In this document: one piece after another, positions 1-64,000 of the stretch | Numbering within the stretch: the stretch's first letter is position 1 | How the letters are laid out: each line of letters starts with the position of its first letter | Source of the DNA: an uncultured Candidatus Binatia bacterium | Lineage (GTDB): Bacteria; Desulfobacterota; Binatia; UBA9968; JAJDTQ01 | NCBI GenBank assembly: GCA_958295985.1 | Contig: OY282432.1 | Span: 2,513,001-2,577,000, forward strand | Length of the DNA stretch: 64,000 bases | Direction: 5' to 3' | Notes under the pieces: generated by a model | What the model was told of the DNA's origin: nothing | The model's input: only the letters and a program-made list of their open reading frames with translations | Databases searched by the model: none | Made by a program: the position numbers and the translations under genes

Positions 1-1
1 G

Positions 2-376
2 ACGGCCGGGGCCCTGGACGTACTCACCTGCATGGACGACCTCGTGCCCTACTTCGCCGTCAGCGTGGACGTGGCCGCGCGGGGGTTGGGCCCGCGGCTC
101 GGCCTGGAACTGTACCGCGCCCGGACCTGGTTTGCGGTCGATCGTACGGGGTGGCGCCCCCTGATCGCCCGGATCGAGGAGCAAGGCTGGTGCCTTCCCG
201 CGAAAGCCGAAGGGCTGCGGCGCTGGCCGAGTATCGAACGGCTGCTGGGCGACGGAGAGATGTACGTCGTCCGCCAGGGTATCAACCACGTCAAGGTCGT
301 CATCGAACGGGGCGCCCGAACGGTGGCGAAGGCCTACGTCGGCATGAGCGTGCTTCCGTACCGATCGGACCTCTAA
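2..376 (+). CDS. C-terminal part of the unrecognised RiPP-locus protein (copy A), cut by window edge
   Basis: The reading frame is open from base 2 and ends in TAA at 374-376, so only about the last 124 residues of the gene are in the window. It is closely similar over its length to the C-terminal third of the complete gene at 2042-3157. Shared blocks are 'SVDVAA', 'LGPRLGLELYRAR', 'GWCLP.KA.GLR.W' and 'RQGINHVKVV', followed by 'AKAY.GM'. The ATG at base 32 is an internal Met, not a start. I do not recognise the family. It lies directly upstream of a peptide-precursor operon, and the other complete copies occupy equivalent places, so a role in maturing the peptides is inferred from context only. 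Confidence 0.8.
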   Translation, partial: TAGALDVLTCMDDLVPYFAVSVDVAARGLGPRLGLELYRARTWFAVDRTGWRPLIARIEEQGWCLPAKAEGLRRWPSIERLLGDGEMYVVRQGINHVKVVIERGARTVAKAYVGMSVLPYRSDL

Positions 377-458
377 CCGCGGCCGTTCGTGCGCGCGGCG
401 CTGCGAATCCAACCCCCGAAACCCCCGCAGAACGGCGCGCGGCGAAATCACCCGCACG

Positions 459-551
459 GACGGAAGCGCATGGACGCTTTTCACGGAAAACCCGGATTAT
501 CCGCTTTTTTGGCATCACGGTGTTGACAACGAAGCAGGAGTTCGCTATCGT
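459..551 (+). promoter_or_regulatory. Promoter module driving precursor genes 1 and 2
   Basis: There is a TTGACA box at 523-528, a 17-base spacer and a TATCGT box at 546-551, which is a good sigma70-type promoter. It is embedded in a block beginning ACGGACGG (about 459) that recurs almost unchanged upstream of precursor 3 (1409-1505) and in diverged form upstream of precursors 4, 7 and 10. Upstream of TTGACA is an A/T-rich stretch with a CGGAAAA-CCCGGA motif that could be an operator or UP element. Confidence 0.7.
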
Positions 552-627
552 CCCGTTCCGGGAACATCTGCAGGCATCGTCGCCACGACGCTAACGCCGG
601 GGTCGACGGCAAAACAAGGAGGATTTC

Positions 628-915
628 ATGAGCACCAAGACGATGAGTGAACTGCGCGAGCAGGTGGTCGAGAGGGCGACCATGGACGAGGAGTTCCGGG
701 CGCGGTTGCTCGCCGAGCCCAAGGCCGCGATCGAGGAAGAGTTGGGCGTCAAGATTCCCGACGGTTTCACCGTCGAGGTGCACGAGGATGTCGAGGACAC
801 CAGCCATCTGGTGCTCCCGCCGCCCGCGGCGCTCGGCGAGAGCGAGTTGGGCCAGGTGGCGGGTGGCAGGGGCAGCGGCAACGACGAAGCGATCACGTTC
901 TGGGACGACTTCTAG
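628..915 (+). CDS. NHLP-leader RiPP precursor 1
   Basis: This 95-residue precursor has the nitrile-hydratase-like leader fold signature (FRARLLAEPKAAIEEELG, then 'TVEVHED', then 'HLVLPPP') and ends at 'QVAGG', the site expected for a C39 protease. That leaves an 80-residue leader and the core RGSGNDEAITFWDDF. There is no Cys, so thioether or thiazole chemistry is unlikely. Its leader begins MSTKTMSELREQ and belongs with precursor 3 to one subfamily, distinct from the METAKEMQ subfamily. It starts at ATG 628 behind AAGGAGG (616-622), 77 bases below the promoter -10 box. Precursor 2 follows after 51 bases and is probably co-transcribed. Confidence 0.9.
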   Translation: MSTKTMSELREQVVERATMDEEFRARLLAEPKAAIEEELGVKIPDGFTVEVHEDVEDTSHLVLPPPAALGESELGQVAGGRGSGNDEAITFWDDF

Positions 916-966
916 GGAGCCGGTCCGGGTACGTAACCATAACTCTATTCAAGGAGGAGCAAACCA

Positions 967-1248
967 ATGGAAACGGCAAAGGAAATGCAGGCGAAGATCG
1001 TGGGCAAGGCGAGCGAGGACGCGGACTTCCGCGCCCGGCTGCTGAGCGATCCGAAGGGGGCGATCGAGCAGGAGTTGGGCGTCACCATTCCGGCGTCCCT
1101 GTCGGTCGAGGTCCACGAAGAGAGCGGCGCGACCGCGCATCTGGTTCTTCCCCCCGACAGCAAGCTGAGCGAGGGCGAGATGCAGACGGTCGCCGGCGGT
1201 ATGTTTGGCTTGGTCAACGAACAGCATCGCCGGGAGCTCAATTGGTAA
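967..1248 (+). CDS. NHLP-leader RiPP precursor 2
   Basis: This 93-residue precursor is the first of the METAKEMQ subfamily, whose 78-residue leader is nearly invariant across ten genes in the locus. Cleavage after 'TVAGG' would release MFGLVNEQHRRELNW, a 15-residue core ending in Asn-Trp. The ribosome site is AAGGAGGAGC before ATG. No promoter of its own is visible in the 51-base gap after precursor 1. It is followed by a stub of the unrecognised large gene (1306-1410). Confidence 0.9.
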   Translation: METAKEMQAKIVGKASEDADFRARLLSDPKGAIEQELGVTIPASLSVEVHEESGATAHLVLPPDSKLSEGEMQTVAGGMFGLVNEQHRRELNW

Positions 1249-1305
1249 TCCCGCCGGGCGGCTCCCACACGCTCGACGAGATGCAATGGAGGGGACAGGC
1301 TCCTC

Positions 1306-1410
1306 GATGAGGGGCGGCTTCGGCTCGGTCCTTGCCGGATGCCGCCCCCTGTTCCCCGTCCCACTGGTCGATTCCACCGGCTGGAAACGCCTCCTGGATC
1401 GAAGAGCAAA
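1306..1410 (+). pseudogene. 5' stub of an additional copy of the unrecognised RiPP-locus protein
   Basis: About 35 codons in frame (MRGGFGSVLAGCRPLF, then 'STGWKRLLDR') align with the start of the protein at 2042-3157 (ASVLRGCRTLF, then 'SGGWERLLAR'). The upstream 'aatggagg' also matches the ribosome-site region of that gene. The similarity stops abruptly at about 1410, where the promoter module of precursor 3 begins. This looks like a copy lost by recombination or deletion that left only its 5' end. Confidence 0.75.
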
Positions 1411-1505
1411 CGGACGGAAGCGCATGGATGCTTTCCACGGAAAACCCGGATGATCCACCTTTTTGGCGTCACGGTGTTGACATCGAAGTAGGAGTTCGCT
1501 ATCGT
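1409..1505 (+). promoter_or_regulatory. Promoter module of precursor 3 (near-identical repeat of 459-551)
   Basis: TTGACA at 1477-1482, a 17-base spacer and TATCGT at 1500-1505. The whole block from ACGGACGG to the precursor start codon (about 1409-1582) is almost identical to 459-628, so promoter, leader region and precursor have been duplicated together. Confidence 0.7.
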
Positions 1506-1581
1506 CCCGTTCCGGGAACATCTGCAGGCATCGTCGCCACGACGCTAACGCCGGGGTCGACGGCAAAACAAGGAGGATTTC

Positions 1582-1866
1582 ATGAGCACCAAGACGATGA
1601 GTGAACTGCGCGAGCAGGTGGTCGAGAGGGCGACCATGGACGAGGAGTTCCGTGCGCGGTTGCTCGCCGAGCCCAAGGCCGCGATCGAGGAAGAGTTGGG
1701 CGTCAAGATTCCCGACGGTTTCACCGTCGAGGTGCACGGGGATGTCGAGGACACCAGCCATCTGGTGCTTCCGCCGCCCACGACGCTCGGCGAGGGCGAG
1801 CTGGGCCAGGTGGCGGGTGGGCACCACGACAACGAACTGACCGCGCGGGAACTGTTCTGGAGCTAG
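1582..1866 (+). CDS. NHLP-leader RiPP precursor 3
   Basis: This 94-residue precursor has a leader that differs from precursor 1 at only a few positions (for example VHGD for VHED). The core after 'QVAGG' is entirely different: HHDNELTARELFWS. The abrupt switch from near-identity to no similarity at the GG site is the signature of core diversification. It starts behind AAGGAGG and is followed, after a hairpin repeat at about 1936-1960, by the complete unrecognised gene at 2042. Confidence 0.9.
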   Translation: MSTKTMSELREQVVERATMDEEFRARLLAEPKAAIEEELGVKIPDGFTVEVHGDVEDTSHLVLPPPTTLGEGELGQVAGGHHDNELTARELFWS

Positions 1867-1935
1867 GGAGCCGGTCCGGGTAAGGAACCCCGGATTCCGG
1901 GTCGAGCGCGGAACGGCGATGGAGGATCTTCTCCC

Positions 1936-1960
1936 GTCATTCCCGCGAAAGCGGGGACCG
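1936..1960. repeat. REP-like hairpin (CCCGC-GAAA-GCGGG)
   Basis: A five-base-pair stem closed by a GAAA tetraloop in the context 'gtcattcccgcgaaagcggg', a pattern typical of dispersed extragenic palindromes in bacteria. It lies in the gap between precursor 3 and the large gene at 2042. It could attenuate read-through or stabilise the precursor mRNA 3' end. That role is inference. Confidence 0.5.
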
Positions 1961-2041
1961 GGGGCTCGGACAGGCTCATGGGAGCCGTCTCCGGCGGGCT
2001 TCGGGTAGACTGCCGTGGCGTCGAAAATGGAGGTCCGCACC

Positions 2042-3157
2042 GTGAGCGTGGATGACGGCCGGCCGGCGGAGAATCGGGGTGACACCTTCGCGTCGGTCCT
2101 CCGCGGGTGCCGTACCCTGTTCTCTACTGCGCTGATGGACTCCGGGGGCTGGGAGCGTCTGCTGGCCCGGGCACGGTCGCTGCCCCGTTCCGTGATCGAT
2201 GCCCATTTCGGTTTCGAGTTCCATCTCGGGGAAGCGAGTGGGGACGCTGATCTCTTCGTCGTCGTGATTCCCGGATCGGACCTGTCGCGGCACTACATCC
2301 GCGAGGGCGCGCGCGCCGAGCGGGGGTCGGCGGCTGCGGCCCTCGGGGCCGGGCTTCGGGAACAGGCCGCGGACCCGGCATCGTACCTCGGCCGTTCCGT
2401 GGTCGGGACGGTGCTGGAGTACGACCTTTCCGGGCTTGCGCCCGGGGGGGAGGCGCCGGCCCCCGGGGTCTTCCTCGCGCCGCGGCACTCCGCCCCCGGG
2501 TCCCGTGAGGGGTTCGTCGAACATTCGGATCCCTCGGGCCTGCTCGCGGCCCTTGCCGCGATGGTGGGTTGGAGTGGCCACGAGGAGATCCTCCGAAAGG
2601 TGGAGCGCGTCTTCGCGGCTCTGCCGGAAACCGGCTACGTGTTCCAGGCGGGAGCCCTCCCGGGGCGTTCTCCGAGGGCGTTCCGGATCCTTCTCAAGGG
2701 CATCGCCAAGGAGGAGGTCCCCGACCTGCTGGAGCGGTTGGAATGGCCCGGCCCGACGGCCGGGGCCCTGGACGTACTCACCTGCATGGACGACCTCGTG
2801 GCCTACTTAGCCGTCAGCGTGGACGTGGCCGCGCAGGGGTTGGGTCCGCGGCTCGGCCTGGAACTGTACCGCGCCCGGAAATGGTTTGCGGTCGATCGTA
2901 CGGGGTGGAATCCCTTCATTGCCCGGATCGGGGACAAGGGCTGGTGCCTGCCTTCGAAAGCGGCCGGGCTGCGGAGTTGGCCGGGGACCGAACGGCTGCT
3001 CGACGGCGAAGAGCTGTACCTCGTCCGCCAGGGCATCAACCACGTCAAGGTCGTGGTCCAACGAGGCGTCCGAACGGTGGCGAAAGCGTACGCCGGCATG
3101 GACGTACGCCCGCAAGGGTCGAACCTGCGTCCGCGGTCCGCGGACGGGATGGGCTGA
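2042..3157 (+). CDS. Unrecognised RiPP-locus protein, candidate peptide-modifying enzyme (copy C)
   Basis: About 371 residues, soluble, with no signal peptide or membrane segment. I do not recognise the family. Features conserved with the paralogue at 7572-8714 are: 'GGW.RLLA' near the N-terminus; 'EF.LGE' and 'ADLFVVV.PGS.L.RH.IR.G' around residues 55-85; 'EYDL' around 130; 'GALPGR.PRA.R' around 210; 'VDVAA', 'LPRLGLELY' and 'GWCL..KA.GL' toward the C-terminus; and a terminal 'GINHVK', then 'AKAYAGM'. The alternating strand-like segments could be a beta-barrel fold such as ABBA prenyltransferases, but this is only a guess. The start is chosen as GTG 2042 because GGAGG lies 8 bases upstream and the same context precedes the next gene. 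In-frame starts at 2015 or 2027 have no ribosome site. It probably heads an operon with 3233 and 3562. Confidence 0.8.
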   Translation: MSVDDGRPAENRGDTFASVLRGCRTLFSTALMDSGGWERLLARARSLPRSVIDAHFGFEFHLGEASGDADLFVVVIPGSDLSRHYIREGARAERGSAAAALGAGLREQAADPASYLGRSVVGTVLEYDLSGLAPGGEAPAPGVFLAPRHSAPGSREGFVEHSDPSGLLAALAAMVGWSGHEEILRKVERVFAALPETGYVFQAGALPGRSPRAFRILLKGIAKEEVPDLLERLEWPGPTAGALDVLTCMDDLVAYLAVSVDVAAQGLGPRLGLELYRARKWFAVDRTGWNPFIARIGDKGWCLPSKAAGLRSWPGTERLLDGEELYLVRQGINHVKVVVQRGVRTVAKAYAGMDVRPQGSNLRPRSADGMG

Positions 3158-3232
3158 CGCCGGCGAGGTCGGGATCCTCTGCAAGCCCATGATGGAACGA
3201 AGACGCTCGTCGTCGAGAACGGAGGTTCGCAC

Positions 3233-3565
3233 ATGAGCACGGACGGTCATCCACCCGCGGGAGACGCAGGCGGCGGCTCCGTCCCCGAAGCGTCCGCGCG
3301 TCCCTCGGGCGCCGATGCCGGGGGGATCGACCGCCGGGCGCCCCTGAGCGCGGCGGAGGTGCGGAGTCTGTTGCGGGACGGGACGCCCATCGTGGGTCTC
3401 GCCGACCGCCGGGCCTTCCAGCAGGAAGCGGAGTACCTTCGGGCCCTGTCCGCGGACAACTCCAGGCCCGTTCCGCGTATCAGCATCAAGATCGTCCCGG
3501 ATCCGGACTCCGCAGTGGAGGAAGGGGAACCCGCGGAGACATCGGGAAAGAAGGGTGAAGCATGA
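3233..3565 (+). CDS. Small hypothetical protein coupled to the JmjC oxygenase
   Basis: 110 residues with no recognised domain. The first 35 residues are Gly/Ala/Pro/Ser-rich and probably disordered. Residues about 37-90 could form a small fold (LSAAEVRSLLRDGTPIVGL, then 'RAFQQEAEYLRAL'), and the tail is acidic. ATG follows GGAGG, in the same sequence context as the start at 2042. Its TGA overlaps the ATG of the next gene by four bases (ATGA), so the two products are likely made together. A substrate-delivery or partner role for the oxygenase is possible. It has neither the NHLP leader nor a GG site, so it is not another precursor of that type. Confidence 0.7.
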   Translation: MSTDGHPPAGDAGGGSVPEASARPSGADAGGIDRRAPLSAAEVRSLLRDGTPIVGLADRRAFQQEAEYLRALSADNSRPVPRISIKIVPDPDSAVEEGEPAETSGKKGEA

Positions 3566-4926
3566 CCGACTCGGCCACGCCGGAAGGGCCCGGCGCGGAA
3601 GCGCACCCTGCGGAGACCGTCCCCCGCGGCGCCGCCCCGGTCGAGGAGCTGGTTGCCGGTGCGGAGCGGTACGGACCGGCGTCCGGGTTCGAGGGCCTGG
3701 TCCGGCCCCTCGCCACGCAGGAGTTCCTGGACACCCGCTACCGAGACAAACGTCCGGTGCTGTTCCGGGCAAAGGGTCCGCGTTTCGCGTCTCTTTGCAC
3801 CTGGGAGGCGCTCAACGCGCTGCTGTCCTCGGGTGCGTGGCGCAACCGGATGTCTCTCGTGCAGCAGGGCCGGTCGGTGGCCGAGCATTACTACACGACG
3901 CCGCAGTTCGGCCACGGATGGAGAGGGAGAAGAGGAGGTGCGAACGAACGCCACATCGACGACGGGCGGCTGGCGACCTTCCTCCGCAAGGGCGCCAGCA
4001 TGGTCATGTCGGGCATCAACGAGGTTCATCTCCCTCTCCGCCCCGTAACCGACGCAATCGAGGAGACCCTGGGCGGCTACACCGGGATCAACCTCTACGC
4101 CTCCTGGGTGGCGACCCCCGGCTTTGCCGTGCACTGGGACGACCACGACGTGTTCGTGCTGCAGGTCGCCGGCGCAAAGCGTTGGCAGATCTACGGCGAA
4201 ACGCGGCGCTTTCCGCTCAACCGGGATTCGGAACCGAACGTGGAGCCGCCTCGGGAGATGGTGTGGAGCGAGGTGATCCGGTCGGGTGACGTCCTCTACA
4301 TCCCGCGGGGGTGGTGGCACGATGCCCGCACCCAGGACGACGAAGGGAAGGATGGCTCGGGTAGCCTGCACCTCACCTGCAGCGTCCTCCCGGTGACCGG
4401 GCTCGACTTCATGGAGTGGCTCTCCGGCAGGCTCGCTCGCCACGAGACCTTTCGCCGCGACCTCCCCCACCCCACGGACGGGACCGGCGATGCCCACTAC
4501 GCGGCGCTCAGGGACCTGATCCTCGGGGAACTGCAGGGCGACGTCGGACGGAAGTTCCGCGGCTATATGCGCTCCACCTGGTCCGAGAGCCCCCGGATGA
4601 GCCTTGGCCCCTGCATCGATCCCTGGAAGTCTCCGGATTGGGAGCGTTACGAAATCCGGCTCCGGGGCGACCGGTGCGCGACCCTGGAGCGGAACGCCGG
4701 TGGGGAGGCGGTGCTGGAGGCCAACGGCTATCGCTGGACCTTCGACGGCCGCTGCGTGGAGTTGCTGGCTCCACTCCTGCGGGGCGGGAGCGTGCGCGTC
4801 GGGGCTTTCCGGGAAACGGTCGTCGAGGGAGCTTCGGCAGAGTTGGCCGATGAGTTCCTCAAGCTGCTGGTCATGCGGGGGGTCGCGTACGCCGTGCCGC
4901 CGGCCTCCGGGCCGGAGCATGGGTGA
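3562..4926 (+). CDS. JmjC/cupin-4 Fe(II)/2-oxoglutarate oxygenase (RoxA/YcfD-like)
   Basis: 454 residues. The JmjC core has the full ribosomal-oxygenase motif H-x-D-x-x-D-V-F-x-x-Q, here VHWDDHDVFVLQ with H191 and D193. The distal metal ligand H253 lies in 'YIPRGWWHDA'. About 180 C-terminal residues resemble the helical and winged-helix part of this family. Known relatives hydroxylate Arg or His side chains of ribosomal proteins. Here the gene sits inside a peptide-precursor array and is coupled to a small protein, so hydroxylation of the peptide cores is the likely role. That is inference, and the residue attacked is unknown. It is the last gene of the 2042-4926 run and is followed by a fresh promoter. 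Confidence 0.88.
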   Translation: MTDSATPEGPGAEAHPAETVPRGAAPVEELVAGAERYGPASGFEGLVRPLATQEFLDTRYRDKRPVLFRAKGPRFASLCTWEALNALLSSGAWRNRMSLVQQGRSVAEHYYTTPQFGHGWRGRRGGANERHIDDGRLATFLRKGASMVMSGINEVHLPLRPVTDAIEETLGGYTGINLYASWVATPGFAVHWDDHDVFVLQVAGAKRWQIYGETRRFPLNRDSEPNVEPPREMVWSEVIRSGDVLYIPRGWWHDARTQDDEGKDGSGSLHLTCSVLPVTGLDFMEWLSGRLARHETFRRDLPHPTDGTGDAHYAALRDLILGELQGDVGRKFRGYMRSTWSESPRMSLGPCIDPWKSPDWERYEIRLRGDRCATLERNAGGEAVLEANGYRWTFDGRCVELLAPLLRGGSVRVGAFRETVVEGASAELADEFLKLLVMRGVAYAVPPASGPEHG

Positions 4927-4987
4927 ATCCGCAGCATCCGGCGCGCGGCCGGGAACGGAGCGCACCGGAATCGAGCGCGTAGCTGAG

Positions 4988-5074
4988 ACGGACGGCCGCG
5001 TTCCCCGGAAATTCCTGATAACGGTATTTTCTTTGCATTGGGTCTTGACATCGGATGAGCCGGTATTGTAGGGT
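4988..5074 (+). promoter_or_regulatory. Promoter module of precursor 4 (second type)
   Basis: TTGACA at 5045-5050, an 18-base spacer and TAGGGT at 5069-5074. Upstream is the conserved block ACGGACGGCCGCGTTCCCCG, then GAAATTCCTGATAAC, which contains the near-palindromes TTCCCCGGAA and GGAAATTCC, a plausible regulator site. The same block precedes precursors 7 and 10. Confidence 0.6.
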
Positions 5075-5127
5075 ACAGGTGATCGTGCGGCGCACGTAAC
5101 CATCACTTCATCGAGGAGGAACGAGCT

Positions 5128-5424
5128 ATGGCAACGGCAAGGGAAATGCAGGCGAGGGTCGTGAGCAAGGCGAGCGAGGACGCGGACTTCCGCGCCCGGC
5201 TGCTGAGCGATCCGAAGGGGGCGATCGAGCAGGAGTTGGGCGTCACCATTCCAGCGTCCCTGTCGGTCGAGGTTCACGAAGAGAACGACGCGGCTGCGCA
5301 CTTGGTTCTTCCTCCCGACAGCAAGCTGAGCGAAAGCGACCTGCAGGCGGTCGCCGGCGGCGCCCGCTACGACTCAAACGGTGCGCGTGTCGATACGGAT
5401 TGGATTATCACGGCCGATTGGTAA
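5128..5424 (+). CDS. NHLP-leader RiPP precursor 4
   Basis: 98 residues with the METAKEMQ-subfamily leader (here MATAREMQ). After 'AVAGG' comes the longest core of this subfamily, ARYDSNGARVDTDWIITADW, with two Trp and a terminal Asp-Trp. The ribosome site is GAGGAGGA. It opens the second block of precursors, downstream of the oxygenase gene. Confidence 0.9.
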   Translation: MATAREMQARVVSKASEDADFRARLLSDPKGAIEQELGVTIPASLSVEVHEENDAAAHLVLPPDSKLSESDLQAVAGGARYDSNGARVDTDWIITADW

Positions 5425-5496
5425 TCCGGCCGGGCCGCTCAGCAGTGGGTCGTGGCGTGTGCCCGAAATCCGGATCTGTTGCACGGCAAGTCAGGG

Positions 5497-5526
5497 TTGA
5501 CACCCGATGGATCGTTGGCAGAATAT
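5497..5526 (+). promoter_or_regulatory. Possible promoter of precursor 5
   Basis: A perfect TTGACA (5497-5502) followed at 18 bases by GAATAT (5521-5526) in an AT-rich stretch. Unlike the repeated modules, this sequence occurs once in the array, in the 165-base gap between precursors 4 and 5. Confidence 0.45.
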
Positions 5527-5588
5527 ATCTGCCGCCGGAAGCCTAGCGACATGACATGGAGTATACCATCACCCGAAAGGAGCGAACT

Positions 5589-5864
5589 ATGGAAACGGCA
5601 AAGGAAATGCAGGCAAGGGTCGTGGGCAAGGCGGCTGAGGACGCGGACTTCCGCGCCCGGCTGTTGAGCGATCCGAAGGGGGCGATCGAGCAGGAGTTGG
5701 GCGTCACCATTCCAGCGTCCCTGTCGGTCGAGGTCCACGAAGAGAGCGGCGCGGCTGCGCATCTGGTTCTTCCCCCCGACAGCAAGCTGAACGAAAGCGA
5801 CCTGCAGGCGGTCGCCGGGGGCGCTCGTCCCCGTGGACAGGAGTGGGACCCCCGCACCTGGTAA
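5589..5864 (+). CDS. NHLP-leader RiPP precursor 5
   Basis: 91 residues. The METAKEMQ leader ends in 'AVAGG' and the core is ARPRGQEWDPRTW, with two Trp and the last one terminal. The start is ATG 5589 behind AAAGGAGCGAACT. An in-frame ATG at 5556 lies upstream of that ribosome site and would add non-leader residues, so it is not used here. Confidence 0.9.
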   Translation: METAKEMQARVVGKAAEDADFRARLLSDPKGAIEQELGVTIPASLSVEVHEESGAAAHLVLPPDSKLNESDLQAVAGGARPRGQEWDPRTW

Positions 5865-5908
5865 TCCCGCCGGGCCGCTCAGCGGTCCTGCGGTCCTGCG
5901 GGCGTGCA

Positions 5909-6008
5909 TCCTGGCGTCGACTCACGGTCACGAAGACCGGGGTCGATGCCAGGGATACCCGGCATGACCTGCTCCCTCGCGCAGGACCGGCCCGGTTCGA
6001 GGCGCTGA
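5909..6008 (+). pseudogene. Internally deleted copy of the unrecognised RiPP-locus protein (F type)
   Basis: The first bases ('gcatcctggcgtcga') match the start region of the gene at 7572 ('gcatcatgacgtcgg'), with the ATG changed to CTG. From 5921 to 6008 the sequence matches the last roughly 90 bases of that gene ('ctcacggtcacg', then 'gacctgctccctcgcgcagg'). Nearly the whole coding region between these ends is missing. This remnant shows that a further full copy once lay between precursors 5 and 6. Confidence 0.75.
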
Positions 6009-6047
6009 TGGCGATCACCCGCCGTTCCCCTGAGACGAAACAAACCA

Positions 6048-6338
6048 GTGGAAACAGCGAAGGAAATGCGTGCGAAGATCGTGGGCAAGGCGACTGAGGA
6101 CGCGGATTTTCGCGCCCGGCTGCTCAGTGATCCGAAGGGAACGATCGAGTCGGAGTTGGGCGTCACGATTCCTGCGTCCCTGTCGATCGAGGTTCACGAA
6201 GAGAGCGGCATGACCGCGCATCTGGTTCTTCCCCCGGACAGCAGGCTGAGCGAAAGCGATCTGCAGGCGGTCGCCGGCCAGGCGAGGATAAAACAGATAT
6301 GGGCCGGGCTCGATAGGCTCATTCGCAATTGGGGGTAA
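6048..6338 (+). CDS. NHLP-leader RiPP precursor 6, probably decaying or atypical
   Basis: 96 residues. The leader is conserved, but three features are abnormal. The start codon is GTG rather than ATG, the AGGAGG present before the sister genes is missing ('tgagacgaaacaaaccaGTG'), and the processing site reads 'VAGQ' instead of 'VAGG'. The core would be ARIKQIWAGLDRLIRNWG, which still carries two Trp and a near-terminal Asn-Trp. It lies directly after the deleted gene copy at 5909-6008, whose loss probably removed its translation signal. It may be poorly translated and uncleavable. Confidence 0.75.
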   Translation: METAKEMRAKIVGKATEDADFRARLLSDPKGTIESELGVTIPASLSIEVHEESGMTAHLVLPPDSRLSESDLQAVAGQARIKQIWAGLDRLIRNWG

Positions 6339-6381
6339 TCCCGCCCGGCCGCTCAGCGGTCCTGCAGGCGCACAAATGAAG

Positions 6382-6467
6382 CGGGATGGCCGCGTTCCCC
6401 GGAAATTCCTGATAACCGTATTTTTTGTGCATCTGGTCTTGACATCGGGTGGCCGGTATCGTAGGTT
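6382..6467 (+). promoter_or_regulatory. Promoter module of precursor 7
   Basis: TTGACA at 6439-6444, a 17-base spacer and TAGGTT at 6462-6467. It is preceded by the same CGTTCCCCGGAAATTCCTG block as upstream of precursors 4 and 10. Confidence 0.6.
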
Positions 6468-6521
6468 GCATGTGATTCTGCGGCGCACGTAACCATAACT
6501 CTATTCGAGGAGGAACAAACC

Positions 6522-6785
6522 ATGGCAACGGCAAAGGAAATGCAGGCGAGGATCGTGGGCAAGGCGGCCGAGGACTCGGACTTCCGCGCCCGGCTGCTGA
6601 GCGATCCAAAGGGGGCGATCGAGCAGGAGTTGGGCGTCACCATTCCTGGGTCCCTGTCGGTCGAGGTCCACGAAGAGAGCGGCGCGGCTGCGCATCTGGT
6701 TCTTCCCCCCGCCAGCAACCTGAGCGAAGGCGATCTGCAGGCGGTCGCCGGGGGCGGGGATTGGAATATCACCTCTGACTGGTAA
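6522..6785 (+). CDS. NHLP-leader RiPP precursor 7
   Basis: 87 residues. The leader has Gly in place of Ala in 'TIPGSLS', a variant shared only with precursors 8 and 9, so these three are the most recent duplicates. The core after 'AVAGG' is GDWNITSDW, only nine residues, joint shortest with precursor 14, with two Trp. It starts behind GAGGAGGA. Confidence 0.9.
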   Translation: MATAKEMQARIVGKAAEDSDFRARLLSDPKGAIEQELGVTIPGSLSVEVHEESGAAAHLVLPPASNLSEGDLQAVAGGGDWNITSDW

Positions 6786-6822
6786 TCCCGCGGGCCGCTC
6801 AGCGGTCCTGCGGGCGCGCATC

Positions 6823-6855
6823 ATGACGTCGAACCCGTTTCTCGCAGTTTGGTGA
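6823..6855 (+). pseudogene. 5' stub of the F-type unrecognised protein
   Basis: ATGACGTCGAACCCGTTTCT and the next bases match the first ten codons of the gene at 7572 (MTS.PFLAV), then hit a TGA and run into a degraded promoter segment. This is a third scar of the same duplicated gene in the array. Confidence 0.6.
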
Positions 6856-6924
6856 GCCGGTATCCTGGGTACAGGTGATCGTGCGGGGTACGTAACCATA
6901 ACTCTATTCAGTGAGGAACGAACT

Positions 6925-7215
6925 ATGGAAACGGCAAAGGAAATGCAGGCGAAGATCGTGGGCAAGGCGGCCGAAGACTCGGACTTCCGCGCCCGGCTGC
7001 TGAGCGATCCGAAGGGGGCGATCGAGCAGGAGTTGGGCGTCACCATTCCTGGGTCCCTGTCGGTCGAGGTCCACGAAGAGAGCGGCGCGGCTGCGCATCT
7101 GGTTCTTCCCCCCGCCAGCAAGCTGAGCGAAAGCGACCTGCAGGCGGTTACGGGCGGGACCTTTACTAATTACGATTACGGTACGGCGCGCATCTCACTA
7201 ACCGACAATTGGTAA
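6925..7215 (+). CDS. NHLP-leader RiPP precursor 8
   Basis: 96 residues. The leader is nearly identical to precursor 9, but the processing site reads 'VTGG'. The core is TFTNYDYGTARISLTDNW, 18 residues, with a single terminal Trp. The promoter region is a remnant: the stretch 'gtgagccggtatcctgggtacagg' corresponds to the second promoter type but lacks TTGACA. Transcription therefore probably comes from the precursor 7 promoter. Confidence 0.9.
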   Translation: METAKEMQAKIVGKAAEDSDFRARLLSDPKGAIEQELGVTIPGSLSVEVHEESGAAAHLVLPPASKLSESDLQAVTGGTFTNYDYGTARISLTDNW

Positions 7216-7253
7216 CGACGGCTTTTGACACCATCACCCGAAAGGAGCGAACC

Positions 7254-7535
7254 ATGGAAACGGCAAAGGAAATGCAGGCGAGGGTCGTGGGCAAGGCGGC
7301 TGAGGACTCGGACTTCCGCGCCCGGCTGCTGAGCGATCCGAAGGGGGCGATCGAGCAGGAGTTGGGCGTCACCATTCCTGGGTCCCTGTCGGTCGAGGTC
7401 CACGAAGAGAGCGGCGCGGCTGCGCATCTGGTTCTTCCCCCCGCCAGCAAGCTGAGCGAAAGCGACCTGCAGGCGGTCGCCGGCGGCGCCGTGATGGGCG
7501 ACATAGGGAGAATCTGGAGGGTGCAGGATTGGTAA
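7254..7535 (+). CDS. NHLP-leader RiPP precursor 9
   Basis: 93 residues, starting 38 bases after precursor 8 with ATG 7254 behind AAAGGAGCGAACC. An in-frame upstream start (7209) would add residues with no leader similarity. The core is AVMGDIGRIWRVQDW, with two Trp and terminal Asp-Trp. The complete unrecognised gene follows after 36 bases, so precursors 7-9 and that gene probably form one operon. Confidence 0.9.
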   Translation: METAKEMQARVVGKAAEDSDFRARLLSDPKGAIEQELGVTIPGSLSVEVHEESGAAAHLVLPPASKLSESDLQAVAGGAVMGDIGRIWRVQDW

Positions 7536-7571
7536 TCCCAGGGCCGCCCGGCGGTCCTGCGGACGCGCATC

Positions 7572-8714
7572 ATGACGTCGGACCCGTTTCTCGCAGTTGA
7601 GATGACCGAGCCGGTCTCGCGGTGTGGTACATCAACGCCTGATGAGCGCCGCGCACCGGGGACGGAGCTCGCGGAGGTCTTCCGTCCACTGATACCGCAC
7701 GCTTTGCTCGACGGTCCCGGATGGGATCGGTTGCTGGCCTGTGCCGCGGAGTTGCCTGACGCCGGGTTGGCGACGCCCCTCGGTTGCGAGTTTCGGCTCG
7801 GAGAGGAAACGCCTGCCGCGGACCTGTTCGTGGTGGTCAGACCGGGGAGCCCGCTTGCGCGGCACTTCATCCGCAGGGGCGAAGCCGCGCCTCCGGGCTC
7901 GACGGCCGCGGCGCTGGCCCGGTACCTTGTCGAGATCGGGCAAGCCGGATCTGCATTGCACGGTTGCATCGCCGGGACCATGCTCGAGTACGACCTGGCC
8001 GAGACGCCGGCCGGCCGGCGGCCGGAGCCGGGCGTGTTTCTGAAGGTGCGGCTCGGGGAGGAGCCCGAGCCGCATGACCGCCCGCAGCCCTTGCCGGTCG
8101 CGGCGCTGGCGGACGCGGTCGGCTGGACCGATGATGGCGAGGTGCGGCAGTCGGTGGCGCGGGTGCTGGCGGCGTTGCCGCCGGGCGGCAGGGTCGCCCA
8201 CATCGGAGCGTTACCGGGCCGGGCGCCGCGGGCGGTGCGGCTGGTGGTCCAGGGGCTCGGGCACGACGAGATCGGCAGGGTGCTGGAGCGGTTGGGCCGG
8301 CGCGGGTCGATCGGCCCGGTGACGGAAGTCCTGACCGACCTCGGGGAGGTGTTGCCCCGGTTCCGGCTGGCAGTGGACGTGGCCGCCACGGGGCTGTTGC
8401 CCCGGCTCGGCCTGGAGCTGTATCACGCGGGATCGTGGAGCAACGAACCCGACGGTTGGCTGATCACGGGGCGGAGCGACTGGCGGCCGGTGGTGGAGCG
8501 GCTGGCGCTGCGTGGTTGGTGCCTGGCGGCGAAGGCGCAGGGGCTGCTTCAGTGGTGTGCGCTCGACAAGATGTACGACCGCCGGGGCGTGTTCCTCGTC
8601 TACAAGGGGATCAACCACGTCAAGCTCACGGTCACGGAGGCCGGGGTCGATGCCAAGGCATACGCGGGCATGACCTGCTCCCTCGCGCAGGACCAACCCG
8701 GTTCGGGGTGCTGA
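7572..8714 (+). CDS. Unrecognised RiPP-locus protein, candidate peptide-modifying enzyme (copy F)
   Basis: 380 residues, a clear but diverged paralogue of the protein at 2042-3157. It has the same order of blocks: 'GPGWDRLLA', 'CEFRLGE', 'ADLFVVVRPGSPLARHFIR', 'LEYDLAE', 'GALPGRAPRAVR', 'AVDVAATGLLPRLGLELY', 'GWCLAAKAQGL', 'YKGINHVKL', 'AKAYAGM'. It has about 25 extra N-terminal residues that are not conserved. I do not recognise the family. The invariant charged and aromatic positions (E-x-D in EYDL, K-A-Y near the end, N-H in GINHVK) are candidates for an active site. It lies among METAKEMQ precursors, whereas copies A and C lie beside the MSTKTM precursors, suggesting each copy serves a precursor subfamily. 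No clear ribosome site precedes ATG 7572. Confidence 0.8.
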   Translation: MTSDPFLAVEMTEPVSRCGTSTPDERRAPGTELAEVFRPLIPHALLDGPGWDRLLACAAELPDAGLATPLGCEFRLGEETPAADLFVVVRPGSPLARHFIRRGEAAPPGSTAAALARYLVEIGQAGSALHGCIAGTMLEYDLAETPAGRRPEPGVFLKVRLGEEPEPHDRPQPLPVAALADAVGWTDDGEVRQSVARVLAALPPGGRVAHIGALPGRAPRAVRLVVQGLGHDEIGRVLERLGRRGSIGPVTEVLTDLGEVLPRFRLAVDVAATGLLPRLGLELYHAGSWSNEPDGWLITGRSDWRPVVERLALRGWCLAAKAQGLLQWCALDKMYDRRGVFLVYKGINHVKLTVTEAGVDAKAYAGMTCSLAQDQPGSGC

Positions 8715-8757
8715 CGGCGCGCCCCCGTCGCTCCCGCCCGAGCGAATGCGTGGATGA

Positions 8758-8845
8758 AACGGACGGCCGTGTTCCCCGAAAATTCCTGATTACCTCATTC
8801 TTTGGGCATTTGGTCTTGACATCGGATGATCCGGTATCGTAGGGT
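8758..8845 (+). promoter_or_regulatory. Promoter module of precursor 10
   Basis: TTGACA at 8816-8821, an 18-base spacer and TAGGGT at 8840-8845, preceded by the ACGGACGGCCGTGTTCCCCG block. From this module to the start codon the sequence is nearly the same as upstream of precursor 4. Confidence 0.6.
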
Positions 8846-8900
8846 ACAGGTGATCGTGCGGGGTACGTAACCATAACTCTATTCAAGGAGGAGCAAACCA

Positions 8901-9173
8901 ATGGAAACGGCAAAGGAAATGCAGGCGAAGATCGTGGGCAAGGCGGCTGAGGACTCGGACTTCCGCGCCCGGCTGCTGAGCGATCCGAAGGGGGCGATAG
9001 AGCAGGAGTTGGGCGTCACCATTCCAGCGTCTCTGTCGATCGAGGTTCACGAAGAGAGCGGCGCGACCGCGCATCTGATTCTTCCTCCCGACAGCAAACT
9101 GAGCGAGGGCGAATTGCAGACGGTCGCCGGCGGTTTTGAGAGACATGAGGGGTTCTACAACATTAATTGGTAA
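8901..9173 (+). CDS. NHLP-leader RiPP precursor 10
   Basis: 90 residues, METAKEMQ leader, core FERHEGFYNINW after 'TVAGG', aromatic-rich with a terminal Asn-Trp. The ribosome site is AAGGAGGAGC. It opens the third promoter block, with precursors 11 and 12 following at short spacing. Confidence 0.9.
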   Translation: METAKEMQAKIVGKAAEDSDFRARLLSDPKGAIEQELGVTIPASLSIEVHEESGATAHLILPPDSKLSEGELQTVAGGFERHEGFYNINW

Positions 9174-9238
9174 CGAGTGTAACCAGGTGTAACTCTCGAA
9201 CATCAACGGCAATTCCATTACCCGAAAGGAGCAAACCA

Positions 9239-9526
9239 ATGGAAACGGCAAAGGAAATGCAGGCGAAGATCGTGGGCAAGGCGGCTGAGGACTCGGACTT
9301 CCGCGCCCGGCTGCTGAGCGATCCGAAGGGGGCGATAGAGCAGGAGTTGGGCGTCACCATTCCAGCGTCTCTGTCGGTCGAGGTTCACGAAGAGAGCGAC
9401 GCGGCTGCGCATCTGGTTCTTCCCCCCGACAGCAACCTGAGCGAAGGCGACCTGCAGGCGGTCGGCGGCGGGGGTCAGTCGAGGCTTTTTGGGCAGAATG
9501 TCGACACAGCCATTAGCGACTGGTAA
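9239..9526 (+). CDS. NHLP-leader RiPP precursor 11
   Basis: 95 residues from ATG 9239 behind AAAGGAGC. An upstream in-frame start (9167) is outside the leader family. The leader ends 'AVGGG' and the core is GQSRLFGQNVDTAISDW. The core is recognisably related to that of precursor 12 (shared LFG, VD, SDW), the one case in the array where two cores still look homologous. Confidence 0.9.
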   Translation: METAKEMQAKIVGKAAEDSDFRARLLSDPKGAIEQELGVTIPASLSVEVHEESDAAAHLVLPPDSNLSEGDLQAVGGGGQSRLFGQNVDTAISDW

Positions 9527-9583
9527 TCCCGCGGAGCCGCTCAGCGGTCCAACGGCAATTCCATTACCCGAAAGGAGTGAACC

Positions 9584-9874
9584 ATGGAAACGGCAAAGGA
9601 AATGCAGGCGAGGATCGTGGGCAAGGCGGCCGAGGACGCGGACTTCCGCGCCCGGCTGCTGAGCGATCCGAAGGGGGCGATCGAGCAGGAGTTGGGCGTC
9701 ACCATTCCAGCGTCTCTGTCGATCGAGGTTCACGAAGAGAGCGGCGCGGCTGCGCATCTGGTTCTTCCCACCGACAGCAACCTGGGCGAAGGCGACCTGC
9801 AGGCGGTCGCCGGCGGCAGGGGTCAGGCGATGCTTTTTGGGCGGCCTGTCGACTCAGTCACTAGCGACTGGTAA
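9584..9874 (+). CDS. NHLP-leader RiPP precursor 12
   Basis: 96 residues, core RGQAMLFGRPVDSVTSDW after 'AVAGG'. It differs from precursor 11 by scattered substitutions that keep the terminal Ser-Asp-Trp, and looks like a recent tandem duplicate whose core has begun to diverge. The leader carries LPTDS in place of LPPDS. The ribosome site AAAGGAGTGAACC sits in the same 57-base spacer type as precursor 11. Confidence 0.9.
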   Translation: METAKEMQARIVGKAAEDADFRARLLSDPKGAIEQELGVTIPASLSIEVHEESGAAAHLVLPTDSNLGEGDLQAVAGGRGQAMLFGRPVDSVTSDW

Positions 9875-10028
9875 TCTCGCTGAGTCGCTCAGCGGTCCTG
9901 CAGGCGCGCATCATGGAGTCGAACCGGTCGCCGCTGACGGTGCGTTGCGAGACGGTGTGCAGGCGATGGATCCCGGAGTCACGAGTTTGGGAAAATCATC
10001 AGTTTTACCTCCCTGAAAGGAGAGGAAC

Positions 10029-10358
10029 ATGAACGAGGAAGGGATGACCGCCGGTGAGATGCGCGATCGCTTGATCGAAAAGGCGACCGAGGACGCGGAT
10101 TTCCGCGCCCGGCTGCTCAGCGATCCGAAGGGAACGATCGGGCAGGAGTTGGGCGTCACCATTCCGGCGTCCCTGTCGATCGAGGTTCACGAAGAGAGCG
10201 GCACGACCGTGCATCTGGTTCTTCCTCCCGACAGCAAACTGAGCGAGGGCGAATTGCAGACGGTCGCCGGCGGCACTCGTATCAGCAGTGACGGTAAGCG
10301 TGTCGTTCAACACAATACGCCTGTTTGGGGGGCTTTGACTGAGGAAATGGCGCTGTAG
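10029..10358 (+). CDS. NHLP-leader RiPP precursor 13 (mosaic leader, longest core)
   Basis: 109 residues. The first 20 residues or so (EMRDRLIEKAT) match precursor 14. From 'EDADFRARLLSDPKGTI' to 'TVAGG' the sequence matches the METAKEMQ subfamily, especially precursors 6 and 10, so the gene looks like a recombinant. The core is 27 residues, begins TRISSDGKRVV and contains one internal Trp (TPVWGAL). It does not end in Trp. The ribosome site is GAAAGGAGAGG. The 5' flank 'atcatcagttttac' is shared only with precursor 14. Confidence 0.88.
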   Translation: MNEEGMTAGEMRDRLIEKATEDADFRARLLSDPKGTIGQELGVTIPASLSIEVHEESGTTVHLVLPPDSKLSEGELQTVAGGTRISSDGKRVVQHNTPVWGALTEEMAL

Positions 10359-10445
10359 CGGTCGGGTCGGGGGCGAGCTTCCAGCCGGCGAGTGTCATGG
10401 CTTGGGGGAGATCATCAGTTTTACTTTTCCTGAAAGGAGAGGAAC

Positions 10446-10721
10446 ATGGACGAGAAAAGGATAACCGCCGGTGAGATGCGCGATCGTTTGATCGAAAAGG
10501 CGACTGTGGACGATGTGTTCCGCGCCCGGTTGATGGCGGACCCCAAGGCCGCGATCGAGGCGGAAACAGGCGTGACCGTGCCCTCCGAGTTCACCATCGA
10601 GGTACACGAGGACACCGCGGATACCAGTCACCTGATCCTTCCGCCCTCCGCCGACCTCGGTGAAGCCGATCTGGAGCAGGTCGCCGGAGGCTTTTCCTGG
10701 GCTGACGTGGGATGGCGCTGA
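10446..10721 (+). CDS. NHLP-leader RiPP precursor 14
   Basis: 91 residues and the most divergent leader (ARLMADPKAAIEAETGV, then 'TVPSEFTIEVHED', then 'EQVAGG'). Its mid-section is closer to precursors 1 and 3 than to the METAKEMQ group. The nine-residue core FSWADVGWR has two Trp and ends in Arg. It is the last precursor, convergent with the export operon, whose last stop codon lies 72 bases away. No clear terminator hairpin is visible between them. Confidence 0.88.
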   Translation: MDEKRITAGEMRDRLIEKATVDDVFRARLMADPKAAIEAETGVTVPSEFTIEVHEDTADTSHLILPPSADLGEADLEQVAGGFSWADVGWR

Positions 10722-10792
10722 TGCTTCCGGCCCCGGCTGGACGCCCTCGTTCGTCCGGGCGACGGGGCGTTCGGCCGGCGGGTGTCACTCCA

Positions 10793-13738
10793 CTAGGTCA
10801 TTTGGCGGCGCACCAGGTTGCGGAAGGGGCCGTCGATCTCGATCAGTTCGTTGAACGTGCCGGTCTGGGCCACTTGGCCATCCTGCAGCACGTAGATGCG
10901 GTTGGCCATGCGGATGGTGGACAGGCGGTGGGCCGTCACGAACCGGGTGACGGCAAGTTCGGCCACGTTGTGCATCACTTGCGCCTGGCTCTTGTTGTCG
11001 AGCCAGTTGGTGGCCTCGTCGAGAAACAGGACGCTGGGGTCCCGGACCAGCGCCGCGGCCAGCATGATCCGCTGGATCTGCCCGCCCGAGAAAGCCGCCG
11101 ACTTGTCTCCGGTGACCGTGTACATCTGCATGGGCATGGCGGCGATGTCTTCGTCCACCGAAGCCATGCGGGCCGCCCGCCAGGCGTCCTCCTCGGTGAG
11201 CTCTCCGGACACTCCGATGATGTTTTCGAGCACGGTGCCGGGGTGTAGCGACACGTCCTGCACCACCATGCTGATCCTGCTGCGCACCGCTCGCTTGTTG
11301 AGGCGAGCGAGATCGCGCCCGTCGTAGTAAACGGCCCCCGACATCGGTGTCTCGAGTCCGAGGGCGAGCCGGAACAGGGTGCTCTTGCCCGCCCCGGATT
11401 CTCCGACGATGGCCACGAACTCGCCGGCGCGGGCGTGGATCGAGACGTCCTGCAGGACCAGGGGACCGTCCTCGGAATAACGGAAGCTCACGTGGTCCAC
11501 GTGGAGGTCGCCGCTGAGCTCCGGCGGCGGCTCGCCTTTGGCGCCCGTCTCCGGCTTCGACTCCAGGATCGGAGTCACCTGCTCGTACGCGGGCATGACC
11601 GCGGCGAGCGCGGAAAACGAAATGCCGAGCCTGGCCACCGCCGCATAGAACACCATGAACGCCGCGTAGATGGTGAGGAAGTCCCCGGTGGGAAGGGTCG
11701 CACGGCCGTCGTGCACCGCCGCCGTGAACACCGCTGCCGCGGCCAGCAGGGGCGCGGCAGCCAGGAAGGCGATCAGATGCTCGTCCAGCCTGCCGAGCCG
11801 CATCTCGGTCTGCTTCTGTTCCTGGTAGTTCTGCGCCCACAAGGCGAACCCGATGCCTTCGGATCCGGTGGACCGCAGCTTGCTGAAGCCGTTCAGCAGT
11901 TGCAGCAACCGGCCTGCAAGCTGTCGTGAGATGGTGAGCAGGCGCCGTTGGTGAGGTAGCTGGAGGATGCCGATGGCCGCGGTCACCCCCAGGGAGGACA
12001 GTCCCAGCCCCAGACCGAGCCAGCCGATCTCGGTGTTGTAGACGAACAACAGCACGAACGTCGGCAGGAGGAAGATCACCGACAGGAGAGCGTTGCCGAC
12101 CACGCCTGAGACCTGATCGCGCAGTCCCTGGAAGGCCATGGTGCGCATGGTGAGGTCACCGGATGAGAAGCGGCGAAAGAACCGCTGCGGCAGGCCGAGC
12201 AGCCGGTCCCAGAGCGCCGCGCCCACGCGGGCCGCGGCTACGGCCTCCAGCCGCATCAGGGCCGTTCCCTGGAGGACTTGCAGGAGCCCGGTGAGAATGG
12301 CCAGCAGGACCAGGGACAGCGAGAGCTCCAGGAGTTGCCAGCCGGACCCGCTCGGGATCACGCGGTTCACGAGGGCGCCGAGCAGGATGGGCGGCATCAG
12401 CATCATGAGGCCCACCAGCAGTCCGGCCAGGATGAAGCGCGCCAGGTCCTTGCCGAGCCCGCGGAACGCGAAGCGGAACAGGGCGCCCGAGCGGACCGTT
12501 TCCTCCTGCGGCAACGCGCGGTAGAAGAAGTACGCTTCGGAAGCGAGGTCCCGGGCCAAGTCCCCGTCCACCCGCTCCGAACGGCCCGTCTCCGGGTCGA
12601 TCATCCGGTAACGGCCCGACACGCCCGGAATCAGCGCCACCGGGTTCCCGGACTCGCGCCGGAACGCCAGCATCGCGCCGCTGTCGCCGCGCCACCAACG
12701 GTCGTCGGCAGCGAGCTTGACCTTGCGCGCGCGGACCCCGGACACGCGCTGGATCTCCGTCAGGTCGTGGGTCTCTTCCTCCATTCCCCTCCGGCGGGGT
12801 GGAGCGCGGAACCGAATGCCTTCGTGGCTGCCCACCAGATCCAGGGCGCTCAGCAGGCCCGATCCGTCGTCCCTCTTCTCCACCGGGGAACGGCGCGCCT
12901 TCAGGACGCCGATCAGGTTGTCGCGAGCGCGCTCCTCGCTCCGGCTCTGGCGTTGGACTTGGGCTCGCTGCAAGTTGGCCATGTCCACGAGTATCAGGCG
13001 CCGGTTGAGTTCCTCCACGGACAGCGCCAGTCGATGGAACTCGGCCAGAGCGGAGAACAGCAGGCCATCGGCTTCGAGCGCCGCGGACGTGGTGACGGTC
13101 AGTCGGGAGGGGTGGAACAGCCGTATCCAGCTTTTGACCGACACGGGGATGAAGCCCGGACCGCTGCCGGTGAGCTCGCCGGTGTCGAGGAAAGCCGCGT
13201 TCCCCACCGGTGTCGAGACCCAGAGTACGCCGTGCCGGGTGGACAGCACGTTTTCGGCCACGACCTCGTCGTCCTTGCCCGCGGTCAGGAAGCGCTCGGG
13301 GCGCGGGCGCGGCTCCACCTCCTGGGCGATTGCCGCGGCGACGTCGGTAATCCAGGTATCGACTTGCTCGGTCAGGGGTCCGGCAACCCCGGGGCCGGTC
13401 AAAGCGGTCCGGGGGACGCAGCGGAGCTCGGTGTCGGGGAGCCCCTTGGCGATGTACACCGACATGGAGATATCCTCGTCGTTGTCGACGCCGAAGATCC
13501 ACCTGCCGGCGCCGGCGCGCAGGAGTTGCTTGAAGTCCGATGCCTCCCCGTCCGCAGAACGCTGGACGGCGAATATGTCCATCGCGCCCCTGACCACGTA
13601 CCATACCGTCCCGGGATCGGACAGGAGGACGGGCCGGTTGCCTCCGCCGGTGAACGTCTCGCCCTGCGTGAGCGCGATTTCTTCGAGTCTGCCCAGTGCC
13701 GGCTTCTGCATGTCCCTCGTTCCGTGCTTCCCCTTCAA
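10793..13738 (-). CDS. NHLP-type peptide export ABC transporter, permease/ATPase (ABC2 type)
   Basis: About 980 residues. The N-terminal third is a non-peptidase regulatory region typical of NHLM-type ABC2 exporters (VWYVVRGAMDIFAV suggests a cyclic-nucleotide-binding-like beta fold). A six-helix ABC membrane domain lies at roughly 430-700 and a C-terminal nucleotide-binding domain has Walker A GESGAGKST, signature FSGGQ, Walker B LFLDEAT and switch His in VTAHRLS. There is no C39 peptidase. The listed start is TTG 13738, which overlaps the upstream gene's stop (TTGA) and has GGAG 5 bases before it. ATG 13711 (MQKPALG) is the main alternative. With the next two genes it forms the secretion operon for the precursors. 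Confidence 0.9.
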   Translation of the reverse strand: MKGKHGTRDMQKPALGRLEEIALTQGETFTGGGNRPVLLSDPGTVWYVVRGAMDIFAVQRSADGEASDFKQLLRAGAGRWIFGVDNDEDISMSVYIAKGLPDTELRCVPRTALTGPGVAGPLTEQVDTWITDVAAAIAQEVEPRPRPERFLTAGKDDEVVAENVLSTRHGVLWVSTPVGNAAFLDTGELTGSGPGFIPVSVKSWIRLFHPSRLTVTTSAALEADGLLFSALAEFHRLALSVEELNRRLILVDMANLQRAQVQRQSRSEERARDNLIGVLKARRSPVEKRDDGSGLLSALDLVGSHEGIRFRAPPRRRGMEEETHDLTEIQRVSGVRARKVKLAADDRWWRGDSGAMLAFRRESGNPVALIPGVSGRYRMIDPETGRSERVDGDLARDLASEAYFFYRALPQEETVRSGALFRFAFRGLGKDLARFILAGLLVGLMMLMPPILLGALVNRVIPSGSGWQLLELSLSLVLLAILTGLLQVLQGTALMRLEAVAAARVGAALWDRLLGLPQRFFRRFSSGDLTMRTMAFQGLRDQVSGVVGNALLSVIFLLPTFVLLFVYNTEIGWLGLGLGLSSLGVTAAIGILQLPHQRRLLTISRQLAGRLLQLLNGFSKLRSTGSEGIGFALWAQNYQEQKQTEMRLGRLDEHLIAFLAAAPLLAAAAVFTAAVHDGRATLPTGDFLTIYAAFMVFYAAVARLGISFSALAAVMPAYEQVTPILESKPETGAKGEPPPELSGDLHVDHVSFRYSEDGPLVLQDVSIHARAGEFVAIVGESGAGKSTLFRLALGLETPMSGAVYYDGRDLARLNKRAVRSRISMVVQDVSLHPGTVLENIIGVSGELTEEDAWRAARMASVDEDIAAMPMQMYTVTGDKSAAFSGGQIQRIMLAAALVRDPSVLFLDEATNWLDNKSQAQVMHNVAELAVTRFVTAHRLSTIRMANRIYVLQDGQVAQTGTFNELIEIDGPFRNLVRRQMT

Positions 13739-15981
13739 CTCGACTCCACGAGTTGGTAGTACAGTCCGTCGGTGTCCCGCATCAACTCCTCGTGGGCGCC
13801 GCGCTGCACCTCGCGCCCGTGGTCGAGGACCACGATCAGATCACAGTCGCGGATGGTGCTCAGCCGATGGGCCACGATGAGACAGGTGCATCCCCGGCGC
13901 CGCAGGGCGTCGTCGATCCGGACCTCGGTGATGGTGTCGAGCGAGCAGGTCGCCTCGTCCAGGATCAGCACCGACGGGTTGTTGACCAGCGCGCGGGCGA
14001 TCTCCAGCCGCTGCCGCTGGCCGCCGCTGAAGTTGCGTCCTCCCTCGTCCACCGGCGCGTCGTACCCCAGCGGCCGGGAGATGATCTCCGCGTGGATGGT
14101 CGCGTCCTGCGCGGCCGCCACCAGGGTCTGGTCCGGCACCTCCGGGATCCACATGGTCAGGTTCTCGCGCACCGTGTCTCCGAACAGGAAGATGTGCTGG
14201 TCCACGAGCGACATGGAACTGGTCAGCACCTCGCGCGGAATGGCGTTGCGTGGGTGTCCGTCGATCAGGACCTCCCCCGACCACGGTTGCTGGAGGCCGG
14301 CCACCAACGACGACAGCGTGGACTTGCCGGACCCGCTGGGGCCGACGATGGCCACGCGCTGGCCGGGCTCGATGGTCAGGCTGAAGTCCTTGAGCAGGGG
14401 TTCGCGGTTTTTCTGGTAGCCGAAGGTGACGTTGCGCAGTTCGATCCGGCCTTTCAGTCGCAGCCGCCCGGCCAGCGTCGAGACCCGTTCCTGGGAGGGG
14501 TCGGCCGCCGGCTCGAAGGCGCGGTCCTCGGATGCGTCGAACACGTCGTCGAGGCGCTGCAGGTCCGCCTCCAGCATCTGGAACATGTCGGCGAACTGGA
14601 TGAAACGTCCAATGGGCTGCAGGAAGTTCACCGCCGCCATGTAGAAAGCCGTCAGCATGCCCACCGTCAGGTCGCCCGCCATCACCCGCCAGCCGCCGAC
14701 ACCGAGCACCGCGGCGTTGCCCAGGATCAGGAACAGGATGGGCAGGGCCGCGTTGACGTGGCCGAGCTCGGCGAACCGTTGCCGGGCGACCAGCTCCCGC
14801 GCCTGGTACCCGGTCCAGCGGGAGAAGAAGTCGTCCTCCGCGGCGGATGCCTGCAAGGTGTCGATCTTGCCGGCCCCGAACATGCCGATCCCGTACAGCA
14901 TGCCCTGTTCGCGTCTGAGTCTGCGGTTCTCGTCCACCCGCACCCGGGCCAGGACGCGCATGACCACTGCGCTGAGCGCACCCAGTCCGACGACCACGGC
15001 GGCGAGCAGCGGGTCGTACGCCAGCATGAGTCCAAGGAACGCCATGCTGGTGACGATCTCGATGGAGATGCCGACGAAGTGCCGCGTGGCCACGTCCGAG
15101 ACCATGTCGAGAAGCTGTATCCGGGAGGTCAGGTCGCCGGACAGGCGGTGCGTGAAGAACCCCATGGGAAGCCGGAACAGCCGGGCCATGAAGCGCGTGC
15201 CGTGGTCGATGGCGAGGCGCACGGCGAGCAGTCTGAGGCAGCGTTCCCGGAGCCAGGTAAGGAGGTAGAGCAGACCCGCGGCGCCCACGAGGCTCCCGGT
15301 CAGCACCCCGCTCCAGGACGGTTCGCGCCCGGACAGCACGAAGTCCACGAACAGACCCACCAGGAACGGCATGGCAAGGGAAGGCAGGCTCAGCAGCACC
15401 CCGCAGCACATGGCGAACGCGAGCGGCTCCTTGACGTCGCGCAGCCACGGCAGGATCCGGTACAGGAGACCGGGGCGGATGCCGCCCGGACTGAACTCGG
15501 GCTTCGGCTGGAACGTCAGCGTCACGCCCGTGAACGCCTGGTCGAACTCTTCCGCGCTGACCGCTCGGTGGCCGTTGGCCGGGTCGTTGATCAGGAACTG
15601 GTCCCCGCGGAAGCCTTCGAGGACGACGAAGTGGTTGAACTCCCAGAAGATGATCATCGGCAACGGCATGCCGCGGAGTTGCTTCGGCTGCCTGCGCCAT
15701 CCTCGGGTCTCGAGACCGTACCGCTGCGCCGCGCGGAAGATGTCGGCCGCGGTGCACCCGTCCCGTCCCACCGAGCACGCTTCCCGCAACTCCTCGATGG
15801 ATACCCAGCGCCCGAAGTGCGCAAGCACGATGCTGAGGCACGCCGCCCCACACTCGGTCTCGGTGAGTTGCAGCATCAGAGGCGTGCGCGCCCGGCGCCG
15901 CGTCGGCGCAACGCGCCCTCGCTTCAGCGTCTGGTTGCGGGAGGCGTTTCCCCGCACGTGGTCGGAGACGGTGGCAGGCAT
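13735..15981 (-). CDS. NHLP-type bifunctional C39 peptidase/ABC exporter (ABC1 type)
   Basis: About 748 residues. An N-terminal C39 peptidase has catalytic Cys44 in TECGAACL, His in NHFVVLEG and Asp in INDPANG. This is followed by an ABC transmembrane domain and an ATPase with Walker A GPSGSGKST, signature FSGGQRQR, Walker B LILDEAT and VAHRLS. It is expected to cut precursors after the GG that ends each leader and to export the released core. The start is ATG 15981, whose A is shared with the TGA of the upstream HlyD gene (TGATG). An open frame extends further upstream but lies inside that gene. The stop overlaps the start of the second exporter. Confidence 0.93.
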   Translation of the reverse strand: MPATVSDHVRGNASRNQTLKRGRVAPTRRRARTPLMLQLTETECGAACLSIVLAHFGRWVSIEELREACSVGRDGCTAADIFRAAQRYGLETRGWRRQPKQLRGMPLPMIIFWEFNHFVVLEGFRGDQFLINDPANGHRAVSAEEFDQAFTGVTLTFQPKPEFSPGGIRPGLLYRILPWLRDVKEPLAFAMCCGVLLSLPSLAMPFLVGLFVDFVLSGREPSWSGVLTGSLVGAAGLLYLLTWLRERCLRLLAVRLAIDHGTRFMARLFRLPMGFFTHRLSGDLTSRIQLLDMVSDVATRHFVGISIEIVTSMAFLGLMLAYDPLLAAVVVGLGALSAVVMRVLARVRVDENRRLRREQGMLYGIGMFGAGKIDTLQASAAEDDFFSRWTGYQARELVARQRFAELGHVNAALPILFLILGNAAVLGVGGWRVMAGDLTVGMLTAFYMAAVNFLQPIGRFIQFADMFQMLEADLQRLDDVFDASEDRAFEPAADPSQERVSTLAGRLRLKGRIELRNVTFGYQKNREPLLKDFSLTIEPGQRVAIVGPSGSGKSTLSSLVAGLQQPWSGEVLIDGHPRNAIPREVLTSSMSLVDQHIFLFGDTVRENLTMWIPEVPDQTLVAAAQDATIHAEIISRPLGYDAPVDEGGRNFSGGQRQRLEIARALVNNPSVLILDEATCSLDTITEVRIDDALRRRGCTCLIVAHRLSTIRDCDLIVVLDHGREVQRGAHEELMRDTDGLYYQLVESS

Positions 15982-16883
15982 CAGATGTCGGTGTTGGCCA
16001 GCAGCAGGGCCGCAGGGGACTGGCTCCCCAACACGATCCGCGCGCGTCCGCCGGCGCCGTCCGCAAGCGGCAGGCGCGACGGACCGTTCAGGACCAGCCG
16101 CAGCAGGTGTGCGGGCGTGGGCGTCGCCAGACCCAGGTCGGCAAGCCATTGCGGGGTGGCCACGGTCCCGGGGGATACCTCCAGGACACGGGCTTCCAAC
16201 CTGCTCGCGCCCGGTTGCTCGGGCAGCGTCACCCACACCTCCGCATCCATGCCCGCTTCGAGCTTCTCGGCGTCCTGTGCCGGTATGAAGGCCAGCGCCT
16301 GCCAATCATCCTCGGAACTGCCCAGGACCTGAGCCACGGTCTCGCCGGTGCGTACCGGCTGGCCCGGCACCAGACGGTGCGCCACGAGCCGGCCCCCATG
16401 CTGAGCCACGATCGATTCCGCGGCCCGAAACTCGATGGCTTCGATCTCGTTCCGCGCCGCGGTGAGCAACGCCGTCCGGAGTTCGGCAGCCGCGTCGCCC
16501 CGCATCCCGTCCTGGACGGCGTTCAGGATCCTCCCTGCGATCCGGGCCTGGCGCTCCGTTTCCGGGAGACGGACCCGGGCGAGGGTCTGTCCCGCCTCGA
16601 CGGTGTCTCCGACTTCGGCCAGGACCTCGATGACGTTGCCGGACACGGGGGATAGCACTGCGTGGCGTTCGCCCGGCTGAACCAGCACAGCCTTGACCGT
16701 ATGGCTGCGCTCCACGCTCCCGAAGATCCCCCAGGCGAGCAGCAGGAGAAGCGCCACGCCGAGCCCCGCCAGCACCATCCACTCGTGGGCGGCCGTGACC
16801 TGGAGCCGTTCGTCGAGGGGCTCTCCGCGCGCTTGGCGGGCGACGGCTTCCTCCCGGAAAATTTTGCTGTAGAACAAGGACAA
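15981..16883 (-). CDS. NHLP-system HlyD-type secretion adaptor
   Basis: About 300 residues: a short cytoplasmic N-terminus, one membrane span (VLAGLGVALLLLLAWGIFG), then a periplasmic biotinyl-lipoyl-like hairpin region and a beta-barrel, as in membrane-fusion proteins of peptide exporters. Translation probably starts at TTG 16883 (giving LSLFYSK), because GGGAGG lies 8 bases upstream. The longer reading to 16955 adds a basic, proline-rich stretch foreign to the family. It is the first gene of the exporter operon, with its stop codon overlapping the next start. It is divergent from the toroid-protein gene at 17020, so the shared 137-base gap should hold both promoters. Confidence 0.85.
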   Translation of the reverse strand: MSLFYSKIFREEAVARQARGEPLDERLQVTAAHEWMVLAGLGVALLLLLAWGIFGSVERSHTVKAVLVQPGERHAVLSPVSGNVIEVLAEVGDTVEAGQTLARVRLPETERQARIAGRILNAVQDGMRGDAAAELRTALLTAARNEIEAIEFRAAESIVAQHGGRLVAHRLVPGQPVRTGETVAQVLGSSEDDWQALAFIPAQDAEKLEAGMDAEVWVTLPEQPGASRLEARVLEVSPGTVATPQWLADLGLATPTPAHLLRLVLNGPSRLPLADGAGGRARIVLGSQSPAALLLANTDI

Positions 16884-16992
16884 GGTACCATCCTCCCGGA
16901 TACCCGCCGGCGCCGGACGCGCCTGCCTGCATGCCGGTCGGGTACGGTCGCACAACGACCGGCAGCAGAACCTGACGGGTTGCGTAACACAC

Positions 16993-16998
16993 TATACT
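16993..16998 (+). promoter_or_regulatory. Possible -10 box for the toroid-protein gene
   Basis: TATACT at 16993-16998 lies 21 bases before the GTG start, with a weak -35-like CTGACG at 16972-16977 (15-base spacer). If used, the 5' untranslated leader would be very short, consistent with the lack of a visible ribosome site before GTG 17020. Confidence 0.3.
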
Positions 16999-17019
16999 CG
17001 ATTAACGTCCAGATTTATA

Positions 17020-18033
17020 GTGCAACGTTCACCTTACAGCGACGGCAGCGACGGCGCTATCCCGGCGCGGCTCCGAGAGGCGGTGTGCGGCGCCGTGGAC
17101 CGGGGGCTCGACTTTCTCCAGGCCTCCATCCGCGGCGACGGGGCATGGACCTCGCGGCTCTACCCGAGCCTCGATCTCAAGGGCTCGCCGAAAGAGGAGC
17201 AACCCCCCTTCGTGGCCGCTCTCGGCGCGCTCACCCTGGAGGTCTGCGACGACCCCAGGTCCCGAGCGGTCCGGGATCGGTCCGGAGAGTTCATCGTCCG
17301 GTCCATGAGCCATCCGGGCACGTGGCGCTACTGGCCGAACCTCCCGCGCGACCTCGACAGTCTCAGCATCTGTTCCCTGGCGATTCGGTGGCACCCCTGG
17401 GTGCTGTCTGCCCGGAACCTCGGACTCCTGCCCACCGCGCAAGACGATATGGGAAGGTTCAGGACCTGGCTCGCCCCGCCCAACGAAGGCAACGTCGCGG
17501 ACAGCGTGGTGAACGCCAACGTCGTCGGCTACCTTGCCGCGCAGGGCCGGAACGAGTTGGGCGCGCAGGCCGCGGCGTGGCTCGCCGGTCTGATCACGGA
17601 AGGGAACGCAGAGGGGACGTCCCATTATTACCCCGACGCCATGGACCTCTACGACGCCGTGGCCCGCGCCCGGCAGCGGGGCGTGCCCGCGTTTCAGGAC
17701 ATGGACTCTCGGCTCGGGGACCGGGTCCGCTCCCGACGCGGCGCCGACGGCGGGTACGGCGACACGCTGCGCACCGCACGCGCCCTTTCCGCACTGCACG
17801 TCCTGGAAGCCCCGCCGGAGGGTGAAGCGCTGTGGGCCACGCTGGAGCGAATCCTGAGCCGGCAACGCTCCGACGGAAGCTGGCCGGAGCACTGCTACTG
17901 GCAGGGACCCCTGCCGCCGAGACCGCCCACCGTTGGATTCGGATGCGCAATGCTCGACACCGCTTCGTGCGTCGAGGCCCTCGTCCGATCGGGCGCCGGC
18001 CCGGACGGCATGCGGTTCCCTTCGGACCGCTGA
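17020..18033 (+). CDS. Prenyltransferase/squalene-cyclase-like toroid protein
   Basis: 337 residues with the repeats of an alpha-alpha toroid: 'GLDFLQASIRGDGAWTS', 'GTWRYW', 'RRGADGGYGDTLRTARALSAL' and the QW-type motif 'RQRSDGSWPE'. These are seen in squalene-hopene cyclases, class II diterpene cyclases and protein prenyltransferase beta subunits. It is about half the length of a full squalene-hopene cyclase and shows no obvious DxDD catalytic motif, so it may be a single-domain relative rather than a terpene cyclase. Divergent from and adjacent to the exporter operon, it may act on the exported peptides. That is inference. GTG start without a clear ribosome site. Confidence 0.75.
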   Translation: MQRSPYSDGSDGAIPARLREAVCGAVDRGLDFLQASIRGDGAWTSRLYPSLDLKGSPKEEQPPFVAALGALTLEVCDDPRSRAVRDRSGEFIVRSMSHPGTWRYWPNLPRDLDSLSICSLAIRWHPWVLSARNLGLLPTAQDDMGRFRTWLAPPNEGNVADSVVNANVVGYLAAQGRNELGAQAAAWLAGLITEGNAEGTSHYYPDAMDLYDAVARARQRGVPAFQDMDSRLGDRVRSRRGADGGYGDTLRTARALSALHVLEAPPEGEALWATLERILSRQRSDGSWPEHCYWQGPLPPRPPTVGFGCAMLDTASCVEALVRSGAGPDGMRFPSDR

Positions 18034-18209
18034 GCGGTCGCCTTGCCCGTGACCTCGGCCACGAGCCGCAAAAAGTTCTGTTCCGGTGTTTCTTGCGCCT
18101 GAACTTGTGCTATGAAGCGTGCTGAACCGGGACCTGTCCGGGCAGCCGAACGGCGGCACCGGCTCCCCGGACGGCCCGCCGGACGAGGGGAAACGGACGA
18201 GGGGAAAGA

Positions 18210-18992
18210 ATGGTCGAACGTTTCAAGGAGCTCGGCACCATCACCTTCAGTCTCGTGCTGTTCACGGCGCTCTGGGAGCTGTCCGTGTGGCTGTTCTCCA
18301 TATCCGAGTTCCTGCTGCCCGCGCCGTCGAAGGTGGCCGCCACCCTCGTCCTCAAGATCGTCCCCCTCCTCGAGCACTGCCTCGTGACCTTCCGGGAAAC
18401 CGTCTACGGGTTCCTGATGGGGCTCGTGCTGGGGGTGATCTCCGCCGTCATGATTGTCTACTCCCGCCTGCTTCAGAACCTTCTCTATCCGCTGATCCTC
18501 GTCGCCCAGATCGTTCCCAAGGTGGCGATCGCGCCGCTCCTGCTGGTGTGGGTTGGATACGGCGAGATCTCCAAGGTGCTGATCGCGTTCCTGGTCTCGT
18601 GGTTTCCCATCATCGTCACCACGGTCCAGGGCATGCGCATGGTGCAGCCCGAGATGCTGGACCTGGTCAAGTCGCTTCAGGCCTCGGATTGGCAGATCTT
18701 CACCAAGGTCCGCCTGCCCAACGCGCTGCCCCACTTCTTCGGCGGCCTGAAGATCGCCATCACGCTGGCGGTCATCGGCGCCATCATCGGCGAGTTCGTC
18801 GGCGGCAACACCGGCCTCGGGTACCTGGTCATGGTCGCCAACTACGAGGTCAATACGCCGCTCATGTTCGCGGCCCTGATCGTGCTGTCGGTGCTGGGCC
18901 TTGTCCTGTACGGGGTCCTGGTGGTGCTCGAGCTCTGGTTGATCCCGTGGAGCATCGGAGAGGAAGAGCAGCCGTCGGGCTTCGGCATGTGA
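18210..18992 (+). CDS. NitT/TauT-type ABC transporter permease
   Basis: 260 residues, about six membrane spans, with the EAA-type loop 'EMLDLVKSLQASDWQIFTKVRLPNALPHFFGGLK' characteristic of SsuC/TauC/ThiX-like permeases (shown in pieces: EMLDLVKSL, then KVRLPNALP). ATG follows GAGGGGAAAG. It is the first gene of an importer operon with the ATPase at 19048 and the binding protein at 19911. The substrate cannot be read from the permease. Confidence 0.9.
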   Translation: MVERFKELGTITFSLVLFTALWELSVWLFSISEFLLPAPSKVAATLVLKIVPLLEHCLVTFRETVYGFLMGLVLGVISAVMIVYSRLLQNLLYPLILVAQIVPKVAIAPLLLVWVGYGEISKVLIAFLVSWFPIIVTTVQGMRMVQPEMLDLVKSLQASDWQIFTKVRLPNALPHFFGGLKIAITLAVIGAIIGEFVGGNTGLGYLVMVANYEVNTPLMFAALIVLSVLGLVLYGVLVVLELWLIPWSIGEEEQPSGFGM

Positions 18993-19047
18993 CGGAGCTT
19001 CGAGCAGGCGGGCGGAGGTCAGGTGAACTGAATCGGGACGTTACTGG

Positions 19048-19821
19048 ATGACGGACGCTGCGAAAGCCATCGAGGTCAAGCAACTCACCAAGGTGTATCC
19101 ATCCAAGGACGCGCCCATCGTTGCGCTGGAGGACGCCACCTTTGACGTCCGCGAGCAGGAGTTCGTGTCCCTCGTGGGTCACAGCGGTTGCGGCAAGACC
19201 ACCATCATGAAGATCATCGCCGGCCTGCTCGACAAGACCCGGGGCGAGGTGCTGGTGAACGGCGCCCCGGTGACCGGACCCAAGTCCAGCACCGGCATCG
19301 TGTTCCAGACGCCAGTGCTGTTCCAGTGGCGCACGGTCATCGACAACGTCCTGCTGCCGGTGGAGATCCTCGGCCTTTCGAAGACGGAATACTATCCCAA
19401 GGCGCTGGAGATGCTGGAGCTGACCGGGCTGTCGGACTTCAAGGAAAAGTACCCGCGGGAGCTGTCCGGGGGCATGCAGCAGCGCGTGTCCATCAGCCGG
19501 GCGCTGGTGCACGAGCCCTCGCTGCTGTTGCTGGACGAGCCCTTCGGCGCCCTGGACGCCATGACCCGGGGCGAGATGAACATGGAGCTCCAGCGCATCT
19601 GGAGCGAGAAGAAGAAGACCAGCCTGTTGATCACCCACAGCATACCGGAAGCGGTTTTCCTGGCGGACCGTGTCATGGTGATGACGCCCCGGCCGGGCCA
19701 TATCACCGACATCATCGACATCGGACTGCCACGGCCCCGGACGCCGGAAATGCGGTTGTCCGCGGAGTTCACCGAATGCGTGAGGCAGGTGGGGAAGACC
19801 ATCGGGCTGCAATACCTGTAG
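19048..19821 (+). CDS. NitT/TauT-type ABC transporter ATP-binding protein
   Basis: 257 residues with Walker A GHSGCGKTT, Q-loop in 'TGIVFQTPVLFQW', signature LSGGMQQR, Walker B LLLLDEPFGALD and switch His in LLITHSIPEA. This is the standard SsuB/TauB architecture. It lies 55 bases downstream of the permease gene and 89 bases before the binding-protein gene on the same strand. Confidence 0.92.
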   Translation: MTDAAKAIEVKQLTKVYPSKDAPIVALEDATFDVREQEFVSLVGHSGCGKTTIMKIIAGLLDKTRGEVLVNGAPVTGPKSSTGIVFQTPVLFQWRTVIDNVLLPVEILGLSKTEYYPKALEMLELTGLSDFKEKYPRELSGGMQQRVSISRALVHEPSLLLLDEPFGALDAMTRGEMNMELQRIWSEKKKTSLLITHSIPEAVFLADRVMVMTPRPGHITDIIDIGLPRPRTPEMRLSAEFTECVRQVGKTIGLQYL

Positions 19822-19910
19822 GAGCTCCGCCGCGGGGTGCGGAAGCGCGTTGCGCGGGCGCGGTTCTTTCGATATAGGGGTAATCACGAAAACTTTCGGA
19901 GGTACGAAAA

Positions 19911-20930
19911 GTGAAACACATCCAAGTCGCATCGTTGCGTGTCCTGCTCGCGGTCTTCCTGCTGTCCCTTGCGGGGGTCGGCGGAGCGTCGGCCCAGGAC
20001 AAGGTCAAGTTCGCCCTGGACTGGATCCCCTACGGGAAGCACGCCATGTTCTATGCCAGCATCGACAAGGGGTTCTGGAAGGACGCGGGACTCGACGTGG
20101 CCATGACCCGCGGTTTCGGGTCCGGCGACACCGTGAAGCGGGTGGCGTCCGGCACCGAGGACTTCGGCTTCGCGTCCGTGGGGAACATGATCGCAGCCAA
20201 GTCCCGGGGCGCCGATCTCAAGATGGTCGGCATGATCCACGACAAGACCCTGGAGACCGTCGCCACGCTGACGGGCAACAAGATCACCAAGCCGTCGGAC
20301 CTGGAAGGCAAGCGGATCGGCTCGCCGGAGGCCAATGCCTCCCGGGTGATCTTTCCGGCCTTCGCCAACATCAACAAGTTCGATGACAAGAAGGTCACCT
20401 GGGTCAACATGACGGTGCCCGCCACCACGCCCAGCCTGCTGGCCGGACGGGTGGACGCCATCCTGATCTTCTACACGGAGAAGCCTACCGTGGACCGGGC
20501 CTCCTCGAAGGTCGGCAAGAAGCCGCTGTACATGCTGTACGCCGACTACGGCATGGCCACCTACGGCAACGGCCTCCTGGTGTCCGAGAAGACCCTCAAG
20601 ACCAGGCCGGAACTGGTCAAGCGGTTCCTGGCGGCGACCTACAAGGGCATCGCCTGGTCGGTGGAGAACCCGCAGAAGGCCGTGGACATCTTCATCAAGC
20701 ACAACCCCGCCATCAGCCCGGACTTGGCGCGGAAACACTTCGACATCGCCGTGGACTCTCTCCTGTCCGCCAATGCGCTGAAGGAGGGCATCGGCCACAT
20801 GACCCGTGACCGCATGGTGTTCACCAACGATCTCATCACCACGCACATGAAGCTTCCCAAGATGACCGCGGTGGAGGACGTCTACACCAACGACTTCCTG
20901 CCGAAGCTCTTTCCGAAACGGGCCAAGTAG
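19911..20930 (+). CDS. NMT1/THI5-like periplasmic substrate-binding protein
   Basis: 339 residues with an N-terminal signal peptide (VLLAVFLLSLAGVGGASAQ). The mature protein begins 'KVKFALDWIPYGKHAMFYAS', the hallmark of the NMT1/THI5-like family that binds thiamine-pyrimidine, riboflavin or related small molecules. GTG 19911 is preceded by GGAGG at 8 bases. Which ligand is bound is not clear. Neither thiamine nor riboflavin genes are nearby. The neighbouring FMN oxidase is only suggestive. Confidence 0.85.
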   Translation: MKHIQVASLRVLLAVFLLSLAGVGGASAQDKVKFALDWIPYGKHAMFYASIDKGFWKDAGLDVAMTRGFGSGDTVKRVASGTEDFGFASVGNMIAAKSRGADLKMVGMIHDKTLETVATLTGNKITKPSDLEGKRIGSPEANASRVIFPAFANINKFDDKKVTWVNMTVPATTPSLLAGRVDAILIFYTEKPTVDRASSKVGKKPLYMLYADYGMATYGNGLLVSEKTLKTRPELVKRFLAATYKGIAWSVENPQKAVDIFIKHNPAISPDLARKHFDIAVDSLLSANALKEGIGHMTRDRMVFTNDLITTHMKLPKMTAVEDVYTNDFLPKLFPKRAK

Positions 20931-21067
20931 TTTCCTGCCGGCTCGGACGGGACACTACGCCAGGCCCCACGGGCCGCCGGTATCGACTGAGGCGACGGGT
21001 GGGAGTCCGCGGACGCGGGCTCCCGCCGTTGCGCCCTCCGGTGGCTTGCAACATCCGGGTCGACGGC

Positions 21068-21113
21068 AAGATGCGCGGGACTCTTGTTGCCGGCAAGGCG
21101 CGATGACGGGCAG
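21068..21113 (+). repeat. Internal fragment of the CTAG-ended inverted-repeat element
   Basis: About 46 bases ('aagatgcgcgggactcttgt', then 'ccggcaaggcgcgatgacgg') match the interior of the element at 54825-54990 ('aagatgcgcaggactttttg', then 'tcggcaaggcgcgacgacga'). Neither terminal repeat is present, so this is a relic. It sits just upstream of the oxidase gene. Confidence 0.6.
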
Positions 21114-21137
21114 CCGCGGGCGCGAAGGGAAACGAGG

Positions 21138-22214
21138 ATGAGTCAAGATTTCGTCAGCAATCAGGAGCTTGTCGTACAGGCGCGGCGCAACCTGCCCCAG
21201 AGCGTGTGGGACTACCTGAGCGGCGCCGCGGAGTCGGAGACCACCATGCGTCGCAACCGGCTGGCCCTGGACTCGCTGGCCTTTCGCCCGCGGGTGCTGG
21301 TGGACGTCTCGAAGGTGGACACCTCGACGACGGTGTTGGGGCACAAGCTGCGCATCCCGGTGATGATGGCGCCCATCGGATCGCTGCAGCTCATTACGCC
21401 GGAGGGCGCGGTGGCGCCCGCCAAGGCGGCCGAGGAGTTCGGTACCGTCAACTTCGTCAGCTCCGTGACCCAACCGGCCCTCGAAGAGACCGCCGCCAGC
21501 ACCAGGTCCGACAAGATCTTCCAACTCTACATCCGCGGGGACCTGACCTGGGTGGAAGAGATCCTCGGACGGGTCAAGCAGTCGGGGTACAAGGCCCTGT
21601 GCCTGACCGTGGACTCCGCCTACTACGGCAACCGCGAGCGGCAGTTGATGAACCGCTGGCTGCCGCCCAGCAAGCGGAGGGAAACCTCCGACCGTCTGTG
21701 GCAGGCAAAGCTCACCTGGGAGACCATGGACGCCATCAAGGAAATCGGCGGGCTGCCGTTCATCCTCAAGGGCGTGGCTACCGCAGAGGACGCCGCCATC
21801 GCGGTGGAGCACGGGGTGGACGTGATCTACATCTCCAACCACGGCGGCCGTCAGCTCGACCACGGGCAGGGGACCATGGACACGCTCCCGGAGATCGTCC
21901 AGGCCGTGGGCGGCAAGGCCGAGATCGTCATCGACGGCGGCTTTCTGAGAGGTACGGACGTGGTCAAGGCCGTGTCCCTCGGCGCCAAGGCCGTGACCAT
22001 CGGCAAGCTCCAGGGTTGGGCCTTGGGAGCGGCGGGTCACGCGGGTCTGGTGCGAGCCCTGCAACTGCTGGAAAACGAGATCACCGTCACCATGGGGCTC
22101 CTGGGCGTGACCCGGGTGGACCAGCTCGGCCCCGCCCACGTGTGCAAGGCCACGGCGACCGCGCCGCCGACCGAGATGAGCACCTTCATCAACCTTCCCC
22201 AAAGGCTTCTGTAG
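21138..22214 (+). CDS. FMN-dependent alpha-hydroxy-acid oxidase/dehydrogenase
   Basis: 358 residues of the glycolate oxidase/lactate dehydrogenase (LldD) family. The catalytic His and substrate-binding Arg lie in 'SNHGGRQLDHG', and FMN-binding segments include 'VMMAPIGS', 'VDSAYYGNRERQ' and 'EIVIDGGFLRGTDVVKA'. The opening 'WDYLSGAAESETTMRRN' is the typical N-terminal motif. The family oxidises L-2-hydroxy acids to 2-keto acids. The specific substrate is not deducible. Start ATG 21138 (MSQDFVSNQE) is preferred over an in-frame ATG at 21084, which has no family similarity. Confidence 0.88.
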   Translation: MSQDFVSNQELVVQARRNLPQSVWDYLSGAAESETTMRRNRLALDSLAFRPRVLVDVSKVDTSTTVLGHKLRIPVMMAPIGSLQLITPEGAVAPAKAAEEFGTVNFVSSVTQPALEETAASTRSDKIFQLYIRGDLTWVEEILGRVKQSGYKALCLTVDSAYYGNRERQLMNRWLPPSKRRETSDRLWQAKLTWETMDAIKEIGGLPFILKGVATAEDAAIAVEHGVDVIYISNHGGRQLDHGQGTMDTLPEIVQAVGGKAEIVIDGGFLRGTDVVKAVSLGAKAVTIGKLQGWALGAAGHAGLVRALQLLENEITVTMGLLGVTRVDQLGPAHVCKATATAPPTEMSTFINLPQRLL

Positions 22215-22237
22215 GGCTCCGTTCGAGAGAGCCGCCC

Positions 22238-22281
22238 GCCCTCACCCGGAGGGAGAGGGTGGCCGAAGGGTGGGTGAGGGC
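22238..22281. repeat. Extragenic palindrome between convergent genes
   Basis: The inverted arms GCCCTCACCC (22238-22247) and GGGTGAGGGC (22272-22281) are separated by a purine-rich loop. It lies between the convergent oxidase and MFS genes, resembles a common dispersed palindrome, and could act as a bidirectional transcription block. Confidence 0.5.
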
Positions 22282-22289
22282 GCCCCGGC

Positions 22290-23714
22290 CTACGTGCCGG
22301 GCCGCTTCCCGCCGCGCAGCACCGAGCACGCCACCGCCGCGAACGCGAACCCCGTGGTGACGAGAAACGTGTCCTGAAGCGCGAGCACGAAGTGCGCCGC
22401 ATCCGCGGCCGCGGGCAGCGCGTCCGGATTGCCCGAGTGCATGCGGAAAGCCACGGTCATGAGGAAGTTCCCCACGGTGACTCCGAAGACGTTTCCCAGC
22501 CCGAACATGGTGTAGAGGGCGCCCGTGGCCACGCCCCGGTGCTCCAACGGCACCGAGGAGATCAGCGCGGTGTGGTTGGCCGGGAAGAAGAGCGCGGTGC
22601 CCAGTCCTCCCAGGGCCAGCACCAGCGTCGGCAGCATCCAGTGCGAAGCCGGCTCGAACGAGACCCCCAGGAAGGACGCCGCGGCGAACAGCGCCGCGCC
22701 CGCGGTGGCCGGTATCCTGGGGCCTACCTTGTCCGAGAGAGCGCCGCCCACCGGCGACAGCGTTACCGCGAAGACCGGCGCGCTGAGGAACAGGATACCC
22801 ATGAACGAGGGGGTCAGCCGCAGCACCTCCTGCAGGTAGAACGGCAGCAGGTACACGGTCAGGGACATGACGATGGAGACCAGCAGCAGTGTCACCGTGC
22901 TGAAGGCGAACATCCGGATCCGGAACAGCGCCAGGCTCAGGATGGGGCTCTCGGCGCATCTCTCGCGCACGAAGAACCCTGCGGCCAGCGCCGCGAAGGC
23001 GGCCACGGCGCCGGTGCGCCATGCCGGTGTGAGGGATTCCATGACCTGACGGTCGAGAATCCCCATCAGCGCCAGGGTGGCGGCCACCAGCAGCGCGGCG
23101 CCGAGGTAGTCGATGGCCGGACGTCCGGCCTTCGGGCGGCTCACCGCGGCGCTTCCCTGGCGCCGCCGGTAGTCGAGCCCCAGGGCCGCGGCGACGGCTC
23201 CCATAGGCACGAGGAAGAAGAAGATGCCGCGCCAGTGGAGGTACTGGATGATGAACCCGCCCAGGCCCGGCCCGAGCAGGAAGCCGCTGTGATGGGCGGT
23301 GGTCATGAGCCCCTGGGCGCGGCCCCTGGACTCCTCCGTGGAAGCGTCCATGGCCAGGGCGCGCCCCTGGGCCTGGACCATGGCGGCGCCGACTCCCTGG
23401 AGCACCCGGTAGAAGATCAGTTGCGCGATGCCGCCGGACAGACCGCACAGGAGGGAGCTGACGGTGAAGAGCACGATGCCCCAGATATAGACGGTCTGGC
23501 GGCCGTACACGTCCCCCACGCGCCCGAAGATCAGCGACAGGGAGGCGGTGGCAAGCTGGAAGGACATGAGCGCCCACGAGATTCCCACCATGTCGGTATG
23601 CAGGCCCGCGGCGATGGAGGGCAGCGAGATGGCGAAGATGCGGCTGGCCGTGCCCGTGGTGAAGGAGACGAGCAGGATCGTGGCCAGGAGCAGGGCGTTG
23701 GCGCGCGAGGTCAT
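22290..23714 (-). CDS. MFS transporter, DHA2 (EmrB/QacA-like) type
   Basis: 474 residues with about 14 hydrophobic spans and the MFS loop motif 'GRVGDVYGRQTVYIWG' between helices 2 and 3, plus 'GPGLGGFIIQ' in helix 5. These match proton-driven drug exporters of the 14-helix DHA2 group. The start is ATG 23714. It is a single gene, convergent with the oxidase and divergent from the channel gene. Confidence 0.88.
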   Translation of the reverse strand: MTSRANALLLATILLVSFTTGTASRIFAISLPSIAAGLHTDMVGISWALMSFQLATASLSLIFGRVGDVYGRQTVYIWGIVLFTVSSLLCGLSGGIAQLIFYRVLQGVGAAMVQAQGRALAMDASTEESRGRAQGLMTTAHHSGFLLGPGLGGFIIQYLHWRGIFFFLVPMGAVAAALGLDYRRRQGSAAVSRPKAGRPAIDYLGAALLVAATLALMGILDRQVMESLTPAWRTGAVAAFAALAAGFFVRERCAESPILSLALFRIRMFAFSTVTLLLVSIVMSLTVYLLPFYLQEVLRLTPSFMGILFLSAPVFAVTLSPVGGALSDKVGPRIPATAGAALFAAASFLGVSFEPASHWMLPTLVLALGGLGTALFFPANHTALISSVPLEHRGVATGALYTMFGLGNVFGVTVGNFLMTVAFRMHSGNPDALPAAADAAHFVLALQDTFLVTTGFAFAAVACSVLRGGKRPGT

Positions 23715-23839
23715 CTTGAATCGTGGGCGAGTGGTGAAGTAAGAAACAACACAGTAGCTAACAGATCGAGGGATGCGGCGCGAGGAGCAGGGCGCGGCCG
23801 TCCCTATGGCCGGTCATCGGACGCTCTGAGAAAGCCGGA

Positions 23840-26773
23840 ATGAGCATGAGATTTCTGCCCGCGGTCCTGATGGTGTCCGCAGCGCTGATCGCATCGGCGC
23901 CGGTCGCGTTGCCGGGCTTCGCCCAGACGCCTCCCGGAAACACCGGCGTGCCGGAACCGCCGCAGGTCACGGTGTCCCGGCAGGTGACGGGACAGGCAGG
24001 GGAGTCGCAGCCTGCGCCGGAAACCCGGTCCGCGGAGGCGTCCGGTCTTCCGAAGGAAACCCGCTCGCGCCCGGTTCCGGACACCGCGGCAAGCCTCGAT
24101 TTCGAAGAGGAGGTGGTCGATGATCGCATCGCGTTCATCGAGAAGCGCCTGACGGAGACGGGGTCGCGGATCGACAGCCTGCTCATGACCATCGAGCTCG
24201 AGGTGCTGAAGGTACAGAAAGATACCCTCGCGCGCCGCAGGGAGCTGGAGAGCGTACGGGCCGAGCTTCTGGAGCAGGAGCGGCTCACGGCCCGGGACAT
24301 GCGCAACAAGGAACGACTCGTGGACCTGGTGGAGCGTTACGGCGCGGGCGACTGGGTGGCCCGCCACATCAAGGTGGAGCTCGAGAGATTCCGTTACCGG
24401 GGCCAACGGAGCCCCGCCCGGTCCACGGATGAGGAGTCGTTGCGCCGGCGGCTCCGGGAGTACCGGCAAGCGCTGTTCGAGCTGGGCACGCTGCTGTTCC
24501 GGGTGGATTCCGACGCCAGGGACGACGCGCGGGCGCTGGCCGCGGAGGGGCAGCTGTCCGCGGAGGTAAGCGCCCGGTTCGACCGCCTGATGAAGGATCG
24601 CAAGGAAGCGCTGCAGGTCCAGGAGCGCGTCCTCACCGGACTGGCGGAGCGCGCAACGCGCCTGGCGGACCTGAAGCGCCAGCGGGAAGATCAGCTCGAG
24701 AGCCTCTACACCTTTGTCCTCGGCAGGATGTTGTGGCTGCGAAACCGGGAACCCCTGGGCCTGTTCCCGCCCAACTGGGCGCTTTTCGGACAGGCCGTTG
24801 ACGGCGCCGGCGCGCTGTTCGGGCGCGTCTACGGACTGCTTCATCTGGAACGGCAAATGTCCCAGAGCCGTTTCGCGGCGTCATGGTGGCCGTGGGTTGC
24901 GGCCGCACTGGTCTTCGGCGTGGCGCCGTGGCTGGCGGTGAGCGCCGCCGGCCTCCTGCGGGCGCGCCTGGCCGGTCAACGGGCCCGTGGCCGCGACGCG
25001 CCGGCGCATGGCGTTGCGCTGCTGCTGGCGCTGCGTGCCGCGGTATGGCCGGCCTACCTCATCCTCGTCACCGTGGCGCTGCCGCAGTTCGGCCTGTCCC
25101 GGAACGATTCTCTCGGCCCGGTCCTGGCAGGGGCCTTGCAGCTTGCCGCGCTGGTCCTGTGGATCGACCTGTTCGGCGAGGCGGTTTTCCGCGCGGACGG
25201 TCACGGGGAGCGCCGCTGGGGGTTGACCCCGGCCGCCGGCCGCCTGCTTCGTCGGGTACTGGCCACGGGTTGTATCGCAGCGTTCGTGCTGCTCATTCCG
25301 CGCTACGTGCTGTTGACCTCCCCGGGGACCGAGGTGGAAGCCAGTCTTGCGCTGGCGCGCCTCCTGATGATCGCGTTCGCCCTGGTGGTGCTGGTGCTGG
25401 CGGCGGTTGCAGGCAGCCGCCGAAGCTCCCTCATGGAGGCCGCCCTCCGTCAGAGCCGTTCGCAAGAAGGGTTCCTGTGGTCGGTGTGGCCCCCGGTCCA
25501 TCTGGCGGTCCTCGCGGTGTTGGCGGGCCTCATCGCCCTGAACCTGGCGGGTTACCAGTACGGGTCGCAGTTCATCTGGCAAAGGATCATGGGCTCCGGG
25601 CTTCTGGCGCTGGCCGTGCTGCTCCTCTCCTTCTACCTCAAGAGCGCGGTTCGCGCGGTGTGGAACAGGGTCACGGCCGGACGCGGCGGGCCGGAAGCGG
25701 GGGATGACCCGGTCGGCAGCGAGCACGCCGGCCTGTTGCGCACGCTGGTGGACCTGCCGCTAGGGGTCCTGGCCGCGGCCGTGTTGCTGGAGATCTGGGG
25801 CGTTTCCGTAGTGGATTTCCTGAACACCCCCGCGGGTGAGACGGTGCTCGTGAGAGCGGCGTTGATCGCGTTGGTGGTCGTGGCCGGGCTCGGCCTCATT
25901 CGGCTGAGCAACGCCACGGTGCTGTCCTTGCTGCGCCCCAGGGTCCTGGACCGGGTACGCAACCGGGAGACCGGAAGGAAGCTTCAGACCCTTGCGCCGC
26001 TGGCGCAGACGTCCGTCAAGCTGCTGGTGGTGCTGGTGGGGTTTCTGTTGATCCTGCAACTGGTGGGGGTGGAGACCGGACCGCTTCTGGCCGGCGTCGG
26101 CATATTCGGTTTGGCGGTCGGCTTCGCCGCCCAGTCGCTCATCAAGGACATCATCAACGGCCTCTTCATCCTCACCGAAGGCAGCGTGGGCGCCGGCGAC
26201 GTCGTGGAGGTGGGCGGGGTTTCCGGCGTGGTGGAGAAGGTCACCCTGCGCTCCGTACGCATCCGCGACCTGAGCGGCAACGTGCACTTCGTGCCCAACA
26301 GCACCATCGAGCACGTGGAGAACAAGACCAAGGACTATTCGCGCTATCTGCTTGACGTGGGGGTGGGCTATCGCGAGGATACCGACGAGGTGGTGGCGGT
26401 CATGAAAGAAGTGGATGAATCCATGCGCCAGGACCCCGAGTTTCGCTGGGACATGCTGGAGCCCATCGAGATCATGGGCGTGGACCGGTTCGAGGATTCG
26501 GCGGTGATCGTGCGCGCCCGGCTCAAGACCCGCCCGATCCAGCAATGGCGCGTGGGCCGGGAGTACAACCGCCGTCTGAAGAAGGCGTTCGACGAGCGGG
26601 GCATCGAAATACCCTTCCCGCACCGCACCGTCTACTGGGGCGAGACCAAGCAGGGCCAGCTTCCCCTGCAGGTGGAGAACCGGCACGGCCAGGACGCGAC
26701 CGAACCGGCTACGCCGGATGTGGAAACTCAGAAGGGGACGAGCGGTGCCGGGCAGGTCAAGTCCGAGTCGTGA
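23840..26773 (+). CDS. Large MscS-family mechanosensitive channel (MscK-like layout)
   Basis: 977 residues: signal peptide (LMVSAALIASAPVALPGFAQ), a long Glu/Arg-rich periplasmic coiled-coil region (about 90-280), about ten membrane spans, then the MscS pore and beta domain. The pore helix reads 'GVGIFGLAVGFAAQSLIKD' and is followed by 'GSVGAGDVVEVGG' and 'HFVPNSTIEHVEN'. It protects against hypo-osmotic shock by releasing solutes. Its last roughly 60 codons recur in diverged, frameshifted form at 28610-28825, on the far side of the HipA/HIRAN pair. Confidence 0.88.
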   Translation: MSMRFLPAVLMVSAALIASAPVALPGFAQTPPGNTGVPEPPQVTVSRQVTGQAGESQPAPETRSAEASGLPKETRSRPVPDTAASLDFEEEVVDDRIAFIEKRLTETGSRIDSLLMTIELEVLKVQKDTLARRRELESVRAELLEQERLTARDMRNKERLVDLVERYGAGDWVARHIKVELERFRYRGQRSPARSTDEESLRRRLREYRQALFELGTLLFRVDSDARDDARALAAEGQLSAEVSARFDRLMKDRKEALQVQERVLTGLAERATRLADLKRQREDQLESLYTFVLGRMLWLRNREPLGLFPPNWALFGQAVDGAGALFGRVYGLLHLERQMSQSRFAASWWPWVAAALVFGVAPWLAVSAAGLLRARLAGQRARGRDAPAHGVALLLALRAAVWPAYLILVTVALPQFGLSRNDSLGPVLAGALQLAALVLWIDLFGEAVFRADGHGERRWGLTPAAGRLLRRVLATGCIAAFVLLIPRYVLLTSPGTEVEASLALARLLMIAFALVVLVLAAVAGSRRSSLMEAALRQSRSQEGFLWSVWPPVHLAVLAVLAGLIALNLAGYQYGSQFIWQRIMGSGLLALAVLLLSFYLKSAVRAVWNRVTAGRGGPEAGDDPVGSEHAGLLRTLVDLPLGVLAAAVLLEIWGVSVVDFLNTPAGETVLVRAALIALVVVAGLGLIRLSNATVLSLLRPRVLDRVRNRETGRKLQTLAPLAQTSVKLLVVLVGFLLILQLVGVETGPLLAGVGIFGLAVGFAAQSLIKDIINGLFILTEGSVGAGDVVEVGGVSGVVEKVTLRSVRIRDLSGNVHFVPNSTIEHVENKTKDYSRYLLDVGVGYREDTDEVVAVMKEVDESMRQDPEFRWDMLEPIEIMGVDRFEDSAVIVRARLKTRPIQQWRVGREYNRRLKKAFDERGIEIPFPHRTVYWGETKQGQLPLQVENRHGQDATEPATPDVETQKGTSGAGQVKSES

Positions 26774-26845
26774 GCAGAGGGCTGCCCGGTTGGACTTTTC
26801 AACTGGTCCGTAGCGTTCTGAAGCTGACTGTGCGAAATCATCGCC

Positions 26846-27790
26846 ATGTCCGAGCCCTACCCAATCGTTGAAGTGCGCCCGGCGGTCTATGAGCGAGAAG
26901 AAATGGGAAGCAAGCAGAAATTCTGGTACAGTTCTCCAGAGCAACAAGGATCTCCAGAGCAACAAGGATCTCCAGAGCAACAAGGATCTCCAGAGCAACA
27001 AGGAAGGTCCTGGCTCTTCAAATACCCCCAACCGAACACAGGTGAGCACTGGGCAGAGAAGATCGCGGCTGAGATCGCGGGACTATTGAGAATTCCACAC
27101 GCGAAAGTGGAACTGGCGGAATTTCAAGGGAAACGAGGGTCGGTGACGGAATCGTTCGCGCGCGGCGGTCGGGAATTGATCCACGGCAACCAGATGTTGG
27201 CGAGAGTGATTCATGGTTACGATCCCGGGAGAAAATTTCATCAGTCGAGTCATACGCTGGCGAATATCTGGCAGGTAATGGGCCGTGTTTTTGCAGAGTC
27301 TGAGGGTGCAAGACGGGCGAAGCTGCGGATTTCGGAGTACCTGGTTTTGGACGCCTTGATCGGCAACACGGATCGCCATCACGAGAATTGGGGTTTACTT
27401 CGGAGGCGATTGAAGGACCGATGGAAAGGTTTCGTAGCGCCGACGTTCGATCACGCATCCTCGTTGGGGCGGGAGCTTCGGGATGAGCGCCGTGATGGAC
27501 TGATGGCAGAGAACCGTGTCGGAGACTATGCGGAAAGAGGACGCGGCGCACTTTACTGGTCGGAAGACGAGCAGCGAGGCCCCAGCCCTCTGGAGTTGGT
27601 AAGGAGAGCCTTTCACGAACATCCCTCGTTTTTCCGTCCAGCACTGGCGAAGCTCGAAAAACTGGACAATTACACCGTGGCTGAACTTGTAGACCGCGTC
27701 CCCACGGAGTGGATGTCCCCTTCAGCCAGAAGATTCGCGATGGCGCTGATGGGCTCTAACCTCGAACGATTACAGGAGCTTTGCCGATGA
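26846..27790 (+). CDS. HipA-like Ser/Thr kinase domain protein
   Basis: 314 residues. The kinase-like core has 'EYLVLDALIGNTDRHHENWG' (catalytic-loop Asp and Asn) and 'PTFDHASSLG' (the metal-binding Asp of HipA-type kinases), matching the C-terminal half of HipA toxins. It lacks the HipA N-terminal domain and no HipB-like DNA-binding gene is adjacent. Residues 30-53 are four exact copies of SPEQQG, inserted near a nucleotide-binding-like segment ('RSWLFKYP'). The stop overlaps the next ATG by four bases. The region is less GC-rich than its surroundings, suggesting acquisition by transfer. Confidence 0.8.
   Translation: MSEPYPIVEVRPAVYEREEMGSKQKFWYSSPEQQGSPEQQGSPEQQGSPEQQGRSWLFKYPQPNTGEHWAEKIAAEIAGLLRIPHAKVELAEFQGKRGSVTESFARGGRELIHGNQMLARVIHGYDPGRKFHQSSHTLANIWQVMGRVFAESEGARRAKLRISEYLVLDALIGNTDRHHENWGLLRRRLKDRWKGFVAPTFDHASSLGRELRDERRDGLMAENRVGDYAERGRGALYWSEDEQRGPSPLELVRRAFHEHPSFFRPALAKLEKLDNYTVAELVDRVPTEWMSPSARRFAMALMGSNLERLQELCR
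26933..27004 (+). repeat. Four exact 18-base tandem repeats inside the HipA-like gene
   Basis: The unit TCTCCAGAGCAACAAGGA occurs four times in a row, in frame, encoding SPEQQG each time. Exact identity means a recent expansion. Copy-number change would lengthen or shorten the protein by six residues without breaking the frame. Confidence 0.95.
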
Positions 27791-28542
27791 GCGAGAGAAC
27801 TCTGTTCCTGGCTTGGCAAGATAAGGAACACACCCGCGAATGGTTCCCCATCGGTCGGCTGGATGCGGACGTTGCAAGTTTCTCCTATCGCTTTCGATAT
27901 ACGGGTGGGGCCAAGGAGGCACAAGAAAAAGTGGGTTTTCCGCCATTGTGGGATTTCCCCGACCTGGAGGTAGACTACCGATCCTCAGATCTCTTTCCGC
28001 TGTTCAGGAATCGGGTCATCGCGCCGGGAAGGCCGGACCGTGCGGACTATCTGAGTAACCTTGACTTGCCGGAAGACGCGGACCCCATCGAGATTCTATC
28101 TGTGAATGGCGGCTCCCGGATGACGGACAACCATGAAGTCTTCCCGAAACTCGTGAAGGGTGAAGACGGCAACTTCCGGTGCCGGTTTTTCCTCCACGGT
28201 TGGCGGCACACGAACGGCGAGGCACAGAGACGGCTTGAATGCCTGAAGGCCAACGAAAGGCTGAACGTCGCCATGGAGGTGACCAACCCGGTCACCTCCC
28301 TAGCCATCCAGATCCAGACGGAGGACTACCACATGATCGGGTGGACGCCCCGCTATCTGGTCCGGGACCTCGTCGAGGCAATGGCTGATGCCCCTGACCG
28401 CTATCGTGCCCATGTGGTGAAGGTCAATCCGGTGCCCGGACCGTCCACGCAGCGCGTCTTGATCGAGTTAAGCGGTCACTGGTCGCCGGACTATGAACCG
28501 ATGTCGTCGCCGGAGTTTCAGCCATTACCAGCTACCGGGTGA
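27787..28542 (+). CDS. HIRAN-domain-like partner of the HipA-like kinase
   Basis: 251 residues. The C-terminal half fits the HIRAN pattern ('LKANERLNVAMEVTNPVTSL', then 'MIGWTPRYLVRDLVEAM'), a fold that binds DNA ends or single-stranded DNA in helicases and in several phage-defence proteins. The N-terminal 130 residues are not recognised. ATG 27787 overlaps the kinase stop (ATGA), so the two are translationally coupled. The TTG at 27781 is a less likely start. A two-component toxin or defence module is inferred. Confidence 0.65.
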   Translation: MSERTLFLAWQDKEHTREWFPIGRLDADVASFSYRFRYTGGAKEAQEKVGFPPLWDFPDLEVDYRSSDLFPLFRNRVIAPGRPDRADYLSNLDLPEDADPIEILSVNGGSRMTDNHEVFPKLVKGEDGNFRCRFFLHGWRHTNGEAQRRLECLKANERLNVAMEVTNPVTSLAIQIQTEDYHMIGWTPRYLVRDLVEAMADAPDRYRAHVVKVNPVPGPSTQRVLIELSGHWSPDYEPMSSPEFQPLPATG

Positions 28543-28609
28543 GGTCCCGGTTCCTGCCTGCTTGACCGAATCGGCAGTTTGTTTACCTCCTTTCCTCAAT
28601 CAAGAGTTC

Positions 28610-28825
28610 ACAGGCTTCCAACAGGGCATTCGACGAAAAAGGCATGGAGATACCGTTTCCGCACCCCGTACTGTCTATTGGGGCGAGACCGGGCAGGGAC
28701 AGACTCCGTTACAGGTGGAAACCCGACGTGGCCAGGGCGTGATAGAGCCCGCGGCGTCAGGAACGCCGGATGCAGAATCCGGAGGGAAGACCATTGGAAC
28801 GAAAGAAATCTACACTGAGTCTTGA
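28610..28825 (+). pseudogene. Diverged 3'-end copy of the MscS-family gene
   Basis: The sequence 'ttcgacgaaaaaggcatgga', then 'taccgtttccgcacc', matches the tail of the channel gene (FDERGIEIPFPHRTVYWGET). After one frame change the second frame gives 'RTVYWGETGQGQTPLQVE', against 'RTVYWGETKQGQLPLQVE' in the intact gene. The remainder (GQGVIEPA) also aligns. The HipA/HIRAN pair therefore lies exactly between an intact 3' end and a decayed paralogous 3' end. Confidence 0.75.
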
Positions 28826-29231
28826 GCAGGCGGGAACTATCGTGGACCAGACCCTGGCACGGGCCCGGGAGTTGAAGCTCCGGCCCATGTGCGTGGCAGT
28901 GCTGGACGACGGCGGCCACCTCAAGGCGCTGAAGCGCGAGGACGGCGCCGGGATCCTGCGCCCCCAGGTTGCCATCGGCAAGGCTTGGGGCTGTCTGGGC
29001 ATGGGCGGGTCCAGCCGCGCACTGGGCGAGCGCCTCGGCGACCGGCCGTCGTTTCTGGGTGCCCTCACGACCATGTCGGAAGGGAAGGTAGTGCCCGTGG
29101 CCGGAGGGTTGCCGATATGCGACGGGGACGACGTGGTGGGCGCGGTGGGCGTGAGCGGCGGCACCTCCGACGAAGACGAGGACATCGCCCGGTTCGGCAT
29201 TGCCGCGGCGGGCCTGGACGCCGGCGCTTGA
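28794..29231 (+). CDS. GlcG/HbpS-family (DUF336) protein
   Basis: About 145 residues of the GlcG/HbpS family. Recognisable parts are 'LSLEQAGTIVDQTLARARE', 'MCVAVLDDGGHLKALKREDG', 'AIGKAWGCLGMG' and 'GGLPICDGDDVVGAVGVSGG'. Members bind heme or cobalamin-like cofactors or accompany glycolate and propanediol pathways. The function here is not deducible. TTG 28794 is chosen because GGAGGG lies 7 bases before it. ATG 28770 has no ribosome site and its codons derive from the channel-gene remnant. Confidence 0.75.
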   Translation: MERKKSTLSLEQAGTIVDQTLARARELKLRPMCVAVLDDGGHLKALKREDGAGILRPQVAIGKAWGCLGMGGSSRALGERLGDRPSFLGALTTMSEGKVVPVAGGLPICDGDDVVGAVGVSGGTSDEDEDIARFGIAAAGLDAGA

Positions 29232-29398
29232 GATGCGGCGAATGGGCCAAGGTCGAACCCGGGAGCCTGTCCGCGTAAGCAGGTTCCCGGCGCCGACTCA
29301 GCCGGACCGTTTACCAGGGCGAGACCGGCAAGGACTACCGTTCCCAACCGCGATTGTCTATAGTGGCCTCTTCACCACACACACGTCAGGGAGGCACT

Positions 29399-30595
29399 AT
29401 GGCTGGCAACGGACAACCGAAATGGCAGGAACCCACAGGCGAGATGCAGAAGGCGGGCTACGGGAAGTTTCTGCGGCCCAACACCGCTTACGACAGCTTC
29501 ATGGAAGAGCAGGAGATCCCCATCTATCGGGACATCGGCGTGGAGAAGGTTCAGAACCTGCCCATGAAGCCGTGGAAGCGGTTGGGCGGAAACGCCAGCT
29601 TCATCCAGCTCCTGGGCACGGAGGGGCTTTGGGGCTCCTACGTGGTGGAGGTTCCCGGCGCCGGGGCACTGAACGCCGAGAAGCATCTGTACGAGGAGCA
29701 GTATTTCGTAGTCGAGGGTCGCGGCACCACCGAGGTATGGGCGGAAGGGAGTGACAAGAAGCACACCTTCGAGTGGCAGCAGGGCTCGCTGTTCGCCATT
29801 CCGATGAACGCCACGCACCGGATCGTGAACGCCACCTCGAGCCCGGCGTTGCTGCTGGCCGGCACCACGGCGCCCAACATCATGAACCTGTTCAACAACA
29901 CGGACTTCATCTTCAACTGTCCGTACACGTTCACCGACCGCTACAAGGAGACCGCGGACTACTACAAGCCCAACGAAGAGATCGAGCCCGATCCGGTGCG
30001 GGGGCTGGCCATGCGCCAGACCAACATCATCCCGGACATCGTCACCTGCGAGCTGCCGCTGGACAACCGCCGCTCGCCCGGCTACCGCCGCATCGAGCCG
30101 CACATGGTGGGCAACAGTTTCTACCTGTGGATCGGCCAGCACGAGACCGGCCGGTACTCCAAGGCCCACGCCCACGGCTCGGCCGCGGTGCTCATCTGCG
30201 TCAAGGGCAAGGGCTACACCTACACCTGGCCCTCCACCCTGGGTCCCACGCCATGGAAGGACGGCAAGGCCGAAGGGGTCAGGCGGCAGGACTACGAGCC
30301 CGTCGGCATGGTGAGCGCGGCGCCCATGGGCGGCAACTGGTTCCATGCCCACTTCGGCGTGAGCGCGGAGCCCTTGCGTTTGTCGGCGTGGTTCGGACCC
30401 AACGCGCCGGGGCGTGAGCGCGGGCGGCCGGGGGAGAAGGCCATCGACTACGGCGCCATCGAGATCAAGGACGGCGGCACTGCCATCGCCTATCGGGACG
30501 AGGATCCGTTCCTGCGCAAGGAGTTCGAGGAGACTCTGGGCAAGGAGGGGATGAAGTCCAAGATGCCTCCCGAGATCTACCGGCCGGAAGCCTAG
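29399..30595 (+). CDS. Double-cupin protein of unknown substrate
   Basis: 398 residues with two cupin barrels. The first has 'HLYEEQYFVVEGRGTTEVW' with 'GSLFAIPMNATHRIVN', and the second has 'YSKAHAHGSAAVLICVKGKG' with 'NWFHAHFG'. The His-rich second barrel is a likely metal site. The general plan is that of gentisate-dioxygenase-like bicupins, but the sequence is not specific enough to name a substrate. ATG 29399 follows GGGAGG. The EutA-like gene begins 9 bases after the stop, so the two are probably an operon. Confidence 0.75.
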   Translation: MAGNGQPKWQEPTGEMQKAGYGKFLRPNTAYDSFMEEQEIPIYRDIGVEKVQNLPMKPWKRLGGNASFIQLLGTEGLWGSYVVEVPGAGALNAEKHLYEEQYFVVEGRGTTEVWAEGSDKKHTFEWQQGSLFAIPMNATHRIVNATSSPALLLAGTTAPNIMNLFNNTDFIFNCPYTFTDRYKETADYYKPNEEIEPDPVRGLAMRQTNIIPDIVTCELPLDNRRSPGYRRIEPHMVGNSFYLWIGQHETGRYSKAHAHGSAAVLICVKGKGYTYTWPSTLGPTPWKDGKAEGVRRQDYEPVGMVSAAPMGGNWFHAHFGVSAEPLRLSAWFGPNAPGRERGRPGEKAIDYGAIEIKDGGTAIAYRDEDPFLRKEFEETLGKEGMKSKMPPEIYRPEA

Positions 30596-30604
30596 GGATT
30601 TCTC

Positions 30605-32104
30605 GTGGCCGACACAGGATCGCTCGGTTTCACCGGTTCCGGCAGGCACATCGTTGAAGAAGACGAGATCAAGCTTACCAGTGTGGGCGTGGACATCGGC
30701 TCGTCCACGTCGCACCTGGTGTTCTCGCTTCTTGAGCTAAGCCAGGAAGGCACCCGTTACATCGTCAAGAAGCGGACGGTGTTGAGCGAATCGGAAATTC
30801 TGCTCACGCCCTACACCGACGACCTGACCATCGACGTGGATCGCCTGGGCCGCTTCATAAACCAACAGTACGAGCACGCGAAGCTCAAGCGGGAGGACGT
30901 CGACACCGGGGCGTTGATCCTGACCGGCGTGGCCGTGCGGCGGCGCAACTCCCGCGCCATCGCCGAGCTCTTTGCCGAGGAGGCGGGCCGGTTCGTCTCG
31001 GTCACCGCCGGGGACGGGCTCGAAACCACCATGGCGGCCCACGGCTCGGGGGCGGTGGCCCGCTCCGGCCGGGAAGACGCGGTGGTGCTGAACATCGACG
31101 TGGGCGGCGGCACCAGCAAGATCGCCGTGTGCGCGGGCGGCAGGGTGCGAGAGGTCACCGCCATCGACGTGGGCGCCCGGCTCCTGGCGATGGACGGCGG
31201 CAATGCGGTGGTGCGGGTGGAAGAGGCCGGGCGGCGTCACGGCGGCGCGGTAGGCGTCGAGCTGGAATTGGGCCAGCTCATCAACGAAGACACGCTCCAG
31301 GCCATCGCGTCCGAGATGGCGGACCGCCTGTTCGAGGTGGTCAACCAGCAGGAGCTCACCGAGGAAACCCGCGGGCTGCTCCGGCTGCCGCCGCTTGCAT
31401 ACCGGGGCAAGGTCGATGCCGTTACCTTCTCGGGCGGGGTCTCCGAGTTCATCTACGGTCACGCCGACCACAACGGCTTCGGCGACATGGGTGCGATCCT
31501 GGGCCGGGAGATCCGCCAACGGGTGGAAGGGCTGGGGATACCCATTCTGGAGCCGTCGGCGCGCATCCGCGCCACCGTCATCGGCGCCTCCCAATATACC
31601 ATCCAGGTCAGCGGCAGCACCATCTTCATCTCGCCGCCCGACGCGGTACCGGTCAGGAACGTTCCGGTGCTGAGCGTCGATTTCCAGTGGGACGACGACA
31701 TCGATCCCGCCAGGGTCATCGCCGCCATCGACAACGCGCTGCGGCGGCTCGATCTTCAGGCGGGCCGCCAGCCGGTGGCGCTGGCGTTCCACTGGCAGGG
31801 TTCGGCCACCTTTGCCCGCCTGCAGGCCTTCTGCGGCGCGGTGGTGGAGGGTCTCAGGCCGGTCCTGGACAAGGGGCACCCACTCATCCTCGTGAACGAC
31901 GGCGACATCGGCGGCATCCTGGGGCTTCACTTCAAGGAAGAGATGAAGCTCGACAAGCCGGTCATCTCGGTGGACGGCATCGTGCTGCAGGAGTTCGACT
32001 ACATCGACGTCGGCGCCCTGATCCCGTCTTCGGGCGCAGTCCCCGTCGTCATCAAGTCGCTCGTGTTTCCCGGCGCCGAGCAGAACGCGGCCATCCGGCA
32101 ATAG
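30605..32104 (+). CDS. eutA: EutA-like reactivase (ethanolamine ammonia-lyase reactivating factor family)
   Basis: 499 residues of the actin/Hsp70-type ATPase fold with 'VGVDIGSSTSHLVFS' (phosphate 1), 'VVLNIDVGGGTSKIAVC' (phosphate 2) and 'VDAVTFSGGVSEFIYG' (adenosine loop), the order seen in EutA. EutA swaps damaged B12 cofactor out of ethanolamine ammonia-lyase (EutBC). No eutB, eutC or B12 gene is in the window, so the client enzyme is unknown. It starts at GTG 30605 with only a weak AGGGA upstream. Confidence 0.82.
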   Translation: MADTGSLGFTGSGRHIVEEDEIKLTSVGVDIGSSTSHLVFSLLELSQEGTRYIVKKRTVLSESEILLTPYTDDLTIDVDRLGRFINQQYEHAKLKREDVDTGALILTGVAVRRRNSRAIAELFAEEAGRFVSVTAGDGLETTMAAHGSGAVARSGREDAVVLNIDVGGGTSKIAVCAGGRVREVTAIDVGARLLAMDGGNAVVRVEEAGRRHGGAVGVELELGQLINEDTLQAIASEMADRLFEVVNQQELTEETRGLLRLPPLAYRGKVDAVTFSGGVSEFIYGHADHNGFGDMGAILGREIRQRVEGLGIPILEPSARIRATVIGASQYTIQVSGSTIFISPPDAVPVRNVPVLSVDFQWDDDIDPARVIAAIDNALRRLDLQAGRQPVALAFHWQGSATFARLQAFCGAVVEGLRPVLDKGHPLILVNDGDIGGILGLHFKEEMKLDKPVISVDGIVLQEFDYIDVGALIPSSGAVPVVIKSLVFPGAEQNAAIRQ

Positions 32105-32233
32105 GCGCCAGCGCCGCGGCAAGACGAAGGTGCAGGGGCGGGTTTCGAACGCGTTCGCGTCCGCACCCGCGCTGTCGGTCAATGAAGGTTCCCGACGCTT
32201 GCGTCAACGCTCCGTCGGGCGTAGAGACGAGTC

Positions 32234-33597
<1,364 letters not shown>

Positions 33598-33601
<4 letters not shown>

Positions 33602-33674
33602 TGTCCTGTCCCATATAAACGGTGGATAAGGTCCGCAGGACCTTTCGTCGTCGGCAAGGAGGACACCACACTAG
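33598..33674. repeat. Short deleted copy of the CTAG-ended inverted-repeat element
   Basis: The sequence begins CTAGTGTCCTGTCCCATATA, carries 'AACGGTGGATAA' as in the element at 62097-62257, then 'cgtcgtcggcaagg', and ends GGACACCACACTAG. Most of the interior found in the other copies is missing. It contains AGGTCC-GCA-GGACCT followed by T residues, a possible terminator. The convergent genes on both sides end with TAG codons supplied by its two ends. Confidence 0.75.
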
Positions 33675-35455
33675 CCCTCGGGCGCGAACTGCAGCGAGGC
33701 CAGCCGGGCGTACAGGCCGCCGTCGCTCATGAGTTCTTCGTGGGTGCCGGTGGCGACGATGCGGCCCTGGTCGATGACGACGATGCGGTCGGCCTTGAGC
33801 ACCGTGGCGAGACGGTGGGCGATGATGAGGGTGGTGCGGTTGGCCATGAGGCGCTCCAGCGCCTCGTGGACGAGGTGCTCGCTTTCCGCGTCCAGGGAAC
33901 TCGTGGCTTCGTCCAGCAGCATGACGGCCGGATCCCTGAGGATGGCCCGGGCGATGGCAATGCGTTGGCGTTGGCCGATGGAAAGCCGCAGGCCTCTCTC
34001 GCCGAGGAAGGTGTCGTAGCGCTCCGGCAGCCCCTGGATGAAGTCGTCGGCAAAGGCGGCGCGCGCGGCCGCCGTGACCTCGGAGTCCAGAGCCTCGGGG
34101 CGGCCGTAGCGGATGTTCTCCCTGGCGTTGGCGGCGAATATCACCGTTTCCTGGGGCACCAGCCCGATGCGGCTCCGTGCGGTCTGGGGGTCGGCTTCCC
34201 GAAGGTCCACGCCGTCCAGCCGGATGGACCCGCTGCCCGGGTCGTAGAATCTCAGCAGCAGCTTGAACACGGTGCTCTTGCCGGCGCCCGAGGGACCCAC
34301 CAGGGCCACGGTCTCCCCCGGCTCGATGACGAGCGAAAAGCCGTGGAGCGCGTGCTCGTCGGGGCGGGAAGGGTACTGGAACTCCACCGCGTCGAGAACG
34401 ACGTGGCCTCGCGGCGGTTCAGGCAGGGGCCGGGCGGCCGCGGGCGCGTTGATGGCCGGCGCTGCGTCCAGGAGCTCCATCAATCGTTCCGTGGCCCCGG
34501 CGGCCCGCTGCACCTCGCCCCAGACCTGACTCAGGGTGGCGGCGGAGCCCGCTACGAAAATCGCGTAGAACACGAACTGGATCAGGACGCCGGCCGACAT
34601 CCGGCTGCTCAGCACCGCTTCCGCTCCCAGCCACAGCACGCCCACGACGCCGCCGAACATCAGCGTGATGACGAGGAAGATGAGCAGCGCCCGGTCGCGG
34701 ATCCTCAGCAGCGCGGTGTGGTAGGCGGCCTCGGCGGCCGCACCGAAGCGTTCCCGCTCGTTGCGTTCCTGGGTGAATGCCTGCACCGTCTCGACCGCGT
34801 CGAGGTTCTCGCCGGCGAGGGCGCTGGTGTCCGCCACCCGGTCCTGACTCAGTCGGGACAGGCGCCTTACCCTTCGGCCCAGTGTCAGGATCGGCAGCAG
34901 CACGAGCGGGATGAGCACCACCACGGCGCCCATGAGTTGCGGGCTGGTCACGATCAACATCACGAAACCGCCGGCGAAAATCAGCAGGTTCCGCAGGGCC
35001 ATGGAGGCGCCGGAGCCGATCACCGTCTGGATCAACGTCGTATCGGTGGTCAAGCGCGAGAGGATCTCGCCGGTGGGGGTGACCTCGAAGAACGTGGGGT
35101 TCATGCGCAACACGTGACCGTGGATCTGTTTGCGGATGTCGGCCACCACCCGTTCCCCGATCCTGGCGACGAAATAGAAGCGGCCGGCGGATGCCACGGC
35201 GAGCACGGCGATGACCCCCAGCAGAAGCTGGAAACGCTGGCTGATCAGCGTGCGGTTCGCTTCGGCGAAGCCGGTCTCCAGTATCTGCCGGGCGGCGATG
35301 GGGAGGATGAGCGTGGCCCCGGCGGCCGCCAGAAGGGACACCGCGGCCAGGGTCAGCAGGACCGGATAGGGTTTCAGATAGGCGGCGAGCCGCCGCAGGG
35401 GACGCACGTTGCGGCTGGCAGGTCGGGAATCGGAAAGATTGGCTGGCGCTTGCAT
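33671..35455 (-). CDS. ABC exporter, MsbA/half-transporter type
   Basis: 594 residues: six membrane helices (about 25-320) then a nucleotide-binding domain with Walker A GPSGAGKST, Walker B MLLDEATSSLD and HRLATV. The signature reads LSIGQRQR rather than LSGGQ, a tolerated variant. It resembles lipid or multidrug exporters (MsbA, LmrA); the cargo is unknown. ATG 35455 (MQAPANLS) is used because the longer open frame runs into the upstream dehydrogenase gene. A terminator at 35473-35506 separates it from that gene. Confidence 0.88.
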   Translation of the reverse strand: MQAPANLSDSRPASRNVRPLRRLAAYLKPYPVLLTLAAVSLLAAAGATLILPIAARQILETGFAEANRTLISQRFQLLLGVIAVLAVASAGRFYFVARIGERVVADIRKQIHGHVLRMNPTFFEVTPTGEILSRLTTDTTLIQTVIGSGASMALRNLLIFAGGFVMLIVTSPQLMGAVVVLIPLVLLPILTLGRRVRRLSRLSQDRVADTSALAGENLDAVETVQAFTQERNERERFGAAAEAAYHTALLRIRDRALLIFLVITLMFGGVVGVLWLGAEAVLSSRMSAGVLIQFVFYAIFVAGSAATLSQVWGEVQRAAGATERLMELLDAAPAINAPAAARPLPEPPRGHVVLDAVEFQYPSRPDEHALHGFSLVIEPGETVALVGPSGAGKSTVFKLLLRFYDPGSGSIRLDGVDLREADPQTARSRIGLVPQETVIFAANARENIRYGRPEALDSEVTAAARAAFADDFIQGLPERYDTFLGERGLRLSIGQRQRIAIARAILRDPAVMLLDEATSSLDAESEHLVHEALERLMANRTTLIIAHRLATVLKADRIVVIDQGRIVATGTHEELMSDGGLYARLASLQFAPEG

Positions 35456-35472
35456 CGGCGACTGGCCATACG

Positions 35473-35506
35473 AAAAACGGGCGCCACCGCTTGAGTGGCA
35501 CCCGTT
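35473..35506 (-). terminator. Rho-independent terminator of the aldehyde dehydrogenase gene
   Basis: On the minus strand an 11-12 base-pair stem (AACGGGTGCCAC pairing with GTGGCGCCCGTT, one mismatch, 7-base loop) is followed directly by TTTTT. It lies 35 bases after the dehydrogenase stop and just before the next minus-strand start. Confidence 0.8.
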
Positions 35507-35540
35507 CATGACCCCGGGTGTGGACCCCGGGTGTGTATGG

Positions 35541-36998
35541 CTACACGTTGACGACCACCACGCCCTTGGGCTCGAGGTAGTAGTCCAGTGCCTCGGGTCC
35601 GTGTTCGCGCCCCACGCCGCTGGACTTGACGCCGCCGAAGGGCAGCTCGTCATAGCCGTAGTGCAGCGAGTTGACCCACACGTTGCCCGCCTCGAGCTTT
35701 TCGATGGCCTTGTTGGCGTAGACCATGTCGCGGGTCCAGATGGACGAGCCGAGACCGAACTCGGAAGCGTTCGCACGCTCGATGGCTTCGTCGATGTCCT
35801 TGAATGTGAACACCGGCAGGGCCGGCCCGAAGCATTCCTCCCGGGCGATGCGGGCATCGTCCGGCACGTCCGTGAGCAGCGTCGGCAGGTAGAAGAAGCC
35901 GTTCCTGAACTCGTCGCCTTCCGGCCGGGCCCCGCCCGCCACCGCCTTGGCTCCCCGGGCCTTGGCGTCCTCCACCTGCTCCTCCACCTCCGTGCGCTGG
36001 TAATCGACGTGGAGCGGCCCCATGCGGCTTTCCTTCTTCATCCCGTCTCCCACCGCCTTTTTCTGGAGGCCCGCCGCGAGCTTGCCGACGAAGTCTTCGG
36101 CGATGGATTCGTGCACGAACAGCCGCTTTACCCCGAGGCACATCTGCCCGCAGTTGAAGTACCGCCCGATGTCCGCCATCTTCACCGCCATGTCGACGTT
36201 GGCGTCCTCCATGACGATCATGGGGTCGCTGCCGCCGAGCTCCAGGGTGACACGCTTGATCTCTCTTCCCGCTACCTCCATGACGTGACGCCCGATGGGG
36301 GTCGAGCCGGTGAAGGCGATACGGCGGATGCGGGGGTTGCTCAACAACTCCTCGCCCACCGAGCCGCCGGGTCCGCTTACGAAGTTCACCGCGCCCTTGG
36401 GCAGGCTCTTCTTGCCGTCCGCGTAGGTGGCCTGCTGGATCAACTCCATGCACAGCGCCGTGGCCAGCGGGGTGGTGGAGGCGGGCTTGACGATGACGGT
36501 GTTGCCTGCCGCCAGCGCCGGACCGACCTTGGTCCCCATGAGCGTCAGCGGAAAGTTCCACGGCACGATGGCGCCGCAAACGCCGATGGGCTGCCGCACC
36601 ACCATGCCGTAGGCGTTCTTTTGCGGCAGCGGCACGTGGGAGCCGCGTACCTTGGAGGCCAGCCCCGCGTAGAACTCCAGGCCGTGGATCAGGTGATGGA
36701 TCTCGAGCCCGGCCTCGAACAGGGTCTTGCCCTGCTCCTGGGTCAGGAGCTGCGCGATGTCCTTGCGGCGCTCCTTGATGAGGTCACAGGCGCTCTCCAG
36801 CGCCTTGCCGCGGTCTTCCGGGGTGGTGTCGGACCATTCCCCGAAGGCCGTTTCCGCGGCGTCCGTCGCTTGCCGGACGTCCTCTTCGGAGCCCTTGGCG
36901 GCGTGGTCCACCACCTCTCCGGTGGCCGGATTCCGCACTTCGTAGGTTTCCTTCTTCGCGGCGTCCACGAGCTCGCCGCCGATCAACAGCTTGGCCAT
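35541..36998 (-). CDS. NAD(P)-dependent aldehyde dehydrogenase
   Basis: 485 residues of the ALDH superfamily. Visible elements are 'VPWNFPLTLMGTKVGPALAAG' (cofactor-binding), 'KPASTTPL', 'FTGSTPIGR', 'LELGGSDP' (general-base Glu) and 'FNCGQMCLGVKR' (catalytic Cys). It oxidises an aldehyde to its acid. Succinate-semialdehyde or similar substrates are possible but not provable. ATG 36998 is preceded by GGAGG at 6 bases. The upstream extension to 37040 lies outside the family. Confidence 0.9.
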   Translation of the reverse strand: MAKLLIGGELVDAAKKETYEVRNPATGEVVDHAAKGSEEDVRQATDAAETAFGEWSDTTPEDRGKALESACDLIKERRKDIAQLLTQEQGKTLFEAGLEIHHLIHGLEFYAGLASKVRGSHVPLPQKNAYGMVVRQPIGVCGAIVPWNFPLTLMGTKVGPALAAGNTVIVKPASTTPLATALCMELIQQATYADGKKSLPKGAVNFVSGPGGSVGEELLSNPRIRRIAFTGSTPIGRHVMEVAGREIKRVTLELGGSDPMIVMEDANVDMAVKMADIGRYFNCGQMCLGVKRLFVHESIAEDFVGKLAAGLQKKAVGDGMKKESRMGPLHVDYQRTEVEEQVEDAKARGAKAVAGGARPEGDEFRNGFFYLPTLLTDVPDDARIAREECFGPALPVFTFKDIDEAIERANASEFGLGSSIWTRDMVYANKAIEKLEAGNVWVNSLHYGYDELPFGGVKSSGVGREHGPEALDYYLEPKGVVVVNV

Positions 36999-37098
36999 TC
37001 GATACCTCCGGGTTCTGACATTTGATGAGATGTTTCGCATGAAGCCCCGGCTGCACCGCGTGGCGCGGGCCGCCGAGGCCTTGAACCGTCTCTTTCGT

Positions 37099-37887
37099 CT
37101 ACTGGCCCTTGAACTTGGCCGTTCGTTTCTCCAGGTAGGCGGTCACGCCCTCGTTGCCGTCATCGCTGGCAAAGGTCTGGGTGAGCACCTCCCGCTCGAA
37201 CGCCAGACCCTCCGGCAGCGAGGTCTCGATCCCCGCGTGGACGGCGCGCTTGATCTTGCCCACGGCCAGGCTTGCCTTGTTGGGCGGGACGAACTGCTTG
37301 GCGTAGTCCATGACGTCCTGCATGAAGGTGTCGCGTTCATGGATGTAGTGGAGGAGCCCCATGTCCATGGCCTCCTCGAAGGCCACCTGCTTGCCCGTGG
37401 CGCAGAGCTCCAGGGCCCTGGCCCGGCCCACCAGACGCGGGAGTCGCTGGGTGCCGCCCATGCCCGGCATGACCCCGAGGTTCACCTCCGCCAGGCCCAT
37501 CCGGCCGCCGTCCTTCTTGCCGATGCGGATGTCCGCGGCCATGGAGATCTCCAGGCCGCCGCCGACGGCATGGCCGTTGATCGCGGCGATGACCAGCTTG
37601 GGGGTGTTCTCCATGCGCATGAGCACTTCATGACCGTGGAGCGCGAAGTTGGCCTTGTACGAAAGGGTCTGGCTCCCGAGCATGTTGATGTCGGCGCCGG
37701 CGGAGAAGAACTTCTCCCCCTTGCCGGTGATCACGATCACATGGGTGTCGTCGTCGAAGCGCGCCTTCAGCAGCGCGTCGTCGAGTTCCCGCAGCATCTC
37801 GTGCGTGTAGGAGTTGACCGGCGGGTGATTCAGCTCGATCAGGGAGATCCCGCCTTCCGTTCTTTGGTCGATGGTGCCGTCTGCCAT
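37099..37887 (-). CDS. Enoyl-CoA hydratase/isomerase family protein
   Basis: 262 residues of the crotonase fold. The oxyanion-hole segments are 'KFFSAGADINML' and 'GHAVGGGLEISMAADIRI', and a catalytic Glu lies in 'GLAEVNLGVMPGMGGTQRL'. It hydrates or isomerises an enoyl-CoA thioester. It starts at ATG 37887 behind AGGAGG and is followed by the aldehyde dehydrogenase gene on the same strand after 100 bases, which may indicate a shared catabolic pathway. Confidence 0.88.
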   Translation of the reverse strand: MADGTIDQRTEGGISLIELNHPPVNSYTHEMLRELDDALLKARFDDDTHVIVITGKGEKFFSAGADINMLGSQTLSYKANFALHGHEVLMRMENTPKLVIAAINGHAVGGGLEISMAADIRIGKKDGGRMGLAEVNLGVMPGMGGTQRLPRLVGRARALELCATGKQVAFEEAMDMGLLHYIHERDTFMQDVMDYAKQFVPPNKASLAVGKIKRAVHAGIETSLPEGLAFEREVLTQTFASDDGNEGVTAYLEKRTAKFKGQ

Positions 37888-38202
37888 GTTTGCCTCCTGA
37901 AATAACGTTCCTTGAGATAGCGCCGACCGAATCGCTGCGCGCCGGCGGTTCGCCGCACAGCCAAGCCACTTTCGCGTCCCGGGATGCCGGATTCGAGCGG
38001 GAAGAAGGGCACTGTAACGGAGGGCAGCTTCGTGTTCGTCGATCCATCTGAATTAGCGGGCAGGGCCGGACAAGTCAATACTTGACGGCGGGTGGTCTAC
38101 GAATGGAACCCGGTCCACGGGTGCCTGGGGAACGGGCGGGTGCGAAGTCCGCCCCCGGGCGTTCCGTTGGAAAATGCGCCCCTGTATGGCAAGAGTAACA
38201 CG

Positions 38203-39372
38203 ATGGCCAGTCAGAACGCGCGACAAAAGACCATTCGAAGCGGCTTGAAAGCGCTCCGGAGCGAGGGTTTGGAGACGGAATCGCCGGATGCGACCCTGGT
38301 GGAGCCGCTGCTCCAAAGGTTCGGACCGGACCCGGCCGCCTCACTGGCGGTGGCCTACGTTCTGGGCCGCATCCGCGCCGCGGCCGCGGTGGAGGCGCTC
38401 AAGTCTCTCGCAGGCCGGGCCGGGAGCAAGGAGATCCGGCGGGAGATCCGCAGGTCCCTGTTCAAGCTGGCCCAGGGGGGGCTGGCGTCGGCCGAGCCCG
38501 AAGCGTCCGAGGCGGGGGAAGCCGGCGCGAACTTCAGCCTCGCGCCCGAGATCGACGGGTACCTCTCATCGGTTACCGGCGGCGGCTCGCGAATGGTGAT
38601 CCTGACGCGGCCGCAACCCGGCGGCGGGCTGATGGTCATGCAGGCGGCCGTCAATGACCGCCGCGGACTCGAAAGGCTCGGCGGCAACGTCATCCGCCGC
38701 AAGGAGCTCCGGCAGATGATGGACGACATGAAAGCCGCCCTCGGCGTTTCCGTGACCCCGGTGCCCTGGGAGTACGCCGACTGGCTGGTCCACGAAGCCT
38801 ACCAGAAAGTGGCGGACTCGCCGGGAGAGGGAGTGGCCGACTATCCCCGGCTACGGACTCATCTGGCCGCCGCCAGGCCCGTGCCACGCTCCCACCCGAT
38901 CTTCGATCTCGTCGACGCCGGCAGCATCGATACCACGGCACTGTCCGAGATTCCGGAAAAGCTCCTGGAGGAACCGGAGTTCCGCACCTGGTTCGTGGAG
39001 AAGGACCTGCTGGAGCCCTACCTGCAACGTCTCGAGGAAACCGAGCAAAGTCGCATCGTGCTCAACCCGATGCAAAAGGAGGAACGGTTCCGGAGCATCG
39101 TCCGGGAAGCCGTCCAGGGAATCTTCCTCGGCGCGGAGACGAGCCCGGCCTTCGAGCAGCGTTTCGAGGACGCCGCTCTCCACCTCCACGTCTCCGGCCA
39201 GGAAGAGAAGGCCAGGACCGTCCTCGGCGTCGCTCTGGCCATTCGCCGCGGCGACCTGGGGAGCCTCGGGGTTCCATTGCTGGAAGCCCTGTTGATGCGG
39301 AGCCTCAGCCTGCACAAGACCCAGGAGAAGGAAGAAGCCGCGGAAGAGCCGTCGCTGATCGTCAAGCCGTAG
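38203..39372 (+). CDS. Hypothetical protein with helical-repeat N-terminus
   Basis: 389 residues from ATG 38203 (MASQNARQKT). Not recognised. Residues 25-95 are rich in Ala/Leu/Arg helices ('SLAVAYVLGRIRAAAAVEAL', 'SKEIRREIRRSLFKLAQ') resembling HEAT-like repeats. The middle part ('RMVILTRPQPGGGLMVMQAA', 'GLERLGGNVIRRKELRQMM') is probably alpha/beta and the C-terminal half is helical. No signal peptide or membrane span. The frame is open to 38092, but the upstream residues have no ribosome site. It is a single plus-strand gene between minus-strand genes. Confidence 0.65.
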   Translation: MASQNARQKTIRSGLKALRSEGLETESPDATLVEPLLQRFGPDPAASLAVAYVLGRIRAAAAVEALKSLAGRAGSKEIRREIRRSLFKLAQGGLASAEPEASEAGEAGANFSLAPEIDGYLSSVTGGGSRMVILTRPQPGGGLMVMQAAVNDRRGLERLGGNVIRRKELRQMMDDMKAALGVSVTPVPWEYADWLVHEAYQKVADSPGEGVADYPRLRTHLAAARPVPRSHPIFDLVDAGSIDTTALSEIPEKLLEEPEFRTWFVEKDLLEPYLQRLEETEQSRIVLNPMQKEERFRSIVREAVQGIFLGAETSPAFEQRFEDAALHLHVSGQEEKARTVLGVALAIRRGDLGSLGVPLLEALLMRSLSLHKTQEKEEAAEEPSLIVKP

Positions 39373-39402
39373 CCGCGACACTTTCCGCCGCCGGCCGGTC
39401 TG

Positions 39403-39795
39403 TCAGTCTGGCAGCACCGCGATCGCCTCGATCTCCACCAGGTAATCCGCGTTGGCCAGACCGGCCACCACCACCAGGGTGCTGGAGGGCGGGTCGGCGC
39501 CCAGGTACTTGAGGCGGGCGGGGTTCAGGTCATCCCGGTACCGCGGGTCGGTGATGTAGGTGGTGATCTTGACGACGTCGGCGAAGCTGGCTCCGGCCTC
39601 GTCGAGAACCGACTTCATGTTCTTGAGCACCTGCTCGGCCTGGGCCGCGGCGTCGCCCTTGCCGACGACGTTGTTGTCAGCGTCCACCGCGGTCTGGCCG
39701 GCGATGAACAGCAGGCGTTTCCCTTCGGCAAGAATGCCCTGCGAGTAACGCGGCCGCGGATCGGGAATGCTCTGGGGCTGAAGCACCTTTCTCAT
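39403..39795 (-). CDS. ridA: RidA/YjgF family enamine deaminase
   Basis: 130 residues: 'RYSQGILAEGKRLLFIAGQT' at the N-terminus, 'VLKNMKSVLDEAGASFADVV' and 'STLVVVAGLANADYLVEIEA', as in RidA/YjgF/YER057c proteins. The family hydrolyses reactive 2-aminoacrylate-type imines. The arginine that binds the carboxylate in true RidA appears replaced (STLVVVAGLA where RidA has RSCVEVARLP), so it may belong to a sister subfamily with another substrate. ATG 39795 is preceded by AGGAGG. Confidence 0.82.
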   Translation of the reverse strand: MRKVLQPQSIPDPRPRYSQGILAEGKRLLFIAGQTAVDADNNVVGKGDAAAQAEQVLKNMKSVLDEAGASFADVVKITTYITDPRYRDDLNPARLKYLGADPPSSTLVVVAGLANADYLVEIEAIAVLPD

Positions 39796-39907
39796 GACTT
39801 CCTCCTGGGCTGACAGGTTTCTCTGGTCTGAAACGTTCCTTTGACGCGGAACCCACGATAGGGGATATCGCCGGCCAATGCCAGCACAGGCTTGGTGTGC
39901 GAACGGG

Positions 39908-42397
39908 TTACCGGTACAGGCGCGCGTCGTCCACGGACGTTTTCGGCTTGCGGATCTGGGGCGTGAGGGACGGCAGGCCCGGGCGAGCGCGTAGCATGAA
40001 GTCCACCGGGATGAAGTCCTTGAGTAACGGTATCGGCAGCCGCACGCCGGCATAGGGGCTGACGGAGTCGTTGCCGACCGTCAGCTCGTCGGCCAGGAAT
40101 GATTTCGGCGCGTCCGCGCGCATGCTGACCCCTGAAGCGGTGACGCTGCCCCGGACCGTGGGCAGGCCAAGGGCTCGCTGGGGATCGCTTTCCTTCTCAC
40201 TCAGCAGTCGGTGGTCGAGTATGGGCGAGCGCGGATCGGCGGCACGGCCGGTGCGGCGGACGAACTGCAGGTCCGCGTCGTCGGGGCGGCGCTCCGCCGT
40301 CCCGACCTGCATCAGTCGTGCCGGAAAGTCCTTGAGCCCGCCGGCGCCGTTGCCGTCCCTTTCATCGACCCCCTCCACCGCGAGCTCGTAGTGCTTCTCG
40401 CGCAGCAGGCTCTCCAGGCCCTCGATCCGCCGCTCCGACACCGAATAGGTGCGGGTCCGAACGCCCCAAGGGGTGTCGTAGTGCAGCATGATCGTGTTGC
40501 GGCCGAGGATGTTGAGGCCGTTCCCGGCCAGCTCCATGTTGTTGACTCGGCCGTCGAACAGGGCGGTCTTGAGGCCGAGCCCTTGAGGTCCGTAGAGCTG
40601 CGGGTTCTCGGTGAGGAACTGCTTGCTGAGCCTCAGGCCCCGGCTCTTCACGGAGACCAGCCGCGCCAGCAGGCCCTTGGCTTTCTCTCCGGCCGGTGTG
40701 TCCGGGTAATGCTGGAGGATCGCCGCATACAGGGTCCGTTGCCGCGCTTCGGATGCATTCTCTTCGGCCGCCTTCAGCAGCGTGCGTCCGGCCTTCTCTT
40801 CCAGTTCCCGGATTTGTTCCGCCGACAGCTTTCCGGACAGCCTGTGGTAGTACAGCGCCTTGTGGAGGTGCCCCTTGCTCTCGTAGGCTTTCCCCAACAC
40901 CTCGTAGACGTCGCCGGATTCCTTCGAGTCCGTGCGGAAACGCACATAGCGCGCGGCGGCGTCCATAACCGCCTGATCCGACACCGGATTGCCGCTGAGC
41001 ATCTCTAGGAGGTTACTGCTGACGATCAGGATATTGGCGGTGCCCAGAGTGGCGGCTCCGGCCACGCCGTGGGTGATCACCGGCGCCGCCCCGATCAGGA
41101 CGTTCTTCTCGAGGAAGTTCCGGCCCAGCAGCACGAAGCGCACCTGCTCCAGGCGGTACCGTGTACGGGCGCGGTCGAGGACGTCCAGAAGATTGTACTC
41201 CGGGCTGTCCAGCAGGATCCGGGCACGCTCTTTGTGGCGAGCGGAGGATGAGCTGCGGGCGATTTCCTCGAGGGTCCGCTTGGCCTCCTCGTGCCGGCCG
41301 TTCAACTCCTGGGCCACGGCCCGGGCGTCCTTGGCCCATGCCGCCAAGGGCTCGCCGGCGTATCGCCGCTCCAGGTCGCGCGCGCGCTCCATGGCCGACG
41401 CGGCGTCCCCCTTGGCCAAGGCGTAGAGCAGCGACCGGACATCCTTCGATTGTGCGGGACCGGCGTCGGAAAGGGTGTCGGTTTCGGCGACGGAGAGCTG
41501 CCGGCGCCGGCTCTCCTCGCGCGTCGCCCTGGCTTCGTCGATCTCCCGGAATCGCTCCTCGACGTCATCCGCCTCGGGATCGACCACGGCCGCCAGTTCC
41601 GCGTGAAACTCCGCGTCCTCGATCCGGCCCTCATCCAGCGCCTCGCGGGCGCGGGTCAGGTGCTTGTGAATCCAGAGGCCTCTTCGGTCGGCTTCGAGCG
41701 CCGTGACCTTCTCCGCCAACTCGGTGTTCCTGGGGTCATCCGGAAAACGGTCGAGGAAGCGTTTGTAGAGGGCCAGGGCCCTGCGCTCGGCTTCCGGCAT
41801 GCGCGGCGCCCGTGTGCGCTGCATCTCGACGAACGCGGTCTCCACCGCGGCGGTAACATACGACCCCGACGCCAGCGTTATCAGATCCACGGAGGCAAGC
41901 AGCCGGTTCAAGAGCGCGTTCCAGCGCCCGATGCGGTGCTCGGCGACCAGCGACTCGGCGCGTTCCAGCTCGTCCCGGCCCAGTCGGGCGCGGATCATCC
42001 GCTGCGGCGCACCGGGCGGCGCCACCGCCAGGGCCTCCTGTTGCGCGTCGCGATACGTTTCACGGTCGGAGAGGTTGCCGTGGTGGAGTTCCCGCACGTG
42101 GTGGGTCAGTCCGCTCACGTTGCCGCCGCGGGCGAGCCGTTCCTTGTCGTTGTCTTCGAAGTAGCGGACGTGTCCGCGGAGCCTCTCCGTCCGGTGGGTC
42201 AGGGCGTCCATGATGGCCACGCGCGTGCGTTGCTCCAGTTCGTCGGGAAAGTATCGCTCGGGGGTTACCGGCGCCTTGAAGGGATCGAAATCACGCAAGG
42301 GGTCCAGGACCCGTTGGGACGCAACGCCGGCCGACTGCGCCGCCGCGGAAACCGGCAACACCAGTAACAGGCAGAACAGCAACGCGCCGGTCTTCAT
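39908..42397 (-). CDS. Large exported hypothetical protein with helical repeats
   Basis: 829 residues with a signal peptide (GALLFCLLLVLPVSAAAQS). The body is charged and helical with TPR-like stretches (for example 'YEVLGKAYESKGHLHKALYY' and 'LYAAILQHYPDTPAGEKAKG'). One more hydrophobic segment (about residues 410-450, 'GVAGAATLGTANILIVSSNL') may be a membrane helix or amphipathic region. The last 100 residues are basic and contain beta-type sequence. The family is not recognised. ATG 42397 overlaps the stop of the lipoprotein gene (ATGA), so both probably act together in the cell envelope. Confidence 0.7.
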   Translation of the reverse strand: MKTGALLFCLLLVLPVSAAAQSAGVASQRVLDPLRDFDPFKAPVTPERYFPDELEQRTRVAIMDALTHRTERLRGHVRYFEDNDKERLARGGNVSGLTHHVRELHHGNLSDRETYRDAQQEALAVAPPGAPQRMIRARLGRDELERAESLVAEHRIGRWNALLNRLLASVDLITLASGSYVTAAVETAFVEMQRTRAPRMPEAERRALALYKRFLDRFPDDPRNTELAEKVTALEADRRGLWIHKHLTRAREALDEGRIEDAEFHAELAAVVDPEADDVEERFREIDEARATREESRRRQLSVAETDTLSDAGPAQSKDVRSLLYALAKGDAASAMERARDLERRYAGEPLAAWAKDARAVAQELNGRHEEAKRTLEEIARSSSSARHKERARILLDSPEYNLLDVLDRARTRYRLEQVRFVLLGRNFLEKNVLIGAAPVITHGVAGAATLGTANILIVSSNLLEMLSGNPVSDQAVMDAAARYVRFRTDSKESGDVYEVLGKAYESKGHLHKALYYHRLSGKLSAEQIRELEEKAGRTLLKAAEENASEARQRTLYAAILQHYPDTPAGEKAKGLLARLVSVKSRGLRLSKQFLTENPQLYGPQGLGLKTALFDGRVNNMELAGNGLNILGRNTIMLHYDTPWGVRTRTYSVSERRIEGLESLLREKHYELAVEGVDERDGNGAGGLKDFPARLMQVGTAERRPDDADLQFVRRTGRAADPRSPILDHRLLSEKESDPQRALGLPTVRGSVTASGVSMRADAPKSFLADELTVGNDSVSPYAGVRLPIPLLKDFIPVDFMLRARPGLPSLTPQIRKPKTSVDDARLYR

Positions 42398-43317
42398 CGG
42401 TTCAACCTCCTCGTTTGCTCCATGAGACCCTTCAATGCTTCGAGCTTGCCGTTGGCCTCGAGCTTCTCGATCACGCCGTCCTGCTGGGCCACTTCCGCAT
42501 AGAGCTTCATGGCGGACCGGGCGAATCCTTCGAAGGTCTCGACCTCGAAGTCGAGGCCCTCGGGATCGTTCCGAATGGCATACTCCCTGGCCAACCTCAC
42601 GTAGTAGTCTCCGAAGTCCAGCAGGTGGCGGTGGTAGTTCTTGCTCCGCACGTGCCGGGAGAGGAGTTGGCTGTAGCCCAGGACCACCAACTCGTTGCCC
42701 TGATTCAGCCGATGGCGGTTGAGCTCCACGAATGCCACCTTGGCCCTGTCGATGCGTTCCGCCTCGACCCGAGCCAGATACTCCAACGGAGTACCGTCGT
42801 GTTCCCGGATCAATGCGTTCCAGGCCAGGACCACGTCGTCCAGACCCTTGATGTACTCGAACGGGTCCTTTTTGGGAAGCGCGGTGCGGGCGATCCGTTG
42901 AAACGTTTCCAGGGCTTCGAGCCGGTGCGTGGCCGGTTCCGCCAGTTCGCCGCCTCCCCGCACCACGGTCCGGTAGTGGCGGATGGCGCGTGGGTAGTCC
43001 CGGAGACGCTCGTAGGCGGTGCCCCGGGTGAACTCCACGATGTCGCTGTACCCGTTCCCGTGCTTGCGCTGGTAATCGTCCAGGCGCAGCAGGGTCGCCT
43101 TCAGGATATTGGTTCCGGTCACGTCCTTGGGGATGGCGAACCGGTAGACATCCTCCCGCGAGAGCCGCTGGAACTCGTTGACGATCTCCAGCAGGTTCGC
43201 CGGCTGCACATACCGTGGGTCCGGGGCTTCGGTGGGCGTGCACCCGGCCGCGCCGAGCAGCACCAGGGTCCACAGCGAGGCCGCGGCTACCGTTGGGTGG
43301 TGATGAGCGAATAGCAC
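42394..43317 (-). CDS. Predicted lipoprotein with helical repeats
   Basis: About 307 residues. The N-terminus has a hydrophobic stretch ending in the lipobox LGAAGC, so the mature protein should be lipid-anchored at that Cys. The remainder is helical with TPR-like pattern ('GTAYERLRDYPRAIRHYRTV'). The start is GTG 43317, which overlaps the end of the cupin gene by 31 bases. Its own stop overlaps the next gene. It is probably a partner of the 829-residue exported protein. The family is not recognised. Confidence 0.7.
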   Translation of the reverse strand: MLFAHHHPTVAAASLWTLVLLGAAGCTPTEAPDPRYVQPANLLEIVNEFQRLSREDVYRFAIPKDVTGTNILKATLLRLDDYQRKHGNGYSDIVEFTRGTAYERLRDYPRAIRHYRTVVRGGGELAEPATHRLEALETFQRIARTALPKKDPFEYIKGLDDVVLAWNALIREHDGTPLEYLARVEAERIDRAKVAFVELNRHRLNQGNELVVLGYSQLLSRHVRSKNYHRHLLDFGDYYVRLAREYAIRNDPEGLDFEVETFEGFARSAMKLYAEVAQQDGVIEKLEANGKLEALKGLMEQTRRLNR

Positions 43318-43643
43318 AGGACCAGTTCGTCCCCTTCAGCCGCGAAGTCGTGGGGCACGCCCCTGGGAATGTGGCAGAGCATGCCGGGCCGGAGCCGGGT
43401 AACTTCCCCGGACGCGCGCAGCCGGCCACCGCCCCGGAGCACGTGGCACACCACGTCCTTGTCGTCATGGACGATCTGTTTGGGGTCCGTTGTGGTGGTG
43501 GGGCTGAAGGAAACCAGGCCGACGTTGAAGCCGTCGCCCTCGATGCAGCCCTTGTGGCGGATTTCCGAGTTGATCTCGGCAAGCTCGGCAAGGGCCTCGT
43601 CGACGTTGACTATCTTCGGCCTGTCGGGCGCAGCGTTGGACAC
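43287..43643 (-). CDS. Small single-domain cupin protein
   Basis: 118 residues forming one cupin barrel: 'DKDVVCHVLRGGGRLRASG' as motif 1 and 'PGMLCHIPRGVPHDFAA' as motif 2. Motif 1 retains one His only, so metal binding, if any, may be incomplete. Its 3' end overlaps the lipoprotein gene, placing it first in a three-gene run. Function unknown. Confidence 0.75.
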   Translation of the reverse strand: MSNAAPDRPKIVNVDEALAELAEINSEIRHKGCIEGDGFNVGLVSFSPTTTTDPKQIVHDDKDVVCHVLRGGGRLRASGEVTRLRPGMLCHIPRGVPHDFAAEGDELVLCYSLITTQR

Positions 43644-43655
43644 GGAAACCCCTGC

Positions 43656-44597
43656 TTACCCCGCCGGTTCCGAAATGCGGCGCAGGATCTCTTCGATGGC
43701 CCGTCCCGCTTCATCATCCGGTACCCGGCACGATCCCACCACCCGGTGGCCGCCGCCGCCGTAGTGGCTGAGCAACTCGCCGACGTTCACGGTAGAGGTG
43801 GTGTTGAAGATGTTATAACCCACCGATATGGCGGTGGTATGAGCCCGCTGCGTATCCCGGGAGATCTTCATGGAGATGTTGCCCTCGGGGAACAGCGTAT
43901 AGAGCAGAAAACGGTTGGCGTCGGTCAGGTCCTCGGTGTCCCGCAGATCGAGAACGATGGCGTTTCCCCGAAGCTCGGCGCGCTCCAGCAGTTGTCGGCG
44001 CAGTCTTTCCTGCAAGCCAAGGATGCGCTCGCAGCGTACCCGGACTTCCGGGTCGTCCAGGATGTCTTCCAGGGGGCGCTCCCGGATCAGGTCGATCAGG
44101 TGGAGCCAGTAGGGCTCTTCAGCGCTCACCTTGCCGTAGATGGTCATGGAGATCAGCACGTAGCCCGCGGGATGGAGCACGTCGTCACGGGTGAGGGTGC
44201 CGCCGTCGATCTTGTCCGTATCCTTCAGCAGCGCGGTCACGCGCTCGGTGTCCATCATGGGCCGCCCGGAACGATAACGCTCCGGCGAAGCGCTGGGCAC
44301 CTGCGAATAATACTCGTAGACCACCCGGGCCGCGCTCGGCGCCAGGCGGAAGGCGCCGCGCCCGGCGACGACGGGCCGGTCGAAGCCCGCCGCGCCGTTG
44401 GTGAAGTGGTGGTCGAACCAGAGGCTGCATGCGGAATGGTAGGGGAGGTTGGCGATGATGTCCCCGGCACGTATGTCGACGGCCCCGTCCTGCATGAACT
44501 TGGGCTCCACGAACAGGTAGGAATCGATGTCCTCGAGGGCGGTGACGAGGGCGCCGCACACGATGCCGTCGAAGTCGGGGCGGGTCACCAGTCTCAT
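43656..44597 (-). CDS. DHH/DHHA1-family phosphoesterase
   Basis: 313 residues with the DHH-family metal motifs 'RPDFDGIVCGAL' and 'LWFDHHFTN', and the DHHA1 Gly-rich motif 'HYGGGGHRVVGSCR' near the C-terminus. Relatives are nanoRNases, cyclic-dinucleotide phosphodiesterases and exopolyphosphatase-like enzymes. The substrate cannot be assigned. ATG 44597 overlaps the stop of the alanine dehydrogenase gene by four bases, so translation is coupled. Confidence 0.82.
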   Translation of the reverse strand: MRLVTRPDFDGIVCGALVTALEDIDSYLFVEPKFMQDGAVDIRAGDIIANLPYHSACSLWFDHHFTNGAAGFDRPVVAGRGAFRLAPSAARVVYEYYSQVPSASPERYRSGRPMMDTERVTALLKDTDKIDGGTLTRDDVLHPAGYVLISMTIYGKVSAEEPYWLHLIDLIRERPLEDILDDPEVRVRCERILGLQERLRRQLLERAELRGNAIVLDLRDTEDLTDANRFLLYTLFPEGNISMKISRDTQRAHTTAISVGYNIFNTTSTVNVGELLSHYGGGGHRVVGSCRVPDDEAGRAIEEILRRISEPAG

Positions 44598-45712
44598 GTG
44601 TAAAGCACCTCGTCCGCCGAAGCCAGGGGCATTTTCAGGGCGCTGGCGACGCCGGCATGGGCCACCTTGCCGGCGTGCACGTTGACGCCCCGGGCCAGCG
44701 GCCGGTTCTCCTGCATCGCCTGTCGAAGGCCCTTGTCGGCCAGGGTCAGGCCGTAGGACAGCGTGGCATTGGTCAGGGCGTAGGTGGAGGTATGCGGCAC
44801 CAGCGCCGGCATGTTGGTCACGCAATAGTGCACCACCCGCTCCTCGACGTAGACGGGGTCGCGGTGCGTGGTGGGCCGGGAGGTCTCGGCGAACCCCCCC
44901 TGGTCGATGGACACGTCGACGATGGCAGCGCCCCGCTTCATCTGCCTGATCCGGTCCCTCGGGAGAAGCATCGGAGTCCGGTCTCCGGTAATCAGCACCG
45001 ACCCGATCAGCAGGTCGGCGTCGACGATCTCTTCTTCCAGGTTGGCCCGATTGGACATGAGGGTGGTGAGCCGGCCGCCGAGGATGTCATGGATGTAGCG
45101 CAGCCGGGCAGGGTTGACGTCCAGCACGCTGACGTAGGCGCCCATGCCGGCCGCCACTTGGCACGCGGAAGCGCCCACCGTGCCGGCGCCGAGCACCACC
45201 ACCTTGCCCGGACGGACCCCGGAGGCGCCCCCCAGGAGCATGCCCCTGCCGCCGTTCTCCGCCTGCAGGCACCATGCGCCCACCTGCAGCGACAGCCGGC
45301 CGGCGATCTCGCTCATGGGGGTCAGCAGGGGCAGGGAGCCGTCGTCCAGCTCGATGGTCTCGTAGCCGATGGCGGTCACGCCCCGCTCGCACAGGGTCCC
45401 GGCCAGTTCGGGCTGTGCGGCCAGATGGAGATAGGTGAAGACCGTCAGGTCCGGCCTCAGGTGGGTGAATTCCTCGGCAAGGGGTTCCTTGACCTTCATG
45501 ACGAGATCGGCTTGGCCCCACACGTCCCGCGCCCGGTCCAGGACGGTTGCGCCCGTGGCCGTGTAGGCGCGGTTGGTGATGTGGCTGCCCCGGCCGGCGT
45601 TGCGTTCCACCAGCACCCGGTGACCGTGGGCGATGAAGGCCGCCGCCCCCGCGGGCGTCAGCGCGACCCGGTTCTCCTCGGTTTTCAACTCCTTCGGTAC
45701 GCCTACGACCAT
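44594..45712 (-). CDS. ald: Alanine dehydrogenase
   Basis: 372 residues, the usual length for the family. The N-terminal signature 'VGVPKELKTEENRVALTPAG' includes the substrate Arg, 'MKVKEPLAEEF' the catalytic Lys region, and 'KVVVLGAGTVGASACQVAAG' with 'LDVNPARL' the NAD site. It interconverts L-alanine with pyruvate and ammonium. ATG 45712 starts it, with no clear upstream ribosome site. It marks the left edge of the decayed/defence region. Confidence 0.92.
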   Translation of the reverse strand: MVVGVPKELKTEENRVALTPAGAAAFIAHGHRVLVERNAGRGSHITNRAYTATGATVLDRARDVWGQADLVMKVKEPLAEEFTHLRPDLTVFTYLHLAAQPELAGTLCERGVTAIGYETIELDDGSLPLLTPMSEIAGRLSLQVGAWCLQAENGGRGMLLGGASGVRPGKVVVLGAGTVGASACQVAAGMGAYVSVLDVNPARLRYIHDILGGRLTTLMSNRANLEEEIVDADLLIGSVLITGDRTPMLLPRDRIRQMKRGAAIVDVSIDQGGFAETSRPTTHRDPVYVEERVVHYCVTNMPALVPHTSTYALTNATLSYGLTLADKGLRQAMQENRPLARGVNVHAGKVAHAGVASALKMPLASADEVLYT

Positions 45713-45797
45713 TGATCAATTGGTACGTGAGCACCCAAGGGGTGTCAAGACGGCGCTGGGCGCGGGTGGCGTTCGAGGACGGCTTTTGGGATTATTC

Positions 45798-46040
45798 CTT
45801 TTAGAAGCCCTGGCTGGTGAACTTCAACGTGAGGCTGTTCTCTGTGACCGTGCGGACCACTTGATCCGGAGCGCTGTCAGGGATCTCGGCTTCGACCTCC
45901 AGCGTCACCGTGACCTTCGCGCCGAGCAGAGCGGTAAGATGGGCAATCACCTCGTCTGCGACCAAGCTGGCGTCGAGCCCGACCCGCATGGCGTCAAGCG
46001 ACACCGTGCCGTGGAAGCGCCTTGGTCGAGTTGCCGCCGG
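45798..46040 (-). pseudogene. C-terminal remnant of a DUF499-type ATPase gene
   Basis: On the minus strand the frame reads 'RFHGTVSLDAMRVGLDASLV', then 'EVIAHLTALLGAKVTVTLE', then 'VVRTVTENSLTLKFTSQGF' before the stop. This is the typical C-terminus of large DUF499-domain ATPases found in defence islands. Only the last 75 or so codons remain, and no start or upstream domain exists. Identification rests on remembered family pattern. Confidence 0.6.
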
Positions 46041-46076
46041 GGCGCCAGACTGGGTGTCGCCAAATCCCGGACCATC

Positions 46077-46461
46077 TCAGTCGCCGAACAACTCGTACTC
46101 GCGTTGCATCACCTTGCGGGTCGCTGGCCCGGCTAACTGGCCCAACTCCGCATCCACGTCCGCGAGCAGCCGAATGTCGTCCATGGCGTAGCGGTGCTGG
46201 AACGACCGCCGGGGAGTTCCGCCGCGACCGTCCACCACCCTGTCGCTGTCCCGGTATTGCTGCACCAAGCGTGTCAGTTGCGCCCGAGACAGTCCCGTCA
46301 CCTTGCCCAATGAAGGTCGCGCAGCCGTACCAACGTACGCTCAACGAACTCGTAAGCCTCCTTGCGGCTGCTCGGCTTGAACTCCACCGCCTCGCTGCCG
46401 TCCAGAAACCTGCGCACTGTTCCACTGTCTGAAGCCCGTCCGTCTGTAGGCTCAAGATCAT
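46077..46461 (-). pseudogene. Fragmented transposase/integrase N-terminus
   Basis: Two frames together give 'SLQTDGLQTVEQ' near 46440 and 'GLSRAQLTRLVQQYRDSDRV', then 'GPATRKVMQREYELFGD' ending at 46077. The first part of a common IS-type transposase reads this way, but here it is broken by at least one frameshift and stops before any DDE catalytic region. It is a relic of a mobile element. Confidence 0.6.
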
Positions 46462-46557
46462 CCTCCTATCATCACAGACTTCTCGGCTTCAGGCTCACTT
46501 CTCATTGGACAACGCTCGTCCTTGCCGTACCGAACCATCTGGGTATAATATGGGCGC

Positions 46558-46757
46558 ATGAAGACGACGCTCGACATCCAGGACGAGTTGCCGGCAAGAA
46601 CGAAGCGTTGCGCGAAGAAAACCGCAGGGAATCACGCATGCGCGTGTCAGCTCATGCGTTCGTCCGTGCGCTCGCCGAGGGAGAGCCGGCGTGGGTGATT
46701 CCCTGGCCGTGCCGCGACGAGTTCCTCGGCAGTCGTGACGAACCACCGGTTCAGTGA
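46558..46757 (+). pseudogene. Remnant of a VapB/VapC-like toxin-antitoxin pair
   Basis: ATG 46558 opens 'MKTTLDIQDELPARTKRCAK', an N-terminus typical of VapB-type antitoxins. Shortly after, in another frame, comes 'HAFVRALAEGEPAWVIPWPC', then 'DEFLGSRD', which matches the middle of PIN-domain VapC toxins. Neither product is complete, so the pair has been collapsed by deletion. Confidence 0.6.
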
Positions 46758-46786
46758 TCGTTGATTCAGCCCACGGGAGACGCGCC

Positions 46787-47035
46787 ATGAACGCCGGCGC
46801 CTTCGACACCCTCACCGCCGCGCGCGACCTCGAAGCCGCCGGCATGGAGCGCCAGCAAGCCGAAGCCATCGCGAAGGTCGTCAGCCACGGCGATGAACGC
46901 GCCGCCACGAAGTCGGACCTCGACACCGTGCTCGCTGCCGTGCGTTCGGAGCTCGGGACCATCCGATGGGTTGTTGGCATCCAGGGCGCGATCAGCCTCG
47001 CAACCTTCGCCATTGTCGCTGCCAAGTTGCTTTGA
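46787..47035 (+). CDS. Small DUF1640/coiled-coil-type membrane protein
   Basis: 82 residues: 'FDTLTAARDLEAAGMERQQA' followed by a short coiled-coil ('ATKSDLDTVLAAVRSELGTI') and a C-terminal hydrophobic helix ('GIQGAISLATFAIVAAKLL'). This layout is common in small DUF1640/CCDC90-like proteins often found near mobile or defence genes. ATG 46787 follows GGGAGA. Function unknown. Confidence 0.65.
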   Translation: MNAGAFDTLTAARDLEAAGMERQQAEAIAKVVSHGDERAATKSDLDTVLAAVRSELGTIRWVVGIQGAISLATFAIVAAKLL

Positions 47036-47235
47036 GCCTCACCCGGTCGGGCCTTGCCTCGGTCGCTTGAGCGCGTAGCACACCGCCGCCTGCGTCGCGT
47101 GCATGGCGACGTTCACGGAGACGCACTTGTGGTGGTTGGTGCTGCGGCTGGCGCTGGAGAGGGGAGCAAAGGGACGGCAGGGGCAGCGTGTGGTTCACTC
47201 ACCGTCCCCGTCAGCGGCACACGGAGGGCAGACCC

Positions 47236-49374
47236 TTGGGCAACGGCATCCTGAGTGAAACGAGCCAGCCCTTCCGGCCGAGGGCCAGGGTGCTGCAACT
47301 GCTCGGCGACGAGTTGATCGGCAGCGCCCGGCTGGCAGTCTTCGAGTTGGTCAAGAATGCCTATGATGCAGACGCGAACGAAGTCGTCGTTCGCCTTGAC
47401 TTCGGCTCGGACCCGGGACCTGTCATCACCGTGACCGACGACGGTGAGGGCATGACGCTCGATGTGCTCCGGTCGGTCTGGCTGGTGCCGGGACACGATC
47501 ATCGCCGGAAGCAGCGACTGGCGGATCGAAGGACATCCCGGCATCGGCGTCTTCCTCTCGGCGAAAAGGGACTTGGCCGGTTTGCCGTTCACAAGCTCGG
47601 GAACCTGATCACACTCGTGACGCGCGCCCGGGACTCGGACGAATGCGTCGTCGAAATCGACTGGAACGAACTGATCGCCAAACCATTTCTTGATGAAGCA
47701 CCGGTCACGATCAAGATGCGCCGTCCCCGGGTGTTCACTGGGGAAAAGACCGGAACCCGGATCAAGGTTCGCCAGTTGCGTACGACCGACTGGTCACGCG
47801 GTGAAGTTCGGCGGCTGCACAACCAGATCACGTCCATCTGCTCACCGTTCGAAGAGCCGAGCGGATTCCAGGCCACACTGCGCGTCCCCGGCCGCGAACA
47901 CTGGATCGAAGACCTTCCGGACGTGTCCAAGATCCTTGATCACGCCATTTGGAAGTTCTCATTCCGTATCGACAACGGGAGTTTTGACTGGATATACGAA
48001 TTCCGACAGGTTCCAGGGTTCAAACTCGGCGGCAGAACCGTTGAAAAATCCGCTGATCGATTGAAGCTTCCATCCCGTTCGGGCGATGATCGGATGGAAA
48101 AGAAAGTCGTGGCAGACGACAGCGATTTCGACGGCATCGGTCCCGTTACCGGGGAGTTCCATGTGTACGACCGGGACCGGGAGGTCCGTCAGCGGATGCC
48201 GAACATCCGGCTGCTGGAGAACTACCTCGACGAGACGGGAGGCGTGCGAGTCTATCGGGACGGCATCCGGGTGTACAACTACGGCGAACTCGGTGACGAC
48301 TGGCTCGGCCTCGATCTTCGCCGCGTGAACGTGCCGACACGCCGGATCAGCCGCAACATCATTCTGGGGGCTATCCACCTCTCCCTGAAAGAATCGACCG
48401 GTCTTGTCGAGAAGACCAACCGGGAAGGATTCGTGGAAAACGAGTCCTGCCTTCAACTGCGCCGTATCGTTCTCGGTGCTCTGGGCGCCCTTGAGGCAGA
48501 ACGTCAACTCGACAAGGAACGCATCAGACGGCTCACCGAGAAACGCGACGACCCCACGGCCACGAGGATCGAGAAACCGATACAGGAATTGAGGCGCGAG
48601 CTCGAACGACAGGGAATGCGGGACAAACTCGAGGGTTACGTAGCCAGAATAGAGAACCAATACCGGAACATGCAGGAAACGCTGCTTGCCGCAGGCATGT
48701 CCGGTCTGAATCTGGCTGTCGTGTTTCATGAAGTGGAACGCGGAGTACGGGCGCTTCACCAAGCTATCTCCGAGGGCGCCGACATGAAGAGCGCAGCCCG
48801 GCAAACGCGAGATCTCATGCGCCTTCTGGACGGCTTCGCGACATTGCTCAGGCGGGACAGCAAGCAGGAGCATAGCGGACGGAAGCTCGTCAAGGCTGCA
48901 CGTCGAAACAACCTCCTCCGGCTCCGGCATCACCACGTCAGGCTCGTCTGTCCGTTGCTTGAGGAGGACGAACCCGGCTTTCACTCCCGGTTTGCATTCG
49001 GTCTCGTTCTGGGAGCGTTGACCAATCTCGTAGACAATGCTTTCTACTGGCTCCGGGTCAGGTGGCCGGAGGTTTCCGCGAAGAGCGGCGACCACCAACG
49101 AAAGCTCTATATCGATCTCTCGCGTGATTTCGATGCAGGACCGGCCATCGTGGTTGCGGACAACGGCCCCGGCTTCCAGGGGGACGAACCCGAGAACTTG
49201 GTGAGGCCGTTTTTCACGCGCAAGCCCGATGGAATGGGTCTCGGCCTGTACTATACGAACCTGGCGATGGAGTTGAACGGGGGACAGCTTGCATTCCCGC
49301 AACCCGGAGAGGTCGAGCTTCCCGATGGATTCGACGGTGCGGTCGTCGCCCTGATCTTCAAGGAGTCACGATGA
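47236..49374 (+). CDS. Double-GHKL ATPase: MORC-like N-terminus, histidine-kinase-like C-terminus
   Basis: About 712 residues with two GHKL ATPase domains. The N-terminal one has 'VFELVKNAYDADA' (N box), 'DDGEGM' (G1) and 'GEKGLGRFAVHKLG' (G2), closest to MutL/MORC-like ATPases. The C-terminal one has 'LTNLVDNAFYW', 'VVADNGPGF' and 'GMGLGLYYTNLAME', as in sensor kinases, preceded by a DHp-like helix with a candidate phospho-His ('VVFHEVERGV'). No transmembrane sensor. TTG 47236 is used because GGAGGG lies 7 bases upstream. The longer frame has no ribosome site. The stop overlaps the next gene (ATGA). Related GHKL proteins occur beside DNA methylases in restriction-like islands. Confidence 0.82.
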   Translation: MGNGILSETSQPFRPRARVLQLLGDELIGSARLAVFELVKNAYDADANEVVVRLDFGSDPGPVITVTDDGEGMTLDVLRSVWLVPGHDHRRKQRLADRRTSRHRRLPLGEKGLGRFAVHKLGNLITLVTRARDSDECVVEIDWNELIAKPFLDEAPVTIKMRRPRVFTGEKTGTRIKVRQLRTTDWSRGEVRRLHNQITSICSPFEEPSGFQATLRVPGREHWIEDLPDVSKILDHAIWKFSFRIDNGSFDWIYEFRQVPGFKLGGRTVEKSADRLKLPSRSGDDRMEKKVVADDSDFDGIGPVTGEFHVYDRDREVRQRMPNIRLLENYLDETGGVRVYRDGIRVYNYGELGDDWLGLDLRRVNVPTRRISRNIILGAIHLSLKESTGLVEKTNREGFVENESCLQLRRIVLGALGALEAERQLDKERIRRLTEKRDDPTATRIEKPIQELRRELERQGMRDKLEGYVARIENQYRNMQETLLAAGMSGLNLAVVFHEVERGVRALHQAISEGADMKSAARQTRDLMRLLDGFATLLRRDSKQEHSGRKLVKAARRNNLLRLRHHHVRLVCPLLEEDEPGFHSRFAFGLVLGALTNLVDNAFYWLRVRWPEVSAKSGDHQRKLYIDLSRDFDAGPAIVVADNGPGFQGDEPENLVRPFFTRKPDGMGLGLYYTNLAMELNGGQLAFPQPGEVELPDGFDGAVVALIFKESR

Positions 49375-50672
49375 TGCTTCCGACGCCGAGAGTCGTCGCG
49401 ATCGACGACGACTCGGAGCACCTGGAACGATTGACTCAGGGACTCAACCGGTATGGCACGGCATGTCTGCCGATTCATTTCACCGGCGAGACAGCGGAGA
49501 TTCCAGCTTGCCCTCATGTCCGGGTGATCTTCGCCGACCTCCATCTCATCGCGGGGACCCCGGGGGACCACGCCCAGGATTTCAGTACGATTGGGGGCTT
49601 GCTCGAAGATACGATCAAGCCATCCGGTCCTTACTTCATCGTCTTGTGGACGATGTACCCGGACCAAGCGGATGGCCTCCATGCCTTCTTGAAGGAGCGC
49701 CTTCAGGACGTGCCGAAACCGTTCGCCGTACAGGCGCTCGACAAGAACAACCACCTTGATCACGACGGCTCCGTGAAAAGTCCCGGATCACTTGTCAAAG
49801 CCATAGGGCGGGTCGTTGCGGAGCAACCGCAGATCGGGGCGCTGCTCAATTGGGAGGAGCGGGTGCTGGGGGCGGCTGCGGATGCCGTGTCGTCCATCAT
49901 GGAGCTGGCGGAGTCCGCGGCAGAAGGCATGAAGCCGGGTGAAGAGGTTGGACGGCTGCTCGCGAGCTTGGCCGTGGCGGCCGTCGGCGAGGAACATGCA
50001 GGTGAGGATCGGTTTCGGGCGGTGAACGAGGGGCTTCTACCCATCCTTGGCGACCGTATCGCATCCATGCGTTCGCGAGCGGCCGACAATACGCTGTGGC
50101 AAGATGCACTTGGCGAAGTCGGCACCGGACAGGGATTGTTTCAAGATGAAGCTGCAAGGCTCAACCGCCTGCTTCACATTGCGCCTCCTGATGGCGACGG
50201 AACCGAACGTGGCGTGGTGATTGCTCTTCCAGAGGAGTTTTCCGGGGAGGCGTTTGCAGAGACGTTCGATCTCACGCCCGAGGTAGCGGCGGAAAAACAG
50301 TTCCGGTGCAGGCAACCCCAGGGGGATGCCGACCCGTTTCAGTGGGTTCTGGTCCAGACACAAGCGGCCTGCGACTACGCGCAGACCCAACCGGGGCCGC
50401 TTCCTTTCCACCTTGGCCTTCGTCTGCCGGCATCAGTAGTTCGAACAGGGACACCCCCTGCCGCTCTCTGGCGGAGCCCATGTTTCGAACACGATGGTCA
50501 AGTCCACTTTCTGCACGTGAACGCGCGGTTTCAGGTGTCTTTGCCCGGCGGGAAGGCAAGGCAGGCGCCGCCACTCTTTCGTCTGCGCGAACAGCTTCTC
50601 AACGACCTGATTTACCAGATTCACGGTTACGGAGCCCGTCCCGGAATCATCTCGTTCCGCGAATCGAGGTAG
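49371..50672 (+). CDS. Receiver-domain-like partner of the double-GHKL ATPase
   Basis: 433 residues. The N-terminus looks like a response-regulator receiver ('RVVAIDDDSEHLERLTQGL' acidic pocket, 'VRVIFADLHLIAG' candidate phospho-Asp). The remaining roughly 300 residues ('EERVLGAAADAVSSIMELAE', 'CFEHDGQVHFLHVNARFQVS') are not recognised and would be the effector. It is coupled by ATGA to the GHKL gene, so the two form a kinase/regulator-like pair. It is convergent with the methylase gene 55 bases away. Confidence 0.72.
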   Translation: MMLPTPRVVAIDDDSEHLERLTQGLNRYGTACLPIHFTGETAEIPACPHVRVIFADLHLIAGTPGDHAQDFSTIGGLLEDTIKPSGPYFIVLWTMYPDQADGLHAFLKERLQDVPKPFAVQALDKNNHLDHDGSVKSPGSLVKAIGRVVAEQPQIGALLNWEERVLGAAADAVSSIMELAESAAEGMKPGEEVGRLLASLAVAAVGEEHAGEDRFRAVNEGLLPILGDRIASMRSRAADNTLWQDALGEVGTGQGLFQDEAARLNRLLHIAPPDGDGTERGVVIALPEEFSGEAFAETFDLTPEVAAEKQFRCRQPQGDADPFQWVLVQTQAACDYAQTQPGPLPFHLGLRLPASVVRTGTPPAALWRSPCFEHDGQVHFLHVNARFQVSLPGGKARQAPPLFRLREQLLNDLIYQIHGYGARPGIISFRESR

Positions 50673-50726
50673 ATCCAGAGGCTTCCGGCGTCCGCGCCCC
50701 TGAATGTCAAACAGGAAGAACGAACG

Positions 50727-51680
50727 TCAGGAACCTGCAATCAACGAGTTGACCACCGCGGTCATGACCGGCGGGCAAACGCCGTTCCCGAGAAGCCGGA
50801 TACGGTCGCGGCGGGTGCCGACCGGCAATATGAAGTCTTCGTCGAACCCCATAGCCCGCTTGAGTTCGGGCACTTGCAACATCCGCATTTGCGGCTCGTG
50901 TCCGTCATGCCGAATCAGAGCGAAGCGGTCCAAGGTCGTAACCGTGCGCAGGGGACGATTCAGGGGCTGCCAGCCGCCAGCGCCGTCGTTTCCATAGTAC
51001 ACCAGCAAAAAGCTGGCGTCCTCCCCGAGCTCCCGGAATCCGCGCTCCGCCCGTTCCAGTGTAGCCGCAGCACGCCGTTCGTCGAAAAGTGCCGATGTTT
51101 TCCATGTATCGGCAGGGTCGAGCACGGACCCGGCTGACTTCCTCCGGCCGGGACGCTTGCGGACGTGCCGGACCGGCTGCCGTTTGCGGTCGCCCACGAT
51201 GAACAACCGGCGACGGCGCTGCGGGACGCCGAAGTCGGCGGCGTCCAGCACATGCTCGTGTAGGTGGTAGCCGAGGTCCCGGAGAGTGTGCTTCAGCTCG
51301 CCGTAACGCGACCAGGGGCGCATATGGATCACGTTCTCCAGAACCAGCCATCTGGGACGAAGTGCGCGGGCGTACTCGACCACCAGCATGGCTGTGGCGC
51401 GGCTCGCCTCATCACGCGGCGCTCCGCCTTTGGCGCAGGTGTGGCTGGTGCATTCCGGTGACGCGAGCAGGATGTCGATGTCGCCTGTCCTTTTCTTCAT
51501 GGAACCGGGGGAAACGTCTTCCAGGCGACTGGTAAAGGCCAGAGCGTCCGGAAAGTTGGCGGCGAACGTATCCGATGCCGTGGCGCACATGTCAATGCCG
51601 GCGGCTATCTCTACACCCGCCGCACGGGCTCCAGCGCTGCTGCCGCCAGCGCCGCAGAACATGTCGCACCCTCGTATCAT
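50727..51680 (-). CDS. C5-cytosine DNA methyltransferase
   Basis: 317 residues with the C5-methylase motif order: I 'DMFCGAGGSSAGARAAG', IV 'LLASPECTSHTCAKG', VI 'LVLENV', VIII 'QRRRRLFIVG', and X 'LLGNGVCPPVMTAVV'. The catalytic Cys follows Glu (PEC) rather than the usual Pro-Cys. It methylates cytosine in a sequence not deducible here. The start is ATG 51680, overlapping the vsr stop (ATGA). The longer frame to 51752 lies within vsr. Confidence 0.88.
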   Translation of the reverse strand: MIRGCDMFCGAGGSSAGARAAGVEIAAGIDMCATASDTFAANFPDALAFTSRLEDVSPGSMKKRTGDIDILLASPECTSHTCAKGGAPRDEASRATAMLVVEYARALRPRWLVLENVIHMRPWSRYGELKHTLRDLGYHLHEHVLDAADFGVPQRRRRLFIVGDRKRQPVRHVRKRPGRRKSAGSVLDPADTWKTSALFDERRAAATLERAERGFRELGEDASFLLVYYGNDGAGGWQPLNRPLRTVTTLDRFALIRHDGHEPQMRMLQVPELKRAMGFDEDFILPVGTRRDRIRLLGNGVCPPVMTAVVNSLIAGS

Positions 51681-52159
51681 CTTCCCGTGTCCGCCCGCAC
51701 GCGCTGGTCCGGGGAACGACAACGGCCGTCGGGAGTAGGGATCATTCTGCATCGCTCGACGCTATCTTCCAAACGCCGCCTGACGGTCTCATCGTCCCGT
51801 GTCTCACACTCCCAGATGACGAGGACCTTCCAGCCGAGGTCATGGAGCGCCTCTTCGTTGCGCTTGTCGCGGGCGATGTTTCCGGCAAACTTTTCCGTCC
51901 AGAACGCGACGCGGGACTTGGGCGTATAGGCGTATCGGCATCCCCCGTGCCGGTGCCAGAAGCAGCCGTGGACGAACACCGCCAGCCGGTGTTTCGGGAA
52001 AACCAAGTCTGGGCGGCCAGGAAGCTCCTTTCGATGAAGACGGAAACGGAAGCCCAGTTTGTGCGCAATGCAGCGGACGGCGATTTCGGGTGCCGTATCG
52101 CGCCCCTTGATTCCGGCCATCATCTCGCTTCGCCGACGACGGTTCACGATGTCGGTCAT
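51677..52159 (-). CDS. vsr: Very-short-patch-repair endonuclease Vsr
   Basis: 160 residues: 'RSEMMAGIKGRDTAPEIAVR' at the N-terminus, 'RKELPGRPDLVFPKHRLAVF' with the catalytic Asp, 'HGCFWHRHGGC' zinc/metal residues and 'GWKVLVIWECE'. Vsr nicks T:G mismatches that arise by deamination of methylated cytosine, or can act as the nuclease of a restriction-like system. It is coupled directly to the cytosine methylase gene, the usual partnership. Confidence 0.92.
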   Translation of the reverse strand: MTDIVNRRRRSEMMAGIKGRDTAPEIAVRCIAHKLGFRFRLHRKELPGRPDLVFPKHRLAVFVHGCFWHRHGGCRYAYTPKSRVAFWTEKFAGNIARDKRNEEALHDLGWKVLVIWECETRDDETVRRRLEDSVERCRMIPTPDGRCRSPDQRVRADTGR

Positions 52160-52267
52160 GACATGCAGCCTTGGTTCGGGTTACGCTCGGTACAATAGAA
52201 CGGATAAAGACGAGGAACGGAGTTGATCACGGGCCATCCCCCAGCAATAGGGTCATGACGGAAGCGC

Positions 52268-52651
52268 TCAGGGTTGAAGCGGTATCCAGGGAAGATTCGG
52301 TGGCAGGGCAGTATCGCGCGCTGTCGCAACGACTGCTGTGAACCGACCCTGAAGGTCGAGCGGCGGGACAAGGAGGGCACAAGCCTTGACGTCGGATGTT
52401 GAGATGGTGTTGAGGCCGGAGGTTGTCTTCCCACTGCGAAGCAGGTGCTGTCGGCCGGAGGTAGAATTCAGGTACGCACATGCGAATTCTGGGGCGATCG
52501 AATCAAGATTGGGACGTACCCGGATCAAGTGGTTCTGGTGCATGCAATCCTTGACTTTGCCATCCCATATTGCCGCTCTTCCAATTTCGCCAGGATTTCC
52601 ATGTCCCTCGACAAGTGAGGTGGTCCCGATTCCCATCATCGACCGACGCAT
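52268..52651 (-). pseudogene. HsdS (type I restriction specificity subunit) remnant
   Basis: The minus-strand frame reads 'GEIGRAAIWDGKVKDCMHQN', then 'LIRVRPNLDSIAPEFACAYL', then 'GKTTSGLNTISTSDVKACAL', the typical C-terminal part of a target-recognition domain in HsdS. The protein lacks the first recognition domain and its tail is out of frame after 'LQGRF'. No hsdM or hsdR is near. It is a relic of a type I system at the right edge of the island. Confidence 0.72.
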
Positions 52652-52844
52652 TCATACCATCGCCGTGACGGTACACGCAACAAGCGCAGAACCGCCAACA
52701 CGGGTGGGATATTCGTTGACCCCGTTCTACGAGCGTGTTAACCGGAATTTGCTGTGAAAGTACATGCCTTCAGGGTCGTGCAACGGCCATGAGCATTTGG
52801 GACCTTTATCGCGGGATGGAGACCGCTATCGAGGCAGCAGGACG

Positions 52845-53690
52845 ATGATTATCGACGGCAAGGCAGTGGCGAAACAGGTGCGTGAAGAGGTGCGGGTCGG
52901 GACCGAGCGGCTCCGCAACGATCACGGTGTGGTGCCCGGGCTCGGCGTGGTGCTGGTGGGAGACGACCCGGCGTCACGCCTGTACGTCCGAAACAAGGAG
53001 AAGGCGTGCGCGGAAGTCGGTATCCGGTCCGTGGAACACCTTCTTCCTGCGTCGGCGCCCGAGCACGAGCTCGTGGGAGTCATCGACGGTCTCAACGAGG
53101 ACCCGTCCATTCACGGTATTCTCGTGCAACTTCCGCTGCCCGGCCATATCCTGTCGGATCGTGTGCTGGAAACCGTCTCTCCGGACAAGGACGTGGACGG
53201 TTTTCATCCGGTGAACCAGGGGCTGCTTCTCTCCGGCGGCACGGGCTTCCAACCCTGTACCCCTCTGGGGATCATGAGGATGCTGGATTCCGTAGGCTGC
53301 GGTCTCAAGGGGAAGAACGCCGTGGTGGTGGGTCGCAGCAACATCGTCGGCAAGCCGGTGGCGCTCATGTTGCTGGCACGGCACGCCACCGTGACCCTGT
53401 GTCACTCGCGGACCGCGGACCTCGGCCGGGAGGTGGCGCGGGCGGACGTGGTGGTGGCCGCGGTGGGCAAGCCCGGCGCCGTTCGCGGGGAATGGATCAA
53501 GCCCGGCGCGGTGGTCATCGACGTGGGCATCAACCGTCTGCCCACGGGAAAGCTCGCGGGGGACGTGGAGTTCGACGCGGCCCGGGAGCGTGCGTCGTGG
53601 ATTTCGCCGGTGCCGGGGGGTGTCGGACCCATGACGATCTGCATGCTGCTGTCCAATACGCTGTTGTCGGCGCAACGATCCCTGGCGTAG
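52845..53690 (+). CDS. folD: Bifunctional methylene-THF dehydrogenase/methenyl-THF cyclohydrolase
   Basis: 281 residues, normal FolD length. Motifs are '[20 protein letters not shown]' with the catalytic Lys, '[12 protein letters not shown]', '[13 protein letters not shown]', '[18 protein letters not shown]' for NADP, and '[14 protein letters not shown]'. It interconverts 5,10-methylene-THF and 10-formyl-THF. Next to the glycine cleavage genes, which make methylene-THF, this forms a one-carbon module. ATG 52845 (MIIDGKAV) is the family start, with an in-frame ATG 81 bases upstream rejected. Confidence 0.93.
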
Positions 53691-53711
53691 GGGCGGGTTT
53701 CAAACCCGCCC
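53691..53711. repeat. GC-rich extragenic palindrome between folD and gcvT
   Basis: GGGCGGGTTT, one base, then AAACCCGCCC: a perfect inverted repeat right after the folD stop. It resembles a dispersed REP-type hairpin. A partial relative ('ggggcgggtttcgaacgcg') occurs after the EutA-like gene near 32137. Confidence 0.65.
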
Positions 53712-53742
53712 GTGCCGGCAGCCGGAACGGGAGGCGGTAACC

Positions 53743-54828
53743 GTGACCGGAGAAGCGCAAGGTCGAGAACTCAGGAAGACTCCCCTCCATGCCCGGCACA
53801 AGGCCCTGGGGGCCCGCATGGTGGAGTTCGCAGGTTGGGAGATGCCGGTTCAGTACCGGGGCATCCGGGCCGAGCACTCGGCAGTCCGGTCGAGAGCGGG
53901 TCTTTTCGACGTGAGCCACATGGGCGAGATCGACGTGCAGGGCCCCGGCGCCGAGGGCTTCTGTCAGCGGGTGACCACCAACGACGTCGAGCGGCTGAAC
54001 CCGTCGCAGGCGCAGTACACGCTGTTGTTGAATGATCGGGGCGGGGTCATCGACGACCTGGTGATCCTTCGGCTGGAGGCCGACCGGTATCTGCTCTGTG
54101 TCAACGCTGCCAGGCGCACCGTTGACTTCGCGTGGCTGGCAGGCCACGCGGGCAACGCCGTCACCGTGCGGGACGTGAGCGACACTTACGCGCTACTGGC
54201 GCTTCAGGGGCCCGCGGCGGAGGCGATCCTGCAGCCGTTGACGGCGCTGGAGTTGCCCGCCCTCAAGGCGTTCAACTTCCTTGTCGGGGATGTCAGCGGG
54301 GTCCGCTGCATCGTTTCACGCACGGGATATACCGGCGAGGACGGCTTCGAACTCTATTGCCCCGCGGACGACGGCGTCCGGCTGTGGGACGCCCTGATGG
54401 GCGCCGGTGAGGTGGAGCCTACCGGGCTGGGAGCCAGGGACACGCTCCGTCTCGAGAAGGGGTTCGCCCTCTACGGACACGAGCTCGACGAGACCACCAC
54501 GCCGCCGGAAGCGCGGCTCGGCTGGGTCGCCAGGCTCGACAAGGGGCCCTTCATCGGCTCCGAGGCGCTGTCGCGGAAAGAGCCGCTGCGACGGCGCCTG
54601 GCAGGCCTGGAGATGGAGGAGCCGGGTATCGCCCGGGCGGGCTATCCGATATTCCACGATGACCGCGAGGTCGGACGAGTCACCAGCGGCACGCGGTCTC
54701 CGACCCTGGGCAAGGCCATCGCCCTGGGTTACGTGTCGACCGATGCCGCGGCTCGGGGCACGGAGGTGCAGGTGGAGATCCGCGGCCGCCGGGTCCGGGG
54801 CCGCATCGTCCGCGTCCCGTTCGTCTAG
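53743..54828 (+). CDS. gcvT: Glycine cleavage system T protein (aminomethyltransferase)
   Basis: 361 residues: 'TPLHARHKALGARMVEFAGW' at the N-terminus, 'DVSHMGEIDVQGPGA', 'SRTGYTGEDGFELY' and 'GLGARDTLRLEKGFALYGHE', all standard for GcvT. It transfers the aminomethyl carbon from the H protein to tetrahydrofolate. GTG 53743 is preceded by GGAGG. The final TAG codon lies in the CTAG end of the inverted-repeat element that follows. Confidence 0.93.
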   Translation: MTGEAQGRELRKTPLHARHKALGARMVEFAGWEMPVQYRGIRAEHSAVRSRAGLFDVSHMGEIDVQGPGAEGFCQRVTTNDVERLNPSQAQYTLLLNDRGGVIDDLVILRLEADRYLLCVNAARRTVDFAWLAGHAGNAVTVRDVSDTYALLALQGPAAEAILQPLTALELPALKAFNFLVGDVSGVRCIVSRTGYTGEDGFELYCPADDGVRLWDALMGAGEVEPTGLGARDTLRLEKGFALYGHELDETTTPPEARLGWVARLDKGPFIGSEALSRKEPLRRRLAGLEMEEPGIARAGYPIFHDDREVGRVTSGTRSPTLGKAIALGYVSTDAAARGTEVQVEIRGRRVRGRIVRVPFV

Positions 54829-54990
54829 TGTCCTGTCCCAGAAATAGCTGCGCCAAGATGCGCAGGACTTTTTGTTGTCGGCAAGGCGCGACGACGAGCA
54901 GTGGCCAAACACCACGCGAGGAGGAGCAACGCAGCCGACGGCAAAGAGGACCGGCAGATTAGCGCAGTTATTTCTGGGACAGGACACTAG
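54825..54990. mobile_element. MITE-like inverted-repeat element (complete copy A)
   Basis: The perfect 22-base termini CTAGTGTCCTGTCCCAGAAA-TA and TA-TTTCTGGGACAGGACACTAG lie at 54825-54846 and 54969-54990. One mismatch then allows the match to extend further inward. The 166-base element has no coding capacity. Its interior is about 85 percent similar by eye to the reverse complement of the element at 62097-62257. The left end supplies the gcvT stop codon. A further partial terminus (GGTCCTGTCCCAG) follows at 54991-55003. Confidence 0.85.
54848..54873 (+). terminator. Terminator-like hairpin inside the element, downstream of gcvT
   Basis: CTGCGC (54848-54853) and GCGCAG (54860-54865) form a six-base-pair stem with loop CAAGAT, followed closely by TTTTT (54869-54873). 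If active it would reduce read-through from gcvT into gcvH. Confidence 0.45.
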
Positions 54991-55096
54991 GGTCCTGTCC
55001 CAGTTGGGGGAGTCGCGGCAGAGTCTTGCTTGCCGGGACGGTTACCGGTAGCGGAGCGCGAGCCGGAACCGCGGCAGAGCGGTCAAGGAGGAACCG

Positions 55097-55484
55097 ATGG
55101 AGTACCCGAAGGGTCTGCGGTATTCGAGGGAGCACGAGTGGGTGTTGGTGGAGAACGACGACCACGCCGTCATCGGCATATCGGATTTCGCCCAGAACGA
55201 GCTGGGGGACGTGGTGTACGTGGAGGCGCCGGGGCTGGGGGAGCAGATCAGCAAGGACGATCCCTTTGGCGCGGTGGAATCGGTGAAGGCGGTTTCGGAT
55301 CTCTATGCACCGGTCAGCGGTACCGTGACCGAGGTCAACGACACCCTGCCGGAGACGCCGGAGCTCATCAACGAAGACCCCTACGGAGAAGGCTGGATCA
55401 TCAAGGTCCGCATGTCGGATGTCGCCGAGTTGGATGACCTCATGACGCCGGAGGAATACGAAGAGTACTGTGAAGGCCAGCCGG

Positions 55485-55504
<20 letters not shown>
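55097..55504 (+). CDS. gcvH: Glycine cleavage system H protein
   Basis: 135 residues: '[20 protein letters not shown]', '[12 protein letters not shown]' and the lipoylation site Lys64 in '[18 protein letters not shown]'. It shuttles the aminomethyl group among P, T and L proteins. Its last 20 bases overlap gcvP. It has an acidic C-terminal tail (GQPDDDDGA) that is not part of the fold. It is separated from gcvT by the inverted-repeat element, unusual for this normally tight operon. Confidence 0.94.
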
Positions 55505-58424
<2,920 letters not shown>

Positions 58425-58481
58425 GGCCTGCGCCCCTCTGCGTGCCGGAACCCGACCGCGGAAGAGAGTACCCGCCGCGCG

Positions 58482-59210
58482 CTACTGCGGCGCCTTGAAA
58501 GAGTACGCGGTCCGGAATGCCTGGGTTGCCTGCAATCGCGCCCACCAGGCGCCCACCGCGGGTCGCGTGTTCCAGTCCACCAGTCGCTCCAGCCCGTTGG
58601 CTTCGAATCGTTCGATAAACGGCGCGATGGAGCAGTCCGCCAGCGACATCCTGTCGCCGTTGAGCCACGGACGGTCCGCCAGGGTCTCCTCCACGTCATC
58701 CAGTATCTCGGCCAGCCGGGCCTCCGCATAGGCCATTTGCTCCTCCGAGATGCCGTTCCTCAGCCGGTCCGCCAGCAGCGCCCGCTTCTCTTCCGTCGGT
58801 TGCTTTCTGACGGCGGCCTCGCGTTCTTCTTCGGAAAGGTGCTCGTAGCGCTTGTACCGCCCCTGTCTGATGAAGGAAATGACGTTCACGTTGCGATGGA
58901 GGACGTGCTCGAACCGGTCCATCCAGATCCGCATGCGCGCCCGCTCGTAAGGGTCTTCGGGTCTCAACGGCGTCTCCGGCCAAACGTCGTCGAGGTACTC
59001 CAGGATGAAATTGGACTCGATCAGGATGCGGTCGTCATGCACGAGGGTGGGCACGACCCCGTTGGGATTCAGCGCGACGTACCCGGGCTCGAGGTTCTCG
59101 AATTTCGAGAGATCGACGTAGGCGCTCTCCCACGAGAGTTGTTTCGCGGCCAGGGCGATCCGTACGCGACGCGAACAGGTGGAACTCCACCAATGATAGA
59201 GCTTCAGCAT
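58482..59210 (-). CDS. Glutathione S-transferase-like protein
   Basis: 242 residues: an N-terminal thioredoxin-fold domain ('MLKLYHWWSSTCSRRVRIAL', then 'NPNGVVPTLVHDDRILIESN' with the cis-Pro and Glu-Ser glutathione motif) and a helical C-terminal domain ('RPWLNGDRMSLADCSIAPFI'). A Ser/Cys pair in the active-site loop (SSTCS) could serve catalysis. ATG 59210 is preceded by GGAGG at 9 bases. It probably conjugates or reduces electrophiles; the substrate is unknown. Confidence 0.87.
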   Translation of the reverse strand: MLKLYHWWSSTCSRRVRIALAAKQLSWESAYVDLSKFENLEPGYVALNPNGVVPTLVHDDRILIESNFILEYLDDVWPETPLRPEDPYERARMRIWMDRFEHVLHRNVNVISFIRQGRYKRYEHLSEEEREAAVRKQPTEEKRALLADRLRNGISEEQMAYAEARLAEILDDVEETLADRPWLNGDRMSLADCSIAPFIERFEANGLERLVDWNTRPAVGAWWARLQATQAFRTAYSFKAPQ

Positions 59211-59359
59211 GGCATGCACCTCCGGCGGCCCGTGGGATTCGGCAAGAGCCCGCCGGTCCTCTTTATCACTCCCCTTGTTTGATTGCACCCGCAGGCCGGA
59301 GGGTGGCGGTCCTTGCTCCACGGCTGTCAATGTCGCGTCTTTTGGGATAGAATGGCGTC

Positions 59360-59554
59360 ATGTTTGGCCTTGGTATCTGGGAACTGCTGATCATCATGGT
59401 GATCGTCCTCGTGCTCTTCAGCCGGAGGCTTCCGGAGATCGGTCAAGGACTCGGGAAGGGGATCAAGAGCTTTCGCAAGTCCCTCCACGAGCCGGACGAG
59501 ATCGACGTGACCGCCTCCGACAAGGGCGAAGGCGAGGGCCCCAAGAAGGATTGA
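59360..59554 (+). CDS. tatA: Sec-independent translocase subunit TatA
   Basis: 64 residues: one N-terminal membrane helix ('[20 protein letters not shown]') followed by the amphipathic helix '[18 protein letters not shown]' and a short acidic tail, the complete TatA/E pattern including the F-G hinge position. It forms the pore for folded-protein export. tatB and tatC are not adjacent, which is common in deltaproteobacteria-like genomes. Confidence 0.93.
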
Positions 59555-59569
59555 CCCGGGGGCCGGTGG

Positions 59570-60715
59570 CTACGCCTCGGCCTCCGCCGAAAGAACCCGG
59601 CAACTGAAGGATTTCACCGCCGCCTTCGGTTTGGGAAAGACGATGGTAAAGTTCGCGGATTCATTGGCGGGAATTCGATAGGCGCTCTGGGGCCTGAGAC
59701 TCTGCAGCAACGAGATCTCCCGAAACGTCATATCCTGTATGATCTTGGCCGAAATCGCGTTTCCCACGAACGTGACCTGCCGGTCGACCTGTTTGCCTTC
59801 CGCATCGAAGAGTTGAGCCTCTATCTGGACTTTGTGGATGCTCCGGTCGTTACCGTTGACCAGCTTGCCGGAGACGACGAAGACCTCCGTTTGGTTCAGC
59901 ACCGGCCGCACTCCGGATGCCAGCGATTCGAACACCAGGGTTCTCTTGAAGTGCCGGTCCTCGAACACGGTGCTGCCGTACCAGGGTATTCGTCGCAGCA
60001 CGGAATCCAGCGGCTGCGGGTTGACCTGATAGATCAGCGCAACCAGGACGAAAGCGCACAGCGCAAGAGCGACGAGGCTCACCAGCGGTACGATGGAACT
60101 CCTGACGCCGGCGCCTGCCGGCGGAGGCGGCTTCGGCGGGATCAGGAAATCATCGTCGATCTCGAAGTCCGGCTTCCGCGCAGTCCCGACCGGGAGGTCG
60201 TCGTCTTCAACCGCGGCAGTCGGCTCTGACGATTCCGGCTGCTGCACGTCAGGCCGGTCCGCCTCCGCGAACGGCTCGAAGTCCGGGTACTCGAACCGGG
60301 TCTCGCCGGGGTCGTCACCGGCCGCTCGAGTCTCATCGGCATCCCGGTTTGCCGGTTCGACGTCGGCCGGCGTGCGCGGCAACTCCAGAGTGCCCTGTTC
60401 CGTTTCGGTGGGCGATTGGGTGGAAGCAACCCGGGAAGCCTGGCTGTCGTGGGTGTCCGCAAGGCCTTGGGCGTGTGGCTCCCCGCCGGTATCGGAGCTG
60501 CCGGCGGGAACGGGCCTGTCGCCGGCCGCGCCCGCCTCCGGCATCGGGTCCGTTGCCGGGGCGGCCGCCGGCGACTCCTCGTCGTGCAACTGCAGGCTGA
60601 CCTGAAAGCTGAAGACGTGCTTGCAGCGAGAGCAACGGAAGGTAGGCTTGGGCTCGTCGAAGACGCTGCTGTTTACCTTGTACGTCGTGGAACAGCTTGG
60701 ACAGCGGATAGTCAT
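59570..60715 (-). CDS. Zinc-ribbon membrane protein with DUF3426-like C-terminus
   Basis: 381 residues. The N-terminal MJ0042-type ribbon has two Cys pairs ('MTIRCPSCSTTYKV', 'FRCSRCKHVFSF'), followed by a long Glu/Pro/Ala-rich disordered linker (about 50-215), one membrane span ('SIVPLVSLVALALCAFVLVA') and a periplasmic domain of DUF3426 type ('VFVVSGKLVNGNDRSIHKVQ'). ATG 60715 is preferred because the ribbon begins at once. Function unknown. Confidence 0.78.
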   Translation of the reverse strand: MTIRCPSCSTTYKVNSSVFDEPKPTFRCSRCKHVFSFQVSLQLHDEESPAAAPATDPMPEAGAAGDRPVPAGSSDTGGEPHAQGLADTHDSQASRVASTQSPTETEQGTLELPRTPADVEPANRDADETRAAGDDPGETRFEYPDFEPFAEADRPDVQQPESSEPTAAVEDDDLPVGTARKPDFEIDDDFLIPPKPPPPAGAGVRSSIVPLVSLVALALCAFVLVALIYQVNPQPLDSVLRRIPWYGSTVFEDRHFKRTLVFESLASGVRPVLNQTEVFVVSGKLVNGNDRSIHKVQIEAQLFDAEGKQVDRQVTFVGNAISAKIIQDMTFREISLLQSLRPQSAYRIPANESANFTIVFPKPKAAVKSFSCRVLSAEAEA

Positions 60716-60792
60716 GACCGTTTCATATCCCACGACGGGGGTTGGGCCCCGCGTTCTCGTTGCGTTTCAGCCCATTCGGGATGACGGCGTCT

Positions 60793-61788
60793 TCAGATGC
60801 TGAAATCCAGGTCGCCGACATCCAGGTTTTCCTTCCAGGTCGTCCATAGATTGGTCGTCATGTACCGGCTCCCGAAGTCGGGGAACACCGCGACCACCGT
60901 GCCGTGGGTCAACTGCCGGGCGATCCGCAATGCCGCGTCCATGGCGGCGCCGGAGGACTGACCCACCAGCAGCCCTTCTTCCTGACTCAGGCGGTAGACC
61001 ATGTCGTACGCGTCCTCCGTCGATACGGGGACTTTCAGGTCGAGTTCTTCTTCATGGTAGATACCGGGGACAATGGAACTGGCCATGTGTTTCAGCCCTT
61101 CGAGTCCGTGCAGCGCCGCGTCCGGCTCTACCGCGATGACCCGAATCCGGGGGTTCTGCTCCTTCAGGAAACGCCCGGCCCCCATGACGGTGCCGCCGGT
61201 ACCGATGCCGGCGACCAAGTGGGTAACGGCCCCGGCGGTTTGACGGTGGATTTCCGGGCCCGTCGTTTCATAGTGCGCCTGGCTGTTCATGGGGTTGAAG
61301 TACTGATCGGGCTTGAAATACGCTTGCGGATTCTCGCCGACGATCTTGCGGCAGAGCCGGATGGCCCCATCGGACCCTTCCATCGGATCACTGAATACGA
61401 CTTCCGCGCCGAAAGACCGGATGGTGTCCTTGCGCTCCCGGCTGACGTTGGACGGCAGCACCAGACGCACCGGGTAACCCAACACCGCGCCGATCATGGC
61501 AATGGCTATACCGGTGTTTCCCGAGGTCGAATCGATGATGGTCCGGCCCGGTTCGAGTTGCCCTGTACGGATCGCTTCCCGGATGATCCCGAGCGCGGGC
61601 CGGTCCTTCACCGAACCGCCCGGATTGAATCCTTCGAGCTTGGCGAGGACCCTCACTCCCGCAGGCAGACCGCGGGTGACGCTCCTGATTTCCACCAGGG
61701 GCGTGTTGCCGACGAGCTCGCTAACGGCCTCGACTCTTGCGAGCTCCCGGGTCGGCGGCGGCGCGGGTTTCGTTATTGCGGCGAGCAT
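60793..61788 (-). CDS. cysM: Cysteine synthase (O-acetyl- or O-phosphoserine type)
   Basis: 331 residues: PLP Lys in 'NPGGSVKDRPAL', 'STSGNTGIAIAMIG' for the substrate loop, 'GIGTGGTVMGAGRFL' for phosphate and 'VGQSSGAAMDAAL' near the end. Its neighbours are a MoaD-like sulfur carrier and an E1-like activating enzyme, so it may use protein thiocarboxylate as sulfur donor, like CysM with CysO in actinobacteria. That use is inference. ATG 61788 lies inside the carrier gene, whose stop is 16 bases downstream. Confidence 0.87.
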   Translation of the reverse strand: MLAAITKPAPPPTRELARVEAVSELVGNTPLVEIRSVTRGLPAGVRVLAKLEGFNPGGSVKDRPALGIIREAIRTGQLEPGRTIIDSTSGNTGIAIAMIGAVLGYPVRLVLPSNVSRERKDTIRSFGAEVVFSDPMEGSDGAIRLCRKIVGENPQAYFKPDQYFNPMNSQAHYETTGPEIHRQTAGAVTHLVAGIGTGGTVMGAGRFLKEQNPRIRVIAVEPDAALHGLEGLKHMASSIVPGIYHEEELDLKVPVSTEDAYDMVYRLSQEEGLLVGQSSGAAMDAALRIARQLTHGTVVAVFPDFGSRYMTTNLWTTWKENLDVGDLDFSI

Positions 61789-62075
61789 GAACGGGGTGAC
61801 ACGCCTCCGGCGATGGCCGGCACGATCGAGATGTTGTCGCCGTCCTTCAACGCGGTGTCTACGTTCTTGAGAAAGCGAATATCATCCCCGTTGACATAGA
61901 CGTTCACGAACCGGCGAACCTTGCCGGTGTCGTCCATGATGCGCTCCTTGATGCCGGGGTGGTTCTGCTCCAGATCCTCGATCATTGCCGAAACCGTCTC
62001 GCCGTTGGCATCCACTTCATCCGATCCCTCGGTGAATTTTCTCAGCGGTGTGGGGACGCGTACACGAACACTCAT
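61773..62075 (-). CDS. MoaD/ThiS-like sulfur carrier with C-terminal extension
   Basis: 100 residues: a beta-grasp fold ('VRVRVPTPLRKFTEGSDEV', 'RFVNVYVNGDDIRFL', 'TALKDGDNISIVPAIAGG'). Active carriers end in free Gly-Gly. Here the frame continues with VSPRSCSPQ for nine residues because the stop lies inside the overlapping cysteine synthase gene. A protease of the JAMM/Mec type would be needed to expose the GG, as for CysO and HcyS relatives. No such gene is in the window. ATG 62075 is preceded by AAAGGAGG. Confidence 0.85.
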   Translation of the reverse strand: MSVRVRVPTPLRKFTEGSDEVDANGETVSAMIEDLEQNHPGIKERIMDDTGKVRRFVNVYVNGDDIRFLKNVDTALKDGDNISIVPAIAGGVSPRSCSPQ

Positions 62076-62096
62076 GGAAAGACCTCCTTTCGTATC

Positions 62097-62257
62097 AGTG
62101 TGGTGTCCTCTATAAACGGTGGATAATCTGCTGGTCCTTTTCGCCGTCAGCTACGTTGCTCCGCCTCGCGTGGTATTGGCCACTGCTCGTTGTCGCGCCT
62201 TGCCGACGACGAAAAGTCCTACGCACCTTATCCACCGTTTATAGAGGACACCACACT
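62097..62257. mobile_element. MITE-like inverted-repeat element (complete copy B)
   Basis: The 30-base perfect termini lie at 62097-62126 and 62228-62257. They begin AGTGTGGTGTCCTCTATAAA and end CGGTGGATAA at the left, with the mirror image at the right. There is no coding capacity. The interior matches the reverse complement of the 54825 element ('ggcaaggcgcgacaacgagc' against 'ggcaaggcgcgacgacgagc'), but the outer termini differ beyond GTGTCCT, so it is a sister subfamily. It lies between the sulfur-carrier gene and thrC. Confidence 0.85.
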
Positions 62258-62339
62258 AGGATAATCCCTGTATGCAGCCATTTCAACACGGAGGACGGCG
62301 CGTGACCGGCCAATGCTCCTCGACTCCGGGGCGCTTGCG

Positions 62340-63605
62340 TCAAACCGCCTTCGCCTTGCCCTGTGTTTCCTGTGACAGCTCGCCGTACAACGCGTCGAAG
62401 GTGCCGAGGGCAGCCTCGATGCTGTAAGGCCGGTCGATGATGTGGGCCACGGTCTCCACCGTCTTGTAGCCGTTGCCGGTGATGGAGATGACGATGGACT
62501 CGTCCCGGGGAATCCGGCCCTGCTCGATGAGCTTCTTCGTCACCGCGACCTCGGTGCCGCCGGCCGGTTCGGTGAAGATGCCCTCGGTGGCCGCCAGGAG
62601 CTTGATGCCGTCGAGAATCTCTTCGTCCGTGACGTTTTCTCCCCAACCGCCGGATTCCTTGACAGTCTGAATCACGTAGTAGCCGTCGGCCGGGTTGCCG
62701 ATGGCGATGGAGGTGGCAATGGTGTTGGGCTTCACCGGATCGACGATATCCGTACCCTTCTTCAGGGCGTCGATGATGGGAGAACAGCCGGCCGCCTGGG
62801 CCGAGTAGATGCTGCACGGCTCGTCCGGGTCCACCAGTCCCACGGACCGGAGCTCCTTGAACGCCTTGCCCAGCTTGGGAAGGATGGTTCCACCCGCGGA
62901 GCCGACGACGATGTGGCGCGGCAGCTTCCATCCCAGTTGCTCGGCGACTTCGAAGGCGTGGGTCTTGGCGCCCTCGGAATAGTAGGGTCTGAGGTTCACG
63001 TTGACGAACGCCCACCGGTATTTGTCGCCGATCTCGCTGCAAAGGCGGTTGACGTCGTCATACGTTCCCTTGATGGCGATGGTGCGCGGACCGTAGATCG
63101 CCGAGCCGACGATCTTCCCTTCCTCCAGTCCTTCGGGAATGAAGACGTAACAGTTGAGCCCCGCACTGGCGGCGTGGGCCGATACCGAGTTCGCGAGGTT
63201 CCCGGTGGAGGCGCACGAGACGGTGTCGTAGCCGAACTCGATGGCTTTGGAGACGGCCACGGATACGACCCGGTCCTTGTAGGAGAAGGTCGGGTGGTTG
63301 ACCGAGTCGTCCTTGATGTAGAGCTCGTCGACGCCCAGGACCTCGCCGAGGCGACGGGCCCGTATCAGCGGGGTGAAACCCGAGTAGAGGCCGACCCTGG
63401 GCTCTCCGTCGATGGGCAGGAGCTCGTGGTAACGCCACAGGTTGCGCGGACGGGAGGCGATCTTCTCCCGGCTTACGCTGTTCCGGATACCGTCGTAGTC
63501 GTACATCACCTCGAGGGGACCGAAGCAGTCTTCGCATACGTGAAGAGGCGCGGTTGGGTACTCTCGTTGGCACTCCCGGCATTGCAGTCCTTGGACAAAG
63601 CTCAT
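62340..63605 (-). CDS. thrC: Threonine synthase-like PLP enzyme, second copy
   Basis: 421 residues: an N-terminal ribbon ('CRECQREYP', 'CEDCFGPLEV') and a PLP domain with Lys in 'HPTFSYKDRVVSVA', 'CASTGNLANSVSAHAAS' and 'GSAGGTILPKLGKAF'. ATG 63605 is preceded by AAAGGAG. It sits in the sulfur-carrier operon rather than with homoserine genes. Some relatives in this context use a sulfur carrier to make homocysteine or cysteine-type products, so the exact reaction is uncertain. Confidence 0.82.
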   Translation of the reverse strand: MSFVQGLQCRECQREYPTAPLHVCEDCFGPLEVMYDYDGIRNSVSREKIASRPRNLWRYHELLPIDGEPRVGLYSGFTPLIRARRLGEVLGVDELYIKDDSVNHPTFSYKDRVVSVAVSKAIEFGYDTVSCASTGNLANSVSAHAASAGLNCYVFIPEGLEEGKIVGSAIYGPRTIAIKGTYDDVNRLCSEIGDKYRWAFVNVNLRPYYSEGAKTHAFEVAEQLGWKLPRHIVVGSAGGTILPKLGKAFKELRSVGLVDPDEPCSIYSAQAAGCSPIIDALKKGTDIVDPVKPNTIATSIAIGNPADGYYVIQTVKESGGWGENVTDEEILDGIKLLAATEGIFTEPAGGTEVAVTKKLIEQGRIPRDESIVISITGNGYKTVETVAHIIDRPYSIEAALGTFDALYGELSQETQGKAKAV

Positions 63606-64000
63606 GCGTGACTCCTTTGGGAAACCGGCGAGCCGGCGGATGGGCCGCAAGCCTTGCAGCGGGGGTTCGGCGGCACCGGCACTTTGCGTATTTCCATGGT
63701 CTTGGCGTCGTAGGTGAGCAGGCGGTTCACCAGCAGGTCCTCTTCGAGGCCGACAATGTACTTGATGGCCTCGGTGGCCTGGATGGAGCCGATGGTTCCC
63801 GCCACCGCACCCAGGATGCCGGCCTGCTGGCACCCCGGCACTTCGCCCGGCGCCGGCGCCTCCTCGAAGAGGCAGCGGTAGCAGGCGCTGTCCGGGGGCA
63901 CCACCGTCATGGTCTGGCCCTGAAGCCGGACGATCCCCGCGTGCGAGAACGGTTTGCCCAGGGAGACGGCCACGTCGTTGATCAGGAACTTGGTCTCGAA
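63602..64000 (-). CDS. ThiF/MoeB-family activating enzyme, C-terminal part (cut by window edge)
   Basis: The frame is open to the last base of the window and ends at 63602, overlapping the thrC start. The visible part has 'FLINDVAVSLGKPFSHAG', 'CYRCLFEEAP', then 'GCQQAGILGAVAGTIGSIQA', then 'CKACG', the two zinc-binding Cys pairs and crossover region of MoeB/ThiF/MoeZ. It would adenylate the C-terminal Gly of the MoaD-like carrier. The adenylation domain and any rhodanese domain lie outside the window. Confidence 0.9.
   Translation of the reverse strand, partial: FETKFLINDVAVSLGKPFSHAGIVRLQGQTMTVVPPDSACYRCLFEEAPAPGEVPGCQQAGILGAVAGTIGSIQATEAIKYIVGLEEDLLVNRLLTYDAKTMEIRKVPVPPNPRCKACGPSAGSPVSQRSHA

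Follow-up and report, generated by a model that had tools for sequence, protein, structure and literature searches.

The window analysed here is a 64,000-nucleotide stretch from the genome (G000) of an uncultured Candidatus Binatia bacterium, apparently a sponge symbiont. It carries 14 precursor genes, all on the forward strand, and in a whole-genome profile search every one of the 14 encoded leaders exceeded the TIGR03793 (NHLP) cut-off, with the precursor at 628–915, for example, scoring 69.1 bits against a cut-off of 50.9. Leaders of type T1 are encoded at 628–915 (core RGSGNDEAITFWDDF) and 1582–1866 (core HHDNELTARELFWS), and a T1-like leader at 10446–10721 (core FSWADVGWR). Leaders of type T2 are found at 967–1248 (core MFGLVNEQHRRELNW), 5128–5424 (ARYDSNGARVDTDWIITADW), 5589–5864 (ARPRGQEWDPRTW), 6048–6338 (ARIKQIWAGLDRLIRNWG), 6522–6785 (GDWNITSDW), 6925–7215 (TFTNYDYGTARISLTDNW), 7254–7535 (AVMGDIGRIWRVQDW), 8901–9173 (FERHEGFYNINW), 9239–9526 (GQSRLFGQNVDTAISDW) and 9584–9874 (RGQAMLFGRPVDSVTSDW), with a T2-like leader at 10029–10358 (TRISSDGKRVVQHNTPVWGALTEEMAL). 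The array goes on upstream of the window with four further precursors (G000 C1 2510599–2512229), a relic precursor with the core RPAAGDIGRWSVHNW lies at 1.71 Mb (G000 1712860), and 19 T1/T2 precursors score above 50.9 bits in this genome. A search of the window against Rfam gave no match.

Two complete copies of a 380-residue protein, here P380, are encoded on the forward strand, one of type a after a T1 precursor (P380a, 2015–3157) and one of type b after a T2 precursor (P380b, 7572–8714). The 3' end of a third copy, also of type a and on the same strand, opens the window (<1–376); this gene starts upstream at G000 C1 2512301, and the copy (L023 14301–15377) is 75.5% identical to that at 2015–3157. 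A relic at 1301–1411 on the forward strand (G000 C1 2514301–2514411) corresponds to the N-terminus of a type-a protein. Also on the forward strand are a JmjC_2 2-oxoglutarate oxygenase gene of the NO66/MINA/YcfD-like type (3562–4926; PF08007, E 5e-25; NO66 by sequence) and a gene for a 110-residue protein (3233–3565), which aligns with the C-terminal extension of a terpene-cyclase-like protein in G035, G039 and G041. In the window the cyclase-like protein is encoded as a single domain with the motif DLDSLS at 17020–18033 on the forward strand. On the reverse strand lie an NHLM exporter permease/ATPase subunit (10793–13738; TIGR03797, 748 bits against a cut-off of 709), a C39 peptidase/permease/ATPase predicted to cleave a GG-type site (13735–16305; TIGR03796, 892 against 853; PF03412, E 1.8e-35) and an HlyD-type membrane fusion protein (15981–16955; TIGR03794, 91 bits, below the cut-off of 156; HlyD_3, E 4e-12). 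With TIGR03796 and TIGR03797 both over their cut-offs, a cognate NHLM exporter with a C39 peptidase is present. YcaO was found neither in the cluster nor anywhere else in G000.

The initial annotation had noted Trp in every core and Cys in none, and both observations extend beyond the 14 cores of the window to 65 distinct W-type cores from eight genomes, all 65 with Trp and with no Cys among 1030 residues. Weak NHLP-like matches, namely the nitrile hydratase itself and truncated or unrelated leaders below 90 bits, were left out of these core statistics. At a background of 1.48%, the probability of Trp in all 14 cores is ∼10^-9.8, a figure to be read with the cores being related duplicates and not independent; that of finding no Cys is ∼0.14 for the window cores alone, which is weak evidence and is informative only with the relatives added. 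Thiazole and lanthionine chemistry was rejected on the Cys-free cores together with the lack of YcaO in G000. Ten cores end in W or WG (ELNW, TADW, PRTW, RNWG, TSDW, TDNW, VQDW, NINW, ISDW and TSDW), with Asp or Asn usually preceding the Trp as had been described (nine of the ten, PRTW being the exception), and the other four carry internal Trp (TFWDDF, LFWS, VWGA and VGWR). The cores are not, as had been assumed, otherwise random. They are conserved between species, and several (GDWNITSDW, FERHEGFYNINW, RGSGNDEAITFWDDF and AVMGDIGRIWRVQDW) recur without any residue change in other genomes, even though the coding sequence shows synonymous changes and the leader has diverged. The absence of non-synonymous core changes follows from the comparison having taken only protein-identical cores, so that the comparison informs solely through how the cores differ from the leaders.

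The position of Trp depends on the leader type. Among T2 cores 36 of 41 end in W, against one of 18 T1 cores, in which Trp lies a few residues in (Fisher 1.5e-9), and some cores have two or three Trp. The proposed [DN]W signature therefore holds for the T2 leader type and fails as a general rule. In 36 of the 65 distinct cores the residue before the last W is Asp or Asn, which is compatible with another reading of the locus, that JmjC hydroxylation of Asp/Asn (or of Trp) is the main modification, [DN]W its recognition site and P380 an accessory. The NO66/MINA-like gene does lie inside the array, and cupin-4 proteins have been reported together with NHLP clusters from sponges (PMC9426513). However, JmjC was found in only five of the ten genomes searched, P380 being present in all ten, and was not found in G004, G036, G037, G038 or G042. 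JmjC was rejected as the defining enzyme since DW cores survive in its absence, both cores of G004 (a MAG 88% complete) ending in DW. Hydroxylation as the main event is thus very improbable, and the JmjC_2 protein is probably a second tailoring enzyme.

P380 has no sequence match in Pfam, NCBIfam or the PDB, profile search included, and PHROGs gave nothing useful; its identity was revealed by the fold alone. An attaching enzyme with no sequence match to any known family would be overlooked by annotation pipelines. The AlphaFold model of P380b (pLDDT 78.8, pTM 0.80) contains five beta-beta-alpha-alpha repeats and is predicted to form a ten-stranded barrel of alpha-beta-beta-alpha repeats. In Foldseek this model has 49 PDB matches at E ≤ 1e-3, every one of them an ABBA aromatic prenyltransferase and the peptide enzymes LimF, PagF and PirF among them, and its top matches in VIA-align are indole/Trp prenyltransferases (MpnD, Z 16.3; FgaPT2, 16.0; DMATS1, 15.8). 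TM-scores against known enzymes of ∼0.4–0.55 indicate that it is divergent. G71, E73, K351, K362 and Y364 are invariant in an alignment of 34 family members, and E73 sits on the first strand (residues 70–75) of the predicted model. P380 is therefore predicted to be a cryptic ABBA-barrel aromatic prenyltransferase, an assignment that reaches P380a through the family alignment, the fold having been modelled on the copy at 7572–8714.

Since the only universal tailoring protein is predicted to fold as an aromatic, and best as an indole, prenyltransferase, and every W-type core contains Trp, the earlier expectation of a Trp-directed modification is supported, and Trp is likely the modification site. 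The varying position of Trp between leader types, and the cores with more than one, might instead mean that Trp stays unmodified and is kept for export, cleavage or target binding, with the enzymes acting elsewhere on the core. This is very improbable given the predicted aromatic-prenyltransferase fold found throughout, and given that Tyr, another prenyl acceptor, replaces Trp in Pseudomonadales that have an enzyme from within the W-type clade.

Enzyme and leader types are also paired, with P380 type a directly following a T1 precursor in 10 of 11 cases and type b directly following a T2 precursor in six of six (Fisher 5.7e-4), although orthologous loci are among those counted and the cases are not independent. 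In two Pseudomonadales (L047 and L053) a precursor, P380, a cyclase with the full motif DADDTS and a polyprenyl synthetase (PF00348, E 1e-53 and 2e-54) follow one another in this order on one strand. The cores here have an invariant Tyr, and their P380 nests inside the W-type clade. The initial annotation had made the importance of Trp depend on there being no Trp-free cores beside the same enzymes; these two genomes do hold P380 and the cyclase next to precursors without Trp, all with Tyr, while the W-type cores retain Trp without exception. Trp as an absolute requirement was dropped given these loci, and the rule is better put as calling for an aromatic acceptor, which in most cases is Trp.

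The model of the cyclase-like protein (AlphaFold, pLDDT 87.0) is predicted to form an alpha/alpha barrel of the SHC/DMS type. It matches drimenol synthase with Z 31.8 (2.5–2.8 Å over ∼300 residues) and MstE with Z 27.9, against only ∼19–20 for unrelated toroids. MstE cyclises an aryl-bound prenyl chain. A PDB profile match to drimenol synthase (E 3.5e-9) aligns DLDS with DLDT, and D113, invariant in the family, aligns with the general acid. The likeness to drimenol synthases and MstE would thus extend to a single-barrel class II terpene cyclase fold and an aligned catalytic Asp motif. These enzymes differ in that their substrates are free diphosphates or benzoates, and drimenol synthases also have a phosphatase domain; the window protein has DxDS.

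It could be that P380 does no more than prenylate Trp with a short chain and that the cyclase-like protein does something else, for instance as a scaffold or a relative that has lost its function. The acid motif is DxDS, not DxDD, in G000 (DLDS in the window) and the W-type loci, the gene lies away from the array in G000 (window 17020), and none was found in G004, G037 or G038, which keep W cores and P380; cyanobactin-type ABBA peptide prenyltransferases, moreover, use short donors (PMC13290415). Against this, exactly one cyclase-like gene occurs in seven of the ten genomes, mostly in the array or adjoining P380, the Pseudomonadales operon also includes a polyprenyl synthetase gene and its cyclase has the full DADDTS motif, and the model strongly matches active class II cyclases. 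Prenylation without cyclisation is thus unlikely, if the most serious of the alternatives to an isoprenoid that is also cyclised. Homologues of the cyclase-like gene lie directly upstream of JmjC in G039 and G041.

The suggestion that no characterised NHLP class has a comparable signature did not hold, as SrpE, an NHLP precursor, has a C-terminal Trp that SrpI brominates (PMC10858898). The srp proteusins (SrpE/SrpC/SrpI; PMC10858898, doi 10.1021/jacs.1c03474) resemble the present system in their NHLP leader, in a C-terminal Trp as modification site and in their origin in sponge symbionts. P380 homologues also occur in srp-type loci (core LCCCW), most of which further hold a cyclase homologue bearing an N-terminal NHLP domain; in some of these loci P380 genes adjoin precursors without any aromatic residue (LCCCGI, RCCC), which counts against the reading preferred below. 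P380 was present in nearly every locus recovered, and most loci come from MAGs that look sponge-derived. G000 differs in its longer, varied cores without Cys and in having neither the Cys-rich LCCCW core with YcaO nor an SrpI-type flavin halogenase. Bromination of the C-terminal Trp as in the srp pathway, for which SrpI and the related P380 genes in LCCCW loci offer a precedent, is scarcely credible here, since PF04820 matched nothing in G000 (99.95% complete) or in G040 and the cluster has no halogenase gene, and it was rejected for G000.

The closest precedent is the NctPC/ChrPC type of ribosomal peptide, which bears a polycyclic isoprenoid (Hubrich et al., 2024, doi 10.1016/j.chempr.2024.07.026, via PMC13290415). 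NctPC combines an ABBA prenyltransferase with an MstE-like class II cyclase that act on peptidyl Trp by geranylgeranylation and then cyclisation, and its P domain likewise resembles cyanobactin prenyltransferases little in sequence. There a single fused protein carries both activities. The present loci encode them apart in every case seen, and the system further differs in its multiple prenyltransferase paralogues, its NHLP leaders and its many-precursor arrays. MppC, a leader-dependent lanthipeptide Trp prenyltransferase (PMC12715784), is also ABBA-type, needs a long structured leader and alkylates one Trp, but it differs in its lanthionine-macrocyclised core, Nif11-like leader and geranyl donor, and the accessible part of that source describes no cyclase. 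PalQ and ComQ (PMC10853753) likewise prenylate Trp of ribosomal peptides, PalQ needing a C-terminal Trp, yet have an isoprenoid-synthase fold and not an ABBA fold.

With the precursors, the conservation of Trp, the predicted folds, the co-occurrence of the genes and the leader/enzyme pairing all observed, the preferred reading, at a probability of roughly 70%, is a multi-precursor RiPP pathway that places an isoprenoid on the core Trp. In this pathway, for which all chemical steps, the sequence in which they occur, the length of the prenyl chain and the export are inferred, stand-alone ABBA prenyltransferases of divergent sequence would recognise the NHLP leaders, type b serving T2 leaders (terminal [DN]W) and type a serving T1 leaders (Trp a few residues in). 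P380 would alkylate the Trp indole, or Tyr in one lineage, using as donor an allylic diphosphate that probably exceeds C5. The single-domain cyclase-like protein would then protonate and cyclise the prenyl chain on the peptide, or would do so on the diphosphate before transfer, and the JmjC oxygenase may add a hydroxyl group to either the core or the terpenoid. The C39 peptidase/ABC/HlyD exporter would cut after the GG-type motif and secrete the product.

More broadly, the chances are about even that these loci represent an unrecognised terpenylated-proteusin class common to sponge symbionts of several phyla, in which a sequence-orphan ABBA family and a single-domain class II cyclase act in trans on NHLP arrays, with leader-matched paralogues and a Trp-to-Tyr switch in one lineage, and that the same pair, its cyclase bearing an NHLP leader domain, constitutes an isoprenoid branch hidden within the srp clusters, which are nearly ubiquitous.

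P380, a protein family without a database match, is now given a predicted chemistry, and what was an unknown NHLP cluster becomes a testable hypothesis, namely that separate enzymes guided by the leader make hybrids of peptide and terpene. If true, one genome would encode ∼18 terpenylated peptides, an isoprenoid step would have been overlooked in the many srp clusters, and the two leader types, each with its matching enzyme, would provide modular means for lipidation of terminal or internal Trp (or Tyr).

The start of the window falls inside an array of precursor genes with proteusin-type NHLP leaders (TIGR03793), with 14 precursors in the window (628-10721) and four more just upstream of it (L023 12576, 13109, 13607, and 13997). 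Copies of a gene for a 380-aa protein are interspersed among the precursors (<1-376, 2015-3157, and 7572-8714, plus a short remnant at 1301-1411), as are genes for a 110-aa protein and a JmjC_2 oxygenase. The array is followed by a divergent NHLM exporter (ABC2, ABC1 with a C39 peptidase, and HlyD) and a gene for a 337-aa protein. Elsewhere in the genome, at 1.71 Mb, a relic NHLP precursor adjoins a disrupted 380-aa gene copy. A transposase-like ORF (L023 11669-12427) is located immediately 5' of the first precursor, and a mobile element may have expanded or relocated the array. The ORF at 26846-27790 carries four tandem GSPEQQ repeats near its start and is otherwise ordinary-looking.

The initial annotation had listed the core C-termini exactly, and Trp is indeed present in all 14 window cores (P ~10^-9.8 at a background of 1.48%, although these cores are not independent). 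All precursors were surveyed in eight genomes with loci carrying close relatives of the 380-aa protein, namely the window's genome, one congener, and others labelled Gammaproteobacteria, Spirochaetia, and SAR202; of 65 distinct cores, all contain Trp and none contains Cys. The suggested terminal Trp preceded by Asp or Asn is common rather than general, with 39/65 cores ending in Trp and Asp or Asn preceding the last Trp in 36/65. Nor are the cores otherwise random, as had been supposed, since several are identical between genomes despite leaders that differ at many residues. In the SAR202 locus L163 (G038 C42 714000-721000), which adjoins its own prenyltransferase and exporter, DW opens the cores right after the leader (DWRNMGGPGAE, DWRTGGEGGP), making the Trp N-terminal.

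No sequence match to the 380-aa protein came from Pfam, NCBIfam, PHROG, or PDB, not even when a profile of 34 members was used. Its AlphaFold model (12-member alignment; pLDDT 78.8, pTM 0.80), however, contains five beta-beta-alpha-alpha repeats, and Foldseek gives 49 matches at E<=1e-3, every one an ABBA aromatic prenyltransferase, with indole prenyltransferases ranking top in VIA-align (MpnD Z 16.3, FgaPT2 16.0, DMATS1 15.8). Catalysis in DMATS enzymes involves a first-strand Glu, with Lys and Tyr residues surrounding the diphosphate; candidate counterparts in this family are E73, invariant on the first barrel strand, and the likewise invariant K351, K362, and Y364. A second prenyltransferase paralogue (L043 10794-11987, L044 9350-10543) lacks the otherwise conserved Glu, with WLGF replacing FGFE, and adjoins precursors with the core RCCC, which has no aromatic residue.

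The 337-aa protein (17020-18033) is modelled as a single alpha/alpha barrel (pLDDT 87.0), the closest solved structures being drimenol synthase (Z 31.8; ~300 residues aligned at 2.5-2.8 A) and, next, MstE (Z 27.9), above unrelated toroids (Z ~19-20). The family profile also matched drimenol synthase among PDB sequences (E 3.5e-9), the alignment pairing DLDS with DLDT, and D113, at the general-acid position, is invariant. In two other genomes (G039 and G041), homologues of this predicted cyclase lie immediately upstream of JmjC and are fused to a domain corresponding to the window's separate 110-aa protein; the 17020 gene is thus probably part of the peptide system and was relocated.

Leaders fall into two types that differ in Trp placement. 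T1 leaders (like 628-915) precede cores whose Trp stands a few positions short of the C-terminus (W-terminal in 1/18 distinct cores), whereas with T2 leaders (like 9584-9874) Trp is terminal in 36/41 (Fisher 1.5e-9). The 380-aa proteins likewise form types a and b, and the precursor immediately upstream is T1 for 10/11 type-a genes and T2 for 6/6 type-b genes (Fisher 5.7e-4). Both p-values are optimistic because orthologous loci were counted.

Among ten genomes searched, which were selected for carrying the predicted prenyltransferase (the 380-aa protein), it was found in all, the cyclase in seven, and JmjC in only five (G000, which is the window's genome, G035, G039, G040, and G041); neither YcaO nor a flavin Trp halogenase was found genome-wide in G000. 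Given that selection, what is telling is that the aromatic core residue persists where the other enzymes are missing, and the constant association is therefore that of prenyltransferase and aromatic core residue. In the congener, a FAD_binding_4 oxidase (BagK/FevA1-like; L038 9584-11152) directly 5' of the prenyltransferase of a locus with Cys-free Trp cores is possibly a further Trp or terpenoid oxidase. Locus L161 (G035 C1 422000-441900; the same in G039) holds NHLM-type ABC transporters, two YcaO genes, a sulfotransferase-like gene, a 924-aa fused FAD-oxidase/halogenase frame, and a distant prenyltransferase of the 380-aa family (27% identity).

The strongest genomic clue to the chemistry is the gene order in two Pseudomonadales (G036 and G042), where precursor(s), 380-aa protein, cyclase (full DADDTS), and polyprenyl diphosphate synthase (PF00348, E 1e-53 and 2e-54) form an operon on one strand with short gaps. 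Their cores (11 and 15 distinct) all contain Tyr and all begin with His, most with an HxH-like tail. Trp-free cores beside the same enzymes had been named as evidence against Trp as the target; here Trp is present in a minority of cores. Their prenyltransferase branches inside the clade of the Trp-core loci, and an aromatic prenyltransferase would allow a change of acceptor from Trp to Tyr. The Tyr/His-type precursor arrays of these genomes include L129, L130, and L153-L157; one array (8-10 genes) showed no prenyltransferase within the stretch examined.

Modification of a C-terminal Trp is already known for an NHLP peptide, contrary to the view that no characterised class has this signature: in SrpE (core LCCCW) this residue is brominated by SrpI (PMC10858898). 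Most loci returned by the scan with the 380-aa family have this core, and in nearly all of these the cyclase accompanies the 380-aa protein; cores without an aromatic residue (LCCCGI, RCCC) neighbour the 380-aa protein in some srp-type loci. The srp-type cyclase homologue bears an N-terminal NHLP leader-like domain (L042 3725-5038; ~60 loci), as if the enzyme itself were built on a precursor leader. NctPC, which combines an ABBA prenyltransferase and an MstE-like cyclase in one fused protein, is described as decorating the Trp of a peptide with cyclised terpenes (PMC13290415, citing Hubrich et al. 2024), and MppC as carrying out leader-dependent Trp prenylation (PMC12715784). The window system would work much like the polycyclic-isoprenoid RiPPs typified by NctPC, with a predicted prenyltransferase and cyclase acting on Trp. 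It differs in that the two enzymes are encoded separately and the prenyltransferase has several paralogues, in the use of NHLP leaders, and in the size of its precursor arrays. Prenyl length, step order, and the role of JmjC are guesses, and its hosts, judging from relatives and the literature, would be sponge symbionts.

Follow-up and report, generated by a model that had tools for sequence, protein, structure and literature searches.

A JmjC oxygenase with a ribosomal-oxygenase fold and a coupled 110-residue protein in an NHLP peptide cluster: a candidate peptide hydroxylase

Within the window, the 64,000-nucleotide stretch of DNA analysed here, the gene of a JmjC oxygenase with the fold of the ribosomal oxygenases lies in a proteusin-type array of NHLP precursors, directly downstream of and overlapping the gene of a 110-residue protein (p110). 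The original prediction had proposed that an enzyme of this type was recruited to a peptide cluster, and there is good support for its recruitment to peptide tailoring; the gene is conserved together with NHLP clusters. On balance, we favour the reading that the JmjC protein is a peptide hydroxylase of this cluster, likely acting on cores with an FWDD motif, with p110 as a docking protein, a separate prenyltransferase, and export of the product. The enzyme would be an Fe(II)/2-oxoglutarate peptide hydroxylase recruited for the tailoring of NHLP RiPPs, and would add one or more hydroxyl groups to core side chains, perhaps Asp, of MSTKTM-type precursors (cores like ...AITFWDDF). An ABBA-type prenyltransferase would act on the core tryptophans as a separate enzyme, and the product would be exported by the NHLP transporters. 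The C-terminal winged helix of the oxygenase probably binds the leader strand or p110, and p110 probably links the oxygenase to a cyclase-like protein.

The two open reading frames and their ATGA overlap were found where the original prediction had placed them (3233-3565 and 3562-4926; Table 1). In the Pfam search, the 454-aa protein matched PF08007 (JmjC_2) with an E value of 5e-25. The positions given earlier for its HxD...H Fe(II) triad, H191-x-D193 and H253, were correct, and the triad columns of the JmjC alignment hold the same residues in 26/26 aligned homologs. This alignment (A5) contains 26 of the 35 JmjC sequences; L006, L012, L017, L021, L028, L029, L033, L034 and L035 were omitted because they were incomplete, nearly duplicated another sequence or had an uncertain start. 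As had also been claimed, the oxygenase gene is single-copy while the large gene is not: there is one JmjC gene, and there are three copies of a 380-aa gene, one of them with an in-frame TAA.

Table 1. Features of the window that bear on the proposed hydroxylase
Feature	Coordinates	Strand	Basis
3' part of third copy (in-frame TAA) of the 380-aa gene	32..376	+	
NHLP precursor, MSTKTM group, core GRGSGNDEAITFWDDF; putative JmjC substrate	628..915	+	TIGR03793, 2.1e-19
NHLP precursor, METAKEM group, core ending NW	967..1248	+	TIGR03793, 6.3e-21
NHLP precursor, MSTKTM group, core GHHDNELTARELFWS	1582..1866	+	core reading
380-aa protein, ABBA indole-prenyltransferase fold	2015..3157	+	AF2 model, Foldseek, VIA
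110-aa partner protein p110	3233..3565	+	upstream homologs in L004-L008; no family match in Pfam or NCBIfam
ATGA overlap coupling the p110 and JmjC genes	3562..3565	+	
454-aa JmjC Fe(II)/2OG oxygenase, ribosomal-oxygenase fold, C-terminal winged helix	3562..4926	+	PF08007; fold; triad
Six METAKEM-type NHLP precursors	5128-5424, 5589-5864, 6048-6338, 6522-6785, 6925-7215, 7254-7535	+	
Second intact copy of the ABBA-prenyltransferase-like gene	7572..8714	+	
Three more METAKEM-type NHLP precursors	8901-9173, 9242-9526, 9584-9874	+	
Two further NHLP precursors	10029-10358, 10446-10721	+	
NHLP export ABC transporter	10793..13738	-	TIGR03797, over cut-off
NHLP export ABC transporter with C39 peptidase	13735..16305	-	TIGR03796, over cut-off
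HlyD-type NHLP secretion protein	15981..16955	-	TIGR03794, weak, below its cut-off
Squalene-cyclase-like protein	17020..18033	+	SQHop_cyclase_C, E 0.0011, below Pfam cut-off

The predicted RiPP setting was borne out by 18 NHLP precursors and the NHLP transporter genes. The 18 matches to TIGR03793 extend over about 13 kb of the contig, from 2510.6 to 2523.7 kb, with the window beginning at 2513.0 kb; genome-wide there are 22 such matches, 19 of which exceed the curated cut-off, and 18 of these lie in the array. Tryptophan occurs in all 18 cores and is the last residue of 10 of them; it is absent from the 1050 aa that make up the N-terminal 75 residues of 14 precursors. Binding of NHLP leaders by a YcaO enzyme, as described in the available part of PMC12455567, bears on the type of cluster only. 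Some cores are shared unchanged between genomes (FERHEGFYNINW in four, GDWNITSDW in three; window 8901-9173 and 6522-6785, and L004-L006) with JmjC proteins of about 72% identity, and thus almost 30% different, a sign that cores have been exchanged or strongly selected. On its upstream edge the array has an ORF, L003:16668-17426, which by eye resembles part of an ISL3-type transposase.

The fold was computed on an ortholog, that of locus L009, whose structure model was built from A5 and has a mean pLDDT of 79. Nearly the whole JmjC part of the model could be aligned with NO66 (VIA Z 24.1, 282 residues, 4.6 A), and its residues 73-484 were aligned with another NO66 chain, 4ccn (Z 23.9, 348 residues, 7.7 A); the Z values for MINA53 and YcfD were 23.5 and 19.3. 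E values from phmmer were 2.6e-15 for NO66, 3.5e-13 for MINA53 and 1e-6 for RoxA/YcfD. The closest solved relatives of the JmjC protein are thus NO66 and MINA53, not RoxA/YcfD, so that the placement with the ribosomal oxygenases (NO66/MINA53/YcfD) in the original prediction stands, with "RoxA-like" as a loose label. The JmjC protein shares with NO66, MINA53 and YcfD/RoxA the metal triad, the JmjC domain and the C-terminal winged helix, with most of the chain aligned; it differs in being 16-20% identical to NO66, MINA53 and YcfD, in lying in a peptide cluster and in being rare in its phylum.

The L009 model has the layout of ribosomal oxygenases, in which the JmjC domain is followed by a helical part and then by a C-terminal winged helix. 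The elements at its C-terminus come in the order bbb-aaa (E411-415, E420-425, E428-433, H434-445, H451-458, H464-476), which conforms to the RRE order as defined in the available text of PMC12710340. At the level of sequence, the evidence for an RRE is weak and two-sided. Five of the 26 JmjC members gave weak matches to PqqD (E up to 1; the best 0.0016, with 19.2 bits against a cut-off of 23.4), and the Pfam search of the JmjC protein of the window gave no PqqD match; ROXA-like_wH was matched by four of the 26 (best 0.00079), and there were matches to several general HTH families too.

A scan with one genome per species yielded 34 related JmjC loci. In the five nearest (L004-L008), all of them NHLP clusters, p110 lies directly upstream of the JmjC gene, and all six p110-bearing loci, the window included, have NHLP precursors as well as the 380-aa and cyclase-like genes nearby. 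The JmjC proteins of four of these five loci are 66-73% identical to that of the window over alignment A5, and that of L006 is 70% identical by tblastn. The check that had been proposed, whether the two-gene pair is kept in other NHLP loci, thus came out positive for 6/6 holders of the p110 family. The more distant JmjC gene of L009 (37-41% identical) is likewise accompanied by NHLP genes (a precursor, the two ABC transporters and HlyD); the 15 kb of this locus contain neither p110 nor the 380-aa gene nor a cyclase-like gene. NHLP matches are present in all nine genomes of the genus, so that the cluster type is common and the JmjC-p110 pair has been added to it irregularly. In the order of the window, p110 was found in none of the 34 other genomes. 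In the phylum sample, JmjC and p110 were each found in 1/395 genomes, and in a search of the class p110 was matched in 1/148, in every case the genome of the window itself. An ordinary ribosomal oxygenase that came to lie in the cluster by chance would share the fold of NO66, MINA53 and YcfD as this protein does, but it is a very improbable explanation: JmjC was found neither in the rest of the phylum sample (394 genomes, E 1e-15) nor in the 34 other genomes of the order (E 1e-30), and NHLP genes accompany all five relatives of 66-73% identity.

When 5326 ORFs of the loci were searched with a p110 profile, matches outside the window were found only directly 5' of five JmjC genes, and on this basis the p110 ORF is real and not due to chance. 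The conserved part comprises approximately residues 44-92 (...GGTPIVxLA..AFQQEA...PVPRISIKIVPDP...). In three loci p110 forms the C-terminal tail of the cyclase-like ORF (L004:8725-10008, 427 aa; L005:8710-10008; L006:8713-10008). This fusion, together with the position of p110 before JmjC in 6/6 loci, suggests that p110 may act as a docking protein between the oxygenase and the cyclase-like protein. An NHLP-leader-like domain is fused ahead of the cyclase-like domain in four loci from the same genus as the window (L082, L083, L084 and L085, in genomes G007, G006, G008 and G003), a hint that p110 may occupy the position of a recognition module. In L082-L084 the fusion gene is followed by a gene which by eye resembles an AlkB-type membrane hydroxylase.

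Several further assignments for p110 were not supported. As a diverged NHLP leader, p110 could be aligned by hhalign over two beta-strand segments, but with a probability of 0.1 and an E value of 0.44; the NHLP profile scored the six p110 sequences at -3.8 to 0.9 bits, with no score for L007, and in a shuffle control on five sequences 27 to 743 of 1000 shuffles were as good. The N-terminal extension of the L009 protein looks by eye like a p110-JmjC fusion, but the p110 profile gave -2.7 bits and 3260 of 5000 shuffles were as good; this reading was rejected, and the L009-based model therefore says nothing on p110 docking. For equating the p110 motif with the LLLSVDP motif of acidobacterial peptides there is a resemblance at eye level only, with no support from the profile. 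In a joint MAFFT alignment with the JmjC proteins (A3), the p110 rows were misplaced and were discarded.

Small peptide genes also accompany the more distant JmjC homologs. Among the 28 loci L010-L037 there are 14, mostly from Acidobacteria, with a gene for an Asp-rich repeat peptide just upstream of JmjC (L010, L013-L017, L019, L021, L023-L025, L027, L030 and L031). These peptides have a leader-like start (SGLLLSVDPLQ...) followed by SDGTD/DADGTD repeats, and the five tested against NCBIfam matched no family. In L018 and L022 a peptide of 39-40 aa directly precedes JmjC. These arrangements suggest that the JmjC clade as a whole may act on small peptides. A third gene is Suc_Fer-like by Pfam in L014 (3e-23), and its group is present in 17 loci; the combination of Asp-rich peptide, JmjC and, often, a Suc_Fer-like gene is a candidate RiPP class. 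By analogy, p110 itself might be the substrate of the JmjC protein, and hydroxylated p110, or its cyclase-like carrier, the product or carrier. The gene order is the same as in the loci with Asp-rich peptides, where the upstream gene appears to be the substrate, and p110 has the conserved segment given above and is translationally coupled to JmjC. Nevertheless, we regard this as less likely: in L004 a 427-aa protein ends in p110, as do the similar ORFs of L005 and L006, p110 contains no known leader, and its profile misses the acidobacterial and actinobacterial peptides tested.

The 380-aa protein and its profile had no match in Pfam, NCBIfam or the PDB sequences, and it was identified by the fold search alone. 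An AF2 model (pLDDT 81, pTM 0.82) shows the repeated strand-strand-helix-helix barrel (ABBA), and the 50 Foldseek matches listed were aromatic/indole prenyltransferases throughout, the best being AmbP1 and IptA (E 3e-6 to 5e-6); with MpnD, the VIA Z value was 17.6 over 296 residues (4.2 A). Identity to the structural matches is about 10%. Six further genomes of the genus also have homologs of the 380-aa protein close to NHLP precursors. Together with the tryptophan in all cores and the precedents PalQ and MppC (see below), the ABBA fold indicates that the cluster probably makes Trp-prenylated peptides, to which the JmjC step would be an extra decoration.

Candidate substrates were sought among the core tails of the precursors that two leader queries had found. 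The core GRGSGNDEAITFWDDF belongs to the first precursor after JmjC in L004, L005 and L006; it is found at 628-915 in the window and is repeated at L003:18606. In L007 a related core, ...DEAITFWDDINGPTYIH, lies just before p110, and in the stretch seen of L008 there is one precursor, without FWDD. FWDD cores were thus found in 5/6 loci with JmjC and p110 and in 0/6 relatives that have the 380-aa gene and lack JmjC. The latter, six genomes of the same genus that also lack p110, show nine precursors; their cores include FGGWSDMSDW, MFDGWGNDW and LCCCW, and FWDD occurs in none of them. Fisher's test gives 0.015 for this comparison with kinship ignored, three of the positives being closely related and all six negatives belonging to one genus; with such few and non-independent counts, the association is to be taken as a pattern and not as a probability. 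Our best guess, based on gene order in a small number of genomes, some of them close relatives, is that precursors with cores like ...AITFWDDF are the substrate of the JmjC protein. The original prediction had left it between all precursors and the MSTKTM group alone, and gene order favours the latter. For a JmjC protein that serves every Trp-containing core, hydroxylating the Trp or the prenyl group, it can be said that there is one JmjC gene for 18 array precursors with Trp in all 18 cores. However, relatives lacking JmjC retain the prenyltransferase-like gene, and their cores are of the NDW/SDW and CCCW types, so that these cores do not need JmjC, and the FWDD cores track it; we therefore consider service to all cores quite improbable.

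Hydroxylation of a RiPP core by a JmjC enzyme and JmjC-RRE fusions have already been published. By the descriptions available (PMC12707348, PMC12257519), BipG and PbsQ of the biphenomycin RiPP pathways are JmjC (cupin-like) ornithine hydroxylases, and thus JmjC-domain hydroxylases that act on a RiPP core; to these features the cluster of the window adds NHLP leaders, the p110 partner and a prenyltransferase-like gene. PMC12710340 reports PF08007-RRE fusions that have bacterial homologs in RiPP-like contexts and share the PF08007 domain and the bbb-aaa winged helix; its available part names no NHLP case, partner protein or precursor, whereas the window has all three. PalX, an NHLP precursor prenylated by PalQ on a C-terminal Trp (PMC10853753), is similar in its NHLP leader, its short core ending in Trp and its prenyltransferase gene. 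However, PalQ belongs to the isoprenoid-synthase superfamily and not to the ABBA fold of the 380-aa protein, and the three genes described for the cluster in the available text include no JmjC. MppC (PMC12715784) is, like the 380-aa protein, of ABBA type, and acts on Trp of a long-leader RiPP, a lanthipeptide with a Nif11 leader; its system is a lanthipeptide cluster for which the available text mentions no JmjC, in contrast to the NHLP precursors and JmjC gene of the window. Among the matches listed in open-licence PMC, no paper was found by title or start of abstract on JmjC in an NHLP cluster, on p110 or on the Asp-rich peptides.

A broader proposal, which we put forward tentatively as a possibility, is that of a widespread family of RiPP hydroxylases with a ribosomal-oxygenase fold, in which the winged helix would be a leader reader of RRE type. 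This family would work with NHLP precursors and p110 here and with Asp-rich peptides and a Suc_Fer-like protein in Acidobacteria, and its product here would be hydroxylated, ABBA-prenylated Trp proteusins. The role of the winged helix of ribosomal oxygenases is poorly understood. If the proposal is true, this domain would gain a testable job, the reading of leader peptides, and oxidative tailoring would be tied to a proteusin cluster that also contains a prenyltransferase fold.

Follow-up and report, generated by a model that had tools for sequence, protein, structure and literature searches.

A precursor array with two leader classes

The window (the whole stretch of DNA that was analysed, 64,000 nucleotides, corresponding to positions 2513001-2577000 of a 4.09-Mb contig) starts within an array of genes encoding NHLP precursors, i.e., RiPP precursors with a nitrile-hydratase-like leader. 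The array comprises 18 such genes, 14 inside the window and 4 just upstream of it, and one distant copy was found ∼0.8 Mb off. A first-pass annotation of this DNA had spoken of 14 genes, which is correct for the window but not for the array. In a genome search, the distant copy and every one of the 18 array genes passed the TIGR03793 cutoff (50.9 bits), as did four precursors that were scanned singly. Gene 13 (p13; positions 10029-10358, forward strand) starts with ATG, codes for 109 amino acids, and scored 73.6 bits (69.3 bits for its neighbor, p14). Its leader/core boundary is a GG motif at 10269-10274, and NHLM transporter genes matching TIGR03796 and TIGR03797 above cutoff are located nearby (Table 1). 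The distant METPNEMR precursor (L045:4812-5093, equivalent to G000:C1:1712812-1713093) lies next to a matB-like fragment that contains an internal stop and is probably a relic unit.

Table 1. Features of the array region, in window coordinates
Feature	Position	Strand	Remarks
matA, maturase paralogue usually beside class I leaders	2015..3157	+	43% identical to matB
JmjC_2 oxygenase-like protein	3562..4926	+	PF08007, E 5e-25; HWD and PRGWWH motifs
p6, class II precursor	6048..6338	+	GTG start; GQ replacing GG; matB-like remnant 5921-6008 upstream
matB, maturase beside class II leaders	7572..8714	+	ABBA/DMATS prenyltransferase fold in model
p10, class II precursor nearest to the p13 leader end	8901..9173	+	by base identity
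5' flank and ribosome-binding site of p13	9978..10028	+	common to p14 (10394-10445)
p13 front, class I leader helix 1, p14-like	10029..10085	+	52/57 coding bases identical to p14
First breakpoint	10079..10088	+	coding bases 51-60, residues 17-20; MaxChi and descent tests, codon listing
p13 middle, class II leader, METPxEMR-like	10086..10178	+	91/93 to L061_7995; right limit approximate
p13 leader end to GG, p10-like	10179..10274	+	92/96 to p10, next 87/96; left limit approximate
p13 core	10275..10355	+	27 residues, one Trp; no relative among cores examined
p14, class I precursor, relative of the front donor	10446..10721	+	relatives L118_4216 and L120_1809 in Spirochaetia MAG
NHLM ABC transporter 2	10793..13738	-	TIGR03797, 748 bits (cutoff 709)
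NHLM ABC transporter 1 with peptidase	13735..16305	-	TIGR03796, 892 bits (cutoff 853)
Squalene-hopene-cyclase-like protein, weak match	17020..18033	+	PF13243, E 0.0011, below cutoff

Searching genomes with p13 returned 8 loci in four MAG records, three named "uncultured Gammaproteobacteria" and one "Spirochaetia", with 13 to 24 NHLP matches in each genome, weak ones counted. From this genome, those MAGs, and congeners, 92 precursor-like records were collected. The 80 from this genome and the four MAGs (G039 to G042) were used; 12 were left out (10 from the same-genus loci L048 to L055, one weak match, and one cut by the locus end), and three more frames without a start codon stand outside the precursor count. 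The leaders fall into class I, to which p14 belongs, and class II (METxxEM). The two p14 relatives in the Spirochaetia MAG combine the same kinds of front and back, and the p14 type is therefore found outside this genome too.

Each maturase gene was paired with the nearest precursor upstream on the same strand. By this rule, a class II leader precedes all 6 matB-like genes, and a class I leader precedes 10 of the 11 matA-like genes, the exception being u4 of this genome (Fisher P = 0.0006, to be read with caution since the genomes are related). Each leader class thus usually neighbors its own maturase paralogue.

p13 carries a class I front on a class II leader

Upstream of the start codon, 43 of 51 aligned bases are identical between p13 and p14 (8 mismatches and one gap). 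This alignment reached a local score of 32.5, compared to a maximum of 20 in 1000 shuffles and 16 for the next best precursor flank, and among the records examined the match was limited to this genome, bar 12 bases around the ribosome-binding site. The similarity continues into the gene: over coding bases 13-57 (39 aligned), p14 matches p13 at 38 positions, other class I genes of this genome at 25 to 28, and METAKEMQ-type genes at 20 to 21. Over coding bases 58-246, identity to p13 is 119/189 for p14 and 161 to 174/189 for the METAKEMQ-type genes of this genome, p2 and p10 ranking at the top with 174.

With each of 9 second parents, the observed triplet MaxChi value exceeded those of all 2000 permutations, and the maximum descent value those of all 20000. 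The best MaxChi break was placed inside bases 51-62 for 8 of the 9 second parents and at 67/68 with p10; codon-by-codon comparison of sites narrowed it to coding bases 51-60. The stretch shared at this junction measures 10 bases between p14 and p6, 8 with METPxEMR genes, and 6 to 7 with p2, p10, and p12.

Trees built on 36 of the 80 precursors disagreed between the two parts of the gene. The front tree united p13 with p14 (UFBoot 91 without and 98 with the flank), and in the back tree forcing them together cost 92 log units (AU 2e-50). With fixed topologies, moving p13 onto class II leaves cost 38 to 39 log units at the front (45 coding bases; AU about 1e-7) and 82 to 83 with the flank included, and moving it onto p14 cost 133 log units at the back; these tests are liberal because the trees came from the same data and p13 was attached to single leaves. 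A loose constraint on the front, which does no more than separate p13 plus class II from p14 plus class I, was not rejected on the 45 coding bases (AU 0.43), and with the flank only at 0.03. The identity switch, the permutation tests, and the different trees confirm that p13 is a real intragenic recombinant of two leader subfamilies with a located breakpoint. The first-pass annotation had proposed just this, with the 5' flank and roughly the first 60 bases following p14; the breakpoint tests that it suggested were significant for every second parent, and the single tree for both halves that it named as contrary evidence was not obtained. Since each leader class usually neighbors a maturase of its own, p13 therefore joins classes linked to two different enzymes.

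Among the 80 precursors, p13 is the only clear between-class hybrid. A class I front on a class II back was found in this gene alone, and 56 of the 57 class II backs in the five genomes carry a class II front. Three further genes were near ties (front 0.62 versus 0.64) and are not counted as hybrids.

Two explanations would do without recombination in the cell. One is a misjoining of two repeat units during assembly, or a binning error; the array is repetitive, and the estimated contamination of the genome is 6.58%. Yet neither half of p13 is identical to any other unit examined: p14 differs from it at 5/57 bases of the coding front and 8/51 of the flank, and no class II gene examined comes closer than 14/189 differences, so the join is not a fresh assembly join. 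In addition, p13 has a core of its own. We therefore consider an artefact very improbable. The other explanation is convergence of the p13 and p14 fronts under selection alone, for example because one enzyme reads both. This is scarcely credible: although the helix 1 codons do look constrained (see below), the match spans 51 noncoding bases and silent positions, and is so not a case of protein convergence, and the other class I leaders of this genome reach just the 25 to 28 matches given above.

The breakpoint coincides with the end of a leader helix

The structural model of p13 has a mean pLDDT of 56, rising to about 76 to 82 over residues 11-40, with helices at residues 8-21, 23-31, and 33-41. 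Residues 17-20, at which the junction falls, make up the final turn of helix 1. According to the available portions of two reports (PMC10858898, PMC12455567), enzymes are contacted separately by the folded part of NHLP leaders and by their flexible end. With the junction at the end of helix 1, it is thus one helix of the folded part that was swapped, and the class II flexible end with its GG that was kept.

Differences between p13 and p14 are unevenly spread: 8/51 in the flank, 4/18 over the first six codons, and 1/39, which is synonymous, over codons 7-19 (codons 7-19 versus flank change, P = 0.011 by a binomial and 0.039 by Fisher's test). A single silent change in the helix codons against eight in the flank is modest evidence, and therefore suggests, that helix 1 of p13 is under some selection and in use. 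Its core had no relative above shuffled level among the cores examined, 45 of 300 shuffles scoring as well.

The class II part of p13

By base identity, the class II part of p13 is again composite: its middle resembles METPxEMR leaders and its end p10. For bases 58-150, the closest sequences are METPxEMR leaders from other MAGs (L061_7995; Table 1), the best match in this genome being p2 (87/93), and this stretch shows states (IGQELG) that are seen in other MAGs and not in its own array. MaxChi supported a second break with P values from <0.0002 to 0.028 for 6 of the 7 first parents named and 0.052 for p2, in a test with only 14 to 27 sites and with parents chosen after inspection. The break was placed at bases 113-154 for 6 of the 7 first parents and at 190-198 for p6. 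The back tree set p13 within class II, among METPxEMR genes of other MAGs, the inner group having a UFBoot of only 60. The initial assignment of the rest of the leader, down to the GG, to the METAKEMQ group is consequently right as to class, but the nearest relative of the middle part lies outside this genome.

The foreign states in the middle bear on a different polarity, in which the p13 arrangement is ancestral and the METxxEM genes exchanged their front instead. Besides these states, the loose placement of p13 at the base of class II, which was not rejected on the front coding bases, speaks for such a history. Against it stand the position of p13 inside class II in the back tree, the proximity of p10 to the last 96 leader bases, the occurrence of the class II front on all class II backs but one in five genomes, and the restriction of the p13/p14 flank match to this genome among the records examined, apart from the 12 bases. 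An ancestral p13 is hence improbable, and we continue with p13 as the derived hybrid.

Signs of recombination across the array

Leaving p13 aside, the class II leaders of this genome (those of 11 array genes plus the distant copy) gave PHI-type P values of 0.27, 0.0005, and 0.003 at windows of 30, 60, and 100 bases, respectively; across the class II genes of the five genomes (56 less gapped rows), P was 0.61. In 7 of 9 class II genes here, the leader resembles those of paralogues in the same genome carrying different cores more than those of genes that share its core in other genomes, compared to only 9 of 36 in the other four genomes. Leaders thus appear, as judged from these comparisons, to have been reshuffled and homogenized within this array, and less clearly so in the others.

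Transfer of cores between classes was not seen: all 15 multimember core families (defined by single linkage at a threshold chosen by the analyst) lie within one leader class, a purity matched by none of 5000 label shuffles. Several cores are identical across genomes with leaders that are less alike, e.g., RGSGNDEAITFWDDF in four genomes and AVMGDIGRIWRVQDW in three, including the Spirochaetia MAG. The cores of p1, p5, p7, p9, p10, and p11 recur letter for letter in at least one other MAG (L056 to L127), and that of p9 does so in the Spirochaetia MAG as well. We considered and rejected recent between-genome copying of entire cores, as the cores hold silent differences too, in some pairs fewer than the leaders. 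Among codons for the same residue, 11/14 in the core and 27/44 in the leader are identical between p1 and L056_5812, and 11/16 and 39/48, respectively, between p11 and L060_6820. That silent codons differ in both core and leader points to selection on the core rather than fresh copying.

Two short segments located between precursor genes resemble matB: 5921-6008 matches its last 90 bases (89%) and 6823-6849 its first 27 (96%). Both are probably scars of deleted maturase copies.

How the join in p13 came about, as distinct from its hybrid status, is a separate matter. We give somewhat less than an even chance to the view that, in place of gene conversion, a p14-like gene was duplicated and a crossover or short-homology deletion followed. 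Starting at the junction, 16 of 20 bases are shared by p14 and p6, with no mismatch in the first 10; p13 adjoins p14; and the apparent maturase scars indicate that deletions may have occurred in this array. On the other hand, the p14-like tract is bounded on both sides, at about 108 bases, as in conversion, and within the left flank, positions 9886-9928 match intergenic DNA that follows other class II genes. The idea of gene conversion inside coding regions, put forward in the first-pass annotation, is therefore borne out for recombination there, the PHI signal at 60 and 100 bases being present without p13, but conversion and crossover are indistinguishable. Of the two consequences that it had drawn, movement of cores between leaders is supported within a class in this genome, less so in the other four, and movement between maturases is not upheld, given that every multimember core family keeps one leader class and the p13 core is without a relative.

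Maturases and other genes of the cluster

Profile searches did not identify the maturases: matA and matB had no Pfam match at 0.001, matB had no NCBIfam match at E values up to 1 (two unrelated weak ones occurred among 24 family members), and the maturase profile gave 3 matches among sequences of solved structures, the best with an E value of 0.085 and none credible. A structural model of matB, computed from a 24-row alignment (mean pLDDT 80), showed an ABBA barrel fold. The best Foldseek match had an E value of 5e-6 (1zb6), with moderate TM-scores of about 0.34 to 0.56 for the matches listed, and VIA-align gave Z-scores of up to 16.2 (9iia_A, 299 aligned residues, rmsd 4.6). All 50 matches listed by Foldseek and all 50 listed by VIA-align are prenyltransferases, many of them acting on Trp or indole. 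The model thereby assigns matB to the ABBA/DMATS aromatic prenyltransferase fold. Trp is present in all 80 cores (57 of 57 distinct ones) and is the final residue in 52 of 57 from class II; Cys occurs in none of the 80. From fold and cores, we infer that the linked maturases would be Trp prenyltransferases.

In the genomes sampled from the phylum, the maturase profile was present in 2 of 297, this genome included. Two further proteins accompany the cluster. The JmjC_2 protein, whose family we take to be the former Cupin_4, has relatives of 70 to 74% identity in all four sister MAGs (one with a stop mark in the match) and in none of the 3 congeners tested. The cyclase-like protein has relatives of 76 to 77% identity in all four sister MAGs and a 41% match in 1 of 3 congeners. 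In one congener, a cyclase-like relative (L055:3737-5038; 39% identical) is fused to an N-terminal NHLP domain. In congeners (L052 to L055), precursor cores are of the LCCCW or LCCWW type, resembling the LCCCW core of SrpE from sponge srp clusters described in the accessible part of PMC10858898.

Probable horizontal spread of the cluster

Between this genome and the four MAGs, matB is 77 to 85% identical. For comparison of the hosts, 16S was found in only 2 of 11 genomes, and rpoB was used instead; G001, G003, and G036, which gave short matches, were left out. Relative to this genome, rpoB identity was 42% in the Spirochaetia MAG (1236 positions), 58% (1370 positions), and about 63% (946 to 950 positions, partial). 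One congener has an rpoB that is 96% identical, yet of 8 congeners 6 hold only maturase relatives of 31 to 44% identity and 2 hold none. Cluster enzymes that are 70 to 85% identical in hosts with only 42 to 63% identical rpoB suggest horizontal spread, which would be the simplest reading of these data.

DISCUSSION

We conclude that p13 is, with high probability, a working RiPP precursor that arose by intragenic recombination between two leader classes of one array. According to this explanation, a p14-like class I tract of about 108 bases, consisting of the 51-base flank with the ribosome-binding site and most helix 1 codons, was joined to a class II leader body inside a short stretch common to both classes, at the end of helix 1. 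The hybrid would be expressed from the class I start region, and the class II part beside the GG would still direct processing. If the maturases are Trp prenyltransferases, p13 would give rise to a peptide with prenylated Trp that leaves the cell through the NHLM transporter.

Several features are shared with known NHLP/proteusin systems (TIGR03793; MprE7, SrpE, and OspA), in particular the leader family, the GG boundary, and a helix bundle followed by a flexible end, as far as these are described in the parts of PMC10858898 at hand. As in proteusin systems, an NHLM transporter adjoins the array, and p13 matches the structure of an MprE7 chimera (8tb1, E 1.4e-10). The present array differs in having two leader classes, each usually adjacent to its own maturase paralogue, and a hybrid. 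As its cores contain Trp and no Cys, SrpE-type Cys-to-azoline chemistry cannot act on them. Hubrich et al. (2024, Chem) reportedly deal, going by the title, with RiPPs bearing polycyclic isoprenoid moieties. To judge from that title only, isoprenoid rings on ribosomal peptides are the common element; here, a prenyltransferase fold and a cyclase-like protein occur in one conserved cluster.

Clusters combining NHLP and cupin-4 genes occur in sponge metagenomes, and the combination of an NHLP leader with a cupin-4 enzyme is what they share with this cluster, in the accessible text of PMC9426513, where neither precursor sequences nor recombination are described. MppC is a tested leader-dependent Trp geranyltransferase, the precursor of which, MppE, is of the Nif11-type lanthipeptide kind (PMC12715784, in part). 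It is a prenyltransferase that depends on a long leader and acts on a core Trp, as the maturases here may, but the leader here is of the NHLP type, and the likeness is one of description in the available part of that report. Prochlorosin arrays also consist of tandem long-leader precursors, for which recombination has been proposed as a source of diversity (PMC10783134, excerpted text). In those arrays, as that excerpt has it, the variation lies in the cores and the leaders are conserved; in the present one, several cores recur unchanged between genomes with differing leaders, and one leader is cut in its folded part. Among the literature matches listed for RiPP-precursor recombination and leader-linked prenyltransferases, with subscription journals mostly outside their scope, no natural leader hybrid of this kind was described in a title or the opening of an abstract.

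A wider reading is that long RiPP leaders are swapped as structural modules, and that p13, by combining the promoter region and helix 1 of one prenyltransferase's class with the remainder of its paralogue's, was re-addressed to a different enzyme or to both. We put this forward tentatively and consider it rather unlikely; in such a case, enzyme recognition of p13 would be altered. If re-addressing is true, p13 would be a natural counterpart of engineered chimeric leaders, in which leader parts are fused so that peptides are directed to several enzymes; in p13, the cut in the folded leader is natural and falls where helix 1 ends. The cluster is of interest in its own right, with letter-identical Trp cores across genomes beside prenyltransferase-like enzymes that match no curated family. 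The hybrid p13 is also well suited to testing which segment of a long leader is responsible for addressing which enzyme.
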